A DNA stretch of 64,000 nucleotides from Ruegeria sp. AD91A (GTDB lineage: Bacteria > Pseudomonadota > Alphaproteobacteria > Rhodobacterales > Rhodobacteraceae). The stretch spans positions 1,798,001 to 1,862,000 of the forward strand of contig NZ_CP031946.1 in assembly GCF_003443535.1 (NCBI RefSeq), in the 5' to 3' direction. Position numbers and translations under genes: made by a program. Below the pieces are notes generated by a model. That model was given only the letters and a program-made list of their open reading frames with translations. It did not search any database and was not told the origin of the DNA. Below are positions 1 to 64,000 of this stretch, piece by piece (position 1 is the first letter of the stretch; the number at the start of each line of letters is the position of its first letter).

Positions 1-609
1 ATCGTTCGACATTTCTTCAATTGCAGCCACGCGGGCCGCAATGTCTTCGTCGTATCCAATAGTCAGCAGCCGTTCGAGCCGTTGCTTCTGGGCCTTCAAA
101 TCCACATCTGGCTCGTCCTCGATCGAGGCACGAAGAGGTTCGAGCAGCGCGCCTTCGGGATCACGTTGAATGGATTTTAGTGCGGCCAGGCGCTTCTTTC
201 GGTCCGGGTCGGTCAACTGGAACTGCACCAGTGCTGTCCCGATCATAGCGCGGATACCGCTGTTGGGTTTCAATTGCTTCAGGTCGGATTTCTCAAAGGT
301 ACCGACCACTTCGCCCGTGTCGAAATCGATCAGGTCGTACAAACGCCCTTCGACCTTTCTTCCGGCAAAGAACAGACCATCAGACTTGCGCATCCACATG
401 TCTTTGGCGGCCCATGTCTCAAGCATCACCTGCGCTTGCGGCAGCCCACTGGCGGCAAGCGCATCAATCGCCGGTTTGATCGTCTTGCGCGAACTTTTGA
501 CAATGATCTCCTGATGATCCTGCAAGATCGGCTGCAGGCCACCCTCTTGCGCGTTGGCGTTCAGGCAGGCGAAGAGAATTGCCAGGCCCGCAAGGAATAG
601 TCTTAACAT
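1..609 (-). CDS. urtB: Urea ABC transporter permease UrtB, N-terminal part (cut by window edge)
   Basis: About 203 codons are visible, starting at an ATG and running off the window. The N-terminus is a clear Sec signal peptide (MLRLFLAGLAILFACLNANA), followed by a soluble helical stretch with Lys/Arg-rich repeats (for example RKKRLAALKSIQRDPEG and KAQKQRLERLL). UrtB proteins carry just such a periplasmic N-terminal extension before the membrane domain, which here lies outside the window. It sits 59 bases downstream of urtA on the same strand, the usual urtAB order. Together they would form the high-affinity urea importer that supplies the adjacent urease. Naming rests on context plus the shape of the extension. 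Confidence 0.8.
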   Translation of the reverse strand, partial: MLRLFLAGLAILFACLNANAQEGGLQPILQDHQEIIVKSSRKTIKPAIDALAASGLPQAQVMLETWAAKDMWMRKSDGLFFAGRKVEGRLYDLIDFDTGEVVGTFEKSDLKQLKPNSGIRAMIGTALVQFQLTDPDRKKRLAALKSIQRDPEGALLEPLRASIEDEPDVDLKAQKQRLERLLTIGYDEDIAARVAAIEEMSND

Positions 610-668
610 GTGTTGAAACCCGCGTGTCTTTGGGCAAGGCGGGCGATCGCACCCGCCTTGCATACGAT

Positions 669-1949
669 TTAGTAGTTCGACAAAGTCTGAACGCAGCTCT
701 CGGTCTCGGTGTTGTACATACCGCAGCCGAGATCTTTCCAATCCGATTTCAGCACTGACGATTCAGGCAGAAAGTCGGTCCATGCATCGCCCGGCACAAC
801 GTCGGTTTCGCTGATGATATCGAACTGGCCGTCTTCCTGAATCTCACCAATCAGAACCGGCTTAGCCAGATGGTGGTTCGGCAACATCACAGCAGTACCG
901 CCGGTCAGGTTCGGGAATTCCTGCCCGTACATGGCGGCGCGCACAGCGTCTACTTCGGTCGAGCCGGCTTCGGTCGCGGCATTCACCCACATGTTGAAGC
1001 CTATGTAATGCGCCTCCATAGGATCGTTGGTCACCCGTTCGTCACCCATGGTGGCTTTCCAGGTTTCGACAAATTCGGCATTCACATCAGTATCCGCCGA
1101 CTGGAAATAATTCCAAGCCGCCAAATGGCCGACGAGGTTGGTGGTATCGAGACCGGACAGTTCTTCCTCACCAACCGAAAAGGCCACGACCGGAATGTCA
1201 TCTGCCGAAACACCGGCAGCAGCCAGTTCTTTATAGAAACCAATGTTGGCGTCTCCGTTGATGGTCGAGATCACACCAACCTTTTTGCCATCTTCGCCCA
1301 GTGCAACGACGTCAGATACGATCTTGGACCAGTCAGAATGGCCAAAGGGGGTGTAGTTGACGAAGATATCCGCGTCCGCAATACCCTTTTGCTTAAGGTA
1401 GCTTTCCAAAATATTGTTGGTGGTCCTGGGATAGACGTAGTCCGTGCCGAGCAGAGCGAATTTCTCGACCCCCAGTTCCTCCAGGAAATAATCGGTCGCA
1501 GGGATAGCCTGCTGGTTCGGGGCCGCACCGGTATAAAAGACATTTTTTGAGCTTTCTTCGCCCTCATACTGAACCGGATAGAACAGCAAACCATTCAGCT
1601 CTTCGATCACAGGCAGTACTGATTTGCGGCTGACCGAAGTCCAGTTGCCAAATATTACATCCACCTCGTGGACGGTCAGCAGCTCACGCGCTTTTTCCGC
1701 GAACAGCGGCCAATCCGATGCGGGATCCACAACAACGGCCTCAAGCTGCTTGCCTAAAAGACCACCTTTGGCGTTTTGCTGGTCGATCAGCATCAGCATG
1801 GTGTCTTTCAGAGTAGTCTCTGAGATTGCCATCGTGCCCGACAGCGAATGCAGCACTCCGACCTTGATCGTGTCTTCGTCCGACAACGCAGCGGTGGCTA
1901 TGGCAGCAAAGACAACCGATCCGGCGAGCGTGGATTTGAGCGATTTCAT
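669..1949 (-). CDS. urtA: Urea ABC transporter substrate-binding protein UrtA
   Basis: A 426-aa periplasmic binding protein of the branched-chain amino acid/amide type. The chosen ATG follows a strong AGGAGG ribosome site and opens a signal peptide (MKSLKSTLAGSVVFAAIATAALS). The mature start IKVGVLHSLSGTMAISE and the later EGEESSKNVFY and YPRTTNN segments are typical of UrtA. An in-frame extension upstream to about position 2192 has no signal peptide and is not coding. The protein captures urea in the periplasm and hands it to the UrtBC permease. It is transcribed away from the urease operon, with about 395 bases between the two divergent genes that should hold both promoters. Confidence 0.93.
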   Translation of the reverse strand: MKSLKSTLAGSVVFAAIATAALSDEDTIKVGVLHSLSGTMAISETTLKDTMLMLIDQQNAKGGLLGKQLEAVVVDPASDWPLFAEKARELLTVHEVDVIFGNWTSVSRKSVLPVIEELNGLLFYPVQYEGEESSKNVFYTGAAPNQQAIPATDYFLEELGVEKFALLGTDYVYPRTTNNILESYLKQKGIADADIFVNYTPFGHSDWSKIVSDVVALGEDGKKVGVISTINGDANIGFYKELAAAGVSADDIPVVAFSVGEEELSGLDTTNLVGHLAAWNYFQSADTDVNAEFVETWKATMGDERVTNDPMEAHYIGFNMWVNAATEAGSTEVDAVRAAMYGQEFPNLTGGTAVMLPNHHLAKPVLIGEIQEDGQFDIISETDVVPGDAWTDFLPESSVLKSDWKDLGCGMYNTETESCVQTLSNY

Positions 1950-2344
1950 GTAATCCTCCTGGCGGGGCCGGGAGAGAGGGCTTGCGCAAAGGCACACTCT
2001 TCTTCTACCTGATCCCCGCAACTGTTGTTGCGTTCCGTGTGGCGGCTGTGTTCGAGGTCCAATTCGCGCAGCCGTCACACACCCCCGGGTCATTTCCGCG
2101 GTGGCACCCATACGGTTTCTGCATTGCAGCAAGGTTGGCAACTTACCTTTAGCCCAATTTGGGAAATCGGCGAGAAGCGCATATTTTTTCATCTAAGTCG
2201 AAGGTTGCTGTCTAAAATTTAGACACACGATGTGAAAATAAGCTGATTCCGACACTGCGGATTAGTGTTCCGACACTTCAACAGAGAAACAGGTGGCACC
2301 AAACGACGCGCTAAAGGTGCCCTATTACACAAGTTGCAGCCATA
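1950..2344. promoter_or_regulatory. Divergent intergenic region between urtA and ureD
   Basis: This 395-base stretch separates the divergent urea-transport and urease operons and must carry both promoters. I see no open reading frame with a ribosome site. A TGGCAC hexamer at about 2102 and another at about 2294 resemble the upstream half of a sigma-54 promoter, but neither has a GC element at the right distance, so I do not call one. The part from about 2190 to 2260 is noticeably AT-rich. Nitrogen control is likely biologically but is not shown by a clear site. Confidence 0.5.
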
Positions 2345-3160
2345 TTGCCCACGCATAGCACGGTACCGCCACGTGCTGCAGGCACCGTCAGCTTAAGTAC
2401 CAAACAATTGGGCAACAGGACTGTGCTGGACAGATTTCGCCAGTCTGGGTCCTTTAAATGCCTATTCCCAAGAACGATCACACCTGATCTTGATGCGGTT
2501 CTTCTGAACACGGCGGGCGGTGTGACCGGAGGCGATTCATTCCGATTTTCTTGCAAGGCAGCAAAAAGCACGGCGCTGACCTTGACGACACAAGCCTGCG
2601 AGCGCGCCTACAAAGCCCAGCCCCAAGAATGGGGCCAGATTACAAATCATTTGACGGTTGAATCTGGTGCCCGGCTGAACTGGTTGCCGCAAGAAACCAT
2701 TCTGTACAACGGCAGCGCTTTGGACCGACGCCTTAGGATCGACATGGGGCTTGATGCTGAAATGCTGATGGTCGAGCCGCTGGTCTTTGGGCGCGCTGCC
2801 ATGGGCGAGACGCTGACCGGCATCCGCTTGCGCGATAGAATCGAGATTCGGCGCGAGGACACGCCAGTGTTTCTCGATGCGATTAGGTTCTCTGGTGATT
2901 GGCATACGCACGTATCCAAGCCGCATATTACAAACGGCGCAGGGGCGATGGCGCTAATCGTCTTAGCGTCGAGTTCTGCCGAAGGTCATCTGAAACCTGT
3001 GCGGGCAATGCTACCGGACACCGCAGGGGCAACCGTGATCCGGAAAGACCTATTGGTCATTCGCATTCTGGCAGACAACAGCTTTGCACTGCGTCGAACG
3101 CTGATACCAGTTCTACACCGTCTGAACAAAGACACATTGCCCCGATGCTGGATGCTCTGA
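2345..3160 (+). CDS. ureD: Urease accessory protein UreD
   Basis: 271 aa, first gene of the urease operon. The family pattern is clear: [13 protein letters not shown] near the N-terminus, [11 protein letters not shown] (the conserved GG-GD loop), [11 protein letters not shown] and the [11 protein letters not shown] motif. UreD binds apo-urease and is the scaffold on which UreF and UreG assemble to carbamylate the active-site lysine and insert nickel. The only in-frame start after the preceding stop and before conserved sequence is TTG, with a poor ribosome site, so the exact start is uncertain. It ends one base before ureA. Confidence 0.9.
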
Positions 3161-3161
3161 C

Positions 3162-3464
3162 ATGAACCTGACCCCTCGTGAAAAAGACAAATTGCTGGTC
3201 GCCATGGCAGCCGAGGTCGCTCGAAAACGACTGGCCCGCGGCGTCAAGCTGAACCACCCCGAGGCCATTGCGTTGATAACCGACGCCGTGGTCGAAGGCG
3301 CGCGCGTTGGCCGTTCGGTCGCCGACATGATGCAAGCCGGGGCTGAAGTGATCTCCCGGGGCCAATGCATGGAAGGCGTGCCCGAGATGATCCACGAGGT
3401 GCAGGTTGAAGCCACTTTCCCGGATGGCACAAAACTTGTGACTGTCCACAACCCCATTCGCTAA
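3162..3464 (+). CDS. ureA: Urease gamma subunit UreA
   Basis: 100 aa, the standard length of a bacterial urease gamma subunit. It begins [13 protein letters not shown] and contains [15 protein letters not shown] and GRSVADMMQ, all family signatures, and ends with the TVHNPIR tail. It is part of the (UreABC)3 cytoplasmic enzyme that hydrolyses urea to ammonia and carbamate. The start codon lies one base after the ureD stop, so the two are probably translationally coupled. Confidence 0.97.
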
Positions 3465-3482
3465 TTTCCAAAGGAGTCACCC

Positions 3483-3644
3483 ATGAACCGTATGCTGTTT
3501 CCCGCTCTCATTCTGGCTGGTCCGGCCATGGCCCATTCGGATACCCAAGTTCACGCCCATGGCAGTGATTACGCCGCGCTCGCAGTTGGGTTGGCTTTGA
3601 TCGCGGTCATCGCCATTACCGTGATTTTGAAGCTGCCGAAATGA
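3483..3644 (+). CDS. 53-aa His-rich small membrane protein between ureA and ureB
   Basis: This short gene has a good ribosome site (AAGGAG, 7 bases before the ATG) and its TGA stop overlaps the ureB start as ATGA, so it is very probably translated. The sequence is a cleavable-looking N-terminal segment ([17 protein letters not shown]), a short His-containing stretch ([10 protein letters not shown], with three histidines) and a C-terminal hydrophobic helix ending KLPK. That suggests a small inner-membrane protein with a short periplasmic His segment. The histidines and the location inside the urease structural genes make a nickel-related role conceivable, but no function is established here. 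Confidence 0.75.
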
Positions 3645-3973
3645 TCCCGGGTGAGATCATTCCGGCCGAAGGCTCACTGACGCTGAACGCAGGGCGCAGC
3701 AGCCGTCTTGTTATTGTCGCCAATACCGGCGACCGACCAATACAGGTCGGCAGCCACTACCATTTTTCCGAAGCAAACCCGGCTCTGGATTTTGATAGGT
3801 ATGCAGCTTTGGGTATGCGGCTGGACATCCCGGCGGGCACTGCGGTGCGATTTGAGCCAGGCCAAACTCGCGAAGTTATGCTGGTGCCATTTGAGGGGCG
3901 CCGGCACATCTACGGTTTCAATATGCACATCATGGGGGCTTTGAAAGATGCCGGGCAAGATCAGCCGGAGTGA
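3641..3973 (+). CDS. ureB: Urease beta subunit UreB
   Basis: 110 aa. It opens [11 protein letters not shown] and contains [17 protein letters not shown], the hallmark of the beta subunit, then [10 protein letters not shown] and the GGRR-like loop ([10 protein letters not shown]). It packs on UreC at the rim of the active site. Its start overlaps the upstream small gene by ATGA and its last 26 bases overlap the start of ureC, a typical urease operon arrangement. Confidence 0.96.
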
Positions 3974-5708
3974 CTATGCCTCCATGTTCGGCCCCACGGT
4001 CGGCGACAAAGTACGATTGGCAGATACCGATCTGATCATCGAAGTAGAAAAAGACCTTATCGTGGAGCGCGCAACGACTGCGCGTTTCAGCGAGACCGGT
4101 CACCGCGAAGATGTCTATGGGGAAGAGGTCAAGTTCGGTGGTGGTAAAGTCATTCGAGATGGGATGGGGCAGTCTCAGGCCACGCGTGCCGAAGGCGCCG
4201 TGGACACGGTGATCACCAATGCTCTGATCGTGGATCACTCGGGTATCTACAAGGCGGATGTCGGCCTAAAGGACGGGCGCATCGCCAAGATTGGCAAAGC
4301 CGGAAATCCGGATACACAGCCCGGCGTAGACATCATCATCGGCCCCGGCACCGAGGCCATCGCTGGCGAGGGTCGCATCCTGACGGCTGGCGGGTTCGAC
4401 AGCCATATTCACTTCATCTGCCCTCAACAGATAGAGGACGCGCTGCATTCTGGCCTGACGACCATGCTTGGTGGCGGCACTGGCCCGGCACATGGCACTC
4501 TGGCGACCACATGCACCCCGGGCCCATGGCATATCGGCCGGATGTTGCAGGCGGCAGATGCTTTTCCCATGAATCTTGCTTTCGCGGGCAAGGGAAATGC
4601 TTCGCTTCCCGCTGCTCTAGAGGAACAGGTAAAAGCCGGAGCTTGTGCCCTGAAACTGCACGAGGACTGGGGCACGACTCCGGCGGCCATCGACTGCTGC
4701 CTTGCGGTCGCTGATGCGATGGACGTTCAGGTGATGATCCACACCGACACGCTCAACGAATCCGGGTTTGTTGAAAATACAGTTGCCGCGATAAAGGGCC
4801 GTACTATCCACGCTTTCCATACCGAAGGCGCGGGCGGCGGCCACGCCCCCGACATCATCAAAATCTGCGGTGAGGACCATGTCCTACCCTCCTCTACCAA
4901 CCCGACGCGGCCCTTTACGGTGAACACGGTAGAGGAACATCTCGACATGCTGATGGTCTGCCATCACCTCGACAAATCCATCCCCGAGGATGTGGCTTTT
5001 GCTGAAAGCCGCATTCGGCGTGAAACCATCGCGGCTGAAGATATCCTGCACGACATGGGTGCCTTCAGCATCATCGCTTCTGACAGTCAGGCGATGGGGC
5101 GCGTTGGCGAAGTTCTAATTCGCACCTGGCAAACGGCTGATAAAATGAAGAAACAGCGAGGCCGCCTGCCGGAGGAATCCGGTGACAACGACAACCTGCG
5201 CGTTCGCCGTTACATCGCCAAGTACACGATTAACCCTGCGGTTGCCCATGGCCTCAGCCACGAGATTGGCAGTATCGAGGAAGGAAAACGCGCCGACCTG
5301 GTCCTATGGGACCCTGCCTTTTTTGGAGTGAAGCCTGAGATGGTTTTGCTAGGCGGCACCATCGTTTGTGCACAGATGGGTGATCCCAATGCTTCGATAC
5401 CCACCCCGCAGCCGGTTTATAGTCGGCCAATGTTCGGTGCCTATGGTCGATCCGTTGAAAACTCAGCAATCACCTTTGTGTCGCAAGCCGCGCTGGCGGA
5501 CGGGATCGGTGATACACTAGGATTGGCAAAGCAGACCGTGGCTGTCCAAAACACGCGAGAGATTGGCAAACAGGATCTTCTGCTCAACAACGCGACACCT
5601 CATGTCGAAGTTGATCCAGAAACCTACGAAGTCCGGGCAGATGGCGAATTGCTGACCTGCCAACCCGCCGAAGTACTGCCCATGGCACAGCGATACTTTA
5701 TGTTCTGA
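3948..5708 (+). CDS. ureC: Urease alpha (catalytic) subunit UreC
   Basis: 586 aa, slightly longer than the usual 566-570. All dinuclear nickel-site elements are present: HIH in GGFDSHIHF, the carbamylated Lys in [10 protein letters not shown] followed by its metal His, HTDTLNE, the flap and catalytic His in the MVCHHLD region, and the Asp ligand in [14 protein letters not shown]. It hydrolyses urea in the cytoplasm. The start [17 protein letters not shown] is the conserved family N-terminus and lies inside the 3' end of ureB. The extra length seems to be in the early loop after [11 protein letters not shown]. Activity requires UreDEFG from the same operon. Confidence 0.98.
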
Positions 5709-5829
5709 CTAAAAATTATGCTGCATTGCACAGCGCGCAACGCAGAAATGACCAAACACCCACTTCAATGTGAGGCCGATATGACAGATATTAATGCCCA
5801 AGGGAGGACCAACGTTTACGAGGGTCCAA

Positions 5830-6054
5830 ATGGCACACTCAGCAACACAATCTCACGCACGCTTTTCGCTGCCCGGTCTGATCGCGTCCATCACAGCATC
5901 AGTCTACGGGGCTCTGATCAGTGTGGCCGAAGCTCAATCGCGCGTTCGGCAAGTCGAATTCCTGCAATCGCTCAGCGACGAAGAGTTGAAAAAACGCGGC
6001 CTATCACGCGAACGGATCGTGCACCGGGTGTTTGCGGATTCAATCTGGCTCTGA
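5830..6054 (+). CDS. DUF1127-type small protein inside the urease operon
   Basis: 74 aa. The C-terminal half, LSDEELKKRGLSRERIVHRVF, matches the pattern of alphaproteobacterial DUF1127 proteins (aspartate/glutamate, then RGISR-like, then VF). The N-terminal half has a hydrophobic segment (LPGLIASITASVYGALISVAEA). An upstream in-frame ATG would add 12 residues; I prefer the inner start because the extension is low quality, though the GGAGG at about 5802 could serve either. It lies between ureC and ureE, where most urease operons have nothing. DUF1127 proteins elsewhere bind RNA or act in phosphate, carbon or stress regulation; no role in urease is known to me. Confidence 0.6.
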   Translation: MAHSATQSHARFSLPGLIASITASVYGALISVAEAQSRVRQVEFLQSLSDEELKKRGLSRERIVHRVFADSIWL

Positions 6055-6082
6055 CTATTTCTGCTCCAGAGGAGGCGACGGT

Positions 6083-6535
6083 ATGACCGCCCTGCTCTGC
6101 ACCGCACGCCGTTACTCGGATCATATGCACAGCGACTCCGCAGATTGCCTGTCGCTGACTTATGACGATCGTTTTTTGCGTCGCAAGGTTCTGACCTGTG
6201 AAAGTGGCGAACAAATACTCGTCGATCTGGCGCAAACCACCTCGTTGAACCACGGTGGCACGTTGATTCTGGACGACGGTCGCGAAGTGGAAATACAGGC
6301 TGCACCCGAAGCACTGCTTGAGGTTTCCGCTCCGGACCTGACACGCATCGCGTGGCATATTGGCAATCGCCACACGCCCTGCCAGATCGAAAAGGATCGT
6401 CTGCTGATCCAGATCGATCATGTGATCCGAGATATGCTATTGAAAATCGGAGCCGCAGTGCGCGAGGTGCACGAACCGTTCAACCCCGAAGGCGGAGCCT
6501 ATGGCCACGGCAGGACACATGGCCACGCCCACTGA
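6083..6535 (+). CDS. ureE: Urease nickel metallochaperone UreE
   Basis: 150 aa, started at the ATG just after GGAGGCGACGGT. It shows the UreE peptide-binding N-domain (LTYDDRFLRRKVL, DLAQTTSLNHGG) and the metal-binding C-domain (RIAWHIGNRHTPCQIE with its conserved central His), and ends in a His-rich tail ([10 protein letters not shown]). UreE delivers nickel to the UreDFG-urease complex. The gene overlaps ureF by 35 bases. Confidence 0.94.
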   Translation: MTALLCTARRYSDHMHSDSADCLSLTYDDRFLRRKVLTCESGEQILVDLAQTTSLNHGGTLILDDGREVEIQAAPEALLEVSAPDLTRIAWHIGNRHTPCQIEKDRLLIQIDHVIRDMLLKIGAAVREVHEPFNPEGGAYGHGRTHGHAH

Positions 6536-7172
6536 CGCCGATATCCTGACGCTGACCCAGTGGTTGTCTCCGGCATACCCTGTGGGGGGATTTGCTTATT
6601 CTCATGGGTTGGAAGCTGCAATTGACGAAGGAGCGGTCGCCAGTTCCCAAGACGCCGAAGCCTGGGTTTCAGATGCGCTGGAACACGGATCTGGATGGAA
6701 TGATACTCTGTTCGTGGTGTCCGCATACAACGCGCGGGACAAAGATGAACTTTTTAGCATCGATGCCAAGGCACGGGCTATCTGCGCGTCATCCGAAAGG
6801 AAAATGGAAACCGAACTGCTGGGACAGGCATTCGGGACTGTCACAGGAGAGGTCTGGGATATGGACATCCAACAGCTTTCCTACCCAGTTTCAGTAGGTC
6901 ACGCCGCGCGTCTACAAAACCTCCCCCTACTGCTGACGACGAAGATGTATCTACAAGCATTCGCAAGCAACTTGGTCGCTTGCGCAACGCGTCTTGTGCC
7001 GCTGGGGCAAACCGACGCGCAGAAACTAATCCGTAATTTGACACCGCTATGTGCTCATATCGTCGAAAAGGCGCAAATGGCAGGCTTGGAAGAATTGAGT
7101 TCGACTGCGTTCCTGACGGACATCGCGTCGATGAGACACGAAATACAGTATTCAAGGATATTCCGAACATGA
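6501..7172 (+). CDS. ureF: Urease accessory protein UreF
   Basis: About 223 aa, with the diagnostic [18 protein letters not shown] block near the N-terminus and the all-helical remainder expected of UreF. A second in-frame ATG six codons later ([10 protein letters not shown]) is an equally plausible start. UreF acts as a gate on the GTPase UreG within the activation complex. It overlaps ureE at its 5' end, and its TGA overlaps the ureG ATG. Confidence 0.93.
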
Positions 7173-7798
7173 GCAGTATGAACGGCCCTCTTCGCGTTGG
7201 CATCGGCGGTCCGGTTGGAGCCGGAAAGACCACTTTGACCGCTGCCTTGTCTGAAGCCCTGCGCGATGCTTGTTCAGTGAGCGTCATCACCAATGACATT
7301 TACACGCAGGAGGATGCCGAAGCGCTGGTGCGCATGCAGGTCCTTCCCCAAGATCGGATTATCGGCGTCGAAACGGGCGGTTGCCCACATACAGCAATCC
7401 GCGAGGACGCATCGATAAACCTTGCAGCTGTCGCTGAAATGCAGGAACGCCATCCCGATCTTGATATCGTTCTGATCGAAAGCGGCGGCGACAATCTGTC
7501 GGCTACTTTCAGCCCGGAACTCGCAGACCTTACAATCTATGTGATCGACGTCGCCGCTGGAGAGGAAATCCCGCGAAAAGGCGGACCGGCAATAACAAAA
7601 TCCGACATCCTGGTCATAAACAAAACCGATCTGGCGCCGCATGTAGGCGCTTCACTGGAGGTAATGGAACGAGATGCAGCCAGAATGCGCAAAGGGCGGC
7701 CATTTTTGTTCTCGTCCCTTCGCCACAAAAAAGGGGTCGACGCAATTGTTGACCTCTTGGTGAAGCAGGGTGGGGTAATAATTTCAGAAGTGAATTAG
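7169..7798 (+). CDS. ureG: Urease accessory GTPase UreG
   Basis: 209 aa, standard length. The chosen ATG overlaps the ureF stop (ATGA); a longer in-frame reading to about 7049 only extends into ureF. Motifs: P-loop [11 protein letters not shown], the metal-binding ETGGCPH (the CPH nickel site), [11 protein letters not shown], and the guanine-specificity motif NKTDLAP. It couples GTP hydrolysis to nickel insertion and lysine carbamylation in urease. It is the last gene of the operon. Confidence 0.96.
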
Positions 7799-8189
7799 CT
7801 CCCAGAACGGAGATGCCAAATTGTCGGCACCTAAACCCGACTGGAGAGGCCGAAGGTACAGTCTTTAATTTTCACGTTTGTCTGGATGTTATGTTTTGTC
7901 TTCACTCATCGGCTGTCCGTATAGGAAGCGCACTAGCCAACCTAGACAACTATCCGTAACCATAACATTCTTCGGTGCCGATTTGTTGCGCGCTACGCGA
8001 CTTTCGCCCTCGGATATTCCTGCGTGATGCGCGAAACTGCGACGTCTGTTGTGGGCTCGGTTTGGTTATTCGCAAAGTACTCGTGAGCGTCTGCTGTGCG
8101 GACAAAGTGAGCCTTCGCTGCGGTGGAGCGAATCTCGGCTTTCTAGCTTCAGAAACTGATTGAGATCTGATCTCCTCGGCCTAGCCTCC
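7799..8189. other. Gene-free stretch between ureG and the GlxA-type regulator
   Basis: No convincing gene. A 62-codon frame at 7975-8163 is Cys-rich, lacks a ribosome site and reads like chance. I found no strong GC hairpin with a U-run behind ureG. A GAGATCTGATCTC palindrome (5-3-5) lies at 8162-8174, just before the hairpin cluster annotated separately. Confidence 0.5.
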
Positions 8190-8217
8190 GCACTTAGGCA
8201 GTGCTTGGCTCAGCACT
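8190..8217 (+). promoter_or_regulatory. Overlapping alternative hairpins upstream of the GlxA-type regulator
   Basis: Three copies of a short element in alternating orientation create two mutually exclusive stems: GCACT-TAGGC-AGTGC (8190-8204) and AGTGCT-TGGCTC-AGCACT (8200-8217). The shared middle arm can pair with either side. The cluster ends 66 bases before the regulator's ATG. It may be a multi-site operator or a leader switch; neither is proved. Confidence 0.45.
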
Positions 8218-8283
8218 TTGGTGTCTTTTGCGAATTTCCGAAACATAATTGACAATTTTGGACGCTGTTTTACAAAATCGGCC

Positions 8284-9315
8284 ATGACGCAGCCAATAGA
8301 TCGCAAGCTAGACATAGTTGTTTTGGTGAGTTCGCATTTTAATGTTTCGGCGACAACGTCTTTCGTGGATCCATTCAGAGTAGCAAATTACCTGACGGGT
8401 TCAGCTCGATTTTCTTGGACTTATGTCTCAGACCCTGGTGGTCCAATTGAATCGAGCAGCGGCTTGGTCGTTGACACTGCCCCATTGGCGGAGGTGGTGA
8501 GGCGCAAGCCTTGGATGGTTCTGGTGAGTACAAGTTGGACACCTGAGCGTCACGGGACACCTCAGTTCAAGGTAGCACTACAGAAATGGGAATCGGGTGG
8601 AGCAATCGTTGGAGGTTTGGATACTGGCGCGATTGTTCTTGCGACGGCTGGACTACTCAAAGGAAAGACCGCAACGGTTCACTATGAACACATCGACGCC
8701 TTTGCCGAAACGGCCCATGACACCACCGTGTCAGAGAACATGATTATTATGGATGGAAAGATTTTCACTTGTTGCGGGGGTTCTGCAGCAACAGATCTGG
8801 GACTGCGGTTTGTACATTCCGTCGCTGGTGAGAGTATCGCCAATGCATCTGCTCGATACCTTTTTCATCACAATGTGCGCGGAGAAGGCCAATCACAGAA
8901 CCCCAAAGACATGGAACCGCTGGGGTACGTCACCTCTGGGGTGGTAAGGGACGCGATCGATTTGATGGAGGCGCACTTGGAAGCCACTTTGTCGATCCCT
9001 GAAATATCAGCGAGGTTGAAGATTTCGCAACGACAACTTAGCCGATTGTTTCAGCAATTTGTCCATAAGTCGCCGATCGAGTATTACCGCGACATTCGCC
9101 TTGATCGCGCGCGCGGATTAGTGACGCAAACTGAGCTTAAGTTCAGCGAGATTGCGGAAGCATCAGGGTTTAATGGACAGGTTCATTTCAGCCGGGCATA
9201 CCGCAAACGATTTGGATTGACACCCAGTGCGGATCGCATTGAAGGCCGCACCCCGTTTGAGTTTCGCGCTTGGCCGATGTTCAATCCCGACATCAAGTCC
9301 GAAGGTGTTGGGTAG
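8284..9315 (+). CDS. GlxA-family AraC transcriptional regulator (CdhR-like)
   Basis: 343 aa from the first ATG; a TTG 66 bases upstream would add residues without family resemblance. Residues 1-190 form a DJ-1/PfpI (class I amidotransferase-like) domain, for example VSSHFNVSATTSFVDPFR and GGLDTGAIVLATAGLL. The C-terminal 100 residues are an AraC/XylS pair of helix-turn-helices (ARLKISQRQLSRLFQQF; IAEASGFNGQVHFSRAYRKRF). Family members such as CdhR, GbdR and SouR control carnitine, betaine and related catabolism. Its 3' end overlaps the carnitine-dehydrogenase-like gene by 23 bases in convergent orientation, so it is the obvious regulator of that operon. Confidence 0.85.
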   Translation: MTQPIDRKLDIVVLVSSHFNVSATTSFVDPFRVANYLTGSARFSWTYVSDPGGPIESSSGLVVDTAPLAEVVRRKPWMVLVSTSWTPERHGTPQFKVALQKWESGGAIVGGLDTGAIVLATAGLLKGKTATVHYEHIDAFAETAHDTTVSENMIIMDGKIFTCCGGSAATDLGLRFVHSVAGESIANASARYLFHHNVRGEGQSQNPKDMEPLGYVTSGVVRDAIDLMEAHLEATLSIPEISARLKISQRQLSRLFQQFVHKSPIEYYRDIRLDRARGLVTQTELKFSEIAEASGFNGQVHFSRAYRKRFGLTPSADRIEGRTPFEFRAWPMFNPDIKSEGVG

Positions 9316-10225
9316 CTTTTTGCATCGCCGTAAGCATCTTGTCGCGTTGCGCTGATAACTCTTCGGTACTTTGCCCTTGAGTTTGATCGTTAATGCCATC
9401 GACCAGTTTATTGATGACATCTTCATCAAGACGAGGGTTGCCCAGGTCGTCCCACCAGCCATTGAATGTGTCCTTGAAATGGTCACAGAAGGCCCGCAGA
9501 CCGCCGTCGCCTGCACCCAGGTGGAAAAGCGTCGTCGGACCCATCGCGGCCCACCGCAATCCCGGGCCGGCCCACATCGCTTTATCGATGTCTTCGACAC
9601 TGGCAACGCCTTCAATCGCCATATGGACGGCCTCGCGCCATACTGCAGCTTGTAAGCGGTTTGCGACGTGTCCGGGCATGCCCTTCTTGATCCGGATCGT
9701 GACTTTACCCAGATCTTCGTAGAACGTCTCTGTTCGGTTCAGAACATCTGAACCGGTGGCGTCGTTCGCCGTCAACTCGACCAGCGGAATGAGATGTGGC
9801 GGGTTGAACGGATGACCTAAGATGAGCTTACTCGGATCGCCCCATCCCTGTTGGAGAGCCTCGAGTGTTAGGCCGGATGTTGAGCTTGAAACTATTGCAT
9901 CAGCGCTCAACTCTGGCTCAATTTCCGCATAGGTGGAATGTTTGATCGGCAACCGCTCCGGCACATTCTCCTGAATGAACTGCGCGTTTCGCACGGCCTC
10001 AGCTGCGGTCGGTGCAAAGGTGATCGCATCTCGGGTGGCGTGGCCAACTTGGCCCAATTCTTCCAACGCAGGCCACGCCTTTTCAATGTATTTACGGACG
10101 GATGCCTCAGCGTTCGGATCGGGATCAAATACAGTCACACTGCGACCCGACGCGAGAAACAGCGCTGCCCAGCTTGCCCCGATGACACCGGCTCCGAGAA
10201 TGGCTGTTCTTTCGATTTCCGACAT
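9293..10225 (-). CDS. L-carnitine dehydrogenase-like 3-hydroxyacyl-CoA dehydrogenase family protein
   Basis: 310 aa. The N-terminal Rossmann domain begins AILGAGVIGASWAALFLASG; then come ENVPERLPIK, SSSTSGLT and GHPFNPPHLIPLVE of the 3-hydroxyacyl-CoA dehydrogenase fold. The C-terminal GPGLRWAAMGPTTLFHL segment matches the pattern of L-carnitine dehydrogenases rather than acyl-CoA enzymes. The expected reaction is NAD-dependent oxidation of a beta-hydroxyl group, for carnitine giving 3-dehydrocarnitine. It is the last gene of the operon; its start overlaps the stop of the upstream SDR gene (TGATG). The neighbouring BKACE is the enzyme that would cleave such a beta-keto acid. The exact substrate is inferred. 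Confidence 0.72.
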   Translation of the reverse strand: MSEIERTAILGAGVIGASWAALFLASGRSVTVFDPDPNAEASVRKYIEKAWPALEELGQVGHATRDAITFAPTAAEAVRNAQFIQENVPERLPIKHSTYAEIEPELSADAIVSSSTSGLTLEALQQGWGDPSKLILGHPFNPPHLIPLVELTANDATGSDVLNRTETFYEDLGKVTIRIKKGMPGHVANRLQAAVWREAVHMAIEGVASVEDIDKAMWAGPGLRWAAMGPTTLFHLGAGDGGLRAFCDHFKDTFNGWWDDLGNPRLDEDVINKLVDGINDQTQGQSTEELSAQRDKMLTAMQKATQHLRT

Positions 10226-10965
10226 CAGAACAGTCCCGGATTCAGGGGGGAGGCCGCAGTCATACCACCGTCCACAGTGAACAGTTGGCCAGTCGCAAAA
10301 GACGACTCGTCAGAAGCTAGCCAAACAGCCATCGCAGCAATGTCTGCGGGCTTACCAAAGCGTTTGACCGCATGGCGTGCCAGCGCGTCTGATCTAGCCT
10401 TTTCCGGGTCATGGGCGAGTTCGAATGCTGCGTCCAGCATGCCCGTCTCAATCCATCCCGGGCAGATCGCATTACAGCGAACCGCTGGTCCATGGTCCAC
10501 TGCGATAGAGCGTGTGAGCCCATGCACAAACGCTTTTGACGCATTGTAGAGCGCCATCGACGGGTCCGCGGCATTGCCCGAGATCGACCCGATGTTGATG
10601 ATCGAGCCACCTTGCGACATTTCTGGAATGAAGGCGCGACAACAGTTAAAAACGCCTCGCGCATTTACGCCCATCACCAAGTCCCAATCCGCGTCCGAGC
10701 TTTCGGTAACAGTTTTTTCGACCTGAACGCCGGCGTTGTTTACAAGGATATCAGTCCCACCGACTATACTGACGATCTCTGCAACCGCTTCGGCGTCGGA
10801 CACATCCAGTGTGTACCAAACAACATTTTCCGGCAGATCATCGGGTTGAGGGCCGCGCCCGCAGGTAGTGACAGCGGTCCCTTCAGCCAAGAACGCCTCA
10901 ACAATACCCCGCCCAATGCCCTGCTTGCCGCCTGTGACAAAGGCGCGTTTTCCAGCCAACCGCAT
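10225..10965 (-). CDS. Short-chain dehydrogenase/reductase
   Basis: 246 aa classical SDR. The NAD(P) motif is TGGKQGIGRGI, followed by NNAGV, the Ser of the catalytic set in INIGSISGNAAD, YNASK (Tyr and Lys) and the PGWIETGM loop. The DV dipeptide at the end of the beta-3 region (TLDVSD) is usual. It oxidises or reduces an alcohol/ketone of unknown identity. Start and stop overlap both neighbours by TGATG, so it is coupled to the aldehyde dehydrogenase and the carnitine-dehydrogenase-like genes. Confidence 0.85.
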   Translation of the reverse strand: MRLAGKRAFVTGGKQGIGRGIVEAFLAEGTAVTTCGRGPQPDDLPENVVWYTLDVSDAEAVAEIVSIVGGTDILVNNAGVQVEKTVTESSDADWDLVMGVNARGVFNCCRAFIPEMSQGGSIINIGSISGNAADPSMALYNASKAFVHGLTRSIAVDHGPAVRCNAICPGWIETGMLDAAFELAHDPEKARSDALARHAVKRFGKPADIAAMAVWLASDESSFATGQLFTVDGGMTAASPLNPGLF

Positions 10966-12383
10966 CAGTGTGCCACCATGACATGACGGATCGCAGTATA
11001 AGCGTCCAATGCATAGACCGACATATCACTGCCTGTTCCCGAGCCTTTCATCGCGGCCCATGGCATCTCGGGCGTCGCAACCCCATGCGTGTTTACCCAG
11101 GTGAATCCATAGCGCAACTTGGACGTCATTTGCATTGCTCTCCCAACATCTCGTGTCCAAACCGATGAGGCCAACCCGTAAGGTCCGTTGTTGGCGATCT
11201 TCAACGCATCTTCTGCCTCGGAAAAACGAGAGACAGTTACAACAGGTCCAAAGACCTCGTTGCAGGCAATCTCTGCAGTGTTGTCGACATTGGCAATGAC
11301 TGTCGGCTGGTAGAAAAAGCCGTCTTCTTCGCCAGACGCCCCACCGGAAACGATTTCAGAGCTGCAGCGTGCGCGATCGACAAAACCAGCCACACGATCC
11401 CGCTGTGCCGCAGAGACAAGCGGGCCCATTTCCGTTCCTTCAGCTTTCGGCGCACCAGTCTGGATCTGGCCAACCTGATCGGCAATCGCGGCCACAAGTT
11501 TGTCGTAAACACTGTCTGCAACCATCACGCGGCATGGCTGTGCGCAGTCCTGACCGGCATTGAAGTAGCTGCCATATCGGATCGTCTCGGCCACAGCATC
11601 GAGATCAGCATCATCAAAGACAATGACCGGCGCCTTGCCGCCCAATTCCAGATGAACGTGTTTAATTTTCTGGGAAGCAGCCCGCATTGCAGCCATGCCT
11701 GTCGCCGGAGAACCCGTAACACTGATCCCTTCCATCTGTGGGCTGTTCATCAGGGTATTTCCCACGCCGGGCCCGCGACCATGGATCACGTTTAGCACGC
11801 CTTTTGGCAGAACACCTTGTAACAATTCTGCAAGTCGCAAAGTAGATAGCGGCGTGATCTCGGAAGGTTTCAATACCACCGAACATCCTGCCGCAATTGG
11901 TGCGGCAATCTTCCAGGACGCCATCATCAGCGGATAGTTCCACGGCGCTATGGCCGCGACAGGGCCAATGGGGTCGCGCCGGATCATCGAGGTATGACCC
12001 GCGACATACTCTCCAGAGGCAGACCCCATCATGGTGCGCGCAGCCCCGGCGAAAAAGCGAAAGACATCGATCGTCAGCGGCATTTCGTCATCATGAGCCG
12101 ATGGCCAGGGTTTTCCCACATCCAGGCTCTCAAGTTCTGCCAACTCCTGGCCGTTCGCCTCGATAACTTCAGCTATGTGAAGCAATATCGCAGCGCGTTC
12201 CGCGGGGGTCGTACCCGAAAAGGTCTCAAATGCCTCTGCCGAACCGCGCACTGCCGCCTCGGTCTGTGCATCGCCGGCCTCTTTTACTGTGCAGATGATT
12301 TCGCCTGTTGCAGGGTTCAGGATTTCCAACGCCTCTTCGGTACCTTCGACCAATTCGCCATTGATCAACATTTTCGTCTGCAT
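10965..12383 (-). CDS. Aldehyde dehydrogenase, gamma-aminobutyraldehyde/betaine-aldehyde dehydrogenase type
   Basis: 472 aa, started at the ATG behind GAGGAGACGCTT. Motifs are complete: [19 protein letters not shown], the catalytic Glu in ELGGKAPV, the catalytic Cys in [10 protein letters not shown], and EVFGPVV. Sequence character ([46 protein letters not shown] and RHVMV near the end) is very like E. coli PatD/YdcW, which oxidises gamma-aminobutyraldehyde. A role on a trimethylammonio- or other amino-aldehyde fits the operon; malic semialdehyde from a carnitine-type Rieske reaction is another candidate. Substrate not determinable from sequence. Confidence 0.85.
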
Positions 12384-12393
12384 AAGCGTCTCC

Positions 12394-13326
12394 TCAAAAC
12401 CCAACCTGATCGCCGCCTTTTAGTGCGAGCCGCATGCGCGCTTCTGCTGGCGTCGCGACCGTAAGGCCAAGGTTTTCTACGATTGATCGGATGCGCGTAA
12501 CCTGCTCCGCGTTAGATTTGGCCAACTCACCTTTGCCAATGAACAGGCTGTCTTCGAGACCAACCCGAAGGTTTCCGCCGCGCAATGCACTTTGGGTTGC
12601 AAAAGGCATTTGGTAACGGCCAGCGGCAAGGACAGACCATTCGTAATTCTCTGCCCCGAACAGCTTGTCCGCTGTGTTGTGCAGGTGGGTTAGATGGTCT
12701 GCATCCGCGCCAACGCCACCCAAGATGCCGAACACCATCTGAATGAAGAAAGGCGGTTTGATCAGGCCTTGATCCACGAACCATTTGACGTTGTAGAGAT
12801 GTCCAAGATCATAGCATTCGAACTCGAACTTGGTGCCATGATCACCACCGAGTTTTTCAATGGCGTAACGAATTGTTTTGAAGGTGTTGGGAAAGATGAA
12901 GTCCTCTGTCATCTCCAGGAATGGCTGTTCCCAATCATGCTGAAACTCGGTGTATTTCTGCAGCATCGGAAAGATGCCAAAGTTCATAGAACCCATGTTG
13001 AGAGATGCCATCTCTGGGCTAGTCGAAGTTGCGGCCAGCAGGCGCTCATCCATCGACATACCCAAACCGCCGCCGGTAGAGACATTCATCACCACATCAG
13101 TGGACTGTTTGATCACAGGCAGGAACTGCTGAAATAGCTCGGGTCGGGGGTCGGGTTTGCCGGTCTCTGGATGCCGTGCGTGCAAGTGAATGATCGACGC
13201 GCCGGCTTGTGCCGCTTCAATACTTGCTGTCGCGATCTCGGCAGGCGTAATCGGCAGATGTGGTGACATCGACGGCGTATGGATGCCCCCTGTGGGTGCG
13301 CAGGTGATGATGACGGATTTGGGCAT
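12394..13326 (-). CDS. Beta-keto acid cleavage enzyme (BKACE, DUF849 family)
   Basis: 310 aa, begun at the ATG that overlaps the SDR stop. The fold is the Zn-dependent DUF849/Kce TIM barrel: [12 protein letters not shown] at the first strand, the Zn-binding [21 protein letters not shown], and [11 protein letters not shown] near the cofactor site. BKACE enzymes condense a beta-keto acid with acetyl-CoA to give acetoacetate plus a new CoA ester; in carnitine catabolism they turn 3-dehydrocarnitine into betainyl-CoA. Linkage to a carnitine-dehydrogenase-like gene supports that type of reaction. No thioesterase gene is seen beside it. Confidence 0.85.
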
Positions 13327-14120
13327 CAGAGCTTCATCTGCTGCACTTGTGCAGACAGCCCCCCGTCCAGAACCCACAACTGGCCAGAGGCATACCGTGC
13401 TTCGTCGGAAGCAAGCCAGTTAACCAGGTTTGCAATGTCCTGTGGCGTCCCGTAGGTGCGCGTCGGATGAACATCGCGCACGGCCTGTTGCAGCGTTTCA
13501 ATATTGCCGCCGGCGCCACCAGATCCATCTCCGTTGAAGAAGCTCTGCAGCATTGGGGTATCGATATAGCCGGGGCAGATGGCGTTTACGCGGATACCTT
13601 CGGGGCCATGATCGCAAGCCATTGCGCGGGTCAAAGCGTGTACTGCACCTTTGGTTGCGCAATAGGCCGCAAGGCCCGGATCAGCGATGAACCCATCGTA
13701 GGAGCCAAAATTGATGAGGCTTGCGCTATTCCCTGTCTTCGCCGCTTCGCGCATCAACGGGATGGCATATTTCGAGGTCAGGAACGTGCCCGTGGAATTA
13801 ACCGCAAAGCTTTGGTTCCATTCCTCCAGCGTGGTCTCTTCAACCGTTTTTTCGATCTCGATCCCGGCCGCGTTTACTAAGATGTCCAACTTTCCTTGTG
13901 TGGCGCGCACATGATCCATCGCCGCAACCGAGTCTGCCTCTTGAGTCACATCCAGCTTAACAAAATGACTGCCATCTTCGTCGTGCTGGTCTAACGATCC
14001 TTCCGGTGTGAGGTCAGCTGCAAATACTGTTGCCCCTTCTTTTAGGAACCGCGCGACAATTGCACGCCCGATGCCACCGCGCGCGCCGGTCACAAGGGCA
14101 ATTTTTCCGTTCAGCATCAT
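13326..14120 (-). CDS. Short-chain dehydrogenase/reductase
   Basis: 264 aa, with two adjacent ATG codons at the start. Motifs: TGARGGIGRAI, DILVNAAG, the Ser in NFGSYDGFIAD, YCATK and PGYIDTPM. It is a second classical SDR, distinct from the one downstream (it carries a Gly-rich insertion GDGSGGAGG after PMLQSF). It starts 5 bases after the sulfatase stop and its own stop overlaps the BKACE start. A dehydrogenase step on a hydroxylated intermediate is likely; the substrate is unknown. Confidence 0.84.
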   Translation of the reverse strand: MMLNGKIALVTGARGGIGRAIVARFLKEGATVFAADLTPEGSLDQHDEDGSHFVKLDVTQEADSVAAMDHVRATQGKLDILVNAAGIEIEKTVEETTLEEWNQSFAVNSTGTFLTSKYAIPLMREAAKTGNSASLINFGSYDGFIADPGLAAYCATKGAVHALTRAMACDHGPEGIRVNAICPGYIDTPMLQSFFNGDGSGGAGGNIETLQQAVRDVHPTRTYGTPQDIANLVNWLASDEARYASGQLWVLDGGLSAQVQQMKL

Positions 14121-14125
14121 TGGCT

Positions 14126-15652
14126 TCAATCCTTCAAAGGCGGATAGCGGTAGCGACTCGCGGCCACCGTCCAATCCAAGTTGTTGCGGACATATTGCTG
14201 ACTTGCATCAGATGGTGGGTTGTAATCCCATGGCTCGCTGGCACCTGCTTCCATCGCGGCATGTAACGCGCGGCGTGATCTCTGCGTGGCGATAATCTTC
14301 TTTCGCAATTCACTACCGTCCCACCGTTCCGCGACTTCGGCTGCAAAGCGGGCTGCCGGGTCAGCATAGTCAGGGTCTGTGGCAACATTTTTTGTTTCCA
14401 GCGGGTCAGCGTTTAGGTCGTAGAGCTGCGGCGGGTCGCTGTCACAATGAATGTATTTTAAAGGGCCGCGCCGGATCATGATTACGGGATAGCCCGTCAT
14501 CTCAGCGCAATACTCACCGATGGCTTCATCAACTGGGTCGTATTCGCCACGGGCCAAAGGCATTAGACTGCGGCCGTCGATCGGTTCTCCGATCATCGTC
14601 TCATTACCGCCGCCGATATCGATAAAGGTCGGCAGCAAATCAACCAGTGACACTGCATTCTGCGTTGTCCCCACTACAACGCCCGGCCCGGCCATGACCA
14701 GTGGAACGCGCGCAGAGTGTTCAAAGAAATTCATTTTATACCACAGCCCACGTTCGCCCAGCATGTCGCCGTGATCCGCAGTTACAAACACTATGGTGTT
14801 GTCCAACTCGCCCATCTCTTCGAGGGTCTGAATCAGCTCTCCGATCTTGCTGTCGAAGTAGCTGACATTGGCCAGATAAGCATGACGCGCGCGACGGATT
14901 TCCTCGTCGGTGAGCGGCACATATGATGCTTCGATCCCATCCATCAATCGACGCGAGAACGGGTCCTGATCCTCTGTCGCGGGTGTAAAGGACGGCATGT
15001 CGATCTCATCGTCCGAATAGAGATTCCACCATTCGGGCCGCGCAACGTAAGGATCATGCGGGTGAATGAAGCTTACCACCATCGCAAAGGGCGCACTTTT
15101 CCCACGTGCTTTGTCTCGGGCGACATCAAAGAGCCAGCGTTTGGCGGCAAAGCCAACTTCATCGTCATAGTCAATCTGGAAGGTCGCATGGGCCAAACCG
15201 CTTTCCTTGACGGTCTGCATATTATGATACCACTTATCGATCCGCTCATCAGGCGCTTCCCAATCCGGGGTCCATGCGAAATCTGCGGGGTAGATATCGG
15301 TTGTTACCCTGTCTTCGAACCCATGCATTTGATCTGGGCCTACGAAGTGCATCTTGCCTGAAAGGCAGGTCCTGTAGCCTAGCGATTTAAGGTAATGCGC
15401 AAATGTCGGCACCGAGGCTCTGAACTCGGATGCATTGTCGTAAGCTGCAATGCGGCTGATGTGCTGGCCCGACATAAAAGCAAACCGTGAAGGTGCGCAG
15501 AGTGGAGAATTGCAGTAAGCCGCATCAAAGCGCATGCCGCGCGCGGCCAACGCATCAAGGTGGGGTGTCTTGGCAACCTTGTGCCCGTATGCCCCAGTAA
15601 AGTGCGGTGCCAATTGGTCCGCCATTATCACGAGGATGTTTGGCCGCGTCAC
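14126..15652 (-). CDS. Choline-sulfatase-like sulfatase (BetC type)
   Basis: 508 aa type I sulfatase. The N-terminal NILVIMADQ holds metal ligands, and LCAPSR is the C-x-P-S-R motif whose Cys becomes formylglycine. CLSGKMHFVGPDQMHGFE, IHPHDPYVARPE and TADHGDMLGERGLWYK are all strongly BetC-like. The C-terminal segment WDYNPPSDASQQYVRNN is the choline-sulfatase tail domain. It would release sulfate from choline-O-sulfate or a similar ester. The start is GTG, overlapping the Rieske gene stop as GTGA, so it is firmly within this operon and not in a betABC cluster. No signal peptide, so the enzyme is cytoplasmic. The ester cleaved may differ from choline sulfate given the neighbours. Confidence 0.85.
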   Translation of the reverse strand: MTRPNILVIMADQLAPHFTGAYGHKVAKTPHLDALAARGMRFDAAYCNSPLCAPSRFAFMSGQHISRIAAYDNASEFRASVPTFAHYLKSLGYRTCLSGKMHFVGPDQMHGFEDRVTTDIYPADFAWTPDWEAPDERIDKWYHNMQTVKESGLAHATFQIDYDDEVGFAAKRWLFDVARDKARGKSAPFAMVVSFIHPHDPYVARPEWWNLYSDDEIDMPSFTPATEDQDPFSRRLMDGIEASYVPLTDEEIRRARHAYLANVSYFDSKIGELIQTLEEMGELDNTIVFVTADHGDMLGERGLWYKMNFFEHSARVPLVMAGPGVVVGTTQNAVSLVDLLPTFIDIGGGNETMIGEPIDGRSLMPLARGEYDPVDEAIGEYCAEMTGYPVIMIRRGPLKYIHCDSDPPQLYDLNADPLETKNVATDPDYADPAARFAAEVAERWDGSELRKKIIATQRSRRALHAAMEAGASEPWDYNPPSDASQQYVRNNLDWTVAASRYRYPPLKD

Positions 15653-16770
15653 GCAACACCTTTTGCGTAAGCATCCAGGACTAGGCCATGGAAGTGATGT
15701 ACGGCGTGCTCGGACTTGCCGGAACCATCCGGGTCATTGACGATCCGACCTTGGGTGAACGCAGGTGTGTTCATCCCGCGCTGCACACTTTCGACAAGGC
15801 TGATATCTTCGACCTGAAGAACTTCGTCCAGATAACGAATTGCGTCCAACTCCATCGCGTCGGGTTCCGGCGTCTCAAGGAAGAAGTCATAAGTTTCAAG
15901 CGTCCGATCTGGCCCAACTGGGATGATGTTCAACACGATCATGCTTGACCGTCCCGGATACCGCATCAGGCAGGTCGTCGGATAGAGCCACCAAACCGCA
16001 TGGGTTTTCACCGTGGCATTCGACACGTCATAAGCGGAATTCGGACTTGTGCCCGCGTCAGCCATATGGCTGGAGTAAATGCCGTAGGTCGTAACCTTGT
16101 AGGTGTCCATATCAACGAGGTCACAAAAATCCTTGTGCGCTGTAGGACAGTGATAGCACTCTAGGAAGTTGTCCACGACGTTCTTCCAGTTGGATTTGAT
16201 GTCATAGGTCAGACGATGGCCAAAAGTGAGTTGATCCACATCCGGCGCCCAATGGCGCACTTCGGTTTCCAAGTTGCCGGATTGTTCTGACAAAGAAGCT
16301 GCCATTGGATCCAAATTGACGAAAACAAAGCCGCAAAATTCCTCGACCTGCACTCCATCGAGACAAATCTCGTCTTTCCTGAAATCTTCGAGGTTTTCGG
16401 TATGTGGTGCACGGGCCAATTGCCCATCAAGTTTATAGACCCAAGCATGATAGGGGCACATGATCCGCGTTGTATTGCCTTCGCCCGACAGCAATTCATG
16501 CGCACGGTGTTTGCAGACATTATAAAAGGCACGAAGCTTACCCTCTTTATCACGCACGACTGCAATGGGTTGGCCGGCAATATCCACTGTTACATAAGAT
16601 CCCGGCTCACGTGTTTTCTCGACATGACATACCCACTGCCAAGTTTTGGAGAGGATGGCGCAAAGGTCTGCGTCAAACCACTTGCTCTCGGTATAGGCAG
16701 CAGCCTGCAATGAGCTGGAGCGCGATGGATCAGCATGATAGCCAAAGAAAATTGTATCTGAATCAGTCAT
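15649..16770 (-). CDS. Rieske non-haem iron oxygenase, quaternary-ammonium type
   Basis: 373 aa oxygenase alpha subunit. The Rieske [2Fe-2S] ligands are in CKHRAHELL and MCPYHAW (C-x-H and C-x2-H). The mononuclear iron region reads DNFLECYHCPTAH, giving the two His ligands; the residue three before the first His is Glu, where most Rieske oxygenases have the bridging Asp. Glu is also found in carnitine monooxygenase CntA/YeaW and related betaine/stachydrine demethylases, so the substrate is probably a quaternary amine. No reductase gene is in the window next to it, so electrons must come from elsewhere. It is the first gene of the tightly coupled operon. Confidence 0.85.
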   Translation of the reverse strand: MTDSDTIFFGYHADPSRSSSLQAAAYTESKWFDADLCAILSKTWQWVCHVEKTREPGSYVTVDIAGQPIAVVRDKEGKLRAFYNVCKHRAHELLSGEGNTTRIMCPYHAWVYKLDGQLARAPHTENLEDFRKDEICLDGVQVEEFCGFVFVNLDPMAASLSEQSGNLETEVRHWAPDVDQLTFGHRLTYDIKSNWKNVVDNFLECYHCPTAHKDFCDLVDMDTYKVTTYGIYSSHMADAGTSPNSAYDVSNATVKTHAVWWLYPTTCLMRYPGRSSMIVLNIIPVGPDRTLETYDFFLETPEPDAMELDAIRYLDEVLQVEDISLVESVQRGMNTPAFTQGRIVNDPDGSGKSEHAVHHFHGLVLDAYAKGVA

Positions 16771-17153
16771 GATTGCGTCTCCGATGTTAGGTTAAACCTA
16801 TTTCAAGTGGGATTCGGAGCTATGTTTTATCAGCCGCTAGTTTGATTATTTTCGCCAAGCATTTGGCTTTCGGGGACACCGTATTATTCCATCAGCATTG
16901 CATTTAGCTGACAAGCGAATGCTGCGTACTTGCCTGCACTTGTTCAGCGGTCATTCGTGCACATTGCAGCAATCGGCAAAATGGGCTCACTGCAGTCTTT
17001 CGCTGCACTCGGCGTGAACGAGTTCTACGCGGACAAAGCTGCAATTTCACCGCCGTTTGAACCATCGCAAAGTCTTTTCACAGCATCAACTTATACCGAT
17101 CCACACATTGCACCCCTAGTCTCATCTGCTCTTCAGGTTCCGTGTCACAATAC
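16771..17153. promoter_or_regulatory. Promoter region between the ThDP enzyme and the Rieske-led operon
   Basis: 383 bases without a convincing gene; frames here lack ribosome sites. It should contain the promoter of the Rieske-led operon. A perfect inverted repeat, TAGGTT-A-AACCTA, lies at 16788-16800, only 18 bases upstream of the Rieske ATG, where a repressor or activator could bind. The part between 16800 and 16880 is AT-rich. The GlxA-type regulator is the natural candidate ligand, but that is inference. Confidence 0.5.
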
Positions 17154-18713
17154 TCATGCTGGCGGGGGACACACAACTTCGATCAGAGATGGCCCGTCGC
17201 TGGAGAGACCGGCAGAGAGCGCCTTCGCAAAGCTGTCCATGTCATCTGTGCGTGTCCCAGGAACACCGTGGCCTTTCGCCAGAGAAACCCAGTCCAGTGT
17301 CGGGTTCTCCACGTCAAACATAGCCTGAGCATTCTGACCATAGCTCGCTACACCGACATTTGTGAGTTCATCCCGCAGAATTTGATACCCGCGGTTTGCA
17401 AATACGATCACCGTGACGTCGAGATTTTCCCGCGCCATAGTCCACAGTGATTGTAGCGTGTACATGGCCGACCCATCCCCAGTCAGTGCTATGACTTTTC
17501 GGTCCGGGCAGGCGGTGGCCGCACCCGTTGCGCAAGGCAAACACAGCCCAATCGCTCCGCCGGTGCCAGCAAGCAGATCATGCGGGCGAGCGGTGGCTGT
17601 CGGTGGAATGACGTAAAACCCGGACGTCACGGATTCATTGCAGATGATCGCATTTTCCGGGATCAATGCTGCCAACGCCAAACCAACTTTTTCGAGGGTT
17701 AACTGCCCGCTGGGAACGTCCGGCAGATCGAGCGGATGGGTTTCTGCCACCGTTTTGCTTGTGACCCCAACCGCGTCGGCGAGCGCTTGCAGCGCCCATT
17801 CGATATCATCTGTGGGCGTGCACAAGTCCGTAATGGGGCAATACGGCGGTTCGGGCACGCTCGGTTTCCCGGGATAGGCAAAAAAGGCGACTGGCCTGTC
17901 TGTGCCAAGCAGAGTGATCGAAGACGTTGCTTCAAGCTGAGCGATCTTGGGCGATATCGGATAGACCAGTTGGTCTAGCTTTGCTGTTCCTGCGCCTTTG
18001 GAAATGCGCGGTATCAGAGTATCGGCCAACAACCGGCACCCTGTCGCGGCAGAAATTTTTCCAGCCAGTCCACGCTGCAGCCCAAACAGGGCTGATCCGC
18101 CAATCATCAGCGCGGCGTTCGGCGTCACAAGACGGGCTGCCGCGGCCTCTATGTCGCCTATTGACGGTCGATGGAGGTTTCCTCCGATGTCCAAAAGGTT
18201 TGCCGCTGCGTTCGCTTCGTTCCAAGCTGTGTCGGCAGGCAAGACAAGCGTCGCGACCCGGCCGTTTTGCGACCGGGCGGCCTGAACCGCAGCCGCTCCA
18301 TTCATAGCCACGTCGGTGGAATTGGATGACACGCGCGTCCAATGACTGACCGCTTGGCTGATACCGAGGATGTCTCCCTTCAATGGGCTTTCGTACCGGA
18401 GGTGATGCGTTGCGTGATCACCCACGATGTTCACGATCCCGGACCCCGCTTTCCTGGCATTGTGCAGATTGGCAAATGCGTTGCCAAAGCCAGGCGCAAG
18501 ATGCAGCAGCGTACCCGCAACATCACGTTTCATGCGAAAAAACCCATCCGCCGCACCCGTTGTTCCGCCTTCAAACAGGCAAAGAATGCAATTCATCTCC
18601 GGGTGTTCATCCAAGGCAGCAACAAAGTGCATTTCCGAGGTGCCGGGATTTGCGAAGACTGTATCCACGCCATTGTTCAAAAGGGTTTTTACGAGTGATT
18701 GAGCGCCGTTCAT
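17154..18713 (-). CDS. Thiamine-diphosphate enzyme, acetolactate synthase/benzoylformate decarboxylase-like
   Basis: 519 aa with the three-domain ThDP layout. The N-terminal PYR domain opens GAQSLVKTLLNNGVDTVFANPGTSE and has the catalytic-type Glu in LFEGGTTGAADGF. The C-terminal domain has the ThDP/Mg motif GDGS followed about 27 residues on by Asn in FANRGYQI. The N-terminal part is like the PQQ-independent IlvX/MdlC-like proteins often annotated as acetolactate synthase large subunit, not biosynthetic IlvB. It should decarboxylate or carboligate a 2-keto acid. It lies on the same strand upstream of the Rieske operon, 383 bases away, so joint function is plausible but not proved. Confidence 0.75.
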   Translation of the reverse strand: MNGAQSLVKTLLNNGVDTVFANPGTSEMHFVAALDEHPEMNCILCLFEGGTTGAADGFFRMKRDVAGTLLHLAPGFGNAFANLHNARKAGSGIVNIVGDHATHHLRYESPLKGDILGISQAVSHWTRVSSNSTDVAMNGAAAVQAARSQNGRVATLVLPADTAWNEANAAANLLDIGGNLHRPSIGDIEAAAARLVTPNAALMIGGSALFGLQRGLAGKISAATGCRLLADTLIPRISKGAGTAKLDQLVYPISPKIAQLEATSSITLLGTDRPVAFFAYPGKPSVPEPPYCPITDLCTPTDDIEWALQALADAVGVTSKTVAETHPLDLPDVPSGQLTLEKVGLALAALIPENAIICNESVTSGFYVIPPTATARPHDLLAGTGGAIGLCLPCATGAATACPDRKVIALTGDGSAMYTLQSLWTMARENLDVTVIVFANRGYQILRDELTNVGVASYGQNAQAMFDVENPTLDWVSLAKGHGVPGTRTDDMDSFAKALSAGLSSDGPSLIEVVCPPPA

Positions 18714-18857
18714 ATTTCCTTAGCCTGATTTCAATAGTTCAATTGAGGACAATGCTCGCACGAAAAGGCCTTCTTTCTAAACATTTTTTCCTCTCGGCAC
18801 GACCCTTCGCCACGAAAGGTGCCGCAGCCGTTCGCGACGTGGAGCAGTATCCGGACT

Positions 18858-19595
18858 TCAGGCCATTCCTTTTGGCGGAGCCAGAATTTGGAGCGAAAGC
18901 ACTCGTACTTGAGGTGAGATAGGCACGGCACGGTCCTGCATCTTGATCTCAACGCCCTGCTTGGTTTCCTTCACGCCATCGAACAGGAGGCGCGCAGCGG
19001 GGCTGAACTTGCGGGTGTCGGCCATGCGGGTGATTTCCATCCCCATGCCGGAACACTCGGGACAGGCCGGGTTTGGTGGATCTGTGAGGCGATAACCGTA
19101 GCCACCAGCGTCGTCAGGGATGCGCGGATCTGCGATTATACCTGACGTGGCAGCGTCTCGCAGGTCGCCGTCCGAGAACATCGAGAAGATCACTTCGGCC
19201 TTGCGCTCCGTGAACTCCGGTTCTGTTTTCCACTGGTACTGATGGTCGATGCCGTAGCAGTAACGGCAAGGCGCGATGATGTGCTGTGTAAGCTCGTTGG
19301 GGTCTGCGAGGGCGATTTGGGCCCTGAGGTTCACAATGCCCTCTGCATCCAGCATGGCCTTGCTCTCGACCTGTTTGCGGCCCTCAGCGATGGCGCGGGC
19401 AACCTTAATATTGCTAAACAATCGCGAACCTTGGGCCTCTCCTGATCCCTCTGTATATCCGGCGTCGGTTGCGGCCTGTTTCGCGTTTGGATCAGCGATG
19501 CAGGCAAGCACAAAGGCCCGCTGACGCGGGTTCAGGCCGAATTTGTCGAGCCAGGCGGTGTCTGCCAGTGCTGGATTGCCTGTTGGGCTGCTCAT
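18858..19595 (-). CDS. Phage terminase small subunit-like protein
   Basis: 245 aa. The N-terminal 80 residues (LNPRQRAFVLACIADPNAKQAATDAGYTEGSG, shown here in pieces: LNPRQRAFVL and AATDAGYTE) match the Terminase_2 DNA-binding region. Two Cys pairs, CRYCYG and CPECSG, could bind zinc in the middle. The C-terminus ends soon after QVRVLSLQ. In an intact phage the large terminase and portal genes would follow downstream; here a metabolic gene does. It is therefore a prophage remnant, lying about 1 kb from the 3' end of a tRNA-Leu gene, a common phage attachment site. Confidence 0.72.
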   Translation of the reverse strand: MSSPTGNPALADTAWLDKFGLNPRQRAFVLACIADPNAKQAATDAGYTEGSGEAQGSRLFSNIKVARAIAEGRKQVESKAMLDAEGIVNLRAQIALADPNELTQHIIAPCRYCYGIDHQYQWKTEPEFTERKAEVIFSMFSDGDLRDAATSGIIADPRIPDDAGGYGYRLTDPPNPACPECSGMGMEITRMADTRKFSPAARLLFDGVKETKQGVEIKMQDRAVPISPQVRVLSLQILAPPKGMA

Positions 19596-20111
19596 CCCGG
19601 GGGCGGTGCCTCTTGCGCCTCAAAACCGCCCGCAAGACAGGCCAAAAAATCTGCATTAAGCAAAAAAATGTAAACGCAAAAACCTTAGCACCACCACCAA
19701 TGTATTTGTCTAGCTCTTTCATTAATGACTTCCGACTGACTTCCGGCCTGACTTCCCGACCGAATACTCGGATGGTGCGCTTTTATTTGCGTCATGTTCA
19801 CTTCGTTGCTGCATATTGCGACACGTTTACTTAGTGAATGAGACAAAGGAGAACGGCACATGGGAAAGTCCATTGGTCGAGAAAGTGTCTAGCCCTGAGC
19901 TTACGATCCACCAATGCAACAAACAGTGGAAATGGCACTCATCAAACGGATCATCCCCCAACAAAGTTCGTCGAACCTGCAGTTCTCAACCGATGCTACG
20001 CAACCTCCCACAAGGCCCAATTGACAGGCTCCAAGGCAGATACGGCTCACCGCACAGCAAACCCCATAGAAACCGCCAATGCGGGCTCCACAATGGCTCC
20101 AAAGATCGATC
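19596..20111. other. Gene-free stretch in the phage remnant, with a triple direct repeat
   Basis: No credible gene in 516 bases. At 19726-19761 three near-identical units in tandem begin TGACTTCC (TGACTTCCGAC, TGACTTCCGGCC, TGACTTCCCGACC). They could be operator half-sites for the nearby Cro/C1-like regulator or simply repeat-derived noise. The region between 19660 and 19720 is AT-rich. Confidence 0.4.
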
Positions 20112-20423
20112 ATGAAGATACGCATTAAAGAAATCCGGCAAGCCAAAGGGCTTACTCAGGACGAACTTTCAGTGAAGGTTGATTTATCTCGATCTTATTT
20201 GGCGCAATTAGATAAGGGGACACGTCAACTCTCCACCAAGAAGCAGGCTATTATTGCCGCAGCCCTTGATGTGGAGCCAACTGAGATTGAAGATTTAAGC
20301 GCACCCGACAAAGACGACGAGGCGCTTCTTCTCGAGGCGTTCCGTGCCCTTTCCCCCGAACAGCGAAAAGCTTGGCTCGAATGGGCGAACATAGCTAAGG
20401 GGTCCGCCCTGGATAAAGAGTGA
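20112..20423 (+). CDS. Cro/C1-type (XRE) helix-turn-helix regulator
   Basis: 103 aa. The N-terminal 65 residues are a classic XRE domain: IKEIRQAKGLTQDELSVKV, the recognition helix LSRSYLAQLDKG, then QAIIAAALDVEPTEI. The C-terminal part (DDEALLLEAFRALSPEQRKAWLEWAN) is a short helical tail often seen in small phage or plasmid regulators. The start is the ATG before KIRIKEI; an upstream extension is not conserved-looking. It lies between the terminase remnant and tRNA-Leu, so it is probably phage-derived. A 46-codon frame follows after its stop with no gap. Confidence 0.8.
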   Translation: MKIRIKEIRQAKGLTQDELSVKVDLSRSYLAQLDKGTRQLSTKKQAIIAAALDVEPTEIEDLSAPDKDDEALLLEAFRALSPEQRKAWLEWANIAKGSALDKE

Positions 20424-20564
20424 ATGTTTTATACACCATGCCAATTGGATCAACCGATCTTGTGCACCGAGAAAAACGGCAGATTAAAGATTCACCGGGG
20501 CACGGACTGCAAGAAGGTGAAGGTCGAAGATCTGGAAAACCAGATCGAAGGAAAGGCCGCATAA
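20424..20564 (+). CDS. 46-aa charged small protein downstream of the XRE gene
   Basis: A short frame whose ATG directly follows the XRE gene's TGA, so it would be translated by coupling. The product is highly charged and has three cysteines (PCQLDQ, ILCTEKNG, GTDCKKVKVEDLE), with no hydrophobic segment. I do not recognise the family; small proteins of this look are common in prophages. Base composition and the lack of rare-codon runs are compatible with coding, but length alone gives little support. Confidence 0.42.
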   Translation: MFYTPCQLDQPILCTEKNGRLKIHRGTDCKKVKVEDLENQIEGKAA

Positions 20565-20662
20565 TCGGCGGGTATGAAAACCCAGATATGGGGAAGAATG
20601 TGGGGCAGCTTAGGTTTCCCTTTTTTAATTCCCTTATTTTACAGGCGTTTAAAATAAAGTTT

Positions 20663-20748
20663 TGGTGCGGGCGGTGGGACTCGAACCCACACGGGCATAC
20701 GCCCTTCAGATTTTAAGTCTGATATGTCTACCATTCCATCACGCCCGC
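20663..20748 (-). tRNA. tRNA-Leu (anticodon UAA)
   Basis: Read on the minus strand, the acceptor stem GCGGGCG pairs with CGCCCGC, followed by discriminator A and an encoded CCA. The D arm begins TGATGG, the anticodon stem-loop CAGACTTAAAATCTG carries TAA, a variable arm GGGCGTATGCCC follows, and the T arm GGGTTCGAGTCCC is canonical. The long variable arm fits a class II leucine tRNA. Its 3' end faces the phage remnant, in keeping with integration at a tRNA. Confidence 0.96.
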
Positions 20749-21330
20749 ACGGCGCAGTCCCCAAAGAACGTGCAATTTCCTTACTAGCACAGCGGGATGA
20801 GAACAATGCGCTTTGACGCAGATGGGGCAGGATTTTTTTGGTGGAAAGCCGTGCCCCCTGTCTGACGCCGCCGTCAATGAGCGGCAGAGCCCCTCCTCTG
20901 ATCAGAAGTCACATACCAAGTGATTCATGGATCTATCCGACACCGTCTTTTCCTCAGCGAAATCTTCTACAATCCAGACCAGGCACGAAACAGGATCGAA
21001 GAACGGAGGAAACACAGCAACACAAGACGCACCGACGGTGCAATGGGGCACCGCCCGCCAGCGTAGGAAACCTTCGTGTCGACCGACCAAGGTCACGAAG
21101 CAACAACCAAACTGAATCATTCGAGTGAGGCTGATCAGGAGATAAGCGCCTGCAATATGTCTTCCAAACGCTCTCTGCAATTGCGGTCTCACAGGTAAAA
21201 ACGATCTGTGAGACAACTGCAAATCGCTTCAAATTACCCAGGCATTCTACATTCCATAGGGTCGTAGAATGACATCCATTTCAAAACTTTCATCGTTTAC
21301 AAATAATAACATTCATTTTAATGATTGTGA
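20749..21330. promoter_or_regulatory. Gene-free region upstream of the MBL gene pair
   Basis: 582 bases with no convincing gene. Near its end are two features: a perfect inverted repeat CATTCTAC/GTAGAATG (21243-21250 and 21264-21271), and ATTCATTTTAATGATT at 21311-21326, which differs at one key base from the ATTC-N8-GAAT operator in front of soxX. The latter ends four bases before the ATG of the first MBL gene. AT content rises sharply from 21290, as expected for a promoter. Confidence 0.5.
21311..21326 (+). promoter_or_regulatory. Candidate SoxR/SqrR-type operator before the MBL pair
   Basis: ATTCATTTTAATGATT has the same layout as the perfect site upstream of soxX (ATTCATTACAATGAAT), with one mismatch in the right half (GATT for GAAT). 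Its position immediately before the gene start would let a repressor block transcription or translation start. If real, it places the MBL pair in the sulfur regulon. Confidence 0.42.
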
Positions 21331-22257
21331 ATGGATCAAATTTCTTTTTCTCGACGCAGTTTCATGTTCAATGCCACTTGCCTCGCGGCACTTGGAGCTC
21401 AAGCCAGGATCGTACAGGCAGAGTTGCAGCTCGGTCCTTCAGCCCGAATTACAACCCTGTCAGACGGACACCTGTCATTGCCACATGATGTTGTTTTCAG
21501 AGCCATGCCCAAAGAGGAGCTCGAGCAAATCCTGATCCGCAATCAAGCGGACGCCACCAAGTACGAGCCAGAGTGCAACCTCACGCTCTATAGAGATGAT
21601 GAAAACACCGTGCTTTTCGATGCTGGAGCGGGGCCAGACTTCATGCCCACGTCCGGCAAACTGGCGGAAACTTTTGAAAAAAACGACCTGTCACCCGAGA
21701 GTGTCACGCATGTGGTTTTCACCCACGCACACCCTGATCATATCTGGGGTGTTCTGGATGATTTCGACGACCTTCTTTTCCCAAATGCGACGCACCACAT
21801 TGGGCGTAAAGAATGGGATTATTGGTGGAACCCCTCAACGGTGGACACGATTGGCGAAGATCGCACCGCGTTCGCGGCCGGTGCCAAACGGCGATTGGAA
21901 GCAATTGAGGATCAGGTCGCGTTCTTTGAGGATGGGCATGAGATACTTCCGGGTATTGCTGCACGGGCAAGCTTTGGGCACACGCCCGGTCACATGGCCT
22001 TTGAGCTTCGAAATGGGAATGAGTCGGTGATGGTTGTCGGCGACGCGCTCGGAAATCCTCACGTGGCTTTTGAACACCCCGATTGGCACAGTGGAACGGA
22101 TCAGGATCCCCAGATCGCCGCAGCTGCGCGTTACTCACTGCTGGATCAGGTTTCGGAAGAGAAAATGAGAATAGTTGGCTTCCACCTGCCGAACGGTGGA
22201 ATTGGCCGCGTCGAAAAGACCGGCTCGGCCTACAGATTCATTGGAGAGGCGTCATGA
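21331..22257 (+). CDS. Periplasmic metallo-beta-lactamase-fold hydrolase with Tat signal
   Basis: 308 aa. The N-terminus SRRSFMFNATCLAALGAQA is a twin-arginine signal. The MBL metal motif THAHPDH is intact, with further ligands in GHTPGHMAFE and in VVGDALGN, and a late His in GFHLPN. The fold is that of a periplasmic Zn hydrolase. Paracoccus sox clusters carry two such genes, soxG and soxH, and this pair beside the sox genes may correspond to them, though here it is convergent with the operon. No ribosome site is obvious because an operator-like sequence occupies that position. The substrate is unknown. Confidence 0.8.
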   Translation: MDQISFSRRSFMFNATCLAALGAQARIVQAELQLGPSARITTLSDGHLSLPHDVVFRAMPKEELEQILIRNQADATKYEPECNLTLYRDDENTVLFDAGAGPDFMPTSGKLAETFEKNDLSPESVTHVVFTHAHPDHIWGVLDDFDDLLFPNATHHIGRKEWDYWWNPSTVDTIGEDRTAFAAGAKRRLEAIEDQVAFFEDGHEILPGIAARASFGHTPGHMAFELRNGNESVMVVGDALGNPHVAFEHPDWHSGTDQDPQIAAAARYSLLDQVSEEKMRIVGFHLPNGGIGRVEKTGSAYRFIGEAS

Positions 22258-23198
22258 TTCGATCACTCGTGATTGCGGTTGCTTTCGTCACACCAGCTTG
22301 GGCAAGCGAGGATATTGCAGACCAGTATCCGCAAAGTGTTCTGTATTCCAAGCCGGTCGAATTCATCCCTGGCGTCTATTCCGCCATTGGCGCAACCGCT
22401 CCACCGACCTACGAAAACTCTGGTCACAACAACAACCTGAGCTTCATCGTGACCGGTGAGGGCGTGGTCGTTGTCAACGGCGGCGCGGCCTATGTCCTTG
22501 CCGAAGCGCTTCACAAGGAAATTCAGGCGATTACGGATCAGCCGGTCACGCTTGTCTTCAACGAGAACGGTCAGGGGCACGCGATGCTTGGCAATGCCTA
22601 CTGGTCAGAAAACGGCGTTCCAATCGTCGCCCATTCGGATGCAGCAGCTGAGTTCGAGGAGTATGGCCCTCAAATTTTGGAGGGAATGAAACGATACAAT
22701 CAGGACAAGGCAGAGGGAACGTTTCTGGCAGGCCCAACCGAGACATTCGATGATGAATACGTGGTTGAGATGGGCGACTTCCGGATCGAAGCCAAATACC
22801 TCGGTCCGGCCCACAGTCCCGGCGATATCTCGATCTGGTTGCCAAACCAAAGCCTTGTCATAGCGGGTGACATGGCGTTCCACGAGCGCATGCTGCCGAT
22901 CTTTCAGAATACCTATACCGCGGATTGGCTTGAAACATGGGACAACGAGTTCGAGGCTTTGAATGCCACATATGTCGTACCCGGACACGGTCATCCTACG
23001 AACATGGATCAGGTGCGCCGCTATACACGGGATTACCTTTTATACCTGCGAACCAAAATCCAGGAGCATATGGACGCGGGCGGCGATTTGACTGAAGCCT
23101 ACTATGTCGATCAGTCCCCTTATGCCCATCTGGACACGTACGATGAGCTGGCAACAAAGAATGCCGGGCGCGTTTTCGAGCAGATGGAGTTCGAGTAA
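22254..23198 (+). CDS. Periplasmic MBL-fold protein with altered metal-binding motif
   Basis: 314 aa; the ATG overlaps the stop of the upstream MBL gene (ATGA). It has a Sec signal peptide (MIRSLVIAVAFVTPAWA). The fold is recognisable from GEGVVVVNGG, LGPAHSPGDISIWLP, LVIAGDMAFHE and VVPGHGHPT, but where family members have HxHxDH before an AMGNAYW-like stretch this protein has NENGQGH before AMLGNAYW. Aligned without gaps, the metal residues become Asn, Gln, His and Ala. It resembles the quinoprotein-associated zinc metallohydrolases and SoxH. It may bind metal differently or be a non-catalytic partner of the upstream protein. It faces the YeeE gene, with one base between their stops. Confidence 0.8.
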   Translation: MIRSLVIAVAFVTPAWASEDIADQYPQSVLYSKPVEFIPGVYSAIGATAPPTYENSGHNNNLSFIVTGEGVVVVNGGAAYVLAEALHKEIQAITDQPVTLVFNENGQGHAMLGNAYWSENGVPIVAHSDAAAEFEEYGPQILEGMKRYNQDKAEGTFLAGPTETFDDEYVVEMGDFRIEAKYLGPAHSPGDISIWLPNQSLVIAGDMAFHERMLPIFQNTYTADWLETWDNEFEALNATYVVPGHGHPTNMDQVRRYTRDYLLYLRTKIQEHMDAGGDLTEAYYVDQSPYAHLDTYDELATKNAGRVFEQMEFE

Positions 23199-23199
23199 C

Positions 23200-24258
23200 T
23201 CAGGAATGCTGCAGTACCGGTAGCCGCATCAAAAACCTGTGCGTGCCTATCGCCCCAACCCACATGAAGAAAACGGCAAGCCAGGCTGTCAATGACAGGG
23301 CGGACCCGCCTGAAAGTCCGGCGCCCACGGCGCAGCCTCCGGCCAGCATCGCTCCGAACCCCATGAGGACAGCTCCGACCAGGTACCGTTCCATCGGGGT
23401 ATCCGAGCCAAAGCGTTCAATCCTCCACTCGCCAGTAACAATAGCAGATCCTGCTGCGCCAATGGCCACGCCGGGAACAAGGCCGATACCGAAAGACAGC
23501 ACGACATTTCGCTCTGAAACCAACGCCATCAGCGTGTCTGTGGCAGGGCCGGTAAACGTCACTGAAGACACAGGTACGACTTCGAAAGAAGCTTGCGCGA
23601 TGGAATATGTCATAAACCACCCAAGCGCCACTGCCCCGCCAACTCCTGCGGCTGTCACGATCTTTGCAGGTGCGACATTCCTATGAAATGCAAAAACAAT
23701 TGCCAGAACAAATCCAATTGCGGCAACGGCTGCATAGGTCGGTGGCGAAAGTCCGATTATTCCTGAAAGATCGCGCTGTGCGCCTCCTGAGATGGTCCAC
23801 AGACCGGAAATCGCTTCACGGGCCGGGCTGAGAACACCTGTGTAGGCCGCCTGGGCCACCAAGGTCAAAACCAGTCCTGTCACGAGGGCACGCAGATTGC
23901 CGCAGGAGGCCAAGACCAGCAGGCGAGATGCGCATCCGCGCGCAAGAACCATGCCTATGCCAAACATCGCCCCACCAATTACCGCGCCGCTAAGGCTTCC
24001 GGTTGACGCGATGGCGCGTGCTACTGAAAGGTCCAGCAATTCAAGCGAGACAAGCGCCTGTACCAGCGTTAGTGCTGCGGTAAAGGCGATCAGCCAAACC
24101 GCCAAACGGGGACCAAACTTACCTTCGGCGACTTCGACAGTCGACGCTCGCAAACAAAAGTGAGATATCTGAGCCGTCACGCCGAACAAGATACCGACGA
24201 GCACTCCGGCAAATGCCAAGGCGCCCGGGTCTCCCAGTAGATCGATGAGCCTCTCCAT
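23200..24258 (-). CDS. YeeE/YedE-family (thiosulfate/sulfur) transporter
   Basis: 352 aa, nearly all hydrophobic, about ten membrane helices. The conserved cysteine motifs of the YeeE/TsuA family are visible: SHFCLRAS near the N-terminus, LARGCASRL in the first half and LAGGCAVGAGLSGG in the second, an internal repeat. Family members import thiosulfate or move sulfur compounds. It is the last gene of the minus-strand sox run, 58 bases after the ALA synthase, so it probably brings thiosulfate or exports a sulfur product. Confidence 0.85.
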   Translation of the reverse strand: MERLIDLLGDPGALAFAGVLVGILFGVTAQISHFCLRASTVEVAEGKFGPRLAVWLIAFTAALTLVQALVSLELLDLSVARAIASTGSLSGAVIGGAMFGIGMVLARGCASRLLVLASCGNLRALVTGLVLTLVAQAAYTGVLSPAREAISGLWTISGGAQRDLSGIIGLSPPTYAAVAAIGFVLAIVFAFHRNVAPAKIVTAAGVGGAVALGWFMTYSIAQASFEVVPVSSVTFTGPATDTLMALVSERNVVLSFGIGLVPGVAIGAAGSAIVTGEWRIERFGSDTPMERYLVGAVLMGFGAMLAGGCAVGAGLSGGSALSLTAWLAVFFMWVGAIGTHRFLMRLPVLQHS

Positions 24259-24316
24259 GAACAGAAATTCTCACTTGGTTGCGTGTTCGTCCTTGTCTTC
24301 GGTCAAGTTATCCTCG

Positions 24317-25540
24317 TCATTGCGCGGCCATCGGCCTGCGCGCCAATTGGCATTGCGTCCATAACTCACCCAATGCGGATACCAGACGGTCGACGTCTTC
24401 AGAGGTGTGCACCGGCGACGGCGTAATCCGCAGACGCTCCGTTCCTTTGGGAACAGTTGGATAATTGATGGGCTGGATGTAAATCCCATAGTCACGCATC
24501 AGTATATCAGAGATGAAGCGACACTTGACCGGATCGCCGACCATGACCGGAATGATATGGCTTGGGTTTGGAGTATGGGGAATACCCTGATCGTCCAGCC
24601 TGTCCCGGACTTCGCGCACCCGCTTTTTGTGCTGTTGTCGCTCTGCATTGCTTTGCTTCAGGTGCTTAACCGAAGCCGCAGCACCTGCTGCCACGGCCGG
24701 AGGCAAAGCAGTGGTGAAAATAAAGCCGCTGGCAAAAGATCGGACAAAGTCGACAAGTTCCTTCGACGCCGCGATGTATCCTCCGACCACGCCGAACGCC
24801 TTGCCCAACGTACCTTCAATCACGGTCAGGCGGTCCATCAGGCCCTCGCGCTCAGCAATGCCTCCACCGCGCGGACCGTAAAGCCCGACCGCGTGAACTT
24901 CATCCAGATAAGTCATCGCGCCATATCGGTCCGCCAGATCACAGATCCCGGCAATCGGTGCAATGTCGCCGTCCATGGAATAGACGCTTTCAAACGCAAT
25001 GAGCTTGGGCGCATTTGCAGGCAAGTCCGCAAGGTGTCTTTCAAGGTCCGCAAGATCGTTGTGCTTCCAGATCCGCTTTTGGCAACGACTGTGACGAATC
25101 CCCTCGATCATCGAGGCATGATTCAATTCGTCGGACAAAACCGTGATGCCAGGAATGCGGGACGCCAGGGTTCCCAAGGCGGCCCAGTTGGATACGTAAC
25201 CGGACGTGAACAGCAATGCCGCGTCCTTGCCGTGAAGGTCCGCAAGCTCCTGCTCCAACAGCACATGTTCGTGCGTGGTTCCCGAGATATTCCGCGTTCC
25301 CCCTGCCCCAGCACCACTTTTGTCAATCGCCCCGTGCATGGCTGCGAGGACTTTTGGGTGCTGACCCATTCCCAGATAGTCGTTCGAACACCAGACAGTG
25401 ACTTTTTCGGGACCATCCCCTGTGTAACTGCGCGCCTTTGGAAACGCGCCGCACTGACGTTCGAGGTCCGCGAAAACCCGGTAGTTTCCTTCTTCTTTCA
25501 GGTGACCAAGTTGATCACGAAAATACTGCCGGTAGTTCAT
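24317..25540 (-). CDS. hemA: 5-aminolevulinate synthase
   Basis: 407 aa. Start [12 protein letters not shown] is the conserved N-terminus; eight extra upstream codons overlap the neighbour and are not used. Motifs include [26 protein letters not shown], the PLP-stacking region [22 protein letters not shown], and the PLP lysine in [13 protein letters not shown]. It condenses glycine and succinyl-CoA to 5-aminolevulinate, the first haem step of alphaproteobacteria. It lies one base after the DUF302 gene within the sox operon, so it is probably a second isozyme devoted to haem supply for Sox cytochromes; the housekeeping copy is not in this window. Confidence 0.93.
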
Positions 25541-25541
25541 T

Positions 25542-25976
25542 TCAGTCCCCAACAGCCTCTTCAACGATCTCGGACAACAGGGTCTGGACCTTTTGCATTG
25601 GGCCGTCCGGATAGCTTCGGTATCCTACCTTCACCCCGTCATCGCCCTCGGTCACGAAAATCCCGTATGGGCAATAGCCGATATTCATCGGATCAGCTTC
25701 CATCACCTCACGCGAAATCTTTGCCGAGCAAAAAATAAAGATGTCCGCTGCCGCGAATATCTGTTTGTCGCTGCCGACATCAGCGCCCGTTCGGTTCAAC
25801 ATTTCCCCAACGTGGCTCACATAGTCGATGACCAGCCCCTGCCCGACAATGGCGGATTCGACGGCAAAGGTGGCATCATCAAAACTTCCGTCAAAGGGAG
25901 CAGTGATGATCTCTTCCGCGAGTCCCTGACTTGCGGAGACTGCAAAAAAAGCGGCCGTAACGATAAAATGCTTCAT
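25542..25976 (-). CDS. Periplasmic DUF302-family protein
   Basis: 144 aa with the start at the ATG behind AGGAGGAGGATCAAAACC, opening a signal peptide ([20 protein letters not shown]). The DUF302 pattern appears as [20 protein letters not shown] and CPYGIFV near the end. The family's function is unknown; such proteins often accompany sulfur-oxidation and related periplasmic redox genes. It lies 81 bases after soxF and is followed directly by hemA, so it is part of the same transcript. Confidence 0.78.
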
Positions 25977-26057
25977 GGTTTTGATCCTCCTCCTGAGCCG
26001 CATTTTCTCAGATTGAACTTCAGGGGCTTTGACCAGTGTCAAAACCCCCGAAAACTT

Positions 26058-27320
26058 CTATCCGAACATGTCCGAGGTGATACCGGCATACCAACCCAGC
26101 GACTCTTCGTACGTTGCTTTTCTCAGATCGGCATCTTCGCCGGTCTGGCTGATGAAGCCGTCGACTTTGGCGATCTTTTCGGGCGTCGCCTCGTAGGTTG
26201 CACCAACCTTGACGCCATCATCTGTGTCGATCAGCGACCAGCAGGTGTTGGAAAACTTGGCCGGGAACACCTTGGATCCGGTCAACGCGCCCCGCACTGC
26301 ATTCGCACAGACTTTCGCCTGGCTGTTGGCCGAGAAACCGGATTTCGGCATGTCACCCTGCTGGCTGGCATCGCCAAGGACATAGATGTCCGGATCAGCC
26401 TTGGAGGACATGTCCGCGGCGTTCACCGGCGCCCAATTGCCGTCGGTCACTCCGGCCATTTCCGCAATAAGTCCGGCTTTCATCGCCGGGATCACGTTGC
26501 AGACGTCGACTTTGGTCTCTTCTCCGTCGATGGTCACCGTCATCGCGTCCGGGTTTACCGAGACATTGCCGCCACCGAAGTCTTCGCCGATCCAGTCGAC
26601 CATGCCTTCATAGTGGTTCGCCCAGCCTTCCTGGAACAATGCCATCTTCGAAAACTTCGGCTTCGGATCTGCCACGATGATTTTCGCAGTTGGGTTGTTT
26701 GCTTTCAGAACATGCGCAACCATCGAGACCCGTTCATAGGGCCCGGGCGGGCACCGGTACGGGTTTGGTGGAGCAACCATCGCAAAGGTACCGCCTTCCG
26801 GCATCGCCATGATCTGTGCCTTCAGAAGTTCCGTCTGAGAGCCCGCCTTGTACGCATGCGGCATCTTGTTCTGCGCCGAGACATCCCAGCCTTCAACTGA
26901 CCCGTCGACAAAATCGATACCAGGGCTCAGGATTAGCTTGTCGTACGGAACTGAGCCACCACCCGCCAGCGAAACAGTCTTGGCATCGCGATTCACGCCG
27001 ACGGCCCAATCGTGGACCACGTTGATCCCGTATTCAGCTGCAAGCGTGCCATAGCTGTGGGCGATATCCGAAAGTTCCTGAAACCCTCCCAGATACAGGT
27101 TTGAGAAGAAGCAGGTGTAGTAGGTCCGTGACGGCTCGATCAGCGTCACGTCGATCTCACCTTTGCTGTCCTTGGCGATATAGCGGGCTGCAGTAGCGCC
27201 GCCTGCGCCGCCGCCGACAACAACGACCCGGGGTCTGCCCTGAGCCAGAACCATCGGCGCAGATAGTCCGGCTGCCACCACCCCGGTGGCTCCTAGAAAT
27301 GTACGTCTATTGAGTGTCAT
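26058..27320 (-). CDS. soxF: SoxF, flavocytochrome c sulfide dehydrogenase flavoprotein
   Basis: 420 aa. It has a twin-arginine signal (NRRTFLGATGVV), an FAD-binding GGGAGGATAARY and the FccB features YTCFFSNLYLGG (redox Cys), PNPYRCPPGPYERVSM (second redox Cys) and VLGDASQQGDMPKSGFSAN. The C-terminal domain begins FSNTCWSLI. It would oxidise sulfide in the periplasm together with the diheme cytochrome SoxE, whose gene is upstream, giving a side branch to thiosulfate oxidation. Confidence 0.94.
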   Translation of the reverse strand: MTLNRRTFLGATGVVAAGLSAPMVLAQGRPRVVVVGGGAGGATAARYIAKDSKGEIDVTLIEPSRTYYTCFFSNLYLGGFQELSDIAHSYGTLAAEYGINVVHDWAVGVNRDAKTVSLAGGGSVPYDKLILSPGIDFVDGSVEGWDVSAQNKMPHAYKAGSQTELLKAQIMAMPEGGTFAMVAPPNPYRCPPGPYERVSMVAHVLKANNPTAKIIVADPKPKFSKMALFQEGWANHYEGMVDWIGEDFGGGNVSVNPDAMTVTIDGEETKVDVCNVIPAMKAGLIAEMAGVTDGNWAPVNAADMSSKADPDIYVLGDASQQGDMPKSGFSANSQAKVCANAVRGALTGSKVFPAKFSNTCWSLIDTDDGVKVGATYEATPEKIAKVDGFISQTGEDADLRKATYEESLGWYAGITSDMFG

Positions 27321-27344
27321 CGCGTTTCCTCCCCTTAGGCACAG

Positions 27345-28052
27345 TCACTCTGGATTATTGAAGTAGGCGGCCAAAGCCGCAATCTCGTCATTGCTCAGCC
27401 TTCCGGCGATCATTTGCATAACCGGATGTGGCCGCTGTTTGTCCTTGTATGCGTGCATGGCGACAACAAAGTCCTCGTCGGGCCAATAGACGATCGATGG
27501 GATACCTTGGTCACCCCCTTTGATCTGGTGGCACGTCGTACATTCGCTGCTGAGATATGCGCCGTATTCGGGATCTCCCTGAATCGCCAGGATTGCTGGA
27601 TCGACGGAATGATCCGTACCTTTCGCGGTTGGGTCCGCTTCGGGAATATCACGAGGATTGTCTGAAAACGCCCGCAAATAGGCAATCACGTTGGCACGGT
27701 CTTCCGGGTCTTTCAGGCCGCCAAAGCTCATCCTTGTACCCGACGCAAATGCACGTGGATTTTCGATATAGGCCGACAAAGTGTCAGCGTGCCATTCCAG
27801 ACCTGAATTTCCCGCGCGCACAAGGCTCTTGGAATAATTGAAACCATCGAGACCTGCGGCCTTGCGCCCAAAGACACCATTCAGATGCGGGCCGATTTTG
27901 TTTTCAGCTCCTTCGCCAACCTGATGGCAGCCTGTGCATTTGGCGAACACTGTTTTCCCGGCCTCGGCATCACCAAGGTCTTCGGTTGCGTAGGTCGATG
28001 TGGCTAAAGCCGCCAGAACCGCCGCGCACGCCACTATGTTCGACCACCGCAT
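27345..28052 (-). CDS. soxE: SoxE, diheme c-type cytochrome
   Basis: 235 aa. A signal peptide (MRWSNIVACAAVLAALATSTYA) precedes two cytochrome c domains with haem motifs CTGCH and CTTCH. The first domain closely resembles mitochondrial-type cytochrome c (GEGAENKIGPHLNGVFG, GTRMSFGGLKDPEDRANVIAYL); the second has the FccA-like HPVMQMIAGRLSNDEIAALAAYF end. It accepts electrons from SoxF. It starts two bases after the soxD stop. Confidence 0.92.
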   Translation of the reverse strand: MRWSNIVACAAVLAALATSTYATEDLGDAEAGKTVFAKCTGCHQVGEGAENKIGPHLNGVFGRKAAGLDGFNYSKSLVRAGNSGLEWHADTLSAYIENPRAFASGTRMSFGGLKDPEDRANVIAYLRAFSDNPRDIPEADPTAKGTDHSVDPAILAIQGDPEYGAYLSSECTTCHQIKGGDQGIPSIVYWPDEDFVVAMHAYKDKQRPHPVMQMIAGRLSNDEIAALAAYFNNPE

Positions 28053-28054
28053 GA

Positions 28055-29380
28055 TCAGCTTCCGAACGATTTGAGGTAGACAATCACGGCCTCAATATCA
28101 TCCGGCTTCCTGAGCCCAGCGAAAGACATTCGCGTGCCCTTCATGTAGTCCTTGGGTTTTGTCAGGAAGGCCGCCATTTCCTCATCCGTCCAAACAAGGC
28201 CGGCCTCGGCTGCGGCTTTCATTGCATTGGAGTATTTGAACCCCTCGACCGATCCTGCATTGGACCCGACAATCCCGTTCAATGCCGGCCCGGTGCTGTG
28301 CTTTGCACCTTCACCCACCTGATGGCAGGCTTTGCACTTCTTGAAGACTTTCTCTCCGGCGGCAACCAGTTCGGTCGCGTCGTCAGTCTTTTCGGCTTTT
28401 TGAAGGGCCGGTTCCGCCGCGGCTTCTTCCTCGGGCTTTGGTGCTGCGGCCGGAATGAACGACGGGCCGTCCGCAGTGAATGTCGGCAGCCCCTCCACGG
28501 TGGCATCATTCATCACCGAGTTCGACCCACCTTCTGGCGGCGTCTCGACCAGAAAAACAGAGCGCATCGTGACAGCGGCCTCTGCCTTGCAGTTCTTCAT
28601 GCAAGGTTCTTCGCGCCATTCAGCGTACTCGGTCTCGGGTCGCGTATCGACAACAAAACCGTCCTTGTTGTACATCTCGAATTCGGCAAAGTTTTCGTTG
28701 CTCAGTTCGAAATCGTCATCCACCAAATCATTTGAATACAGGATGTATGCAACAATCGCATAGGTCTCATCCGCGGTCAAAGTGCCTGCCTCACCAAATG
28801 GCATTGATCGGGAAATGTAATCCCAAGCGGTAGACAAATGCGGCCAGTAAGACCCTACGGTCTTCACGGGATCTTCGTTTGCAAGCGTGTCGAACCCGCC
28901 GGCAAGAACGGGCCAGTTGTCCACACCTTCAGCAAACTCGCCGTGACATGACGCGCAGCGGTCGGCAAACACTTCTTCCCCGGTCCAAACGTCGCCCGAA
29001 CCGACGGGCAAGCCACGCCCGTCCGGCAGAACATCAACATCCCAAGTCGCGATCTCCTCCCCCAAGGCGGGGCGTCCAATCCCATATATACCACCACGGC
29101 TCGGTGCAGGTGCGGTCAGGTTCGCCCCATTTGCTAACCGCTCCTCAGCAGCAGCCTGAATTTCCTGGACTTTGAGATCCAGTTGGGCTGCCCTGTCGGC
29201 TTCTGCCTGCGCTTTTTCTTGTGCGGCTGCTGCGTGGGCCTCAATCTGACCCACCCGGGTTTCCAAAGTTTCGATTTTCGATTGGCCGTAGTTTCTGTTG
29301 GCGAAGACCAACGCCCCCGCAAGCACCAACGCTGTGCCGCCGAATACCGGCAGGAAAACATGACTAAGAGACTTCGACAT
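28055..29380 (-). CDS. soxD: SoxD, diheme cytochrome subunit of sulfur dehydrogenase
   Basis: 441 aa. It starts with a hydrophobic anchor or signal (FGGTALVLAGALVFANR) and an Ala/Glu-rich coiled stretch (residues 35-90), followed by a cytochrome domain with CASCH, an Ala/Pro/Glu linker, and a second cytochrome domain with CKACH near the C-terminus. SoxD carries electrons from the molybdenum protein SoxC; SoxCD oxidises the sulfane sulfur bound to SoxY. It overlaps soxC by 17 bases. Confidence 0.94.
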   Translation of the reverse strand: MSKSLSHVFLPVFGGTALVLAGALVFANRNYGQSKIETLETRVGQIEAHAAAAQEKAQAEADRAAQLDLKVQEIQAAAEERLANGANLTAPAPSRGGIYGIGRPALGEEIATWDVDVLPDGRGLPVGSGDVWTGEEVFADRCASCHGEFAEGVDNWPVLAGGFDTLANEDPVKTVGSYWPHLSTAWDYISRSMPFGEAGTLTADETYAIVAYILYSNDLVDDDFELSNENFAEFEMYNKDGFVVDTRPETEYAEWREEPCMKNCKAEAAVTMRSVFLVETPPEGGSNSVMNDATVEGLPTFTADGPSFIPAAAPKPEEEAAAEPALQKAEKTDDATELVAAGEKVFKKCKACHQVGEGAKHSTGPALNGIVGSNAGSVEGFKYSNAMKAAAEAGLVWTDEEMAAFLTKPKDYMKGTRMSFAGLRKPDDIEAVIVYLKSFGS

Positions 29381-30644
29381 TCTCAGCGATCCCTTCTGCG
29401 CTTACGTACCACGTCTGGATACAGTTGTTGTGATAGACCGAGTTTTCCCCGCGCTTTTCGCGCAGCTGGTCTTTGGTTGGCTGTACGTAGCCGGTTTCGT
29501 CTATTGCTCGGGCCTGTAGGAGCATGGGTGCCCCGTCCCAATTCGTGTCGAGATAGAAACGCGACAAAGCCTTGGAGTCGCCCTGCTTGCCAAGGCGTGC
29601 CGTTTCCCACGTGATGCCGCCGTCCTTGGATACATCGACACGGGTAATCTGTCCGTGGCCTGACCATGCAAGCCCTGAAATCACCAGCGGCCCGGGCCCA
29701 TGTTTGATCGGCATTTGCGGGCTGGGCGAGGTTATGACAGATTTCGCATCCATCACCCAAGTCCATTTCTGGGCTGTGCCATCAGCATAAACATCGGTGT
29801 ATTTCGAAGTTTCTTCGCGGCTTTCGACTGCCCTATCGACAACCTCGATGCGGCGTAGCCACTTGACCCACATGTTGCCTTCCCAGCCTGGCACGACCAG
29901 GCGCACGGGATAGCCATGCTCCATCCGCAGGGCTTCGCCATTTGCCTTGAAGGCCACCAACACATCATCCAGCGCTTTTTCCATCGGAATGGAGCGGCCA
30001 TTGGACGACGCATCAGCGCCCTCAACATAGACCCACTTGTCGGGCGAGATATCGGCGCCTGCTTCCTGCAACAGCGTGCGCAGCGGAACACCGGTGTATT
30101 CCATATTGTGAATCATGCCGTGGGTGAATTGCGCACCGTTGAGTTGCGCGCCTGCCCACTCCATCCCGGTATTTGCCGCACATTCGCAGAAATACACGTG
30201 GTTTTCGCGCGGAAACCGCTCGATGTCGTCGTAAGTTAATACAAGCGGGCGATCGACCAGCCCGTTGATCATCAGGCGATAGTCCTCTTTGCGCAGCTCA
30301 ATCGCACCCGAATGGTGACGCTCAAAAGCACATCCCTGGGGTGTGATTGTGCCATCAAGCGCGTGGATCGGAGTAAAGTTGATCGACGAAATCGGAGAGG
30401 CGGTCAGCCATTCCACATTGCGGCGCACGACATGGGATTCATAGCTTATCGGCATACCATAAGGTGCCTCGTCAACGCCTGCACCCGTGTAAGACGCCCA
30501 ATCCTGAAGCTCTGTTATCAGGGGGTCGGGCGTTTCTGCCACTGCCGCACCTGCAACTGACCCCGCGGCGACCGCGGCACTGCCTTTCAGGAAGGCCCGG
30601 CGGGACGGTTTGAACGCGTCATCCATATCTCTTAAGGTCTCCAT
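29364..30644 (-). CDS. soxC: SoxC, molybdenum sulfur dehydrogenase subunit
   Basis: About 426 aa. The N-terminus holds a twin-arginine signal (PSRRAFLKGSAAVAAG); METLRDMDDAF is chosen as start, but an ATG six codons later is also possible. The sulfite-oxidase Mo domain is clear: GCAFERHHSG, the Cys in YFCECAANTGMEW, EHGYPVRLVVPGWEGNMWVKWL and the dimerisation domain starting SPQMPIKHG. With SoxD it performs the six-electron oxidation of SoxYZ-bound sulfane in the periplasm. Presence of soxCD suggests thiosulfate goes fully to sulfate without sulfur globules. Confidence 0.95.
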   Translation of the reverse strand: METLRDMDDAFKPSRRAFLKGSAAVAAGSVAGAAVAETPDPLITELQDWASYTGAGVDEAPYGMPISYESHVVRRNVEWLTASPISSINFTPIHALDGTITPQGCAFERHHSGAIELRKEDYRLMINGLVDRPLVLTYDDIERFPRENHVYFCECAANTGMEWAGAQLNGAQFTHGMIHNMEYTGVPLRTLLQEAGADISPDKWVYVEGADASSNGRSIPMEKALDDVLVAFKANGEALRMEHGYPVRLVVPGWEGNMWVKWLRRIEVVDRAVESREETSKYTDVYADGTAQKWTWVMDAKSVITSPSPQMPIKHGPGPLVISGLAWSGHGQITRVDVSKDGGITWETARLGKQGDSKALSRFYLDTNWDGAPMLLQARAIDETGYVQPTKDQLREKRGENSVYHNNCIQTWYVSAEGIAENVEVS

Positions 30645-30651
30645 CTGTTTC

Positions 30652-32349
30652 TTATGCGCCGACGACATCGACGCTGGTGTTCTCTTGCACTGTTACAGTG
30701 CCTAGATTGCGAATGTGGTTTTCGACGACATCCCAGATCGGCGGGCCCTCGGTACCTTCGTTGACACTGGCCCACCCCGCCACAACGTAGGTTTTCGACG
30801 GATCAATCGCTTCACCTGTCTTGAGCAGGGTCATTTCGCTGATCCGCTGCCCTTGCGGCTTGGTCACGTCGATGCGGTAACCAAGCCCACCGACACGGAC
30901 CATGTCGCCGCCCTGCTGATAGTAAGGATCAGGGTTGAACAGGTTGTCGCCGACATCCTCGAGGATCACATGGATGAATTCACCTGTCATTTCTGTGCGA
31001 TATGCATTCGGGTAAGACATCGAGGTGACGTTCCAGATGTCCTCGCGCGTAATCTCCTGCCCCGGCAGGATCGACGGGCCCCATCGGACGCCAGGCGACA
31101 TGGCAATGTCTGCCTCACGTTCTTTAAGCAGGGCGTCGCAGATCAGATCATCCCAAGTGCCGTTGAAATTGCCGCGACGATAGAGCAACGAGTCCGTTTT
31201 ACCGATCACTTCGCTGAGCGTCGCCTCATACGGCGCGCGCTGCTCATCTATCAGAGCGGTGATCGCAGGATCCGGAGCTATAACATCAGAGAAAACCGGG
31301 ATCAGCTTGTGCTTCAACCCCATCAACTGCCCGTCCCGTACATCCAGGTCCACGCGGCTGACGAATTTTCCGTTCGAGCCTGACGCGATGATATGTGTTT
31401 TGCCCACCAGAACCGGCTCGGGCAGCGCGTCATGAGTGTGGCCACTGAGGATCACGTCGATCCCCTGCACCCGGCCTGCCATTTTTTTATCTACGTCAAA
31501 GCCGTTGTGGCTGAGGACGACGACGACATCGGCTCCGGCATCGCGTACCTCGTCAACCATTGACTGCATGTTCTCATCCCGGATACCGAAAGAGTATTCA
31601 GGGAACATCCAGCCCGGGTTCGCGATTGGCATATATGGGAATGCCTGCCCGATAACGGCAATTTTTGCACCGCCCCGGTCAAAGAACTTGTAGGGTTTGA
31701 ACAATTCCGCAGGTTCATCCCATTCGGCATCAAAAATGTTCTGGCCCAAGGCTGCAAAGGGCAAACCTTCGACGATTTCGTTCACTCTGTCGCTGCCCAG
31801 CGTGAACTCCCAATGGAAGGTCATTGCATCAGGTTTCAGCGCGTTCATGACATTGACCATGTCCTGACCGGCCGTCTGGTAACAGGTGTAAGACCCGTGC
31901 CAGGTATCGCCGCCATCCAAAAGCAGGGCATCGGGCCGGTCAGCACGGATGGCGTTTATGACGGTAGAAACCCGGTCCAAGCCACCGACCCGACCATAGG
32001 TCTTTGCCAGTGCCGCAAAGTCGTCGTAGGTCAGCGCATAGGCGGAAGGGCTGCCATCTTCGATTCCGTAGGCCTTGCGGAACGCAGCCCCCGTGACGTG
32101 CGGCATCTGCCCCTTTGCCTCGCCGATACCAAGATTTATCTCAGGTTCACGGAAGAAAATCGGTTTGAGTTGCGCGTGAATGTCAGTGACATGGATCAGG
32201 CTGATATTGCCAAAGGTCTCAAACTCTAGCAGCTGATCCTGCGTCAGACTTTGCTGCGCTGCAAGTCTGGCCCAGTTGCCAAACCCGGATGCCCCGTACA
32301 GAGCCGATGCCGCCATTGAAACCTGCAAGAAGTCACGTCGAGAAATCAT
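30652..32349 (-). CDS. soxB: SoxB, thiosulfohydrolase
   Basis: 565 aa, usual length. Tat signal SRRDFLQVSMAAS, then the dimanganese 5'-nucleotidase-like core: VTDIHAQLKP, LDGGDTWHGS, VVLSHNGFDVDKK and LSGHTHDALP supply the metal ligands. It hydrolyses the sulfonate from SoxY-bound S-thiosulfonate, releasing sulfate. The gene follows soxA after an 87-base gap that holds a terminator-like hairpin and an inverted repeat, so it may also have its own promoter. Confidence 0.97.
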   Translation of the reverse strand: MISRRDFLQVSMAASALYGASGFGNWARLAAQQSLTQDQLLEFETFGNISLIHVTDIHAQLKPIFFREPEINLGIGEAKGQMPHVTGAAFRKAYGIEDGSPSAYALTYDDFAALAKTYGRVGGLDRVSTVINAIRADRPDALLLDGGDTWHGSYTCYQTAGQDMVNVMNALKPDAMTFHWEFTLGSDRVNEIVEGLPFAALGQNIFDAEWDEPAELFKPYKFFDRGGAKIAVIGQAFPYMPIANPGWMFPEYSFGIRDENMQSMVDEVRDAGADVVVVLSHNGFDVDKKMAGRVQGIDVILSGHTHDALPEPVLVGKTHIIASGSNGKFVSRVDLDVRDGQLMGLKHKLIPVFSDVIAPDPAITALIDEQRAPYEATLSEVIGKTDSLLYRRGNFNGTWDDLICDALLKEREADIAMSPGVRWGPSILPGQEITREDIWNVTSMSYPNAYRTEMTGEFIHVILEDVGDNLFNPDPYYQQGGDMVRVGGLGYRIDVTKPQGQRISEMTLLKTGEAIDPSKTYVVAGWASVNEGTEGPPIWDVVENHIRNLGTVTVQENTSVDVVGA

Positions 32350-32366
32350 CTTTCAGCTTTCCTATA

Positions 32367-32382
32367 ACACATATAAATGTGT
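32367..32382 (-). promoter_or_regulatory. Inverted repeat upstream of soxB
   Basis: ACACAT-ATAA-ATGTGT is a perfect 6-4-6 inverted repeat in an AT-rich spot, 17 bases before the soxB ATG. Its AT-richness suits an operator or part of a promoter rather than a terminator. A regulator for it cannot be named. Confidence 0.4.
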
Positions 32383-32397
32383 GAATGTTGTTTTCAT

Positions 32398-32430
32398 GAA
32401 AAACCCGCGCCGGGCATCGCCAACGCGGGT
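32398..32430 (-). terminator. Rho-independent-type hairpin between soxA and soxB
   Basis: On the minus strand, ACCCGCG and CGCGGGT form a 7-bp GC-rich stem with a 14-base loop, followed at once by a run of five T. It lies 7 bases after the soxA stop, so soxXYZA could end here with only part of transcription reading into soxB and beyond. Confidence 0.7.
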
Positions 32431-32436
32431 CATTCG

Positions 32437-33282
32437 TTACTGGCGCACAGCCGGAGTTTCGACTGAAAGCCCGTTGCTACGCGAGGCAACATAGAGCTCC
32501 AGCGCACGGAACTCGTCCGAACCTTCGGCAAAGGTTTCCGCCCGTGTATCACGAATACAACCGCGGAAACGATTGTGTCGCGAGATCAGCTTGGCCTGTT
32601 TTAAGCGGTAAGTCGGGAACCCGTTGATCATTCCCTGGCTCAGGTGATCCGCTCGGATCATGTTGCCCCAATTGTCTTCATGACAGTTGGCACAGCTCAG
32701 CTCCAACTGACCATAGCGGGTATAATACATTTCCTTGCCCTGTTCCCAATACGGGGCGGCATCACCGTCAATGGCAATGTTCATGGGCATTCCGCGTGAC
32801 TGCAGACCGATCAAAGCGACCATACCCTGCATATCTCCACCGGACCATTTCCAGGCGTCGGCTTCCATACGCTCCGTGCGACACTCATTGATCAGATCTT
32901 CCATGACCACCAGCTTGCCGGTTTCGTCATCAACCTTTGGCATGGAAGCCTGCAATCCCTTGAAGCTTTCCACCCCGTCGTGGCACGACGCACAACTATT
33001 TTCGGCAGCCCCATCAACCGTCTCAAAGAGGTCGGCGGCCTGGTCGACGAAGATCATCGCCGGATTGTCGAAATCATCGATCTGAAGGGCCTGGGTCTCA
33101 TTCGTACGGAAATGCCAACCCGAATAGATCGTGTCCAGGTTTTCCAGATGCGCCGGAGCTTCGGTGACCGAGGTCATGTCCAGCTCGCCATTGATCACCA
33201 GATTGTCTTCGTCCGGTCCGGCCATTGCTGCCACTGGGAAAACCAGAACTGCTGCGATCGCCGTAAGTGCCTTAGTATTCAT
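32437..33282 (-). CDS. soxA: SoxA, diheme c-type cytochrome of SoxAX
   Basis: 281 aa from the ATG after a GGAGG site; signal peptide MNTKALTAIAAVLVFPVAAMA. Two haem motifs, CASCH and CANCH, and the catalytic cysteine in FRGCIRD (the haem ligand that becomes persulfide) are present, so this is the diheme form. With SoxX it attaches thiosulfate oxidatively to the SoxY cysteine in the periplasm. A terminator-like hairpin follows the gene. Confidence 0.96.
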   Translation of the reverse strand: MNTKALTAIAAVLVFPVAAMAGPDEDNLVINGELDMTSVTEAPAHLENLDTIYSGWHFRTNETQALQIDDFDNPAMIFVDQAADLFETVDGAAENSCASCHDGVESFKGLQASMPKVDDETGKLVVMEDLINECRTERMEADAWKWSGGDMQGMVALIGLQSRGMPMNIAIDGDAAPYWEQGKEMYYTRYGQLELSCANCHEDNWGNMIRADHLSQGMINGFPTYRLKQAKLISRHNRFRGCIRDTRAETFAEGSDEFRALELYVASRSNGLSVETPAVRQ

Positions 33283-33352
33283 TTCGTTCCTCCCTTGGTG
33301 GACCAGCGCCAAAATTCATGTCCGGCGCTGATCTGCCTTAGTGGTCGAGCCG

Positions 33353-33682
33353 TCAGGCGATCTCGATCGATTTTTTCTCGTCGTAGACAGAGCCGTCGTC
33401 ATCGTACCAGGTGAATACGAACTCACCTGCCTCAGGCACGGTTGCCTCAAACTGGAAATACGGATTGGTTGAAATTGCCGGCTCCATCGTCACATCGACC
33501 ACCATTTCGCCGTTAAACTCGCAGGTGAAACGGTTGATGATCGACCGAGGTATGACGTTGCCTTCTTTGTCCTTACGCTGTCCGCTTTCCATCTTGTGGC
33601 TGATCAGTGTCTTGATCGTGACGGTTTCGCCAGCAGCGGCTTTCTTCGGAACCTTGACGCGGGGTTTCACACCGGATGCCAT
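33353..33682 (-). CDS. soxZ: SoxZ, sulfur carrier partner
   Basis: 109 aa with no signal peptide; it is exported with SoxY. Family features: KPRVKVPKKAAAGETVTIKTLISH at the N-terminus (shown as PRVKVPKKAA and TIKTLISHKMESGQR) and an immunoglobulin-like C-terminus EFVFTWYDDDGSVY. It forms the SoxYZ heterodimer that carries intermediates through the cycle. It starts 36 bases after soxY. Confidence 0.96.
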   Translation of the reverse strand: MASGVKPRVKVPKKAAAGETVTIKTLISHKMESGQRKDKEGNVIPRSIINRFTCEFNGEMVVDVTMEPAISTNPYFQFEATVPEAGEFVFTWYDDDGSVYDEKKSIEIA

Positions 33683-33718
33683 TGGTTAGTCTCCTGTTCT
33701 TCGAGGCATGCGTGGCTA

Positions 33719-34135
33719 TCAGCCGCCGCAGCCGCCGATTGTAACTTTTACGGTCGCGGATGCCTTGGCAAAACTGCCATCTGCCATTTTCGCCACGGCA
33801 ATCACGTCTTGCGTTCCCGCAAGACGGATGCGGGTTGAAGCGGCTTGTTCAGCAGCCAGCGGGCCGAAATTGAACGTTGCAACGCCCGGTTCGGGGTTGC
33901 CTGCGGCCACGATCAGAATCGAAGTGGCACCCGGGGCGCTTACTTCGATCGGTACGGTGTTTCCGTTCTCGGCAATTTCAGGTGCCGTCAGTGTCACACC
34001 GCCGTCTGCCACATCCGCCCCACCGGTAAACGCGGCAATCGCATCCTCAGCGGCCGCATTTGCACGGAGCGGCATTATTGTCAGGAACGCGGCGCCCAGC
34101 CCAAGGGCCAGAGTCTCGCGGCGAGAGAGTTCCAT
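33719..34135 (-). CDS. soxY: SoxY, sulfur carrier protein
   Basis: 138 aa. The start follows AAGGAGATTGAAA. It has a twin-arginine signal (ELSRRETLALGLGAAF), and the protein ends in GGCGG, the swinging arm whose cysteine covalently carries sulfur intermediates. Nine upstream codons in frame have no ribosome site and are excluded. Confidence 0.97.
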   Translation of the reverse strand: MELSRRETLALGLGAAFLTIMPLRANAAAEDAIAAFTGGADVADGGVTLTAPEIAENGNTVPIEVSAPGATSILIVAAGNPEPGVATFNFGPLAAEQAASTRIRLAGTQDVIAVAKMADGSFAKASATVKVTIGGCGG

Positions 34136-34181
34136 TTTCAATCTCCTTTGAATCTTCGACAATCACGCTATGAAAGCGCGA

Positions 34182-34658
34182 CTATTGCTCTTTCAGGGTC
34201 GCAAGAAACGCGACCACGTCCTCGATATCCTGCGCTGTCAGGATCGGCGTCAGTGGTTCAGTCGGGGCTTTGCCGGTATAGGCATCGCCCGGGCGGATAT
34301 AGCCGTCATTCTTGTAGAACGCTGGCATTACCGTGCCTTCGAACGTCATTTTTGCATTTGCGACCAATCCGCGAAGCTCGGCCTCAGACCAACGATCACC
34401 AGCGCCATCCAGCGTCGGACCAACCTCGCCCTGGAATGGAATGTCGGCCAAAGCCGATACCGCGTGGCACGCCACGCAATTGCCTTTTGACTTATCGCCA
34501 ACGATAAGTGCGCCATTTGCCGCATCACCGGCGGCGCCGCTCAAAGACACCTCTACCTCACCATATTCACCATAGGTTACGTTTTCCGGGTCTGTCTCCG
34601 CTGCAAAAGCGGCACCCCCCGTCATTGCGCAGACCAATGTTAAGAGTCTCAGCTTCAT
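34182..34658 (-). CDS. soxX: SoxX, monohaem cytochrome c of SoxAX
   Basis: 158 aa from the ATG behind GGGAGGGATC; signal peptide MKLRLLTLVCAMTGGAAFA. One haem motif CVACH, with the methionine ligand in the GTVMPAFY segment. It passes electrons from SoxA to a small cytochrome c. It is the first gene of soxXYZA and is preceded by a 131-base gap holding a clear repressor-type operator. Confidence 0.95.
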   Translation of the reverse strand: MKLRLLTLVCAMTGGAAFAAETDPENVTYGEYGEVEVSLSGAAGDAANGALIVGDKSKGNCVACHAVSALADIPFQGEVGPTLDGAGDRWSEAELRGLVANAKMTFEGTVMPAFYKNDGYIRPGDAYTGKAPTEPLTPILTAQDIEDVVAFLATLKEQ

Positions 34659-34750
34659 GATCCCTCCCATTTGCTAATACGCCGACGGCGCCTTGCGACC
34701 CAAAGCATTTGTGTACCGTAGTCGACGAGTGCGGCCTGTCGCAACATTAA

Positions 34751-34766
34751 ATTCATTACAATGAAT
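34751..34766 (-). promoter_or_regulatory. SoxR operator candidate upstream of soxX
   Basis: ATTCATTACAATGAAT is a perfect palindromic ATTC-N8-GAAT site, 92 bases upstream of the soxX ATG in AT-rich DNA between soxW and soxX. That motif is known for the persulfide-responsive ArsR repressors SqrR/SoxR/BigR family, and Paracoccus SoxR binds the matching intergenic region. Confidence 0.75.
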
Positions 34767-34789
34767 TTTTTTATTTATAACCCCGACCC

Positions 34790-35368
34790 TCAATCTTGCG
34801 AAACATTGTTTCGCTCCTGAATGCGTCGCGCGTGATACCGCTGGAAATCTTCACCATTATCAAGTTCGTACCGCTTCTCGTAGACCCAGGTGAAAAGGTC
34901 CAAAGTTGTTCCTTTGGCGAACGCTCCCGGCATAACTGCAACCGCAGCTTCAATGGCAGTGGCGTCCTCGGGCACCTCTTCGGGAAGAAATACAAGGGTC
35001 GGGGTAAACAGAATCGCCCATTTGCGCATCAGCGCTCTTTGCTCGCTCTCTTCCCCATCAAAGTCGGTGGCCGTGGTGCTTCCATGCAAATCCAGTTGGA
35101 CGACAAAGAAGTTCTCTTCGATGAACGCCGCCAGGTCAGGCTGGGGGAAAACCTCTTCATGCATTTTCTTGCAATAGATGCAGCCTTGTTGCTCGATAAA
35201 CAAAACCAACCGCTTGCCTTCACCTGACGCCTCTTCAAGATCCTCGCGAAGGTCTTTGAACGTGTCGCGCATCCACGGCGTTTTGTGCAACCCATCGTCG
35301 CCAATCTCAGCAGCGGAAACTGCCACGCCTACCAAGCACGCCATCAATATTGACAATGTTCGCTTCAT
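34790..35368 (-). CDS. soxW: SoxW, periplasmic thioredoxin
   Basis: 192 aa with signal peptide MKRTLSILMACLVGVAVSA. The active site is GCIYCKKMHEEVF (C-x-x-C) within a thioredoxin fold, with the cis-Pro region ILFTPTLVFL. SoxW is reduced by SoxV and keeps periplasmic Sox thiols reduced. A much longer open frame reaching to about 36151 covers soxV out of frame and is not coding. The gene starts 14 bases after soxV. Confidence 0.92.
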   Translation of the reverse strand: MKRTLSILMACLVGVAVSAAEIGDDGLHKTPWMRDTFKDLREDLEEASGEGKRLVLFIEQQGCIYCKKMHEEVFPQPDLAAFIEENFFVVQLDLHGSTTATDFDGEESEQRALMRKWAILFTPTLVFLPEEVPEDATAIEAAVAVMPGAFAKGTTLDLFTWVYEKRYELDNGEDFQRYHARRIQERNNVSQD

Positions 35369-35382
35369 GTTTTCCTCCCGTT

Positions 35383-36123
35383 TTATCCAATGACTGCAAG
35401 CCAGGGCATATGGACCAGCATCCATTGGGCGACTTGATTGATGGAGTTGGTTGCGATCAGGACGCCGAACAGGATCAACAACGCCCCCATCACCTTCTCG
35501 ATCAGAGACAAATGCTTTCTGAACCGTGCCATCCACTGCATGAAGGGGCGAACCAAGAAAGCCGCCAGAACAAACGGCGCGGTCATTCCTACCCCGTAGA
35601 CGAACAAAAGAACCGCTCCACGCCAAGCCGTCTCGGTTCCGGCCGCTGTAAACAGGATTGAAGCGAGCACCGGCCCGACACAGGGCGTCCAGCCAAAAGC
35701 AAATGCCAGTCCAAGAACATATGCTCCGATCAGGCTCACGTTTGATGTCTCGCCGACGTCTGCCCGAAACTGTCGATACAGGAACCCGATGCGAATCAGC
35801 CCAAGGAAATGCAAACCCATCGTCACGATGATGGCTGCCGCTATCCAACGAAGGATATCGAAGTATTCGCGAACAAGTTGTCCGAATATCGAAGCCGTGG
35901 CTCCGAGAGCCATAAAAATCGTTATGATCCCCGCTGCAAATGCGATTGCAGCAAGCGTTGCTCTGCGGCGAACGTTGCCGGAAATAGCTGAATTCGCAGA
36001 AATCTGCTCCATCCCGACACCCGCCAGATAACTGAGGTAAAACGGCACAATTGGAAGGATGCAGGGGGACAGAAATGACAACAGCCCTGCGACCAGAGCT
36101 CCTGCAAATGTAATGTCGAGCAT
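35383..36123 (-). CDS. soxV: SoxV, CcdA-type thiol-reductant transporter
   Basis: 246 aa, six to seven membrane helices. The redox cysteines are in SFLSPCILPIVPFYLS and FGWTPCVGPVLA, the two motifs of the CcdA/DsbD beta family. It moves reductant from cytoplasmic thioredoxin to SoxW and SoxS. An earlier TTG two codons upstream is less likely than the ATG. It is first in the minus-strand sox run and divergent from soxS. Confidence 0.93.
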   Translation of the reverse strand: MLDITFAGALVAGLLSFLSPCILPIVPFYLSYLAGVGMEQISANSAISGNVRRRATLAAIAFAAGIITIFMALGATASIFGQLVREYFDILRWIAAAIIVTMGLHFLGLIRIGFLYRQFRADVGETSNVSLIGAYVLGLAFAFGWTPCVGPVLASILFTAAGTETAWRGAVLLFVYGVGMTAPFVLAAFLVRPFMQWMARFRKHLSLIEKVMGALLILFGVLIATNSINQVAQWMLVHMPWLAVIG

Positions 36124-36149
36124 GGTCAAACCTGTCCTGGCGAGCTATC

Positions 36150-36165
36150 ATTCATACATTCAAAG
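36150..36165. promoter_or_regulatory. Weak SoxR-type half operator between soxV and soxS
   Basis: ATTCATACATTCAAAG keeps the left arm of the ATTC-N8-GAAT motif; the right arm is degenerate. The first ten bases are identical to a site in front of the second ArsR gene at 55230. The location matches the second SoxR-binding region reported in Paracoccus (soxS-soxV). Confidence 0.45.
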
Positions 36166-36203
36166 TAATAAAGATATGTCGCCGCGGTCAATCGGAGCTT
36201 GAG

Positions 36204-36578
36204 ATGCGCCACCTTTTCCTGCTTGTACTTGCGATCACGTTGTTTGTGTCTCCCAAGGCTCTACGGGCGGAAATGACACTTCTGATGGCAGAAGAAGATG
36301 GGTGTATGTGGTGTGCCCGCTGGGATGCTGAAATCTCGGGGATTTACCCGAAAACACCGGAAGGAAATGCCGCCCCGCTTCAGCGCGTAGACATCCATGC
36401 ATCCATGCCGGATGGAATCGAACTGGGAAGACCTCTGTACTACACTCCAACCTTTGTCTTGCTGAACAACGGCCGCGAAGTCGGCCGGATCGAAGGGTAC
36501 CCCGGTGAAGACTTTTTTTGGGGTTTGTTGGGCGTGCTGCTACGTGACGCAGGGGTACAGATTGAGACCTCTGGATAA
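36204..36578 (+). CDS. soxS: SoxS, periplasmic thioredoxin
   Basis: 124 aa, signal peptide MRHLFLLVLAITLFVSPKALR, and active site DGCMWCARWD (C-x-x-C) with cis-Pro in YYTPTFVLL. In Paracoccus SoxS reactivates inactive SoxY. It is transcribed with soxR, divergently from soxV, with 80 bases between. Confidence 0.92.
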   Translation: MRHLFLLVLAITLFVSPKALRAEMTLLMAEEDGCMWCARWDAEISGIYPKTPEGNAAPLQRVDIHASMPDGIELGRPLYYTPTFVLLNNGREVGRIEGYPGEDFFWGLLGVLLRDAGVQIETSG

Positions 36579-36636
36579 ACGACGGCAAATTACATAAACT
36601 GTTTTGAATGCGTGAAGTTGAGAAAGCGAGGCGATC

Positions 36637-36987
36637 TTGTTGGATAAACCATCGAAACTGCCAGTGTTCACAAAAGACATGTGCGCAGAAGATCTGGACC
36701 AGATGATGGAGAATGCGCAAACGGCATCAAACTTCCTGAAGGCTATCAGCCACGAGGGGCGTCTGATGATCTTATGCTACCTGTCCTCGGGCGAAAAGTC
36801 CGTCACCCAGATGGAAGAGATGCTGTCAGCGAGACAGGCTGCGGTATCTCAACAATTGTCCCGACTGCGTTTCGAAGGTTTGGTCAAAACACGGCGTGAA
36901 GGTAAAACAATCTACTACAGATTGGCTGATGATCGATCGACACAAATATTGGAAGTTGTGTACGACCTCTTCTGCAGGCAGAAGTAA
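36637..36987 (+). CDS. soxR: SoxR, persulfide-responsive ArsR-family repressor
   Basis: 116 aa from a TTG preceded by GAGG; a second TTG follows directly, and no ATG is suitably placed before conserved sequence. The winged helix is typical: FLKAISHEGRLMILC, SARQAAVSQQLSRLR, REGKTIYYRLAD. Cysteines at 47 and 113 are 66 residues apart, the same spacing as the sensing pair of Rhodobacter SqrR (41 and 107). These form a polysulfide bridge in the presence of reactive sulfur, releasing DNA. It should repress the sox operons until sulfur substrate is present. Confidence 0.92.
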   Translation: MLDKPSKLPVFTKDMCAEDLDQMMENAQTASNFLKAISHEGRLMILCYLSSGEKSVTQMEEMLSARQAAVSQQLSRLRFEGLVKTRREGKTIYYRLADDRSTQILEVVYDLFCRQK

Positions 36988-37028
36988 ACGCCGATCAAAA
37001 CGCCGCCAGCTTTGGGAGGAGACTGGCA

Positions 37029-38090
37029 ATGTTCGAAGCATTGGGAGACGCAAATACCGTTGCTCTGATCGGTTTGATTGGTGGAATCGTGTTGGGACTG
37101 GCCGCGCGTGTCGGCCGATTTTGCACGTTGGGTGCAATCGAAGACTATCTTTACGCAGATGATGACCGGCGACTGCGCATGTGGGCAATTGCGATCGGTG
37201 TTGCAATTGTCGGAAGCCATACCGCAATGGCGTTTGGCTGGCTTGACCCTATCGGAACACGCTACCTTGCGCAGACCTGGAACCCACTCGGGTCGATCGT
37301 GGGTGGCCTCATGTTTGGTTACGGAATGGCCATCAGCGGAAACTGCGGCTATGGCGCGCTGGCAAGGTTGGGAGGTGGCGACCTTCGATCCTTCGTCATC
37401 GTTCTGATCATGGGTCTTTCAGCGTATGTCGTAATGTCAGGTCCCTTGGCTTATCTGCGGGTTTGGGTCTTCCCAGTGGAAATGGATCTCAGCGGCCCTC
37501 AGAGCATCAGCTTCCTTGGTGAACGGTTGACCTCTATTCCAGCCTGGCTCATCGGCTCTGCTGTCGGTGTTGTTTTGGTGATATTCGCTTTGGCGAACCA
37601 ACAGTTCCGCCGCGCTCCGAAACACGTGTTCTGGGGATCTGTGGTTGGGCTGGCGATCGTTTCAGGCTGGCTTGGCACGAATTGGGTGGCGACACAGGGT
37701 TTCGACGGTGAGCCGGTGCAAACTCATACCTTCGCTGCCCCCCTGGGGGACACGATGTTCTACCTTATGACGGCGTCCGGAAACACTTTGTCTTTCGCAG
37801 TCGGGTCAGTCTCAGGAGTTCTCATCGGCGCGTTTTTGGGATCTTGGTCAAAAGGCCATTTTCGCTGGGAAGCATGCGAAGATCCACGTGAACTAAAGCG
37901 ACAAATGCTGGGCGCAGCGATCATGGGACCGGGAGCGATCATCGCAGTAGGTTGCAGCGTCGGACAAGGCATATCCGCCTTCTCGCTTCTGGCCTACAGC
38001 GCACCAGTTACATTCGCTGCGATCTTTGCAGGCGCAGCGCTTGGATTGAGACAGCTCGTTTCCGGACTGTCATTCATAACTGAGCGCTGA
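37029..38090 (+). CDS. YeeE/YedE-family transporter (second copy)
   Basis: 353 aa, about ten membrane helices, preceded by GGGAGGAGACTGGCA. Conserved cysteine motifs: GRFCTLGA, ISGNCGYGAL and VGCSVGQGIS. It belongs to the YeeE/YedE (thiosulfate transporter TsuA-like) family, in the group often found beside soxR. It starts 41 bases after soxR, so it shares that transcript. It differs in sequence from the copy at 23200. Confidence 0.86.
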   Translation: MFEALGDANTVALIGLIGGIVLGLAARVGRFCTLGAIEDYLYADDDRRLRMWAIAIGVAIVGSHTAMAFGWLDPIGTRYLAQTWNPLGSIVGGLMFGYGMAISGNCGYGALARLGGGDLRSFVIVLIMGLSAYVVMSGPLAYLRVWVFPVEMDLSGPQSISFLGERLTSIPAWLIGSAVGVVLVIFALANQQFRRAPKHVFWGSVVGLAIVSGWLGTNWVATQGFDGEPVQTHTFAAPLGDTMFYLMTASGNTLSFAVGSVSGVLIGAFLGSWSKGHFRWEACEDPRELKRQMLGAAIMGPGAIIAVGCSVGQGISAFSLLAYSAPVTFAAIFAGAALGLRQLVSGLSFITER

Positions 38091-38233
38091 GTTCAGAACA
38101 CTATCGAGCCAAATGCCGTAAGAGCCGTCAGTGATACTGATCGGCCCTACATGCGAAATGCAGTTTGATATTTGGAGTATGACCAGATCATTCAGCGGCG
38201 CGCCCGAAAGAGTGCTTCAAAAAAGCACCGGCA

Positions 38234-38497
38234 TTAGTTCATGCCCAAGGCTTCCTTGTACATCTCAATAACTGCCTCTTGCTCAGCAATATCATCCTTA
38301 TCTCTTTTTCTGAGAGAAATGATGCTGCGAAGGGCCTTCACATCGTAGCCACGCGACTTACTCTCTGAATACACTTCTTTTATTTGGTCCGCGATGTCTT
38401 TCTTTTCCAACTCCAGGCGCTCGATACGCTCTACAAATTGGCGCAGTTCCCCAGAGGTGACCTTGTAACTTGCTTCTGCTTCTTCAGACATGCTCAT
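38234..38497 (-). CDS. GapR-type (DUF2312) DNA-binding protein
   Basis: 87 aa, highly charged and helical. It shows the DUF2312 pattern GELRQFVERIERLELEKKDIADQI, then KEVYSESKSRGYDVKALR and IISLRKRDKDDIAEQE. In Caulobacter, GapR is a nucleoid-associated protein that clamps overtwisted DNA and is essential for replication elongation. This copy is full length. A shorter relative lies upstream on the same strand. The main chromosomal GapR may be elsewhere; this could be an extra copy. Confidence 0.88.
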   Translation of the reverse strand: MSMSEEAEASYKVTSGELRQFVERIERLELEKKDIADQIKEVYSESKSRGYDVKALRSIISLRKRDKDDIAEQEAVIEMYKEALGMN

Positions 38498-38576
38498 CTT
38501 TATCTTCCTAATTCTGGACCATCACCGCCAAGAGAATACAGTTTGAACTACTTGTATTCGTCTTAAGTCTTTGTCG

Positions 38577-38768
38577 TCACGTATATAAAACAGTTTTCCA
38601 GTGATGGGTGTGGCCGCGCGACTTGGCTTCAGCCATGACTTCTTTGTGTTGTTCCGTCCGGCGCTTTTTCTCTGCATTCAGACACTCAAACCACTCGATG
38701 AACTGACGCAGCTCGCCTGCCATAAAGCGATAGTTGGCCGCGGCCTGATCTTCGATGATGACTTCCAT
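38577..38768 (-). CDS. Truncated GapR-type paralogue
   Basis: 63 aa. The N-terminal part, FMAGELRQFIEWFECLNAEKK and HKEVMAEAKSRG, clearly matches the neighbouring GapR-type protein, but the sequence then changes to HTHHWKTVLYT and stops, so the conserved helix with LRSIISLRKRDK is absent. The start follows a GGGAGAGACGC site. Loss of the C-terminal helix would remove the DNA-clamp part; it may be a decayed gene or a small regulator that dimerises with full-length GapR. Longer upstream in-frame codons seem non-coding. Confidence 0.6.
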   Translation of the reverse strand: MEVIIEDQAAANYRFMAGELRQFIEWFECLNAEKKRRTEQHKEVMAEAKSRGHTHHWKTVLYT

Positions 38769-38918
38769 ACGCGTCTCTCCCAAAGGCTGAAGTCTGGTGC
38801 AGGATGCCGGATACAATGCCGCCGCCCGGGTCGCAAGCACCCAATCTACTAGCGCACTTGTACGATGGGATCCGATCCGCTAAGCGCAGAGGGAGTTTGC
38901 GAGGAAATGCAGGGCATC

Positions 38919-39137
38919 ATGTTCGAATTCATCACCTGGGGCGGTGCGGCCCTTTCACTGGCCGGGCTTGCCGGTCTGGTTTGGTGCATTCTTCGCGTGA
39001 TGAAGGCGCGCAAGGCCGGTCTGTCGGACGACGAGTTGCGCGCTGTCGTTCAGGGCGTATTACCCTGGAACCTGGCTTCTTTGTTCCTGTCAGTGCTTGG
39101 ATTGATGCTGGTCATCCTCGGAATATCCTTCGGATGA
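38919..39137 (+). CDS. Small two-helix membrane protein
   Basis: 72 aa. Two hydrophobic segments (ITWGGAALSLAGLAGLVWCIL and VLPWNLASLFLSVLGLMLVILG) flank a charged loop RVMKARKAGLSDDELRAVVQG. I favour the ATG at MFEFITWGG; the one twelve bases upstream is possible. Such proteins recur in Rhodobacteraceae without known function. It converges with the next minus-strand gene. Confidence 0.68.
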   Translation: MFEFITWGGAALSLAGLAGLVWCILRVMKARKAGLSDDELRAVVQGVLPWNLASLFLSVLGLMLVILGISFG

Positions 39138-39146
39138 CCGCCCAAC

Positions 39147-39362
39147 TCAAACCGGCAAGTTATCGAACAACGCTTCGATGGCGTCTTCGCACAAGGCCGC
39201 ATCCAGACGACGCAGTCGGGACGGCACTTGCATCCCCTCCTGCCTCATACGGTCAATAACCTTGCTCACACTTGGTTGAAGCGCCAAGCGCGTATCAAGG
39301 GACGCGTTCCTGAGCTTTTGTTCAAGCTGTTCAGCTTCGGAATAAAGACTTTTTGTTGTCAT
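39147..39362 (-). CDS. Conserved-looking 71-aa hypothetical protein
   Basis: A clear ribosome site (GGGAGGG) precedes the ATG. The product is a soluble, mostly helical protein (SEAEQLEQKLRNASLDTRL, VIDRMRQEGMQVPSRLRRLD, with DAALCEDAIEALF) without motifs I can name. The pattern RLRRLDAAL is shared by small uncharacterised alphaproteobacterial proteins. It lies between the membrane protein above and the persulfide dioxygenase operon. Confidence 0.6.
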   Translation of the reverse strand: MTTKSLYSEAEQLEQKLRNASLDTRLALQPSVSKVIDRMRQEGMQVPSRLRRLDAALCEDAIEALFDNLPV

Positions 39363-39570
39363 AATACCCTCCCAAGTGTCGTCAGTATTCCAGATTTAGG
39401 TAACGGGAATAAGACCCGATAATAATAACCTCACCTTGTGCGGGATATTGCCCAACGCATTTGTAATTTCGGCAATCCGGCGCGGATGGGTTAAAGTTTA
39501 ATCTGATTTAATCGTGAATGCCTTGACCCGCATCAAATGCAGTTTCGATGTTGCATCACATTCCATTTTG

Positions 39571-39585
39571 CATATATGATATATG
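39571..39585 (+). promoter_or_regulatory. Palindrome in the persulfide dioxygenase promoter
   Basis: CATATA-TGA-TATATG is a perfect 6-3-6 inverted repeat, 21 bases before the dioxygenase ATG. Its position and AT content suit a repressor site. It does not match the ATTC-N8-GAAT type, so a different regulator, or a variant of the sulfur repressor site, is implied. Confidence 0.45.
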
Positions 39586-39606
39586 GTAACCGATACGGAG
39601 GAAATC

Positions 39607-40470
39607 ATGACACCCGCTGTGAAAGCGTTTTTTGACGATCAGACCTTCACGGTGTCCTACGTTGCTCATGAGCCGCAGGGACGTGCCTGCGCCATCATCG
39701 ACAGCGTTCTGGATTTCGATCACGCCTCGGGGCGCACGGCGACAAAATCGGCTGACGCAATCATCGACTATGTGCGCGCGCACGATTTAAAGGTCGAGTG
39801 GATACTGGAAAGCCACGTTCACGCAGATCACCTGTCAGCTGCCCCCTATCTGCAACAGGCACTGGGTGGCAAAATCGGAATCGGCGCTCAGATCGTCACC
39901 GTGCAGGACACATTCGGCAAAGTTTTCAATGAAGGAACCGAGTTCCAGCGCGATGGCAGCCAGTTCGACGCCTTGTTCTCGGAGGGTGACAGTTTTCACA
40001 TCGGCCAGATGCGAAGCGATGTTCTGCACACCCCCGGCCATACCCCAGCCTGCCTGACCTACGTAATAGGCGACGCCGCCTTTGTAGGAGACACGCTGTT
40101 CATGCCCGATTTTGGCACAGCCCGCTGTGATTTTCCCGGAGGGTCGTCAGCGAAATTGTTTGAATCGATCCAGAAAATCCTGTCGCTGCCAGACGAAACA
40201 CGCATCTATGTCGGGCATGATTACAAAGCGCCGGGCCGTGATGAATACGCGTGGGAAACGACGGTAGGTGAACAGAAAGCGCTAAATGTTCATATCGGAC
40301 AAGGGCGCAGTATCGAAGAATTCGTGGAAATGCGTGACGCAAGGGACGCCACACTGGCCATGCCACGTCTGATCCTGCCCTCTCTGCAGGTCAATATGCG
40401 GGCGGGTCAAATGCCTCCGGCCGATGATCAAGGCGATGTCTTTCTGAAGCTGCCGGTGAACAAAATCTGA
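39607..40470 (+). CDS. Persulfide dioxygenase (ETHE1/Blh-type MBL)
   Basis: 287 aa, start at ATG after GGAGGAAATC. MBL metal site SHVHADH, then TPGHTPACLTYVI and the iron ligand Asp in VGDTLFMPDFGTARCDFPGGS, a stretch characteristic of ETHE1/Blh dioxygenases, and YVGHDYKAPG near the end. It oxidises glutathione persulfide to sulfite in the cytoplasm, detoxifying sulfide. It is the first gene of a four-gene operon with two small YeeE parts and a DUF442 protein, the layout of bigR-type operons but with the domains as separate genes. Confidence 0.93.
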   Translation: MTPAVKAFFDDQTFTVSYVAHEPQGRACAIIDSVLDFDHASGRTATKSADAIIDYVRAHDLKVEWILESHVHADHLSAAPYLQQALGGKIGIGAQIVTVQDTFGKVFNEGTEFQRDGSQFDALFSEGDSFHIGQMRSDVLHTPGHTPACLTYVIGDAAFVGDTLFMPDFGTARCDFPGGSSAKLFESIQKILSLPDETRIYVGHDYKAPGRDEYAWETTVGEQKALNVHIGQGRSIEEFVEMRDARDATLAMPRLILPSLQVNMRAGQMPPADDQGDVFLKLPVNKI

Positions 40471-40504
40471 CGCAAGTCAAACCGATCAAAAAGGATAACT
40501 CCAC

Positions 40505-40933
40505 ATGAACATCGAGTGGATCTGGGGGCTGTGCGGCGGTCTGCTGATTGGCCTGGGCGGAGCCGTGTACCTACTTGGAAATGGCAGGATCATGGGTGCA
40601 AGCGGTATCTTGGGCGGTCTTGTCGACGGTGAGGCCGGCGGAACGTGGCCCGAGCGCCTGGCCTTCATTGCCGGGTTGATCGGTATGCCGCTCCTGCTGC
40701 GGCCACTGATCGCTCCCGAGGCCCAAACGCATCTTACCAGCAATCTGGGTCTTGTTGTTCTGGCCGGGCTTCTTGTCGGCGTCGGAACGCGTATCGCCAA
40801 TGGCTGCACGTCGGGTCACGGGGTCTGCGGCATCTCGCGGTTTTCTCTGCGCGGCATCGTGGCAACCGTATTCTATATCCTAGCTGGGGGAGTGACCCTC
40901 GTCCTGCTGCGCCATGTTTGGGAGCTGATCTGA
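40505..40933 (+). CDS. YeeE/YedE half-transporter, first part
   Basis: 142 aa with about four membrane helices and the sulfur-transport motif GTRIANGCTSGHGVCGISRFS. It corresponds to one half of a full YeeE/YedE protein and probably pairs with the next gene, whose ATG overlaps this stop. In bigR-type operons these two small membrane proteins are thought to export sulfite. Confidence 0.88.
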   Translation: MNIEWIWGLCGGLLIGLGGAVYLLGNGRIMGASGILGGLVDGEAGGTWPERLAFIAGLIGMPLLLRPLIAPEAQTHLTSNLGLVVLAGLLVGVGTRIANGCTSGHGVCGISRFSLRGIVATVFYILAGGVTLVLLRHVWELI

Positions 40934-41364
40934 TGCGCCTTATCATTGCATTACTTGCCGGATCCCTGTTCGGTGCCGGATTGTTGATTTCAGGTATGAC
41001 GGACACGACCAAAGTTCAGGGCTGGCTGGATGTATTCGGAAACTGGGACCCGACCCTTGCCTTTGTGATGGGTGGCGCCATCCTGCCGATGCTTGTGGCG
41101 TGGAGGCTGACAATCGGTCGCAAAGCCCTGACCGGGGACGATTTTCCGCCTCCTGCAAGGCCCGAGGTTGATCAAAGGCTTATCGTTGGTTCGGTCCTTT
41201 TCGGGATGGGCTGGGGCTTGGCCGGGCTTTGCCCCGGACCAGCTATGGCCTCGTTGACTTATGGTGGGTTGGGTGGCCTGGTCTTTCTGATTGCGATGGT
41301 CGCCGGCATGTTCATGGCGCCTGCGCTTGGCGCTCAACTGGACAGAGCCGCAAACGCGGCCTAA
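40933..41364 (+). CDS. YeeE/YedE half-transporter, second part
   Basis: 143 aa, about four helices. Motifs GAGLLISGMTD and GLAGLCPGPAM (the conserved Cys) complete the set expected of the second half. The start overlaps the previous stop (TGATG). An in-frame extension upstream to 40645 overlaps the first part and is not used. Confidence 0.88.
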   Translation: MRLIIALLAGSLFGAGLLISGMTDTTKVQGWLDVFGNWDPTLAFVMGGAILPMLVAWRLTIGRKALTGDDFPPPARPEVDQRLIVGSVLFGMGWGLAGLCPGPAMASLTYGGLGGLVFLIAMVAGMFMAPALGAQLDRAANAA

Positions 41365-41373
41365 GGATCTGGT

Positions 41374-41805
41374 ATGGAGATTCGACCGATCACGACCCGC
41401 TATGCTGTCTCGCCGCAGATCACGGTAGAAGACGTCCCGGCGATTGCCGAGGCGGGCTTCGTTAAGGTGATCTGCAACCGGCCCGATGGTGAAGTTCCCG
41501 CGATCATGCAATCCGACGCAATCGGTGAAGCCGTTCGTGCCGCTGGTATGGAATACGAAGTATTGGAACTGACACACCAGACCATGACGCCCGAGAATGC
41601 AAGGCGGCAACGCGAACTGACAGAAAGCTGCGATGGTCCGGTTTTAGCTTATTGCGCCTCGGGCACTCGGTGTTCGGTGGTCTGGGCCCTTGGTCAGTGC
41701 GACCGCATGAGCACGGACGACATTCTGACCGCTACGACAAATGCCGGGTATCAACTGGAAAATCTGCGCCCCGCACTGGAGCAATTCCGAAACAGGGCGG
41801 ACTAA
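41374..41805 (+). CDS. DUF442 (TIGR01244-type) sulfurtransferase-like phosphatase-fold protein
   Basis: 143 aa. The dual-specificity phosphatase-like loop reads YCASGTRCSVVWAL, so the catalytic Cys is present, and VSPQITVEDVPAIAEAGF is the usual N-terminus. In Agrobacterium Blh this domain is fused to the dioxygenase; here it is a separate gene at the end of the operon. It probably handles persulfide transfer. Its stop faces the FliM-like gene. Confidence 0.88.
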   Translation: MEIRPITTRYAVSPQITVEDVPAIAEAGFVKVICNRPDGEVPAIMQSDAIGEAVRAAGMEYEVLELTHQTMTPENARRQRELTESCDGPVLAYCASGTRCSVVWALGQCDRMSTDDILTATTNAGYQLENLRPALEQFRNRAD

Positions 41806-41808
41806 ACC

Positions 41809-42912
41809 TTATTCCGCGTCGGTATTTGTGTCGGCAGCGTCAAGGCCAGCCAGTTGCGAAATCTCCGCGACCATCCGTTCGGAATCGTTCAGTGACAGAT
41901 CGTTGTCTGCCAGTTCCAAACCCTCGTCCCCTGTTGCCGGAGGCATCACATCCACCGCATTGGAAACCGATTCGGCCAGGTGGTCGTGCGGCTGCATTCT
42001 CCCTCGGCTCTCGACAAACTCCTGCGCATCAGCCCCAGACAAGGCGGGTAGAGCCGCATGTTCGTTCAATCGAACGGCTCGCAAGCCGCCACACTGACCA
42101 AGGCGACCAATGCCCGTTGGCGTTCGGTCGATAGTCAATATCTCAGTTCTGTCCAGACGTGCCCCGTGTAGTGGCAAAACACTACCGGGTTGAATCGTTG
42201 ACAGATCGGACAATGGCAGCGACATCCGGCACAAAACGGCGTTCAGTTCCGCCCGAACAACACCCGATGATAGCGCAATCCTCGGACCGGCCGTTTCCGT
42301 AACCTTATCAACTTTGTCCGGCGCAGCAGGATGATCCGGAAGGAAAATTGATATTTGTCCTTGCTGCACGCCGTTGGCCAGATCAACCGTCAGATCAAAG
42401 ACATGGTGCGCGTCTGCAGACATGGCCAAAGACAAGCCGCGCGCATCTTCCGAACGTGCGGCAAGCTCATATCCTGTCAGACAAATCTGCTCGTCCGCAG
42501 CGTCTATTAAGCCGGCGGACAGAGTCAGCGCGGATTCGATAAATGGCGCCGCCATGGCGGCGTCCGTATCTGTAAACACCCTTGGTTCGGGATCTCCGGG
42601 CAGTACTTCACCGATGGTCTGGGTTTGTACAATGGCGGACACTACGTGCGGGTTCAAGCAAATCGCAGCGCGGCCCTCCTGTCCATCAAAAACCAACAGC
42701 AGCCAATCCTGACCGACAGATTCCACCAGATCATCCTGAGAGCCGCTGGCTTGCTTTGCACCGATGACAGCCAAGGGAAGGTTCAATCGATCGCTTGCTG
42801 CCCGCGCAAACCCCAAGCGCAGCGCCCGCAGAACCGAACGCGGACGATCGCCTAAATCTTTTCGTCCAACAGACAGTTTGCGCGCCAAAGCGGCGCTGAC
42901 GGTTTGTGACAT
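41809..42912 (-). CDS. FliM/FliN-family protein (SpoA domain)
   Basis: 367 aa. The C-terminal half contains a SpoA/FliN domain: VVRAELNAVLCRMSLPLSDLSTIQPGSVLPL and RTEILTI followed by IGRLGQCGGLRAVRLNE. The N-terminal 200 residues resemble a divergent FliM middle domain. FliM-like paralogues of this kind occur in roseobacters outside main flagellar clusters. No other motility gene is in the window; it follows the sensor kinase gene by 78 bases. It may be part of a motor switch or an unrelated signalling complex. Confidence 0.75.
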   Translation of the reverse strand: MSQTVSAALARKLSVGRKDLGDRPRSVLRALRLGFARAASDRLNLPLAVIGAKQASGSQDDLVESVGQDWLLLVFDGQEGRAAICLNPHVVSAIVQTQTIGEVLPGDPEPRVFTDTDAAMAAPFIESALTLSAGLIDAADEQICLTGYELAARSEDARGLSLAMSADAHHVFDLTVDLANGVQQGQISIFLPDHPAAPDKVDKVTETAGPRIALSSGVVRAELNAVLCRMSLPLSDLSTIQPGSVLPLHGARLDRTEILTIDRTPTGIGRLGQCGGLRAVRLNEHAALPALSGADAQEFVESRGRMQPHDHLAESVSNAVDVMPPATGDEGLELADNDLSLNDSERMVAEISQLAGLDAADTNTDAE

Positions 42913-42990
42913 GGCGCCCGATCACCAGTTGTTCCAATAACTGACTATTGGTTTACCCCGCCGAGCGTTACGAAGTTCTTTACGACGAGG

Positions 42991-45669
42991 TCATTGCGCA
43001 GCCTGCTGGAACGCCAACGGCATGCTTACCCGGAATGCCGCGCCGCCCTGTCCGGGCAGATACGTGATCTCGCCGCCCAACCGCTGCATGATCTCTCGGC
43101 AAATCGCCAACCCCAAACCTGCACCCCCTGCCTTGTCGACCCCGACTCGGGCAAATTTCTCGAACACCATCGACCGCGCCCCGGGTGGAATGCCGCTGCC
43201 GTTATCGATGAAATCGATGATAACCCTCCCGCCGACGTCGTGAGCTGATATGACTAATACCGGTTCTTCCGCGTCACAGTATTTCTGCGCGTTCGAGATC
43301 AGATTGATGAACACCTGCCCCAACCGGTCCAGATCCGTATGAAGGGACATTCGCTCTGCCGTAAGAGTCCGCCGGACCGTGATTTTCCTTTCCGCTCCAG
43401 CCAGCGCACTGGACACTGCGCGGTCCAGAACCGAACGCAAACTGTCATCGCTGAGGTTCAGATTGACCTGCCCGTTTTCGAGCACGCTCAAATCCAGCAG
43501 ATCGTCGAGAAGCCGGGTCAGGCGCAAGGCCTCATCGTGAATGATTGCGGCATAGCGGGTCTGTTCCTCTCGGCTCAGGCCCTCTGTATCCCGCATGATC
43601 TCGGAAAAAGCTCGGATCGAGGTCATCGGCGTACGTAATTCGTGACTGACCTGACTCAGGAAGCTGTCTTTTTGCTCGGAAATCTGAGTGAGCTTGGTGT
43701 TTGCTTCACGCAGCTGGCGCGCCGTGCGGGACAATTCGGACGACTTCTCTTCCAACTTCCCTGAGTACTCCAGAAGCTGCGCCGATTCATCCGCCACCGC
43801 AAGCAGGTCTTCAACCGAAACCGAAGACCCGCCCACGATCTGAGCGATCATCGCATGTGCCGTGGCGGTTCCGACCGACCCGCTCAACTCTCGCTCTAGA
43901 CGGTTGAGGAAACCCGGGGTTGGTTCCGGCATGTGCGACCGGCCACCCTGTTTTTCAGCCTCAGCCTGGAAGAACTCCTGCGCCGGGGCGGTGCCCAGAA
44001 TACGCTGAGTCATTATCATCAGGTCTTCGCTTTGCGCCACCGAACCGGACCAGCCGCCCGGTGAAACCGAATGATCGAAAACGTTGACGAACTGCGCGCC
44101 CTGCAAACGCTCCAGAGGGCTTGGAAAGCTCAGCAGGGACGCCACGCAAAATGCAATGGTATTGAGGGACAGAGACCACATCACGGTGTGGACCATCGGG
44201 TCGATCCCTTCGATCCCGAACAGAGCATGAGGACGCAGCCAGGCAAGACCGAACAGCCCATTTTGCATTACAGCCTCTGGCATCCACGGCGCGCCCATAC
44301 CTGGCAACAACAGTGTATAAATCCACAATATGAAACCGACGCTCAGCCCGATCAGTGCCCCTGTCCGGGTTGCTCCGCGCCAGAACAGCCCTCCGACCAA
44401 AGCAGGCAGAATCTGCGAGATGCCGGCAAAGGCAATCAATCCTATCGATGCCAGTGCAGCACCACCGCCGGACAACCGATAATAAAAGTAACCCAACGCC
44501 ATGATCACGGCGATGGAAACACGGCGCGCTATCAAAACAATGCTTCGCACATCGCCCGAGACTGACCCTGTTCCTTCATGGGTGTTCAGCCATATCGGCA
44601 TGACCACATGGTTCGACACCATCGTCGACAAGGCCATTGCGCTAACGATAACCATCGATGTTGCGGACGAAAACCCACCGATAAAGGACAGCATCGCCAG
44701 CCAGTCATTGCCCTGCGACAACGGTACGGTAAGCACGAACAGGTCGGGATTGGCCCCCTCTGGCAACAGATCCAGACCAACGACGGCAATTGGCACGACA
44801 AACAGGCTCATCAAAAGCAGATAGAGCGGAAACGCCCAGGCAGCCGTTCTCAGATGACTTTCGTCATCGTTTTCAACCACCATCACCTGAAACATGCGCG
44901 GCAGACAGATAAAGGCCGCGGCGGACAGAAAAATGAAAGTCGTCCAGCGACCGGCATCGACATTCCACTGTCCGATTTCCGAGGCATCGATCTGTTCCAT
45001 CATCGGGCCAACGCCACCAGCGATACCCCACACTACGAAAACGCCCACGGCGATAAGAGCAAACAGTTTGACCACGGCTTCAACGGCAATGGCCGTGACG
45101 ACGCCGTGGTGACGCTCGTTCACGTCCAGATTGCGCGTACCGAAGAGAATTGCGAACACGGCCAGCCCCGCGGCGACCCAGAAAACGCTGGACCCTTCGC
45201 GATACAGGCCTGATGGATCGGCTTCGGCGAATATCGAAAATGACAGGGTAATCGATTGCAACTGGAGCGCGATGTAGGGCGTCCCGCCGAGCACGGCTAG
45301 AACGGTCACACACACGGCCAATGTGTTTGACTTGCCGTAGCGTGACGACAGCAGGTCTGCGATGGAGGTCACCCGCTGGCTACGTCCGACTCTCACCAGC
45401 TTGCGCAACCCCCACCACCAACTGACCATTACCAGAGTGGGGCCGAGATAGATGGTGACAAACTCCAAACCGGACCGCGCGGCATTGCCCACCGCACCGT
45501 AAAATGTCCAGGCAGTGCAATAGATCGACAGTGACAACGTATATATCAGGGGAGACCGCAACCACGTTCCCCGCCGTGCTGCGGCCATCCGGTCAGCTGC
45601 GAAAGCTACCGCGAACAAGAAAACGACATAGGCAAGGCAGACCAGGATCAGCGTGTTAATGGTTGCCAT
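42991..45669 (-). CDS. Transporter-linked sensor histidine kinase (SSS family plus kinase)
   Basis: 892 aa. Residues 1-520 are a sodium:solute symporter of about 13 helices (IYCTAWTFYGAVGNAARSG and GFSSATSMVIVSAMALSTMVSN), and the rest is a histidine kinase: coiled linker, H-box SQVSHELRTPMTSIR, N-box LISNAQKYC, G-boxes DNGSGIPPG and GGAGLGLAICRE. This is the CbrA/CrbS-type architecture, where transport domain and kinase are joined; CrbS responds to acetate and CbrA to histidine. The start overlaps the small upstream membrane-protein gene (TGATG), so these are coupled. A receiver protein precedes them in the same operon. Confidence 0.88.
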   Translation of the reverse strand: MATINTLILVCLAYVVFLFAVAFAADRMAAARRGTWLRSPLIYTLSLSIYCTAWTFYGAVGNAARSGLEFVTIYLGPTLVMVSWWWGLRKLVRVGRSQRVTSIADLLSSRYGKSNTLAVCVTVLAVLGGTPYIALQLQSITLSFSIFAEADPSGLYREGSSVFWVAAGLAVFAILFGTRNLDVNERHHGVVTAIAVEAVVKLFALIAVGVFVVWGIAGGVGPMMEQIDASEIGQWNVDAGRWTTFIFLSAAAFICLPRMFQVMVVENDDESHLRTAAWAFPLYLLLMSLFVVPIAVVGLDLLPEGANPDLFVLTVPLSQGNDWLAMLSFIGGFSSATSMVIVSAMALSTMVSNHVVMPIWLNTHEGTGSVSGDVRSIVLIARRVSIAVIMALGYFYYRLSGGGAALASIGLIAFAGISQILPALVGGLFWRGATRTGALIGLSVGFILWIYTLLLPGMGAPWMPEAVMQNGLFGLAWLRPHALFGIEGIDPMVHTVMWSLSLNTIAFCVASLLSFPSPLERLQGAQFVNVFDHSVSPGGWSGSVAQSEDLMIMTQRILGTAPAQEFFQAEAEKQGGRSHMPEPTPGFLNRLERELSGSVGTATAHAMIAQIVGGSSVSVEDLLAVADESAQLLEYSGKLEEKSSELSRTARQLREANTKLTQISEQKDSFLSQVSHELRTPMTSIRAFSEIMRDTEGLSREEQTRYAAIIHDEALRLTRLLDDLLDLSVLENGQVNLNLSDDSLRSVLDRAVSSALAGAERKITVRRTLTAERMSLHTDLDRLGQVFINLISNAQKYCDAEEPVLVISAHDVGGRVIIDFIDNGSGIPPGARSMVFEKFARVGVDKAGGAGLGLAICREIMQRLGGEITYLPGQGGAAFRVSMPLAFQQAAQ

Positions 45670-45977
45670 CACTCAGCGTCCGCGTCTCGATCCTCGCGCG
45701 CGCCTATACGGCGGGCAGCAATACCAAAAACCAATCCGACCAGGATCAGCGCGCCCCAGCAGACAAAAATGTAATAAGTCGCTGAAGACAAGGGGACGGC
45801 CGCACCCCCACTGGATTGATCGGGCCACAGCAACGGAAGCGCCAGCAAAGCCGCCCCCAAAAAAGGTAGAAGCCGCGCTGCATCCGTTAGCCTGCGTCGG
45901 CGATAGCTTTGACGTTCGAGAAAAAGCGAGGGCCGTGTGACCTGTGGTTTATCCTTGTTGCCCTCGCCAGTCATCAT
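45669..45977 (-). CDS. Small membrane protein of the sensor operon
   Basis: 102 aa with two hydrophobic helices (LLPFLGAALLALPLLW and YYIFVCWGALILVGLVFGIAA) and basic ends. The stop overlaps the kinase start and its start overlaps the receiver stop, so it is co-translated with both. I do not recognise a named family; it could assemble with the transporter-type kinase. Confidence 0.72.
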   Translation of the reverse strand: MMTGEGNKDKPQVTRPSLFLERQSYRRRRLTDAARLLPFLGAALLALPLLWPDQSSGGAAVPLSSATYYIFVCWGALILVGLVFGIAARRIGAREDRDADAE

Positions 45978-46354
45978 ATTCGCGTCGCCTGCGCGTGAAG
46001 ATCGCGCACAGCCGTCAGTACTTCGGCATTGGAAAACGGTTTGGTCATGAAACGGCTGACACCTGCGTTTTCCGCCATTTCCCTGTCCCGCGATTGACCG
46101 CGCGCGGTCAGCATCAAAACCGGTAAACCTGCCAGTTCTTCCATCTCTCTGATGTCCCGCAGAATATCCATGCCGCTCTTACCCGGCAGCATGACGTCCA
46201 AAATGACCAGGTCGGGCTGTGCCCCCTGGATCACCTGAACCGCATCCGCTCCATCGCCATGCGTTTCGACCTGCCATCCCTCGCGGGTCAGCAGGAACCG
46301 GATTGCTTCGGCAATGTTCGGCTCGTCCTCGATCAACAGAACCTTGCGGCTCAT
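45974..46354 (-). CDS. Stand-alone response-regulator receiver protein
   Basis: 126 aa CheY-like receiver from the ATG after GGGAGGAACTGAAAAT. Phospho-acceptor region: acidic pair LLIEDEPNIAE, Asp in LVILDVMLPG, and Lys in FMTKPFSN with LTARG before it. No output domain follows. It should accept phosphate from the adjacent kinase. Its output must act by protein interaction; the divergently placed PAS-LuxR protein is one candidate. Confidence 0.88.
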   Translation of the reverse strand: MSRKVLLIEDEPNIAEAIRFLLTREGWQVETHGDGADAVQVIQGAQPDLVILDVMLPGKSGMDILRDIREMEELAGLPVLMLTARGQSRDREMAENAGVSRFMTKPFSNAEVLTAVRDLHAQATRI

Positions 46355-46432
46355 ATTTTCAGTTCCTCCCCAAGACCGTTCCTCCATCCCGAGACCGGTC
46401 CTTTTTAGACTAAGCCTTCTGCCGGGAAAGTG

Positions 46433-47725
46433 TCAAAAGCCTTCGCTCAAAATCGACGGCTCGCGGCGGGCCTTGCACGCATTGCTGGGACAGACGCGGC
46501 AGTTCGACCCGACCCGCGTAACCGGTGCGTCACCTGTTGTTTCGTTGACCGAACGAACCAGCATGACCGAGCGGTAGGCGGGATCCTGATCATACCCCAA
46601 TACAGCATAAGGCCAGGCATAGGCGAAGCATTCGAATTCAGCAGGTGTCCGGCCCATCTGGACAACTTGCTTGCGAACAGGAACAAGCGGACGACTCAAA
46701 GCCGAAAACAACGGCCATAGGGGGCAAACCTCACCATGCCTCGCCAACGCAAAGCCCGGAATCGGCTTGATGAACAATATGCTGCCGGACGCATCGCACA
46801 GCACCATACCAACAGGTTGCGGCAACACATCCTCGGGCAAAAATGCCAGTCGTCTGAGAATGGTGGCGACGTCTACGGAAAAACGGTGGGCCAACGCGAT
46901 GGGATCCGCGTCGTATTCTTGAAGACCCGATCTGAGTGCATCCAGCGGCAACACAGTTGCATCATCGCGATACATCTCCAGAATTTCACGCGCCACAATT
47001 CGGGCAGCCGACGTGTTGAGACTGCTCAGATCAACAGCATCCACGTCTTCCCCTTGTTCCAGTTCCGAAAAACTGTACCTGCGGGATTCGAAGAAGGCTT
47101 CGACCTCTTCAAGCGGAACACCGCGCGGATCAACTGACGAATCACTTTCGTCCAGAAAGGTTACAAGCGCCTTGGAACTGCCGGCCAGTCGTTCTGCATC
47201 CTGATGCAAGTTTTTGTGAAATCGCTCCCGCCACTCGGCTTCGATGTCCTTTGTGTCTGCAAGAATTGCCGCTGTTGAACGAATCGCGGCCGCTGTGGAC
47301 AGCACTTCGTGCATTGATGCCGCAAGATGAGGGTCATGCGTCAGGCGATCTGACAAGACCTCGACATTCCGCTCAAGCGAAACAACCCGGCGGTGCATCT
47401 GTGCAAGAACCCCGGCCCACCCGGGAAAACGCCCGGCGAATTCCTCCAGCCCGTCCACTTCGGCCTGCTGCCCGACGGCATCATCCGCCGCCTCCCGCAG
47501 GGCCGTCACAAGGGTTGCCTCAATCCCCTGGGTCAGGACAGAAGGTTCAACAGAGAGTGCAGACGCTATGTCCACCAGTAATTTGCCACCAATCCTTCGG
47601 CGGTTATGTTCGATCAGGTTCAGATAAGACGCCGATATCCCGGCCAGGCGCGCAAGTTCTGCCTGCCGAAGCCCGGCAATCTGCCGTCTTTCCCGGATGC
47701 GGCTTCCTGTCAACATATCGCGCAT
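46433..47725 (-). CDS. XRE regulator with short-chain fatty-acid regulator domain (ScfR/RamB-type)
   Basis: 430 aa; the start follows GGAGAAGCCAATC. The N-terminal XRE helix-turn-helix (GSRIRERRQIAGLRQAELARLAG, in parts: IRERRQIAGLRQ and ISASYLNLIEHNRR) is followed by a long sensor region with GRFPGWAG and DPIALAHRFSVDVATILRRLAFLP and ends in a Cys cluster GSNCRVCPSNAC. Homologues such as RamB and MccR regulate acetate, propionate and glyoxylate metabolism. It is followed by the receiver, small membrane protein and transporter-kinase genes on the same strand. Confidence 0.85.
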   Translation of the reverse strand: MRDMLTGSRIRERRQIAGLRQAELARLAGISASYLNLIEHNRRRIGGKLLVDIASALSVEPSVLTQGIEATLVTALREAADDAVGQQAEVDGLEEFAGRFPGWAGVLAQMHRRVVSLERNVEVLSDRLTHDPHLAASMHEVLSTAAAIRSTAAILADTKDIEAEWRERFHKNLHQDAERLAGSSKALVTFLDESDSSVDPRGVPLEEVEAFFESRRYSFSELEQGEDVDAVDLSSLNTSAARIVAREILEMYRDDATVLPLDALRSGLQEYDADPIALAHRFSVDVATILRRLAFLPEDVLPQPVGMVLCDASGSILFIKPIPGFALARHGEVCPLWPLFSALSRPLVPVRKQVVQMGRTPAEFECFAYAWPYAVLGYDQDPAYRSVMLVRSVNETTGDAPVTRVGSNCRVCPSNACKARREPSILSEGF

Positions 47726-47926
47726 GATTGGCTTCTCCTGACCAGGGTTCGGTCGCCTGTTTTCAGAACATATCATGTGTTTCTGTAGTTTACCCACAAG
47801 TTTTCAAGTCGCATTTACACCCTTAACAAAAACCGCAACAACCATGACACATCAGCAGCGCATCAGCAGTCACAATAAACCGCATCTCCCCTTCAATTCC
47901 GCGTGGTTTCCCGGCACGATAGGCAA

Positions 47927-48463
47927 ATGAGTGACCCCGCCTTTGAATATGCCCCGATCGGGTTGGTTGAGCTGGAAAACCGGATCATCAAACGCTGCAA
48001 TCTGCAGTTCGCCCGCACTTTTGGTGGTGAAGAAACCGATTACCGCAGCATGCCGTTGCTGCATCTTTACCCGTCGGTTGCTGATTGGGAGAGGATCGGA
48101 GAACGCAGCCTTCAAGTGATGCGTGACACCGGGTACTACACGGATGAGCGCGTCATGCGCCGACGCAATGGCGATCTGTTCTGGTGCCGCGCCCGTGGCC
48201 GTTCCTTGACACCGGATGACCCATTCCTGCATGGAATCTGGAGCTTTTCCGACATCTCGGAAGAACGTCCCCTTGTCGAATTGACCGTCCGAGAACGCGA
48301 AGTGGCGATCCTGTCCTGCCGCGGCCTGTCCGCCAAGGAAATCGGCGTGGAATTGGGGCTGAGCTACCGCACAATCGAAGCCTATCGCGCCCGCCTGCTT
48401 GAGAAATTCGGGGCCCGCAAATTACCTGAGCTGGTCGCCAAATTGTCAGGGATGCCTCTGTAA
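47927..48463 (+). CDS. PAS domain plus LuxR-type HTH regulator
   Basis: 178 aa. Residues 1-115 are a PAS fold (YAPIGLVELENRIIKRCN, FWCRARGRSLTPDDP, IWSFSDISEER), and residues 120-178 a LuxR-type HTH (LTVREREVAILSCRGLSAKEI and LSYRTIEAYRARLLEKFG). No receiver domain is present. I use the ATG at SDPAFEYAP, the closest to the fold. It is divergent from the ScfR-type gene and may complement the output-less receiver of the neighbouring operon. Confidence 0.82.
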   Translation: MSDPAFEYAPIGLVELENRIIKRCNLQFARTFGGEETDYRSMPLLHLYPSVADWERIGERSLQVMRDTGYYTDERVMRRRNGDLFWCRARGRSLTPDDPFLHGIWSFSDISEERPLVELTVREREVAILSCRGLSAKEIGVELGLSYRTIEAYRARLLEKFGARKLPELVAKLSGMPL

Positions 48464-48614
48464 CCTGTCCGCCCCTTTAAATTATACGAGATTCCCGCCT
48501 GTGATGGTGCGAGTCGACGCTTTTCATGCACCGCCGCTTAGCCTATAACCCTGCGTAATTTGATCAGAGCCCGCAAGAAACAGACGGGCCAAAGGGGAAC
48601 CGTCGAGGATACTC

Positions 48615-49103
48615 ATGACAGACACCAAACACGAAGCGGATGTGGCATTCATCAAAGCTCTGGCCGAGTTGCTGCGCGACAACGATCTGACCGAACTGCA
48701 GGTCAAGCGCGAGTATGGCGACGAAGACAGCCTGAACGTCCGCGTCAGCCGTATAACACAAGTCGCGGCCGCGCCAGTTCAGGTCGCCGCACCTGCAGCA
48801 GCACCCGCCCCTGCAGCGGCCCCCGTCGTGGCGGAAGCTCCTGCCGCTCAGGAAGATCCGGCCAGCCACCCCGGCGCTGTAACTTCCCCTATGGTTGGTA
48901 CCGTCTACATGCAGCCCGAGCCCGGCGCACCTGCGTTCATTTCGGTCGGCGCTTCTGTTTCCGAAGGTGACACTCTTTTGATCGTCGAGGCAATGAAGAC
49001 CATGAACCACATCCACGCACCCAAATCGGGTACCATCAAGCGTGTTCTGGTCGGCGATGGCGACGCTGTGGAGTTCGGCACCCCTCTGGTCATTATCGAG
49101 TAA
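48615..49103 (+). CDS. accB: Biotin carboxyl carrier protein of acetyl-CoA carboxylase
   Basis: 162 aa. N-terminal helical part ([20 protein letters not shown]), Pro/Ala-rich linker, and a biotinyl domain with the biotin lysine in [10 protein letters not shown]. It carries the carboxyl group between AccC and the transferase in fatty-acid synthesis. accC follows after nine bases. Confidence 0.97.
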
Positions 49104-49112
49104 GGCGGGCCC

Positions 49113-50462
49113 ATGTTCGACAAGATCCTGATTGCCAACCGAGGCGAGATCGCCCTGCGCGTCATCCGCGCCGCCCGCGAGATGGGGATTAAGACGGTTG
49201 CCGTCCACTCCACCGCGGATAGCGACGCGATGCATGTGCGCATGGCTGACGAATCGGTCTGCATCGGCCCCCCGCCCAGCCCCCAGAGTTACCTGTCAGT
49301 GCCCGCGATCATCTCGGCCTGTGAAATCACCGGTGCGCAGGCGATCCACCCCGGCTATGGTTTCCTGTCCGAGAATGCCGAGTTCGTGCAGATCGTCGAA
49401 GATCACGGCATCACTTTCATCGGCCCCACAGCGGAACATATCCGCGTCATGGGCGACAAGATTACTGCCAAGGACACGATGAAGGCTCTGGGCGTGCCCT
49501 GCGTTCCAGGATCTGATGGTGGCGTGCCTGATCTTGCGGCCGCCAAGAAGATCGGTGAGGAATTCGGCTATCCTGTCATCATCAAGGCCACTGCAGGTGG
49601 CGGCGGACGCGGCATGAAAGTCGCGATGAACGCGAATGAGATGGAAAGCGCGTTTATGACCGCGCGTGCCGAGGGCAAAGCCGCCTTTGGCAATGACGAG
49701 GTTTATATAGAGAAATACCTGACCACGCCGCGCCACATCGAGATTCAGGTCTTTGGCGACGGTAAAGGCAAGGCCGTTCACCTGGGCGAGCGTGACTGCT
49801 CTCTACAGCGGCGGCACCAGAAAGTATTCGAAGAGGCCCCAGGTCCCTCCATCACGCCGGAAGAACGCGCCAAGATCGGCAAGGTCTGCGCCGACGCGGT
49901 CGCCAAGATCAACTATATCGGCGCCGGAACGATCGAGTTCCTGTATGAGAATGGCGAGTTCTATTTCATCGAGATGAACACCCGTCTTCAGGTGGAACAC
50001 CCGGTAACCGAAGCTATTTTTGGCGTCGACTTGGTGCGCGAACAAATCCTTGTCGCCGCGGGTGAACCGATGTCGTTCGGTCAGGACGATCTGGAAATCA
50101 ACGGCCACGCCATCGAGGTTCGGATCAACGCCGAAAAGCTTCCCAATTTCTCGCCCTGTCCCGGCAAGATCACCGCGTATCACGCACCGGGTGGCTTGGG
50201 GGTTCGAATGGACTCGGCGCTCTATGACGGTTACTCGATTCCACCCTACTACGACTCTCTGATCGGCAAGCTGATCGTGCAGGGTCGCGACCGGGCAGAA
50301 GCGCTGGCCCGACTGGAACGCGCATTGGGAGAACTGATTGTCGACGGCATAGACACCACTGTCCCTCTGTTCCACGCCCTGTTGCAGGAACCCGATCTGC
50401 GCAGCGGCAACTATAACATCCACTGGCTGGAGCGCTGGCTTGCGGAGAATATGGAACAGTAG
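49113..50462 (+). CDS. accC: Biotin carboxylase subunit of acetyl-CoA carboxylase
   Basis: 449 aa, standard length. Motifs: [29 protein letters not shown]-grasp [23 protein letters not shown], and [14 protein letters not shown]. It carboxylates biotin on AccB with bicarbonate and ATP. In the same operon as accB and probably aat. Confidence 0.98.
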
Positions 50463-50510
50463 TCACCAAGGACCGGAGGGCCCGTGCCCCCCGGTTGACT
50501 CATACCTGAC

Positions 50511-51143
50511 ATGAGCTTGTCCCCCGAACTATTGCTGCATGGATACTCCATCGGTATCTTTCCGATGGCCGAGCATCGCGATGACCCCGACCTGTTCTGG
50601 GTCGATCCCAAGTTCCGGGGCGTCTTTCCACTGGACGGATTTCACATATCCCGAAGCCTGGCACGCCGTATTCGAAACTGCGGGTTCGACATCTCAATCG
50701 ACCAGGACTTTTCCGGCGTCGTCGACGGCTGCGCCGACAGGGCCGATACCTGGATCAACGCCCAGCTGCACGACCTTTACCGTCAGCTGCACCAAACCGG
50801 TTATGCGCATTCGTTGGAAGTCTGGGAAGGCACTGCGCTGGTGGGGGGCGTCTATGGCGTGACCCTGGGCGCGGCCTTCTTTGGCGAAAGCATGTTTTCA
50901 AGGCGCAAAGACGCCTCGAAAATCGCCCTCGCGTATCTTGTGGACCGTCTGCGGCAAACCGGGTTCCTTCTGTTTGACACGCAGTTTCTAACCGCACATC
51001 TGGCCTCTTTGGGGGCGATCGAAATTCCGCGCGGTGTCTACAAGAAAGAGCTGGAAGAAGCCCTGAACCTCAGCACCGATTTCACAGCGCCGCTAAATCA
51101 GTCCGCAGCGAGTGTAATACACCGTATGACCCAAACGTCATAA
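50511..51143 (+). CDS. aat: Leucyl/phenylalanyl-tRNA protein transferase
   Basis: 210 aa. Family motifs: YSIGIFPMAEHRDDPDLFWVDP, the GVYGVTLGAAFFGESMFSR block and LVDRLRQTGFLLFDTQF with SLGAIEIPR. It attaches Leu or Phe to proteins with N-terminal Lys/Arg for ClpAP degradation (N-degron pathway). Its 3' end overlaps the convergent DUF2155 gene by 46 bases. Confidence 0.95.
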   Translation: MSLSPELLLHGYSIGIFPMAEHRDDPDLFWVDPKFRGVFPLDGFHISRSLARRIRNCGFDISIDQDFSGVVDGCADRADTWINAQLHDLYRQLHQTGYAHSLEVWEGTALVGGVYGVTLGAAFFGESMFSRRKDASKIALAYLVDRLRQTGFLLFDTQFLTAHLASLGAIEIPRGVYKKELEEALNLSTDFTAPLNQSAASVIHRMTQTS

Positions 51144-51466
51144 CGCGCGTGATCCAGCGCATTCAAAGCCGGGGACGTCGCGATCATCCAACCGTCAAAC
51201 AGCTGATCGGCCTTTCCGCTCTCCCAGATGGTCAGATAGGCGAAAGCGTCACCCGTTGGATTGTCAACGGGATAACGGCAATCCCCCAAGGCGACATCCA
51301 GCCCAAAAACCGCTGCTGTCTCGCCGGTCTGCAATTCAACATCGACGGTCTGGCCATTCACCTTGTCGAGGCCTCGCAACAGTGCCCCGGGTCCAGACTG
51401 AACATTCTGCTGCGCGGCCGCACCAGTGCCGGAAAGCAACAAGGCAAGAAACGCGACGCGTATCAT
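51098..51466 (-). CDS. DUF2155 periplasmic protein
   Basis: 122 aa with signal peptide MIRVAFLALLLSGTGAAA. The DUF2155 domain is visible as GPGALLRGLDKVNGQTVDVEL, VALGDCRYP and AFLTIWES-like FAYLTIWESGKADQLFDGWM and ends HARYDVWVIRC; two Cys residues may form a disulfide. Function unknown. Its start overlaps the mlaD-type stop by ATGA, and it overlaps aat at the 3' end. Confidence 0.85.
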   Translation of the reverse strand: MIRVAFLALLLSGTGAAAQQNVQSGPGALLRGLDKVNGQTVDVELQTGETAAVFGLDVALGDCRYPVDNPTGDAFAYLTIWESGKADQLFDGWMIATSPALNALDHARYDVWVIRCITLAAD

Positions 51467-51915
51467 TCGCTGCCGTCTCCGGCGACAAACTTGACCAGAA
51501 GCGAGATCAGGCTGACCGCGCCCTGGGTATCCTCGATCTCATCGCCGGGATCAAAAAAGAACGGCGAGCCGCCGGGCATTACCTCGACGAAGTTTCCGCC
51601 CAGCAAACCTTCTGACGAAATGACAATGGCACTGTCGTCCGGCACGAGAATCCCGTCCGCAATCGTGAAGGTCGTGTCCGCCCGGTAGGTATCCGGGTTG
51701 AGGTTGACACCCGTCACGGTTCCGATTTTGACACCGGCAAGGCGAACATCCGTGCCGACGCCTACCCCTTCCAGAGATCTGAACGACGCGCCCAGTTCGT
51801 ATCCAGCGGTACCTTGCGACAAGCCCGTCGATTGACTGGCATAAACGCCAAATGCCACGGCACCGGCCAATACGACGCCGCCGACAAGAATTTCGGTCCA
51901 GTTATGGGTCGACAT
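51463..51915 (-). CDS. mlaD: MlaD-family phospholipid-transport protein
   Basis: 150 aa. An N-terminal membrane anchor (ILVGGVVLAGAVAFGVYAS) is followed by the MCE domain: YELGASFRSLEGVGVGTDVRLAGVKIGTV (in pieces, ASFRSLEGVGVGTDVRL and GVKIGTVTGV) and SEGLLGGNFVEVMPGG. MlaD hexamers move phospholipid between the outer and inner membrane. The partner mlaEF genes are elsewhere. It lies 11 bases after the NDUFA12 gene. Confidence 0.9.
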   Translation of the reverse strand: MSTHNWTEILVGGVVLAGAVAFGVYASQSTGLSQGTAGYELGASFRSLEGVGVGTDVRLAGVKIGTVTGVNLNPDTYRADTTFTIADGILVPDDSAIVISSEGLLGGNFVEVMPGGSPFFFDPGDEIEDTQGAVSLISLLVKFVAGDGSE

Positions 51916-51926
51916 TTTTGCCTCGT

Positions 51927-52310
51927 CTATTCTGGGCTCCAGGCCTCATAGTCCCTACGCTCCATCGGTTCTGCACGACGCAGAGACCCGGCAGGAGTAT
52001 AGGCCAGCGCGGTGCCGGTCAGGTTTTCCTGATGTGGTTTTTCCCAGGATTTATGCGGCAGCGGTTTATCCGTCGGAGGCTCGTCCCAAGTGCGATGTAA
52101 CCAACCATGCCATTCAGGATCAACCCGGCTGGCTTCGGCCTCACCATTAAAAATAACCCAACGCCTGCTGTCGTCGGCATTGCGGTAAAACACGTTGCCT
52201 TCATTGTCTTCGCCCACTTTCACGCCCTTGCGCGCAGTGTAGATCTGAGTGTTCAAAGTCGACCCATTCCACCAGGTCACAGCTCGCAAAAGACTGTTCA
52301 GGATTCCCAT
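51927..52310 (-). CDS. NADH:ubiquinone oxidoreductase accessory subunit NDUFA12
   Basis: 127 aa. Family pattern: [66 protein letters not shown]. It is the 17.2-kDa (B17.2-type) subunit of complex I, retained in alphaproteobacteria. The complex I operon itself is not in the window. Confidence 0.94.
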
Positions 52311-52389
52311 CGGGTGCCTCCGGCATTTCGTCGAAGAAAGGTATGGACCAAAGGCCCGCCAAGGTCCAGTGCCCCTGATACCACCTGCG

Positions 52390-52752
52390 TCACTCCGACA
52401 GAAAGGCGGTCACTTCGATCTCGATCCTGTATTTCGGATCAATCAATCCGCATTCGATCATTGTCGCCACCGGAGGATTGGCTCCGAAAGTTTCGGCCAG
52501 AATCGGCCAGCACGGCTCAAACTCACTGCGATCGGGTAACATGTAAGTGACCCGAACCACATCGTGAAAGCCTGCGCCAGCCTCTGCCAAAGCCTTCTCG
52601 ATTGTCGCGAGGGCTGATCGGCACTGTTCAACTGCGTCTTCACCCTGCCCGACGGTACCGGCGACGTGAACCCATCCGCCTGCGATCACTGCACGGCAGT
52701 ACCCGACTTTTGCTTCGAACTCACCACCAGAGGGAATGCGTTTAAGCGTCAT
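52390..52752 (-). CDS. RidA (YjgF/YER057c) family protein
   Basis: 120 aa. Family pattern: [50 protein letters not shown] and the final IEIEVTAFL. The arginine expected in the imine-deaminase motif near the C-terminus (IRVEMEAIA-like) is replaced here: the motif reads IEIEVTAF, so it may be outside the canonical RidA activity group. Two codons upstream are possible as start. Confidence 0.88.
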
Positions 52753-52879
52753 GACCATTCACCTTACCCGCTTGGGAAACCGCCGGAGTTGTACATACTT
52801 GCACGCGCAAACCTTCCAGGTGGAAATCCCCGGCTTCTTTTGGCTGGGAGTACCGCGGGGGAAGTTCTCATTTGGTGGC

Positions 52880-52894
52880 GGGGGCAGAGCCCCC
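52880..52894 (-). terminator. GC hairpin downstream of clpX
   Basis: GGGGGC-AGA-GCCCCC is a perfect 6-bp stem with a 3-base loop, placed 47 bases past the clpX stop. No T-run follows on the minus strand. Such GGGGGC/GCCCCC hairpins are frequent in roseobacter genomes and often serve as terminators. Confidence 0.55.
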
Positions 52895-52941
52895 TCAACC
52901 GATTCAGCACACCGAACCACAGCCGCGATCGATGACCGATT

Positions 52942-54210
52942 TTATCCGGCCGATGCCGACTCCGGTGCAGCGTCGGTATAGATGAACAGAGGCTGCGAGT
53001 CAGAGATGACCGCCTCTTCGTTCACAACAACTTCGCTGACATTCTTCATACCAGGCAGTTCGAACATGGTATCCAGCAGAATATCTTCCAGGATCGACCG
53101 CAGACCCCGCGCACCGGTTTTGCGCTCGATGGCCTTTTTGGCGATTGCCTTCAGGGCGTCATCCGTAAAGGCCAGTTCAACATCCTCCAGTTCGAACAGA
53201 CGCTGGTATTGCTTGACCAATGCGTTCTTGGGCTTGGTCAGGATAGTCACCAGCGCGTCTTCATCCAGGTCCTCAAGCGTCGCCAGAACCGGCAGACGAC
53301 CGACGAATTCCGGGATCAGGCCAAATTTCAGCAGATCCTCGGGTTCCAGTTCCTTGAATATCTCGCCGACACCGCGGTCATCATTGTCGCGCACATCGGC
53401 GCCAAAACCCATGGCCGAACCTTTGCCGCGTTGCGCGATGATCTTGTCCAAACCCGCGAATGCGCCGCCACAGATGAACAGAATGTTCGTCGTGTCCACT
53501 TGCAGGAATTCCTGCTGGGGATGCTTGCGACCACCCTGCGGGGGGACGCTGGCCACTGTCCCCTCCATCAGTTTCAGCAAAGCCTGCTGCACGCCCTCAC
53601 CCGACACGTCGCGCGTGATCGAAGGGTTCTCGGACTTGCGGGTAATCTTGTCAACCTCGTCGATATAGACGATGCCACGCTGTGCACGTTCGACGTTGTA
53701 CTCACTGGCCTGAAGCAGCTTGAGGATGATGTTTTCGACATCCTCGCCCACATACCCGGCTTCGGTCAGCGTAGTCGCGTCCGCCATGGTGAACGGGACG
53801 TCCAGAATGCGCGCCAATGTCTGCGCCAGCAGCGTTTTACCACAACCGGTCGGGCCGATCAGCAGGATATTCGACTTCGACAGTTCGATATCGCTGCCCG
53901 CTTTCTGAGCATGGTTCAAACGCTTATAATGGTTATGAACGGCAACCGACAGAACCCTCTTTGCGGTGGCCTGACCGATTACATAATCGTCCAGTACTTC
54001 GCAGATATCCTTGGGCGTCGGAACACCGTCAGAAGACTTCAGCCCGCTGGCCTTGGTCTCCTCGCGGATGATGTCCATGCACAGCTCAACACATTCATCA
54101 CAGATGAAAACCGTGGGACCTGCGATCAGCTTACGGACTTCATGCTGGCTTTTGCCGCAGAAACTGCAGTAGAGCGTGTTTTTCCCATCGCCGCCTGAAT
54201 TCGTCGCCAT
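52942..54210 (-). CDS. clpX: ClpX, ATPase subunit of ClpXP protease
   Basis: 422 aa. N-terminal zinc finger [11 protein letters not shown] with [12 protein letters not shown]+ Walker [12 protein letters not shown], Walker [10 protein letters not shown], pore-loop region GYVGEDVE and the [12 protein letters not shown]-domain, plus the IGF-type loop region [13 protein letters not shown]. It unfolds substrates for ClpP. It lies 131 bases downstream of clpP on the same strand, after a probable terminator. Confidence 0.98.
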
Positions 54211-54312
54211 GATCTACCTTTCGGGCTTCGTCCCTGCACCCCTTTTCGGGGGCGCTTACACCTGTGTGTGCAGCTTAGGCCAGCACTCTGGCGGCTACAA
54301 TCTCAAAATGAC

Positions 54313-54333
54313 CCCCGCGCCGGTGACGCGGGG
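54313..54333 (-). terminator. Rho-independent-type hairpin after clpP
   Basis: CCCCGCG and CGCGGGG form a 7-bp stem with a 7-base loop (CCGGTGA). On the minus strand it lies 8 bases past the clpP stop and is followed shortly by TCATTTT, so it would end the clpP transcript before clpX. Confidence 0.65.
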
Positions 54334-54341
54334 TATTGGCC

Positions 54342-54974
54342 TCAGGCCTCTTCCGTGTCCATTTTCGCTCGGTTTTCGACAATCTCGTCGATGTGACCCC
54401 ATTCCTTGGCCTCTTCAGGGCTCATGAAATTGTCACGATCCAGCGCTTTTTCGACTGCCTTTTTCGTCTGTCCGGTGTGACGTACGTAGATGTCATACAG
54501 GCGATCCTTCAGCTTCTGCGTTTCAGCCGCGTGAATCATGATGTCACTGGCCTGGCCCTGGTATCCGCCGCTGGGCTGGTGCACCATGATGCGGCTGTTG
54601 GGCAGTGAAAAGCGCATTCCCTTCTCGCCCCCGGCCAACAGAACCGACCCCATCGAGGCCGCCTGACCGATAACCAATGTGGAACATTTCGGCTTGATGT
54701 ATTGCATTGTGTCGTAAATCGACAAACCGCTGGTCACCACTCCGCCAGGCGAGTTGATGTAGATCGAGATTTCCTTGTTCGGGTTTTCCGCCTCGAGGTG
54801 CAGCAATTGCGCCACAACAAGATGGCTCATCCCATCATGGATCGGTCCGTTGATGAATATGATCCGCTCTTTCAGCAGGCGGGAGAAAATATCATAGGCG
54901 CGCTCGCCCCGGCTGGTCTGCTCAACGACCATGGGGACAAGTGTATTCATGTAGGTTTCTACGGGATCGAACAT
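54342..54974 (-). CDS. clpP: ClpP, proteolytic subunit
   Basis: 210 aa. Catalytic Ser in [14 protein letters not shown], His in [12 protein letters not shown], Asp in [10 protein letters not shown]-terminus [25 protein letters not shown] is conserved. It pairs with ClpX, coded just downstream. Start MFDPVETYM is the usual alphaproteobacterial N-terminal segment. Confidence 0.98.
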
Positions 54975-55341
54975 TCGTAACCTGCCTGTTTAGCTATGGA
55001 TCGGGACAATATCCCAACAAGTGTTACCTGAGTCTTAGTGTCGGCTAAGGGGGGCTGCAAGGGGGGGCAAGTGAGAACGCTGACCGAATGTTGATCGTGA
55101 TCAATCCTCAAAGCGAACCATCTGTTGTTTCCCGGGCTGATCCGCAGATCGCCTTCAGTTGAATTGCATGCACTTTGCGTTTCGGGAACATTCAATCCGA
55201 ACTCCCCTTTCACACATCACGCTATTTTGATTCATACATATAGAAATGAATGTACGAAACGTGTACTGAAAGGCTCACTCTCACACCTCTTTACGTAACG
55301 GAAACACCGCCCGGCCAACGGGTTTGCAAGGAACACAATCG
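54975..55341. promoter_or_regulatory. Divergent region between clpP and the second SoxR-like gene
   Basis: 367 bases without a supported gene. It carries the clpP promoter on the minus strand and the repressor's promoter on the plus strand. The half nearest the repressor, from about 55220, is AT-rich and holds the operator-like sequence annotated separately. Confidence 0.55.
55230..55251 (+). promoter_or_regulatory. Candidate operator upstream of the second SoxR-like gene
   Basis: ATTC at 55230-55233 and GAAT at 55248-55251 face each other with 14 bases between, rather than the usual 8. The left ten bases (ATTCATACAT) are identical to the site between soxV and soxS at 36150. The position, about 90 bases before the ATG, would allow autoregulation. 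Confidence 0.45.
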
Positions 55342-55683
55342 ATGGCAATTCCCCAGCTATCCCAAGACATGTCACAAGAAGATTTTGACCGCATGGTCTC
55401 AAACGCGACGCGCGCATCCAATTTCCTCAAGGCTATTAGCCACGAAGGCAGATTGATGATCCTGTGTCACCTTGTGTCCGGTGAAAAATCTGTCACGGAA
55501 CTGGAAGAGCTGCTGTCCGCCAGGCAAGCCGCTGTTTCGCAACAGCTTTCCCGCCTGCGACTTGAAGGTCTGGTGACACCTCGCAGGGAAGGTAAGGCCA
55601 TCTATTATCGTCTGGCGGATGAACGTCCGCGCCGCATGCTCGAAGTCGTTTACGAACTTTTCTGCGGCGAGGCCCCAGCCTAA
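55342..55683 (+). CDS. Second persulfide-sensor-like ArsR repressor (SoxR/SqrR type)
   Basis: 113 aa from the ATG after AAGGAACACAATCG. It is very close to SoxR over the winged helix: NFLKAISHEGRLMILCHL, LLSARQAAVSQQLSRLRLEG, REGKAIYYRLADE. Cysteines at 42 and 108 are again 66 apart, as in Rhodobacter SqrR (41/107). It should sense sulfide-derived persulfide. No sqr gene is adjacent in the window; the gene is followed by a small entericidin-like peptide gene. Confidence 0.88.
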   Translation: MAIPQLSQDMSQEDFDRMVSNATRASNFLKAISHEGRLMILCHLVSGEKSVTELEELLSARQAAVSQQLSRLRLEGLVTPRREGKAIYYRLADERPRRMLEVVYELFCGEAPA

Positions 55684-55744
55684 GAACTGGCTCCGCCTGA
55701 AGAAAGGTGCTACCGAAAAATGATCGAGCACTAAGGAGACGAAT

Positions 55745-55882
55745 ATGATCCGCGTAATTCTGATTGGCCTGAGTCTGTTTGCACTGACCGCCTGCGAAAC
55801 TGCAAAAGGCGCCGGCAAGGACATCGAAAAAGCCGGAGATGCCATCCAGGGCGCAGCAACCGACGTTCAGGAAAGCCTGTAG
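55745..55882 (+). CDS. Entericidin-like small lipoprotein
   Basis: 45 aa, preceded by AAGGAG. MIRVILIGLSLFALTACETAK shows a lipobox (L-T-A-C) and the mature part GKDIEKAGDAIQGAA is typical of entericidin A/B-type peptides. It would be a lipidated cell-envelope peptide. It is 61 bases after the repressor gene and may be independent of it. Confidence 0.85.
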   Translation: MIRVILIGLSLFALTACETAKGAGKDIEKAGDAIQGAATDVQESL

Positions 55883-56709
55883 CACACCTTATTTTGCGCC
55901 ACGCGCGGAACCAGTATCAATATATGGTTGAAAGACGCACCAGGCCGCAGTAACCTATCCTCACAGGTGCATAGACGCGGCACTGCAACATCTGACGCTA
56001 AATCGGGGCTCTTTTGCACACGCAGAAGAGCCCCGGTCCCTTTCGGCAGGGGTGAGTGGTAGCCTGTATGAAACCGAAATCGGCAAAGGAAAAGGCGTCA
56101 GGTGCGCAGACGCGGTCTTTGCATGCATCCTTTCGGATACTCCTGACGCCTTACCGGTTCGATGCGTCCCGAAGGGCACCCCGATCCAGTTGCCCCAGCC
56201 CCCTAAGAGACTGCGACTGCTGCTTTGCGCCCGAAGGAACATCACAGCGTGCATCGGCCTTTTGAGAAGGTAGCCATCCGAGTAGGGTACGAAACCCGCA
56301 TGCGGCTGATCACCCACCGGTAAGCCATTGCAGTTCAACGAAAATCCTAAGATCCGGTCTCTCTGCCAAGACCCCCGGGCCTTTGCGTCCCACCTTCGGT
56401 TCCGAAGAACCTGTGTGGTGTTCAGACTGTTGCATTACGTCTTGTATCCGACAAGAAAATAGCACTGCAGCATGAAAATTAGACGGGGATAAACTGTTAG
56501 TATCTGACGGGAAATCTTTGTGGATAATCCGAGAAGTTTCGAATCCACGCATGTTTGAACCGGGACATGTTCAGACTTGATCCAGGCCCCCATTTTCGCC
56601 CTATGCTGCAGGCGCAAAGGCCACCGCACGCGCCATTAGTTGAGAATTGCAGGGTTTGTACAACTCTCGGACCACCAATCTTTCGAATCGTACATACGGA
56701 GATTCGCCG
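55883..56709. other. 827-base region without a convincing gene
   Basis: Frames of up to 125 codons exist on the minus strand (55961-56338), but they lack ribosome sites and family features, so I do not call them. An 11-bp inverted repeat, AAGGCGTCAGG/CCTGACGCCTT, lies at 56092-56102 and 56142-56152 with a 39-base loop. Its role is unknown; it could be a structured RNA or the trace of an element. Confidence 0.4.
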
Positions 56710-57126
56710 ATGCGTTGCACCATTTCCCACGCGCGCGCCAATTTGGGCGCTCTGGTCACCCGCGCACAGGACCCGCGCGAAGTAATCATACTGACCCGGC
56801 ACGGCAAACCACTGGCCGCTCTGGTTTCGATCGTCGAGGCGAAGCGGATCTGGCATTTGCAGGATGATGACGAGATCGGGTGGAAACACCCGCTGTCGGG
56901 CATACGCGGGATGTGGTCGCGGGGACGCAACATCCCCGGAATGGAACCGGGACCGGACGGCAGCTATGTCACCGCGCGCGAGGCCGCGCTGAAGGTTCGC
57001 GAGATCCAGATGACCCGCGCCGAGGAATGCCGCATTCCAGCGCGGGGCGGTCTGGATCCTGTCGAGGGCGGTGAGTTGGCCGCCCGGCCCGTCTCCTCGC
57101 GGTGGAGACGATGGTTCCGTTTTTGA
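56710..57126 (+). CDS. Phd/YefM-type antitoxin-like protein, without toxin partner
   Basis: 138 aa, start at ATG after GGAGATTCGCCG. The first 55 residues are a Phd/YefM fold: MRCTISHARANLGALVTRAQ, VIILTRHGKPLAALVS. The rest is an unusual long tail (GMWSRGRNIPGMEPGPDGSYVT and VREIQMTRAEE), basic and Pro/Gly-rich. No toxin gene is next to it. Phd-like proteins of this length without toxin exist in roseobacters; it may be a stand-alone regulator. Confidence 0.75.
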   Translation: MRCTISHARANLGALVTRAQDPREVIILTRHGKPLAALVSIVEAKRIWHLQDDDEIGWKHPLSGIRGMWSRGRNIPGMEPGPDGSYVTAREAALKVREIQMTRAEECRIPARGGLDPVEGGELAARPVSSRWRRWFRF

Positions 57127-57226
57127 GAAGCGGTCCGACCCGCGCGTGGCAACCTACTAACCTCCGCCGCAGTCAATATCGCATCAGCGGTACTTACCCC
57201 CTACAATCGCCCGGGCCGGACACGCT

Positions 57227-57676
57227 TCAGTTCACCTGACGTTCCAGAACGGTACTGTAGGTCGTTCCGTTCCGCAGGCTACGGAAATCCGCAAAGATCT
57301 TCCCCTCCTCATACCGCGCATCGATCAGCGCATTGGCCCCGATCAGCAGAGGTGAGGTCTCGACGATGCCGATGCTGCCCGACCCATCGATGCTGATGGT
57401 GCCGGTGGCCTCGTACTCATTCCAGTTGGTATCGCCATCGCGACGCCATTTGCTGTGCCCCCAGAAAACGTTGCCGTCCTGAAGCTGCACATCCAGCATC
57501 CATTCGGCCTGATTGAACCGGGGCTGATCGCCTTTGTAGTAATGGCTGGGCTGGACGGTCGTGTAGGACCCCAGCCATGTGCCGCGCAGGTCGGGCGTGG
57601 TATCGGCCAACGCGGCCGTTCCAAGGGCGAGGGTCGTGGCCAAAGCGGCTGCTCCGGCAGTCATGTATCTGGTCAT
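57227..57676 (-). CDS. Secreted hypothetical protein
   Basis: 149 aa; start at ATG after AGGAGAGAGCCC; signal peptide MTRYMTAGAAALATTLALG and cleavage after ALA-D. The mature part begins DTTPDLRGTWLGSY and looks like a small beta-rich domain (WMLDVQLQDGNVFWGHSKW, GTISIDGSGSIGIVE). No family recognised. Possibly a lipocalin-like or allene-oxide-cyclase-like barrel; that is only a guess from strand pattern. Confidence 0.62.
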   Translation of the reverse strand: MTRYMTAGAAALATTLALGTAALADTTPDLRGTWLGSYTTVQPSHYYKGDQPRFNQAEWMLDVQLQDGNVFWGHSKWRRDGDTNWNEYEATGTISIDGSGSIGIVETSPLLIGANALIDARYEEGKIFADFRSLRNGTTYSTVLERQVN

Positions 57677-57783
57677 GGGCTCTCTCCTGTTCGTCTGGTC
57701 AACAGATTGGGAGGGCACGCACCGGTTGCAACTTACCTAAGGGAAACTTCATGATTGGTTCACCGGGGGCTTAGAATGGGGCT

Positions 57784-58104
57784 TCAGGCCCAGGCCAGAG
57801 CCGTCCCAACAATGACCAGCGCGATGCCGAGCCCCTCGCGATAGGAAAAGTTCTCGCCAAACAGGAAATACGAGGCGATGGCGATCAGCACGACCTCGGC
57901 CCCCAGAATGCCGGTATAGATGATGCCCAACCGTTCGTTGCGCAACGCGGCAAGTTCCAGCGTTGCGGCGGCCAGCAACGTGGCGACGATCAGAAGGGTC
58001 AGACCAACACCGGGGAGCTTCCACCAGAACTTCATCGAGATCATGGCAACGGAATATAGACCCGCCGACCCGAGGGCGATAAGGGGGATCATGGATGTAG
58101 ACAT
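57784..58104 (-). CDS. EamA/SMR-like four-helix membrane protein
   Basis: 106 aa, four hydrophobic helices (MIPLIALGSAGLYSVAMIS, GVGLTLLIVATLLAAATLE, GIIYTGILGAEVVLIAIAS, EGLGIALVIVGTALAW). The ALRNERLGIIYTGILGAE and GENFSYREGLGIALVIVG patterns are those of small multidrug resistance/EamA half-transporters. It would act as a dimer. Ligand unknown. Confidence 0.78.
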   Translation of the reverse strand: MSTSMIPLIALGSAGLYSVAMISMKFWWKLPGVGLTLLIVATLLAAATLELAALRNERLGIIYTGILGAEVVLIAIASYFLFGENFSYREGLGIALVIVGTALAWA

Positions 58105-58235
58105 CTGCGCCTCCTGCCGAGGTTGCCGTTGGGTCAAGTGTAGCAGGAGGGTGCGGTTGGGGCTGTGAGGTTGGTCACAGGTGTTAGATGGACAACTGAT
58201 ACGATGCTATTTAAACGTTCGAATTAGATAAAAGA

Positions 58236-58427
58236 CTATGTGAAACATGCTGTAGAATCCCCAACCACCAAAATAAGAAACAGCACCCAACCAGGGTTAA
58301 ACTCCTGCTGATCAAAGGCGCGGAAAGTGTGGTCCATAGTGCTTTGCAAAACAAAGTATGAAAAATAAGTCAGGCCAATCGTCGCGACGGGCCAGCGCTC
58401 CAAGATAGTTCTATAGTTCATTGCCAT
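58236..58427 (-). CDS. Possible 63-aa membrane protein
   Basis: Two hydrophobic stretches (WPVATIGLTYFSYFVL and PGWVLFLILVVG) around a polar loop. An AGG lies at a proper distance before the ATG. Low-GC codon use differs from the surrounding genes. No recognised family; could also be chance. Confidence 0.38.
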   Translation of the reverse strand: MAMNYRTILERWPVATIGLTYFSYFVLQSTMDHTFRAFDQQEFNPGWVLFLILVVGDSTACFT

Positions 58428-58793
58428 TGCAACAACCTAACGAGGTGATCTGTCAGCGGCTAGTCACAGAAATCCAAGTGATGAGGGCAGCGCCAACCCG
58501 AGGGGGTGAGCGGCGTCTCGGAATTCGTCCAGTGGACGAATTCAGCCGCGAACGGGCAGAGCCCAAGGGCGCAAACTCACCACCCGTTTTTTTCGAAGGT
58601 AAACCCTGAGGTTGACGCAGGAAGGTCATCCCAAAGGCAGGCACTCGTGTTTTTACGTCACTGACGGAACTCACTTTAGGCCCACAAAACGAGAACACTT
58701 GTTCTTCGCTTCAAAGGTTTACTTTCCATCGCTTCAACAGTTTAACGAAAACCTCGCGTGAAATGGAGCTAAAGGGTTTCGAGGAAAAGTACT
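58428..58793. other. 366-base gene-free region with a perfect long palindrome
   Basis: No credible gene. GAATTCGTCC-AGT-GGACGAATTC (58521-58543) is a perfect 10-3-10 inverted repeat. It has no T-run and does not follow a nearby stop on either strand, so it is not a simple terminator. Roles as protein-binding palindrome or element remnant are both open. Confidence 0.45.
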
Positions 58794-59507
58794 GTGTCTT
58801 CCAACTTCCATCCTTCAGATTATGACGATCTCTTGTCCTCAGCACAGTGGAACGAAAACTTGCGCGACCTCAATCAGTATGTCGCACATTCGCTTGAACA
58901 AGTGGGTGAACCACCTGCGCTAAATGGCAATCTGTTCTACGAACACCGCGCGACGGGTTTTCAAACACAGCCATTTATTGAAAGATTCGAACCCAAACGA
59001 AGAAATTTCTTTGAGTTGGCCCGACGCTCGACACGTCTGTTCGAAATAGGCGTGAATGCGGGCCACAGCATGTTGTTGGCGCTTATGGCCAACCCTGAAA
59101 TCAAGTGCGTCGGCGTGGATGTTTGCCAGAGATTGAACCGCCGGTGGGCCCGCGTGGACATTTACGTGCCGGCAGCATTCAACTGGCTAAGGTACAAGTT
59201 TCCTGACCGGGTTGAGCTGATAAAAGGAAACTCTCTGATCGAAGCTCCGGCATACGCCCTGAGGCACCCTGATGCGAAAATCGATTTCCTGCACCTGGAC
59301 GGGGCCAAGGACACGCACCTCAGAGAGGTTCTGGCGCTACACGCTCTTATGCCGTCCGGTGCATTCATCGTGCATGACGATTCCAACCTCAGACCGGTTC
59401 GAATTGCAGACAGACAGTTGAGGCGTCTGAACTTTTCCAAGCCGATTGACTACAGCGAATTCGGCCTGACGGACTGCGAATTCCATTTGGTTCGAGCCGC
59501 CACCTGA
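58794..59507 (+). CDS. Class I SAM-dependent methyltransferase-like protein
   Basis: 237 aa from GTG. The Rossmann-type motif I is RLFEIGVNAGHSML, motif II KCVGVDVCQRL, then RVELIKGNSL, DFLHLDGAKDTH and GAFIVHDDSN, the last typical of Methyltransf_24-type (catechol/sugar/rhamnosyl) enzymes. Substrate unknown. Its stop codon lies in a perfect palindrome, and it converges with lepA. Confidence 0.75.
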   Translation: MSSNFHPSDYDDLLSSAQWNENLRDLNQYVAHSLEQVGEPPALNGNLFYEHRATGFQTQPFIERFEPKRRNFFELARRSTRLFEIGVNAGHSMLLALMANPEIKCVGVDVCQRLNRRWARVDIYVPAAFNWLRYKFPDRVELIKGNSLIEAPAYALRHPDAKIDFLHLDGAKDTHLREVLALHALMPSGAFIVHDDSNLRPVRIADRQLRRLNFSKPIDYSEFGLTDCEFHLVRAAT

Positions 59508-59516
59508 TCAGGTGGC
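59499..59516 (+). terminator. Palindrome containing the methyltransferase stop codon
   Basis: GCCACCTGATCAGGTGGC is an 18-base perfect palindrome that contains the TGA stop of the methyltransferase gene. In RNA it would fold into a short hairpin across the stop. It is GC-rich at the stem base but lacks a T-run, so termination is uncertain. Confidence 0.5.
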
Positions 59517-59563
59517 ATCAAGCTCGAACCCAAAAAGAAAGCCTGTCAGTGACTGTTCAAAAC

Positions 59564-59581
59564 GGACAGCTTTAGCTGTCC
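59564..59581 (-). terminator. Hairpin containing the lepA stop codon
   Basis: On the minus strand GGACAGC-TAAA-GCTGTCC forms a 7-bp stem whose loop is the TAA stop of lepA plus one base, and GTTTTG follows. It is a plausible rho-independent terminator placed right on the stop codon. Confidence 0.65.
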
Positions 59582-61371
59582 ATCTTCAGCGCTGAAATAA
59601 ACGCCTCCTGCGGGATATCGACCTTCCCGAACTGGCGCATTTTCTTCTTACCCGCCTTCTGCTTGTCCAGCAGCTTGCGTTTCCGCGTGGCGTCGCCGCC
59701 GTAGCATTTGGCGGTCACGTCCTTGCGTAAGGCGGACAGGGTCTCGCGCGCGATGACCTTGCCTCCGATGGCGGCCTGGATCGGGATTTTGAACATGTGG
59801 CGCGGGATCAGGTCTTTCAGCTTTTCGCACATCGCCCGGCCCCGCATCTCGGCCCGGTCGCGGTGAACCATGGTTGACAGCGCGTCAACGGGTTCATCAT
59901 TCACCAGTACCGACATCTTGACCAGGTTGTCTTCGGTATAGCCTGTCATTTGATAATCAAACGACGCATAGCCCTTGGTCACCGATTTCAGGCGGTCGTA
60001 GAAATCAAAAACAACCTCGTTCAGCGGCAGGTCATAGACGACCATGGCGCGCGAACCCGCATAGGTCAGGTCCAGCTGGATACCGCGGCGGTCCTGACAC
60101 AGTTTGAGCACGTCGCCCAGGAATTCGTCGGGCACAAGGATGGTCGCTTTGATGCGCGGTTCCTCGATATGGTCGACCTTGGACGGGTCGGGCATGTCGG
60201 CGGGGTTGTGCAGCTCGATCATCTCGCCGTCTTTCATGTAGACGTGATAGATCACCGACGGCGCGGTGGTGATGAGCTCGATATCATATTCACGTTCGAT
60301 ACGGTCGCGGATCACCTCAAGGTGCAGCAGGCCCAGGAAGCCGCAGCGGAAGCCAAAGCCAAGCGCTGCCGAGGTTTCCATTTCAAAGCTGAAGCTGGCG
60401 TCGTTCAGCGCCAGTTTGTCAATCGCATCGCGCAGGTCTTCGAATTCGGAACTGTCGACGGGGAACAGGCCACAGAACACCACCGGCTGCGCGGGTTTGA
60501 AGCCTGTCAGGGCCTCTTCCGTGCCGTTGCGGTCATTGGTGATGGTGTCACCGACGCGGGTGTCGCGAACCTGTTTGATCGAGGCTGTCAGGAATCCGAT
60601 CTCACCGGGGCCCAGCGAGTCCACCATCTCCATCTCGGGGCGGAAGACACCGACGCGGTCGACATGGTGCAGGGTGTTGTTCGACATGAACTTGACCCGC
60701 ATGCCCTTTTTCAGCGTGCCGTCCATGATACGGACCAGAACGATGACGCCGAGATAAGCGTCGTACCACGAATCCACCAGCATCGCCTTGAGCGGCGCGT
60801 CCAGAGTGCCCTGCGGCGCGGGCAGATGGGTGACGATGGCTTCCAGCGTTTCGTGGATGCCCTGCCCCGTCTTGGCGCTGACCTGAATGGCGTCGGTTGC
60901 GTCGATGCCGATCACGTCCTCGATCTGTTCGGCCACGCGGTCACAGTCGGACGCGGGCAGGTCGATCTTGTTGAGCACCGGCACGATCTCGTGATCGGCA
61001 TCGATGGCCTGATAGACATTGGCCAGCGTCTGCGCCTCGACCCCTTGGGTCGAGTCCACGACCAGCAGCGAGCCTTCGACCGCGCGCATCGACCGTGAGA
61101 CCTCATAGGCAAAGTCCACGTGGCCGGGGGTGTCAATCAGATTCAGCACGTACTGCTCGCCATTGTCGGCGGTATAGTCGATGCGGACCGTGTTGGCCTT
61201 GATGGTGATACCGCGTTCCCGCTCGATATCCATGCTGTCGAGCAGCTGTTCCTTCATGTCGCGATCCTTGACCGTTCCGGTCTCTTGGATGAGCCGGTCA
61301 GCAAGGGTGGATTTGCCATGGTCGATATGCGCGACGATGGAGAAATTGCGGATATGAGCGAGGTCTGTCAT
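59572..61371 (-). CDS. lepA: Elongation factor 4 (LepA)
   Basis: 599 aa, the normal length, from [24 protein letters not shown]1 [10 protein letters not shown]3 DTPGHVDF, G4 NKIDLP, and the characteristic C-terminal domain ending [20 protein letters not shown] ([14 protein letters not shown]). It is the ribosome-remodelling GTPase that back-translocates or aids initiation. A twelve-codon upstream extension is not used. A long antisense frame covering it is a codon-mirror artefact. Confidence 0.98.
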
Positions 61372-61532
61372 GGAGTGGGATATGTCGGGAGTTTTGTCCC
61401 TCGTCAAGCGTTGAAGCGTTGCAAAAAAGGTCCCACCCGCGCCTTTCTGTTCAGTGGCATTTACCCGAATTCAGTGAATAGTTAAGATGATCGCATCATC
61501 TGGCCGTTTCAAAAACAGAAAGCAGGGAAGAC

Positions 61533-62639
61533 TTGGCCAATTATTCGATCTTTGTGTTGGGTGAAGGTCAATTGTCCGTCTCTGTGGCGCAGGGTCTGGA
61601 CGGGATCAATCAGGGCACGGGGATACATCTTATAGGTGAGACGATTACCATTAATTCGCGCGCCGCGACTGAAGTTTTCATCACGGATGCTGGATCGGAC
61701 ACCGACTTTTCCGACAATGATGGTAATCAGCGGTTAAACGGCGATCAGACAATCGATGGCACGCTTTTCTCCAGCGGCACGCGTGTTGAAGCCGAATATG
61801 GTATTACGCTGACTGATGGAACAACCACATGGCAGGCGGTTGCGTTCAACGTGAACAACTCATCACCGGCATATGGAACCGTTGAGGGCATCGCATTCAT
61901 TGGGGGACCCGGACAGTTTCCGCCGGCCGGAGTACCTCTGACGGTCGTCAGCACACAGGAAGGTCCCAGCTTCGCATCAAACGCATATGTCAGCCCCATT
62001 TGTTACTGTCGCGGAACACTGATCGAAACCAAGTTCGGATACCGGCCCATCGAAATGTTGAAGCCGGGTGATGAAATCTGGACCCGTGACAATGGCTATC
62101 TACCCGTCATCTGGACAGGTGAACAGGCTGTCATCACAGCCGGTCGTTTCAGAATGGTCGAAATTCCCGAGGGAACGCTATCGAATTTCGCACCTTTGAA
62201 AGTGTCCCAGCAACACAGAATGCTGGTCACGCACCCTTTGGCAGAAATCCTTTGCGCAGAGAACGAAGTGTTTGTTCCAGCTATCAGCCTTGTTGATGCG
62301 GGCATTGCAACAATGTGCAAGGAGAACAGTGCAACTTACCATCATCTGCTGCTTGAGACACATAACGCCATTAACGCCAACGGAGCAAGTTCCGAGAGCC
62401 TGCTGCTGGCACCATCCGCCAGCCGCCAGAACCCGGATGATCTGTTCTTTCACGGCCTGGTCGATCAGATTTTATCTGCCGTTGAAACCGCGAGGCTGAC
62501 ACTGAAGAGAAAAGAGGCAACATTTTTGATCAACAGTATCTTGACCGTTGATCCGAATTCCCGTTTGATTCATACTCCGCCGCAGACCGAGAGGGGCATC
62601 AGACCCGTCCGGGCAGGCAAAAACGAGGCTCGAGTATGA
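61533..62639 (+). CDS. Hint-domain protein (Hint_2)
   Basis: 368 aa from TTG after GGGAAGAC. Residues 150-330 form a Hint (hedgehog/intein-like) domain: ICYCRGTLIETKFGYRPIEML starts the domain with a Cys, and GDEIWTRDNGYLPVIW and SQQHRMLVTHP follow; the end-box His-Asn is in TYHHLLLETHNAI. The N-terminal 150 residues are beta-rich and Gly/Asp-rich and unclassified. No fused adhesin domain is present. Such Hint proteins are common in Rhodobacteraceae; splicing or autoprocessing is possible but not shown. Its stop overlaps the next gene. Confidence 0.75.
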   Translation: MANYSIFVLGEGQLSVSVAQGLDGINQGTGIHLIGETITINSRAATEVFITDAGSDTDFSDNDGNQRLNGDQTIDGTLFSSGTRVEAEYGITLTDGTTTWQAVAFNVNNSSPAYGTVEGIAFIGGPGQFPPAGVPLTVVSTQEGPSFASNAYVSPICYCRGTLIETKFGYRPIEMLKPGDEIWTRDNGYLPVIWTGEQAVITAGRFRMVEIPEGTLSNFAPLKVSQQHRMLVTHPLAEILCAENEVFVPAISLVDAGIATMCKENSATYHHLLLETHNAINANGASSESLLLAPSASRQNPDDLFFHGLVDQILSAVETARLTLKRKEATFLINSILTVDPNSRLIHTPPQTERGIRPVRAGKNEARV

Positions 62640-62944
62640 AACAGTTTCTCCTTATCGCGTTTTGCGCCACGTCTCTCACGGCGGTGGCGCCTGTTGCAGA
62701 CGCGGCGCAGATCAAGCGGGCGTGCATGGCGTCGGACCGGTCGGCAGCGACGCGGGATCGGTGTACTTGCATCCAGCGCGTGGCGGATCAGGCGCTGACC
62801 CGAAGCGATCAGAAGACCGTGGCCAAGTGGTTCTCTGACCCGCATCAGGCGCAAGAGTTGAAGATGTCGCAGACCGCGCGCGATGATGCGCTGTGGGATC
62901 GGTATCAGAACTTTGGCCAGATGGCGCAGGCGATCTGCAGCTAA
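62636..62944 (+). CDS. Small secreted protein with four cysteines
   Basis: 102 aa, signal peptide MKQFLLIAFCATSLTAVAPVADAA, mature part with IKRACMASDRSAATRDRCTCIQ and the closing AQAICS. Four Cys residues could make two disulfides. It is a family seen in Rhodobacteraceae without known function. The start overlaps the Hint gene's stop by ATGA. Confidence 0.7.
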   Translation: MKQFLLIAFCATSLTAVAPVADAAQIKRACMASDRSAATRDRCTCIQRVADQALTRSDQKTVAKWFSDPHQAQELKMSQTARDDALWDRYQNFGQMAQAICS

Positions 62945-63010
62945 GCCCTTCGGAACGCTTGACCTGATGCACGCTGCGCCCCAGAAAAGGCGCAACGAAA
63001 GGTGTATCTT

Positions 63011-63964
63011 ATGGTGATGAAAGGGCTGACCCTGCGGGGCCTTGAAGTATTCGAGGCCTTGGCACGGACGGGATCTGTGGCGCAAGCCGCCGAGATCACG
63101 GGGCTCAGCCAGCCATCCGTTTCCCAGCAATTACGCAATCTGGAAAAGGCGTTGGGCACCGAACTGGTCGATCACGGGCGGCGACCGATGCGCCTGACAC
63201 AGGCCGGGCGCAGCTTTCTGGCGCGGGCCGAGACGGTTCTGGCCGAGCTGCAAATGGCACAAAGCGAATTGTCGGTCATGGATCTGGGGCATCTGACCAC
63301 GCTGTCAATCGGGCTGATCGACGACTTCGACAATGATCTGACCCCGCGGCTGGCAACGTTGCTGGCAGACAGTCTGACCCGATCGAATTTCAAACTGATC
63401 ACCTTGTCGAGCCTCGATCTGTTCGAGGCCCTGGCCGAACAACGCCTGCATATGGCCGTAACCGCCCATAGCGGAGAAGTGCTGGAGGGGGTGGTCGAGT
63501 ACCCTCTGGTCCGGGATCCGTTCATTCTGGTTGCACCACAGGGGTCGGGCGGAGTGGAGGCGGTACAGGACAGGCTGCCATATCTGCGCTATGCCCGCGA
63601 GCAACTGATCAGCCGGCAGATCGAGGCGCATATGGCGCGTGGCGCGCAGGAGTTTGAGGAACGGTTCGAGATCGGCTCGCACATGGCGCTGATGGCCATG
63701 GTTGCACGGGGCCTGGGTTGGGCGATCACGACGCCGCTGGGTTTCATGCGCGCAGCGCGGTTCCATGAAGGGCTGGAGGCCCATCCTGCCCCGTTCGGGG
63801 ATTTCTCGCGCAGCATATCCTTGCTGGCGCGTACGGACTGGTCCGATCAGGTACCGCAGGAGGTCGCGGGCATGACACGGCGCCTGATGCAGAACCAGAT
63901 CGTGGACCCGGCTTTGGCCAAACTGCCCTGGCTGAGCGGATCGCTGCGGGTGATCGGCGGTTAA
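63011..63964 (+). CDS. LysR-family transcriptional regulator
   Basis: 317 aa from the ATG behind AAAGG; a GTG nine bases upstream is possible. The winged helix LEVFEALARTGSVAQAAEITGLSQPSVSQQLRNLEKALG (here in parts: ALARTGSVAQAAEI and LSQPSVSQQLRNLE) is followed by a type 2 periplasmic-binding-like effector domain. The target is unknown; no divergent gene identifies it. It converges with a gene starting beyond the window. Confidence 0.88.
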   Translation: MVMKGLTLRGLEVFEALARTGSVAQAAEITGLSQPSVSQQLRNLEKALGTELVDHGRRPMRLTQAGRSFLARAETVLAELQMAQSELSVMDLGHLTTLSIGLIDDFDNDLTPRLATLLADSLTRSNFKLITLSSLDLFEALAEQRLHMAVTAHSGEVLEGVVEYPLVRDPFILVAPQGSGGVEAVQDRLPYLRYAREQLISRQIEAHMARGAQEFEERFEIGSHMALMAMVARGLGWAITTPLGFMRAARFHEGLEAHPAPFGDFSRSISLLARTDWSDQVPQEVAGMTRRLMQNQIVDPALAKLPWLSGSLRVIGG

Positions 63965-64000
63965 CTGTCCAGATGAGCGGCAAGGCCCTCGACCGCCGCT
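63961..64000 (-). CDS. C-terminal end of a gene beyond the window
   Basis: The last codons of a minus-strand reading frame are visible, ending AAVEGLAAHLDS and TAA; it overlaps the LysR stop. Too short to identify. Confidence 0.3.
   Translation of the reverse strand, partial: AAVEGLAAHLDS

Follow-up and report, generated by a model that had tools for sequence, protein, structure and literature searches.

Which compound is degraded by an operon that joins a Rieske oxygenase and a choline-sulfatase homologue to a beta-keto acid cleavage enzyme (BKACE) and a relative of carnitine dehydrogenase? The question is raised by Ruegeria sp. AD91A (GCF_003443535.1, contig NZ_CP031946.1), of which we analysed positions 1,798,001-1,862,000 of the forward strand, a stretch of 64,000 nucleotides referred to here as the window. 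Quaternary ammonium and sulfonium compounds are an important route by which nitrogen, carbon and sulfur pass from algae to bacteria, and for many of them no degradation genes are known. The preliminary description of the locus knew of no pathway combining these families with a choline-sulfatase homologue, and our own search of open-access papers likewise turned up none. Our results make it probable that the operon belongs to the quaternary-ammonium class and has an optional desulfation module. We give an even chance to a narrower reading, for which a route is proposed below: that the operon is dedicated to the breakdown of a carnitine-like onium zwitterion or of its alcohol, the compound being neither carnitine nor choline-O-sulfate. 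The cluster is a compact, testable operon for quaternary-ammonium/sulfonium breakdown. Once its substrate is identified, a new metabolite flux would have a name and the automatic label choline-sulfatase would have been put to the test; a group Va Rieske reaction not seen before may also come to light.

Open reading frames, translations and family scans bear out the layout first described, seven minus-strand genes that either overlap or stand no more than 10 bases apart, in the order Rieske oxygenase, sulfatase, SDR1, BKACE, aldehyde dehydrogenase, SDR2 and carnitine-dehydrogenase-like enzyme (Table 1). The successive joints are a 4-base overlap, a gap of 5 bases, a 1-base overlap, a gap of 10 bases and two further 1-base overlaps; the gene starts behind them are the likeliest ones, picked by eye in the translations. 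Neither a reductase nor a thioesterase was found among the seven genes by the family scans. Judging by position, the stretch upstream of the Rieske gene likely holds the operon promoter. Consensus scans gave 7 promoter matches (6.5 in shuffles) and 11 terminator matches (11.2 in shuffles), i.e. no excess of either.

Table 1. Features of the operon and its surroundings, in positions of the window (full loci: related loci with full flanks).
Feature	Position	Strand	Remarks
GlxA-type AraC-family regulator, convergent	8284..9315	+	ORF from 8218, likely ATG 8284
Carnitine-dehydrogenase-like 3-hydroxyacid dehydrogenase, core gene, without fused thioesterase	9293..10225	-	66/70 full loci
SDR oxidoreductase 2, core gene	10225..10965	-	69/70 full loci
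Aldehyde dehydrogenase, aminobutyraldehyde type	10965..12383	-	ORF to 12404, likely ATG 12383; NF010000, 666.8 bits (cut-off 615)
Beta-keto acid cleavage enzyme (BKACE)	12394..13326	-	ORF to 13377, likely ATG 13326; PF05853
SDR oxidoreductase 1, core gene	13326..14120	-	ORF to 14174, likely ATG 14120; 69/70 full loci
Choline-sulfatase-type (BetC-like) sulfatase, optional module	14126..15652	-	TIGR03417, 705 bits
Group Va-type Rieske oxygenase, first operon gene	15649..16770	-	Nearest structure CntA, E 5.9e-74
Upstream stretch without listed minus-strand gene	16771..17153	-	Putative promoter site, by position only
ThDP enzyme, neighbour	17154..18713	-	NF005760, 662.5 bits (cut-off 363)

Two flanking genes had also been drawn into the picture. 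The upstream ThDP enzyme gene exists, but 383 bases separate its end from the Rieske gene, and none of 80 related loci has it (nor any of the 70 with full flanks); we therefore regard it as a neighbour and not a member of the unit. The facing GlxA-type AraC regulator is there as described, and such a regulator lies within 10.5 kb in 65/70 full loci. Its 3' end overlaps the last operon gene by 23 bases, and its best model is GbdR (192.5 bits, under the cut-off of 480).

The related loci, 89 in total, were picked for the similarity of their Rieske proteins (the best 80 of 556, plus 9 others), and gene presence was counted in the 70 related loci with full flanks. Their hosts are Rhodobacterales, Hyphomicrobiales and Granulosicoccaceae, plus a conjugative Pseudomonas plasmid. 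Besides the core genes of Table 1, BKACE is present in 55/70, the sulfatase in 52/70 and the aldehyde dehydrogenase in 47/70. Among 390 sampled Rhodobacterales genomes, 24 have the Rieske gene of the cluster, and the carnitine-dehydrogenase-like gene (at least 60% identity) occurs in 23 of these 24 versus 2 of the 366 others; the cluster is also found in soil and plant bacteria. The co-occurrence of the genes exceeds chance, and they recur together in most of the full loci, in support of the single conserved unit proposed earlier. The random loss of the sulfatase or Rieske gene, which would have spoken against such a unit, was not what we observed. Presence of the sulfatase agrees with the Rieske tree, needing 10 changes on it (0/200 shuffles that low), and the Rieske and carnitine-dehydrogenase-like genes track each other. 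BKACE presence has no clear structure on this tree (24/200 shuffles equally low).

Other genes are linked to the cluster in fewer loci. An AndAa-type reductase gene follows the carnitine-dehydrogenase-like gene in 9/70 loci, and in 1/70, the Pseudomonas plasmid, a reductase gene of the PDR/VanB family follows it. The plasmid is also the one locus of 70 with a thioesterase nearby; in the carnitine 3-dehydrogenase model, it matches the thioesterase half. A ProXWV/ChoXWV-like (betaine/choline-type) transporter is encoded within 10.5 kb of 12/70 loci, though not in the window cluster; for one linked binding protein the nearest solved structure is 4xz6, of the betaine/proline type (E 3.9e-58).

The nearest solved structure to the Rieske protein is the carnitine monooxygenase CntA. 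F203, E205, C206, C209, H213, Y295 and D323 are found in 89/89 Rieske relatives and H208 in 88/89, numbered after a study in which an aromatic residue 203 is a mark of clade Va, including CntA and OxyBAC (PMC7948474). The clade Va pattern is complete, with Cys206-X-X-Cys209, bridging Glu205, an aromatic 203 and His208/His213/Asp323. Glycine betaine monooxygenase GbcA was rejected as an identity (NF058607, 150.1 bits versus a cut-off of 670; aromatic Phe at 203). The CntA pocket (Tyr203, Phe247, Phe258, Tyr295, Phe319) is not matched either, as Tyr295 alone is kept and the others are F, Y, H and L in 89/89. The pocket of the cluster's Rieske enzyme is identical in loci with and without the sulfatase, as expected if the sulfatase merely supplies the sulfated form.

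The sulfatase exceeds the cut-off (433.45) of the choline sulfatase equivalog TIGR03417. C54 (formylglycine site), H201, K309 and E386 are kept in 63/63 in-cluster copies and 12/12 other copies. In the choline sulfatase of S. meliloti, mutation of Glu386 lowers the efficiency on choline-O-sulfate about a thousandfold (PMC5870055); the cluster enzyme keeps this residue, by which the ammonium group is read. Its C-terminal tail departs from that enzyme, with the tunnel residue Leu499 replaced by W in 63/63 in-cluster copies, Asp500 by T in 58/63 (D in 1) and Leu502 by A in 62/63. Positions 500 and 502 differ likewise in the standard BetC of this genome (N, V), to which the cluster sulfatase is 47% identical. 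As part of the operon, the sulfatase proved phylogenetically structured but optional. It is absent from 18/70 full loci, a nine-locus clade of Shinella and relatives has a ferredoxin reductase and no sulfatase, and 11/390 Rhodobacterales genomes have a member of the sulfatase clade but not the Rieske gene. Most marine members of the cluster carry it, a hint that the substrate exists in the sea in sulfated form. We know of no sulfated compound of the carnitine-like onium kind, and the algal, sulfated substrate suggested in the preliminary description is an inference. Taken together, the Va residues, Glu386 and the betaine/choline-type transporters support a quaternary ammonium (or sulfonium) compound as the probable substrate class, in line with the preliminary description.

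The gene set, its conservation, the module structure and the signature residues are observations. From them we propose the following route, in which substrate, step order and regiochemistry are read from enzyme family and gene context; the order of steps as given is less likely than not. The sulfatase would release the alcohol from its sulfate ester (step 1), and an SDR and the aldehyde dehydrogenase would oxidise the carbinol to the betaine acid (step 2), the other SDR having no assigned step. The Rieske oxygenase would then hydroxylate it, with a reductase from outside the seven genes (step 3), and the carnitine-dehydrogenase-like enzyme would form the beta-keto acid (step 4). BKACE and acetyl-CoA would yield acetoacetate and a shorter onium-acyl-CoA (step 5), for hydrolysis by a thioesterase such as that adjoining the cluster in the Pseudomonas plasmid. 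Among characterised group Va enzymes the nearest is CntA, which oxidises the carbon beside the nitrogen and releases trimethylamine; the regiochemistry of the hydroxylation in step 3 would therefore be new. Since BKACE is missing in 15/70 and the aldehyde dehydrogenase in 23/70 loci, steps 2 and 5 are not always local. Against the route also stand the few linked transporters, the lack of thioesterase and reductase among the seven genes, and the fact that we know of no sulfated compound of this kind.

Parts of this route have parallels in known systems. TsaMBCD, in which TsaC is reportedly an SDR and TsaD an aldehyde dehydrogenase, likewise joins a Rieske enzyme to further dehydrogenases, but its substrate is aromatic. 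The CntAB operon (Acinetobacter; YeaWX in E. coli) also contains both an aldehyde dehydrogenase and a group Va Rieske oxygenase, and has a partner reductase, as some relatives of the cluster do. It differs in sequence (36-39% identity; Phe for Tyr203 and Tyr/His/Leu for Phe247/258/319 in the cluster), and the window cluster has neither its D-malate dehydrogenase-type gene nor its reductase. An Arctic SAR11 island contains a betaine ABC transporter, alcohol, choline and aldehyde dehydrogenases, gamma-butyrobetaine dioxygenase, carnitine dehydrogenase, BKACE and a thioesterase (PMC12421898). Compared by gene content, not sequence, it resembles the cluster in placing alcohol and aldehyde dehydrogenases, carnitine dehydrogenase and BKACE around an oxygenase, and some cluster loci share its betaine ABC-type transporter or thioesterase. 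No sulfatase is named in the island, and its oxygenase is not a Rieske enzyme, which in our cluster would take the place of the dioxygenase.

A rather unlikely alternative is that the head group is removed first. The Rieske enzyme would cut the C-N bond like CntA, with trimethylamine and an aldehyde as products, the latter then converted by the aldehyde dehydrogenase to a hydroxy-dicarboxylate. From this the carnitine-dehydrogenase-like enzyme would make an ammonium-free beta-keto acid for BKACE to split. The invariant Phe203, an aromatic residue of the kind that marks clade Va, is consistent with this, and so is the cluster BKACE (P0005), which passes NF053538 (497.5 bits, cut-off 430). That group includes BKACE15, whose confirmed substrates (beta-ketohexanoate, 3,5-dioxohexanoate and others) all lack ammonium, a point that also weighs against our proposed route (PMC11961710). 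On the other side, trimethylamine monooxygenase is not enriched in genomes with the Rieske gene (5/24 versus 66/366 others) and is unmatched in the window's genome, which bears on oxidation of trimethylamine and not on its release without oxidation. The Pseudomonas thioesterase, with its match to the carnitine model, likewise speaks against this alternative.

It is quite improbable that the operon serves scavenging, its enzymes being a duplicate set of the usual ones that lead from choline-O-sulfate and carnitine to glycine betaine. The sulfatase score and Glu386 would suit such a role, and Pseudomonas aeruginosa is known to degrade carnitine by carnitine dehydrogenase plus BKACE (PMC12482172). 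Carnitine and choline-O-sulfate are nevertheless unlikely substrates, because the genome has separate standard genes for each: a carnitine cluster (dehydrogenase/thioesterase, BKACE) with a nearby GlxA-type regulator, and a betI-like/betC pair (G000:C1:259164; the betI label is read from its sequence). The cluster protein scores 256.6 on NF005716 (cut-off 592) and 253.1 on NF005471 (cut-off 414), and is thus a relative of carnitine 3-dehydrogenase and not a member, whereas the genome's own carnitine enzyme reaches 797.6 on NF005716. A carnitine-type identity was also rejected for the cluster BKACE. It belongs to a different group from the BKACE adjoining the genome's carnitine dehydrogenase, which fails NF053538 (205.9) and is nearest to 3c6c; the two BKACEs are 35% identical. 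Carnitine chemistry as such, invoked in the preliminary description, is accordingly not supported. The carnitine-to-glycine-betaine operon does share a 3-hydroxyacid dehydrogenase, BKACE and a nearby GlxA-type regulator with the cluster, and a thioesterase with the Pseudomonas copy. The cluster adds the Rieske oxygenase, aldehyde dehydrogenase, SDR pair and sulfatase, and betainyl-CoA thioesterase, separate or fused, is absent from the seven genes. Similarly, the betIC(BA) operon has a TIGR03417 sulfatase with Glu386, but betI, betA and betB were not found among the seven genes, and the cluster sulfatase is 47% identical to the genome's BetC and carries L499W. In R. pomeroyi, which may or may not carry the cluster, a betC knock-out alone stops growth on choline-O-sulfate (PMC4744692).

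It is very unlikely that the neighbouring genes share no pathway and that the sulfatase is an unrelated hitch-hiker in a core for quaternary-ammonium catabolism: sulfatase and cluster do occur without each other, yet sulfatase presence is phylogenetically structured, its gene overlaps the Rieske gene in the window, and in 7/52 loci it is found on the Rieske gene's other flank, again within the cluster.

Within the proposed dedicated operon, a five-carbon carnitine homologue or its sulfonium twin, free or O-sulfated, is a long shot as substrate. An example is gonyol, 5-dimethylsulfonio-3-hydroxypentanoate. We know of no earlier gene set for gonyol breakdown, and this would be the first. The carnitine-dehydrogenase-like enzyme and BKACE would give DMSP-CoA or beta-alanine-betaine-CoA. 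The reading would also imply a sulfate ester, and none such from algae is known to us. Against this reading, four strains fed gonyol, which may or may not carry the cluster, gave no DMS, and some gave methanethiol (PMC7221440). Also against it, the core is shared by non-marine bacteria, and a DMSP-lyase-family cupin occurs in only 2/89 loci. In these two, L027 and L060, which belong to different lineages, the cupin and Rieske genes have 4 bases in common, and such a cupin is what the product proposed here would call for; the L027 cupin is nearest to DddQ.

Seven minus-strand genes, with joints ranging from a 4-base overlap to a 10-base gap, were recovered by ORF calling, translation and family scans, which bears out the tightly joined single-strand unit of the preliminary description. 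They encode a Rieske oxygenase, a sulfatase, an oxidoreductase (SDR1), a beta-keto acid cleavage enzyme (BKACE), an aldehyde dehydrogenase, a second oxidoreductase (SDR2) and a carnitine-dehydrogenase-like (CDH-like) 3-hydroxyacid dehydrogenase. The GlxA-type AraC regulator does face the operon, converging on it. The ThDP gene, located 383 bases upstream, had been linked to the unit as well, yet it occurs in 0 of 80 related loci and 0 of the 70 full loci. It is therefore not an operon member, and the ThDP enzyme is ruled out as part of the pathway. Promoter and terminator scans of the operon region gave no excess over shuffles. The host is a Ruegeria close to R. atlantica, and the nearest relative of its Rieske enzyme is 99% identical.

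Other genes surround the cluster. Urease genes lie to its left. The phage-type genes just right of the ThDP gene suggest a phage remnant, and further on lies what is possibly a sulfur-oxidation region.

Features of the operon and its neighbors, with window positions
Feature	Position	Strand	Basis or remark
GlxA-type AraC regulator	8218-9315	+	converges on operon
Carnitine-dehydrogenase-like enzyme	9293-10225	-	ORF calling, family scan
Sulfatase	14126-15652	-	ORF calling, family scan
Rieske oxygenase	15649-16770	-	ORF calling, family scan
Urease genes (UreD, urease alpha, UreG-type GTPase)	2345-7798	+	
Phage terminase small-subunit gene, phage-type repressor-like gene, tRNA-Leu	18858-20748		
Two metallo-beta-lactamase-fold genes, cytochrome c gene, 5-nucleotidase-fold gene	21331-32349		

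The comparison covers 118 loci: 80 from a first Rieske search (the best 80 of 556 by Rieske similarity, MAG contigs among them) and 38 added later. All 80 first loci and nine later ones make up the 89 Rieske relatives that reached ≥65% identity across 85% of the length, the lowest value being 68%. The remaining 29 comprise seven more distant Rieske relatives, kept apart, and 22 loci fetched for other genes. Module counts refer to 70 full loci, as 19 of the 89 had short flanks and were left out; because of kinship among the loci, the counts are not independent. In surveys of 390 Rhodobacterales genomes for the Rieske, sulfatase, CDH-like and trimethylamine monooxygenase (Tmm) genes, scoring was confined to the best few candidates in each genome.

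Within 10.5 kb, the 70 full loci carry SDR1 and SDR2 in 69 cases each, the CDH-like gene in 66, the regulator in 65, BKACE in 55, the sulfatase in 52, the aldehyde dehydrogenase in 47, a betaine/choline-type ABC transporter in 12 and an AndAa-type ferredoxin reductase in nine. These counts point to a core of Rieske oxygenase, two SDRs, CDH-like enzyme and regulator, with BKACE, aldehyde dehydrogenase and sulfatase as modules. Judged by the best few candidates per genome, 24 of the 390 genomes have the Rieske gene. The CDH-like gene (≥60% identity) was found in 23 of these versus 2 of the 366 others, and one of the two is a remnant with a Rieske fragment. This decayed relative (genome G561, locus L126) retains the Rieske fragment, SDR2 and the CDH-like gene; another (G401:C7:250387-251502) has a Rieske gene with one in-frame stop. 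Seven of eight genomes with CDH-like relatives (≥50% identity) and no Rieske gene were viewed (L126-L132; G653 left out). They include this one remnant cluster and a CDH-like gene whose neighboring BKACE gene belongs to a different group (L132); the other contexts were uninformative. The Rieske relatives at only 42-47% identity (L104-L110) have different neighborhoods, which gave no substrate hint. In a 1.4 Mb genome (L109, 7581-10252), a trimethylamine monooxygenase gene directly precedes such a relative (43% identity, Phe at 203).

The sulfatase behaves as a module. Its clade is present in 31 of the 390 genomes at 62-100% identity, and the next matches listed reach at most 50%. Among the 24 Rieske genomes it stands beside the Rieske gene in 19 (split over contig ends in G510), G725 has a 64% copy located elsewhere, and four have no member of the clade among the matches listed. 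Conversely, 11 of the 390 genomes have, among the matches listed, the sulfatase and no Rieske gene. Random loss of the sulfatase across clusters, raised earlier as a possible refutation, is not what we see: its presence follows the Rieske tree with 10 changes, and 200 label shuffles gave at least 13. The transporter and the ferredoxin reductase likewise follow the tree, with 0 of 200 shuffles giving so few changes. The structure is weaker for the aldehyde dehydrogenase (4 of 200) and not clear for BKACE (24 of 200). Fisher tests, which ignore kinship, gave p values of 0.0012 for the transporter, 7e-7 for the reductase, 0.74 for BKACE and 1 for the aldehyde dehydrogenase; a paired tree test of sulfatase versus transporter had too few informative pairs. 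A clade of Paracoccus, Mesorhizobium, Labrys, Phyllobacterium and Shinella (nine loci, support 92) lacks the sulfatase and gained the reductase once; judged from its genera, it is mainly non-marine. The other nine sulfatase-less loci are scattered on the tree, and several are marine by record title. Of the 52 loci with a sulfatase, 7 have it before, not after, the Rieske gene. Outside the cluster (12 loci, L114-L125) it is mostly a lone gene amid unrelated genes, and no substrate could be read from these contexts. In three related genomes (L122, L123 and L125), a gene of the clade (61-64% identity) has a ProXWV-type transporter and a gene for an acyl-CoA dehydrogenase in its vicinity, with no adjacent Rieske gene.

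Active-site residues were read against the nearest solved Rieske structure, the carnitine monooxygenase CntA (numbering from PMC7948474). The bridging Glu205, Cys206/Cys209, His213, Asp323, Tyr295 and Phe203 are present in all 89 Rieske relatives, and His208 in 88. Clade Va is marked by an aromatic residue at 203, which sets it apart from the demethylating clade Vb (PMC7948474). The seven distant relatives have Phe203 in six cases and Tyr295 in none. Phe247, Phe258 and Phe319 of CntA are replaced by Tyr, His and Leu in 89/89 relatives, indicating a pocket that is uniform within the family and unlike that of CntA. The sulfatases were read against the choline sulfatase of S. meliloti, with roles from PMC5870055. 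Cys54, His201, Lys309 and Glu386 are kept in all 63 in-cluster sulfatases; mutation of Glu386 lowers choline-O-sulfate turnover about thousandfold in the S. meliloti enzyme (PMC5870055). Leu499, a tunnel residue, is replaced by Trp in 63/63 in-cluster and 12/12 out-of-cluster sulfatases. With Glu386 kept and Leu499 changed, a sulfate ester bearing an onium group is the expected substrate, on which the sulfatase should act with a changed access tunnel.

Families and context best support a route in which the sulfatase would first remove sulfate, the resulting carbinol would be oxidized to a betaine acid, and the Rieske enzyme would hydroxylate this acid, with dehydrogenation and BKACE cleavage to follow. 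We prefer this order for two reasons: it leaves only one SDR without a role, and the same activities occur together in an Arctic SAR11 island, although a gamma-butyrobetaine dioxygenase stands there where the Rieske enzyme stands here (PMC12421898). The main rival is that the Rieske enzyme acts first and frees trimethylamine, as CntA does. Its clade Va membership and the group of the window BKACE (NF053538) speak for this. However, trimethylamine monooxygenase is not enriched with the cluster (5 of 24 Rieske genomes versus 66 of 366 others), which is of no help to the rival and speaks against trimethylamine release followed by oxidation by Tmm; release without that oxidation may still occur.

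A carnitine pathway or bet operon was rejected as the sole reading, given the model scores, the residue changes and the standard copies elsewhere in the genome. Carnitine chemistry as such, which the preliminary description cites as the known use of carnitine dehydrogenase plus BKACE, is not supported here: the CDH-like protein falls far below both carnitine models, the BKACE is of another group, and the genome has separate carnitine enzymes. One of these is a carnitine 3-dehydrogenase fused to a thioesterase, which scores 797.6 bits (cut-off 592) and adjoins its own BKACE; that BKACE does not pass NF053538, whereas the window BKACE does. A second sulfatase of the genome, 47% identical, lies behind a gene reading as betI. 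The window BKACE matches the solved structure 8rip (E 1.7e-112). Its NF053538 group takes in BKACE15 of Paracoccus denitrificans, whose confirmed substrates include beta-ketohexanoate and 3,5-dioxohexanoate (PMC11961710). A third BKACE of the genome (L111, 7081-8151), 57% identical to that of the window, also passes NF053538 in another gene context, adjoining transporter genes (branched-chain type, labeled by eye) and a second 3-hydroxyacid dehydrogenase.

All operon enzymes belong to known families, and the overall scheme is similar to betaine pathways already described. Open-access literature on choline sulfatase/Rieske/carnitine, BKACE/carnitine, roseobacter Rieske enzymes and 3-keto-5-aminohexanoate cleavage yielded no description of the operon, in line with the earlier statement that no pathway uniting all these genes with a choline-sulfatase homologue was known to its author. 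To our knowledge, the gene combination, the modular sulfatase and the uniform Rieske pocket are new.

Accessory genes accompany some relatives. The transporter near 12 of the 70 full loci is of ProXWV/ChoXWV type, and the nearest solved structure to its binding protein in L031 is 4xz6, which we take to be the TMAO-binding protein of R. pomeroyi. A conjugative Pseudomonas plasmid has the cluster genes in the order regulator, Rieske, SDR, BKACE, aldehyde dehydrogenase, SDR, CDH-like. Next come a reductase of the PDR/VanB family, a thioesterase and a binding protein of choline type; the thioesterase matches the carnitine 3-dehydrogenase model in its C-terminal part, with 112.3 bits. An adjacent pair of metallo-beta-lactamase-fold genes lies inside or just after the cluster in two loci (L013, 12685-14291; L031, 15945-17551). 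In two different lineages, a DMSP-lyase-family cupin gene (L027, 11116-11766; L060, 3754-4374) shares a 4-base overlap with the Rieske gene, the two cupins being 34% identical to each other.
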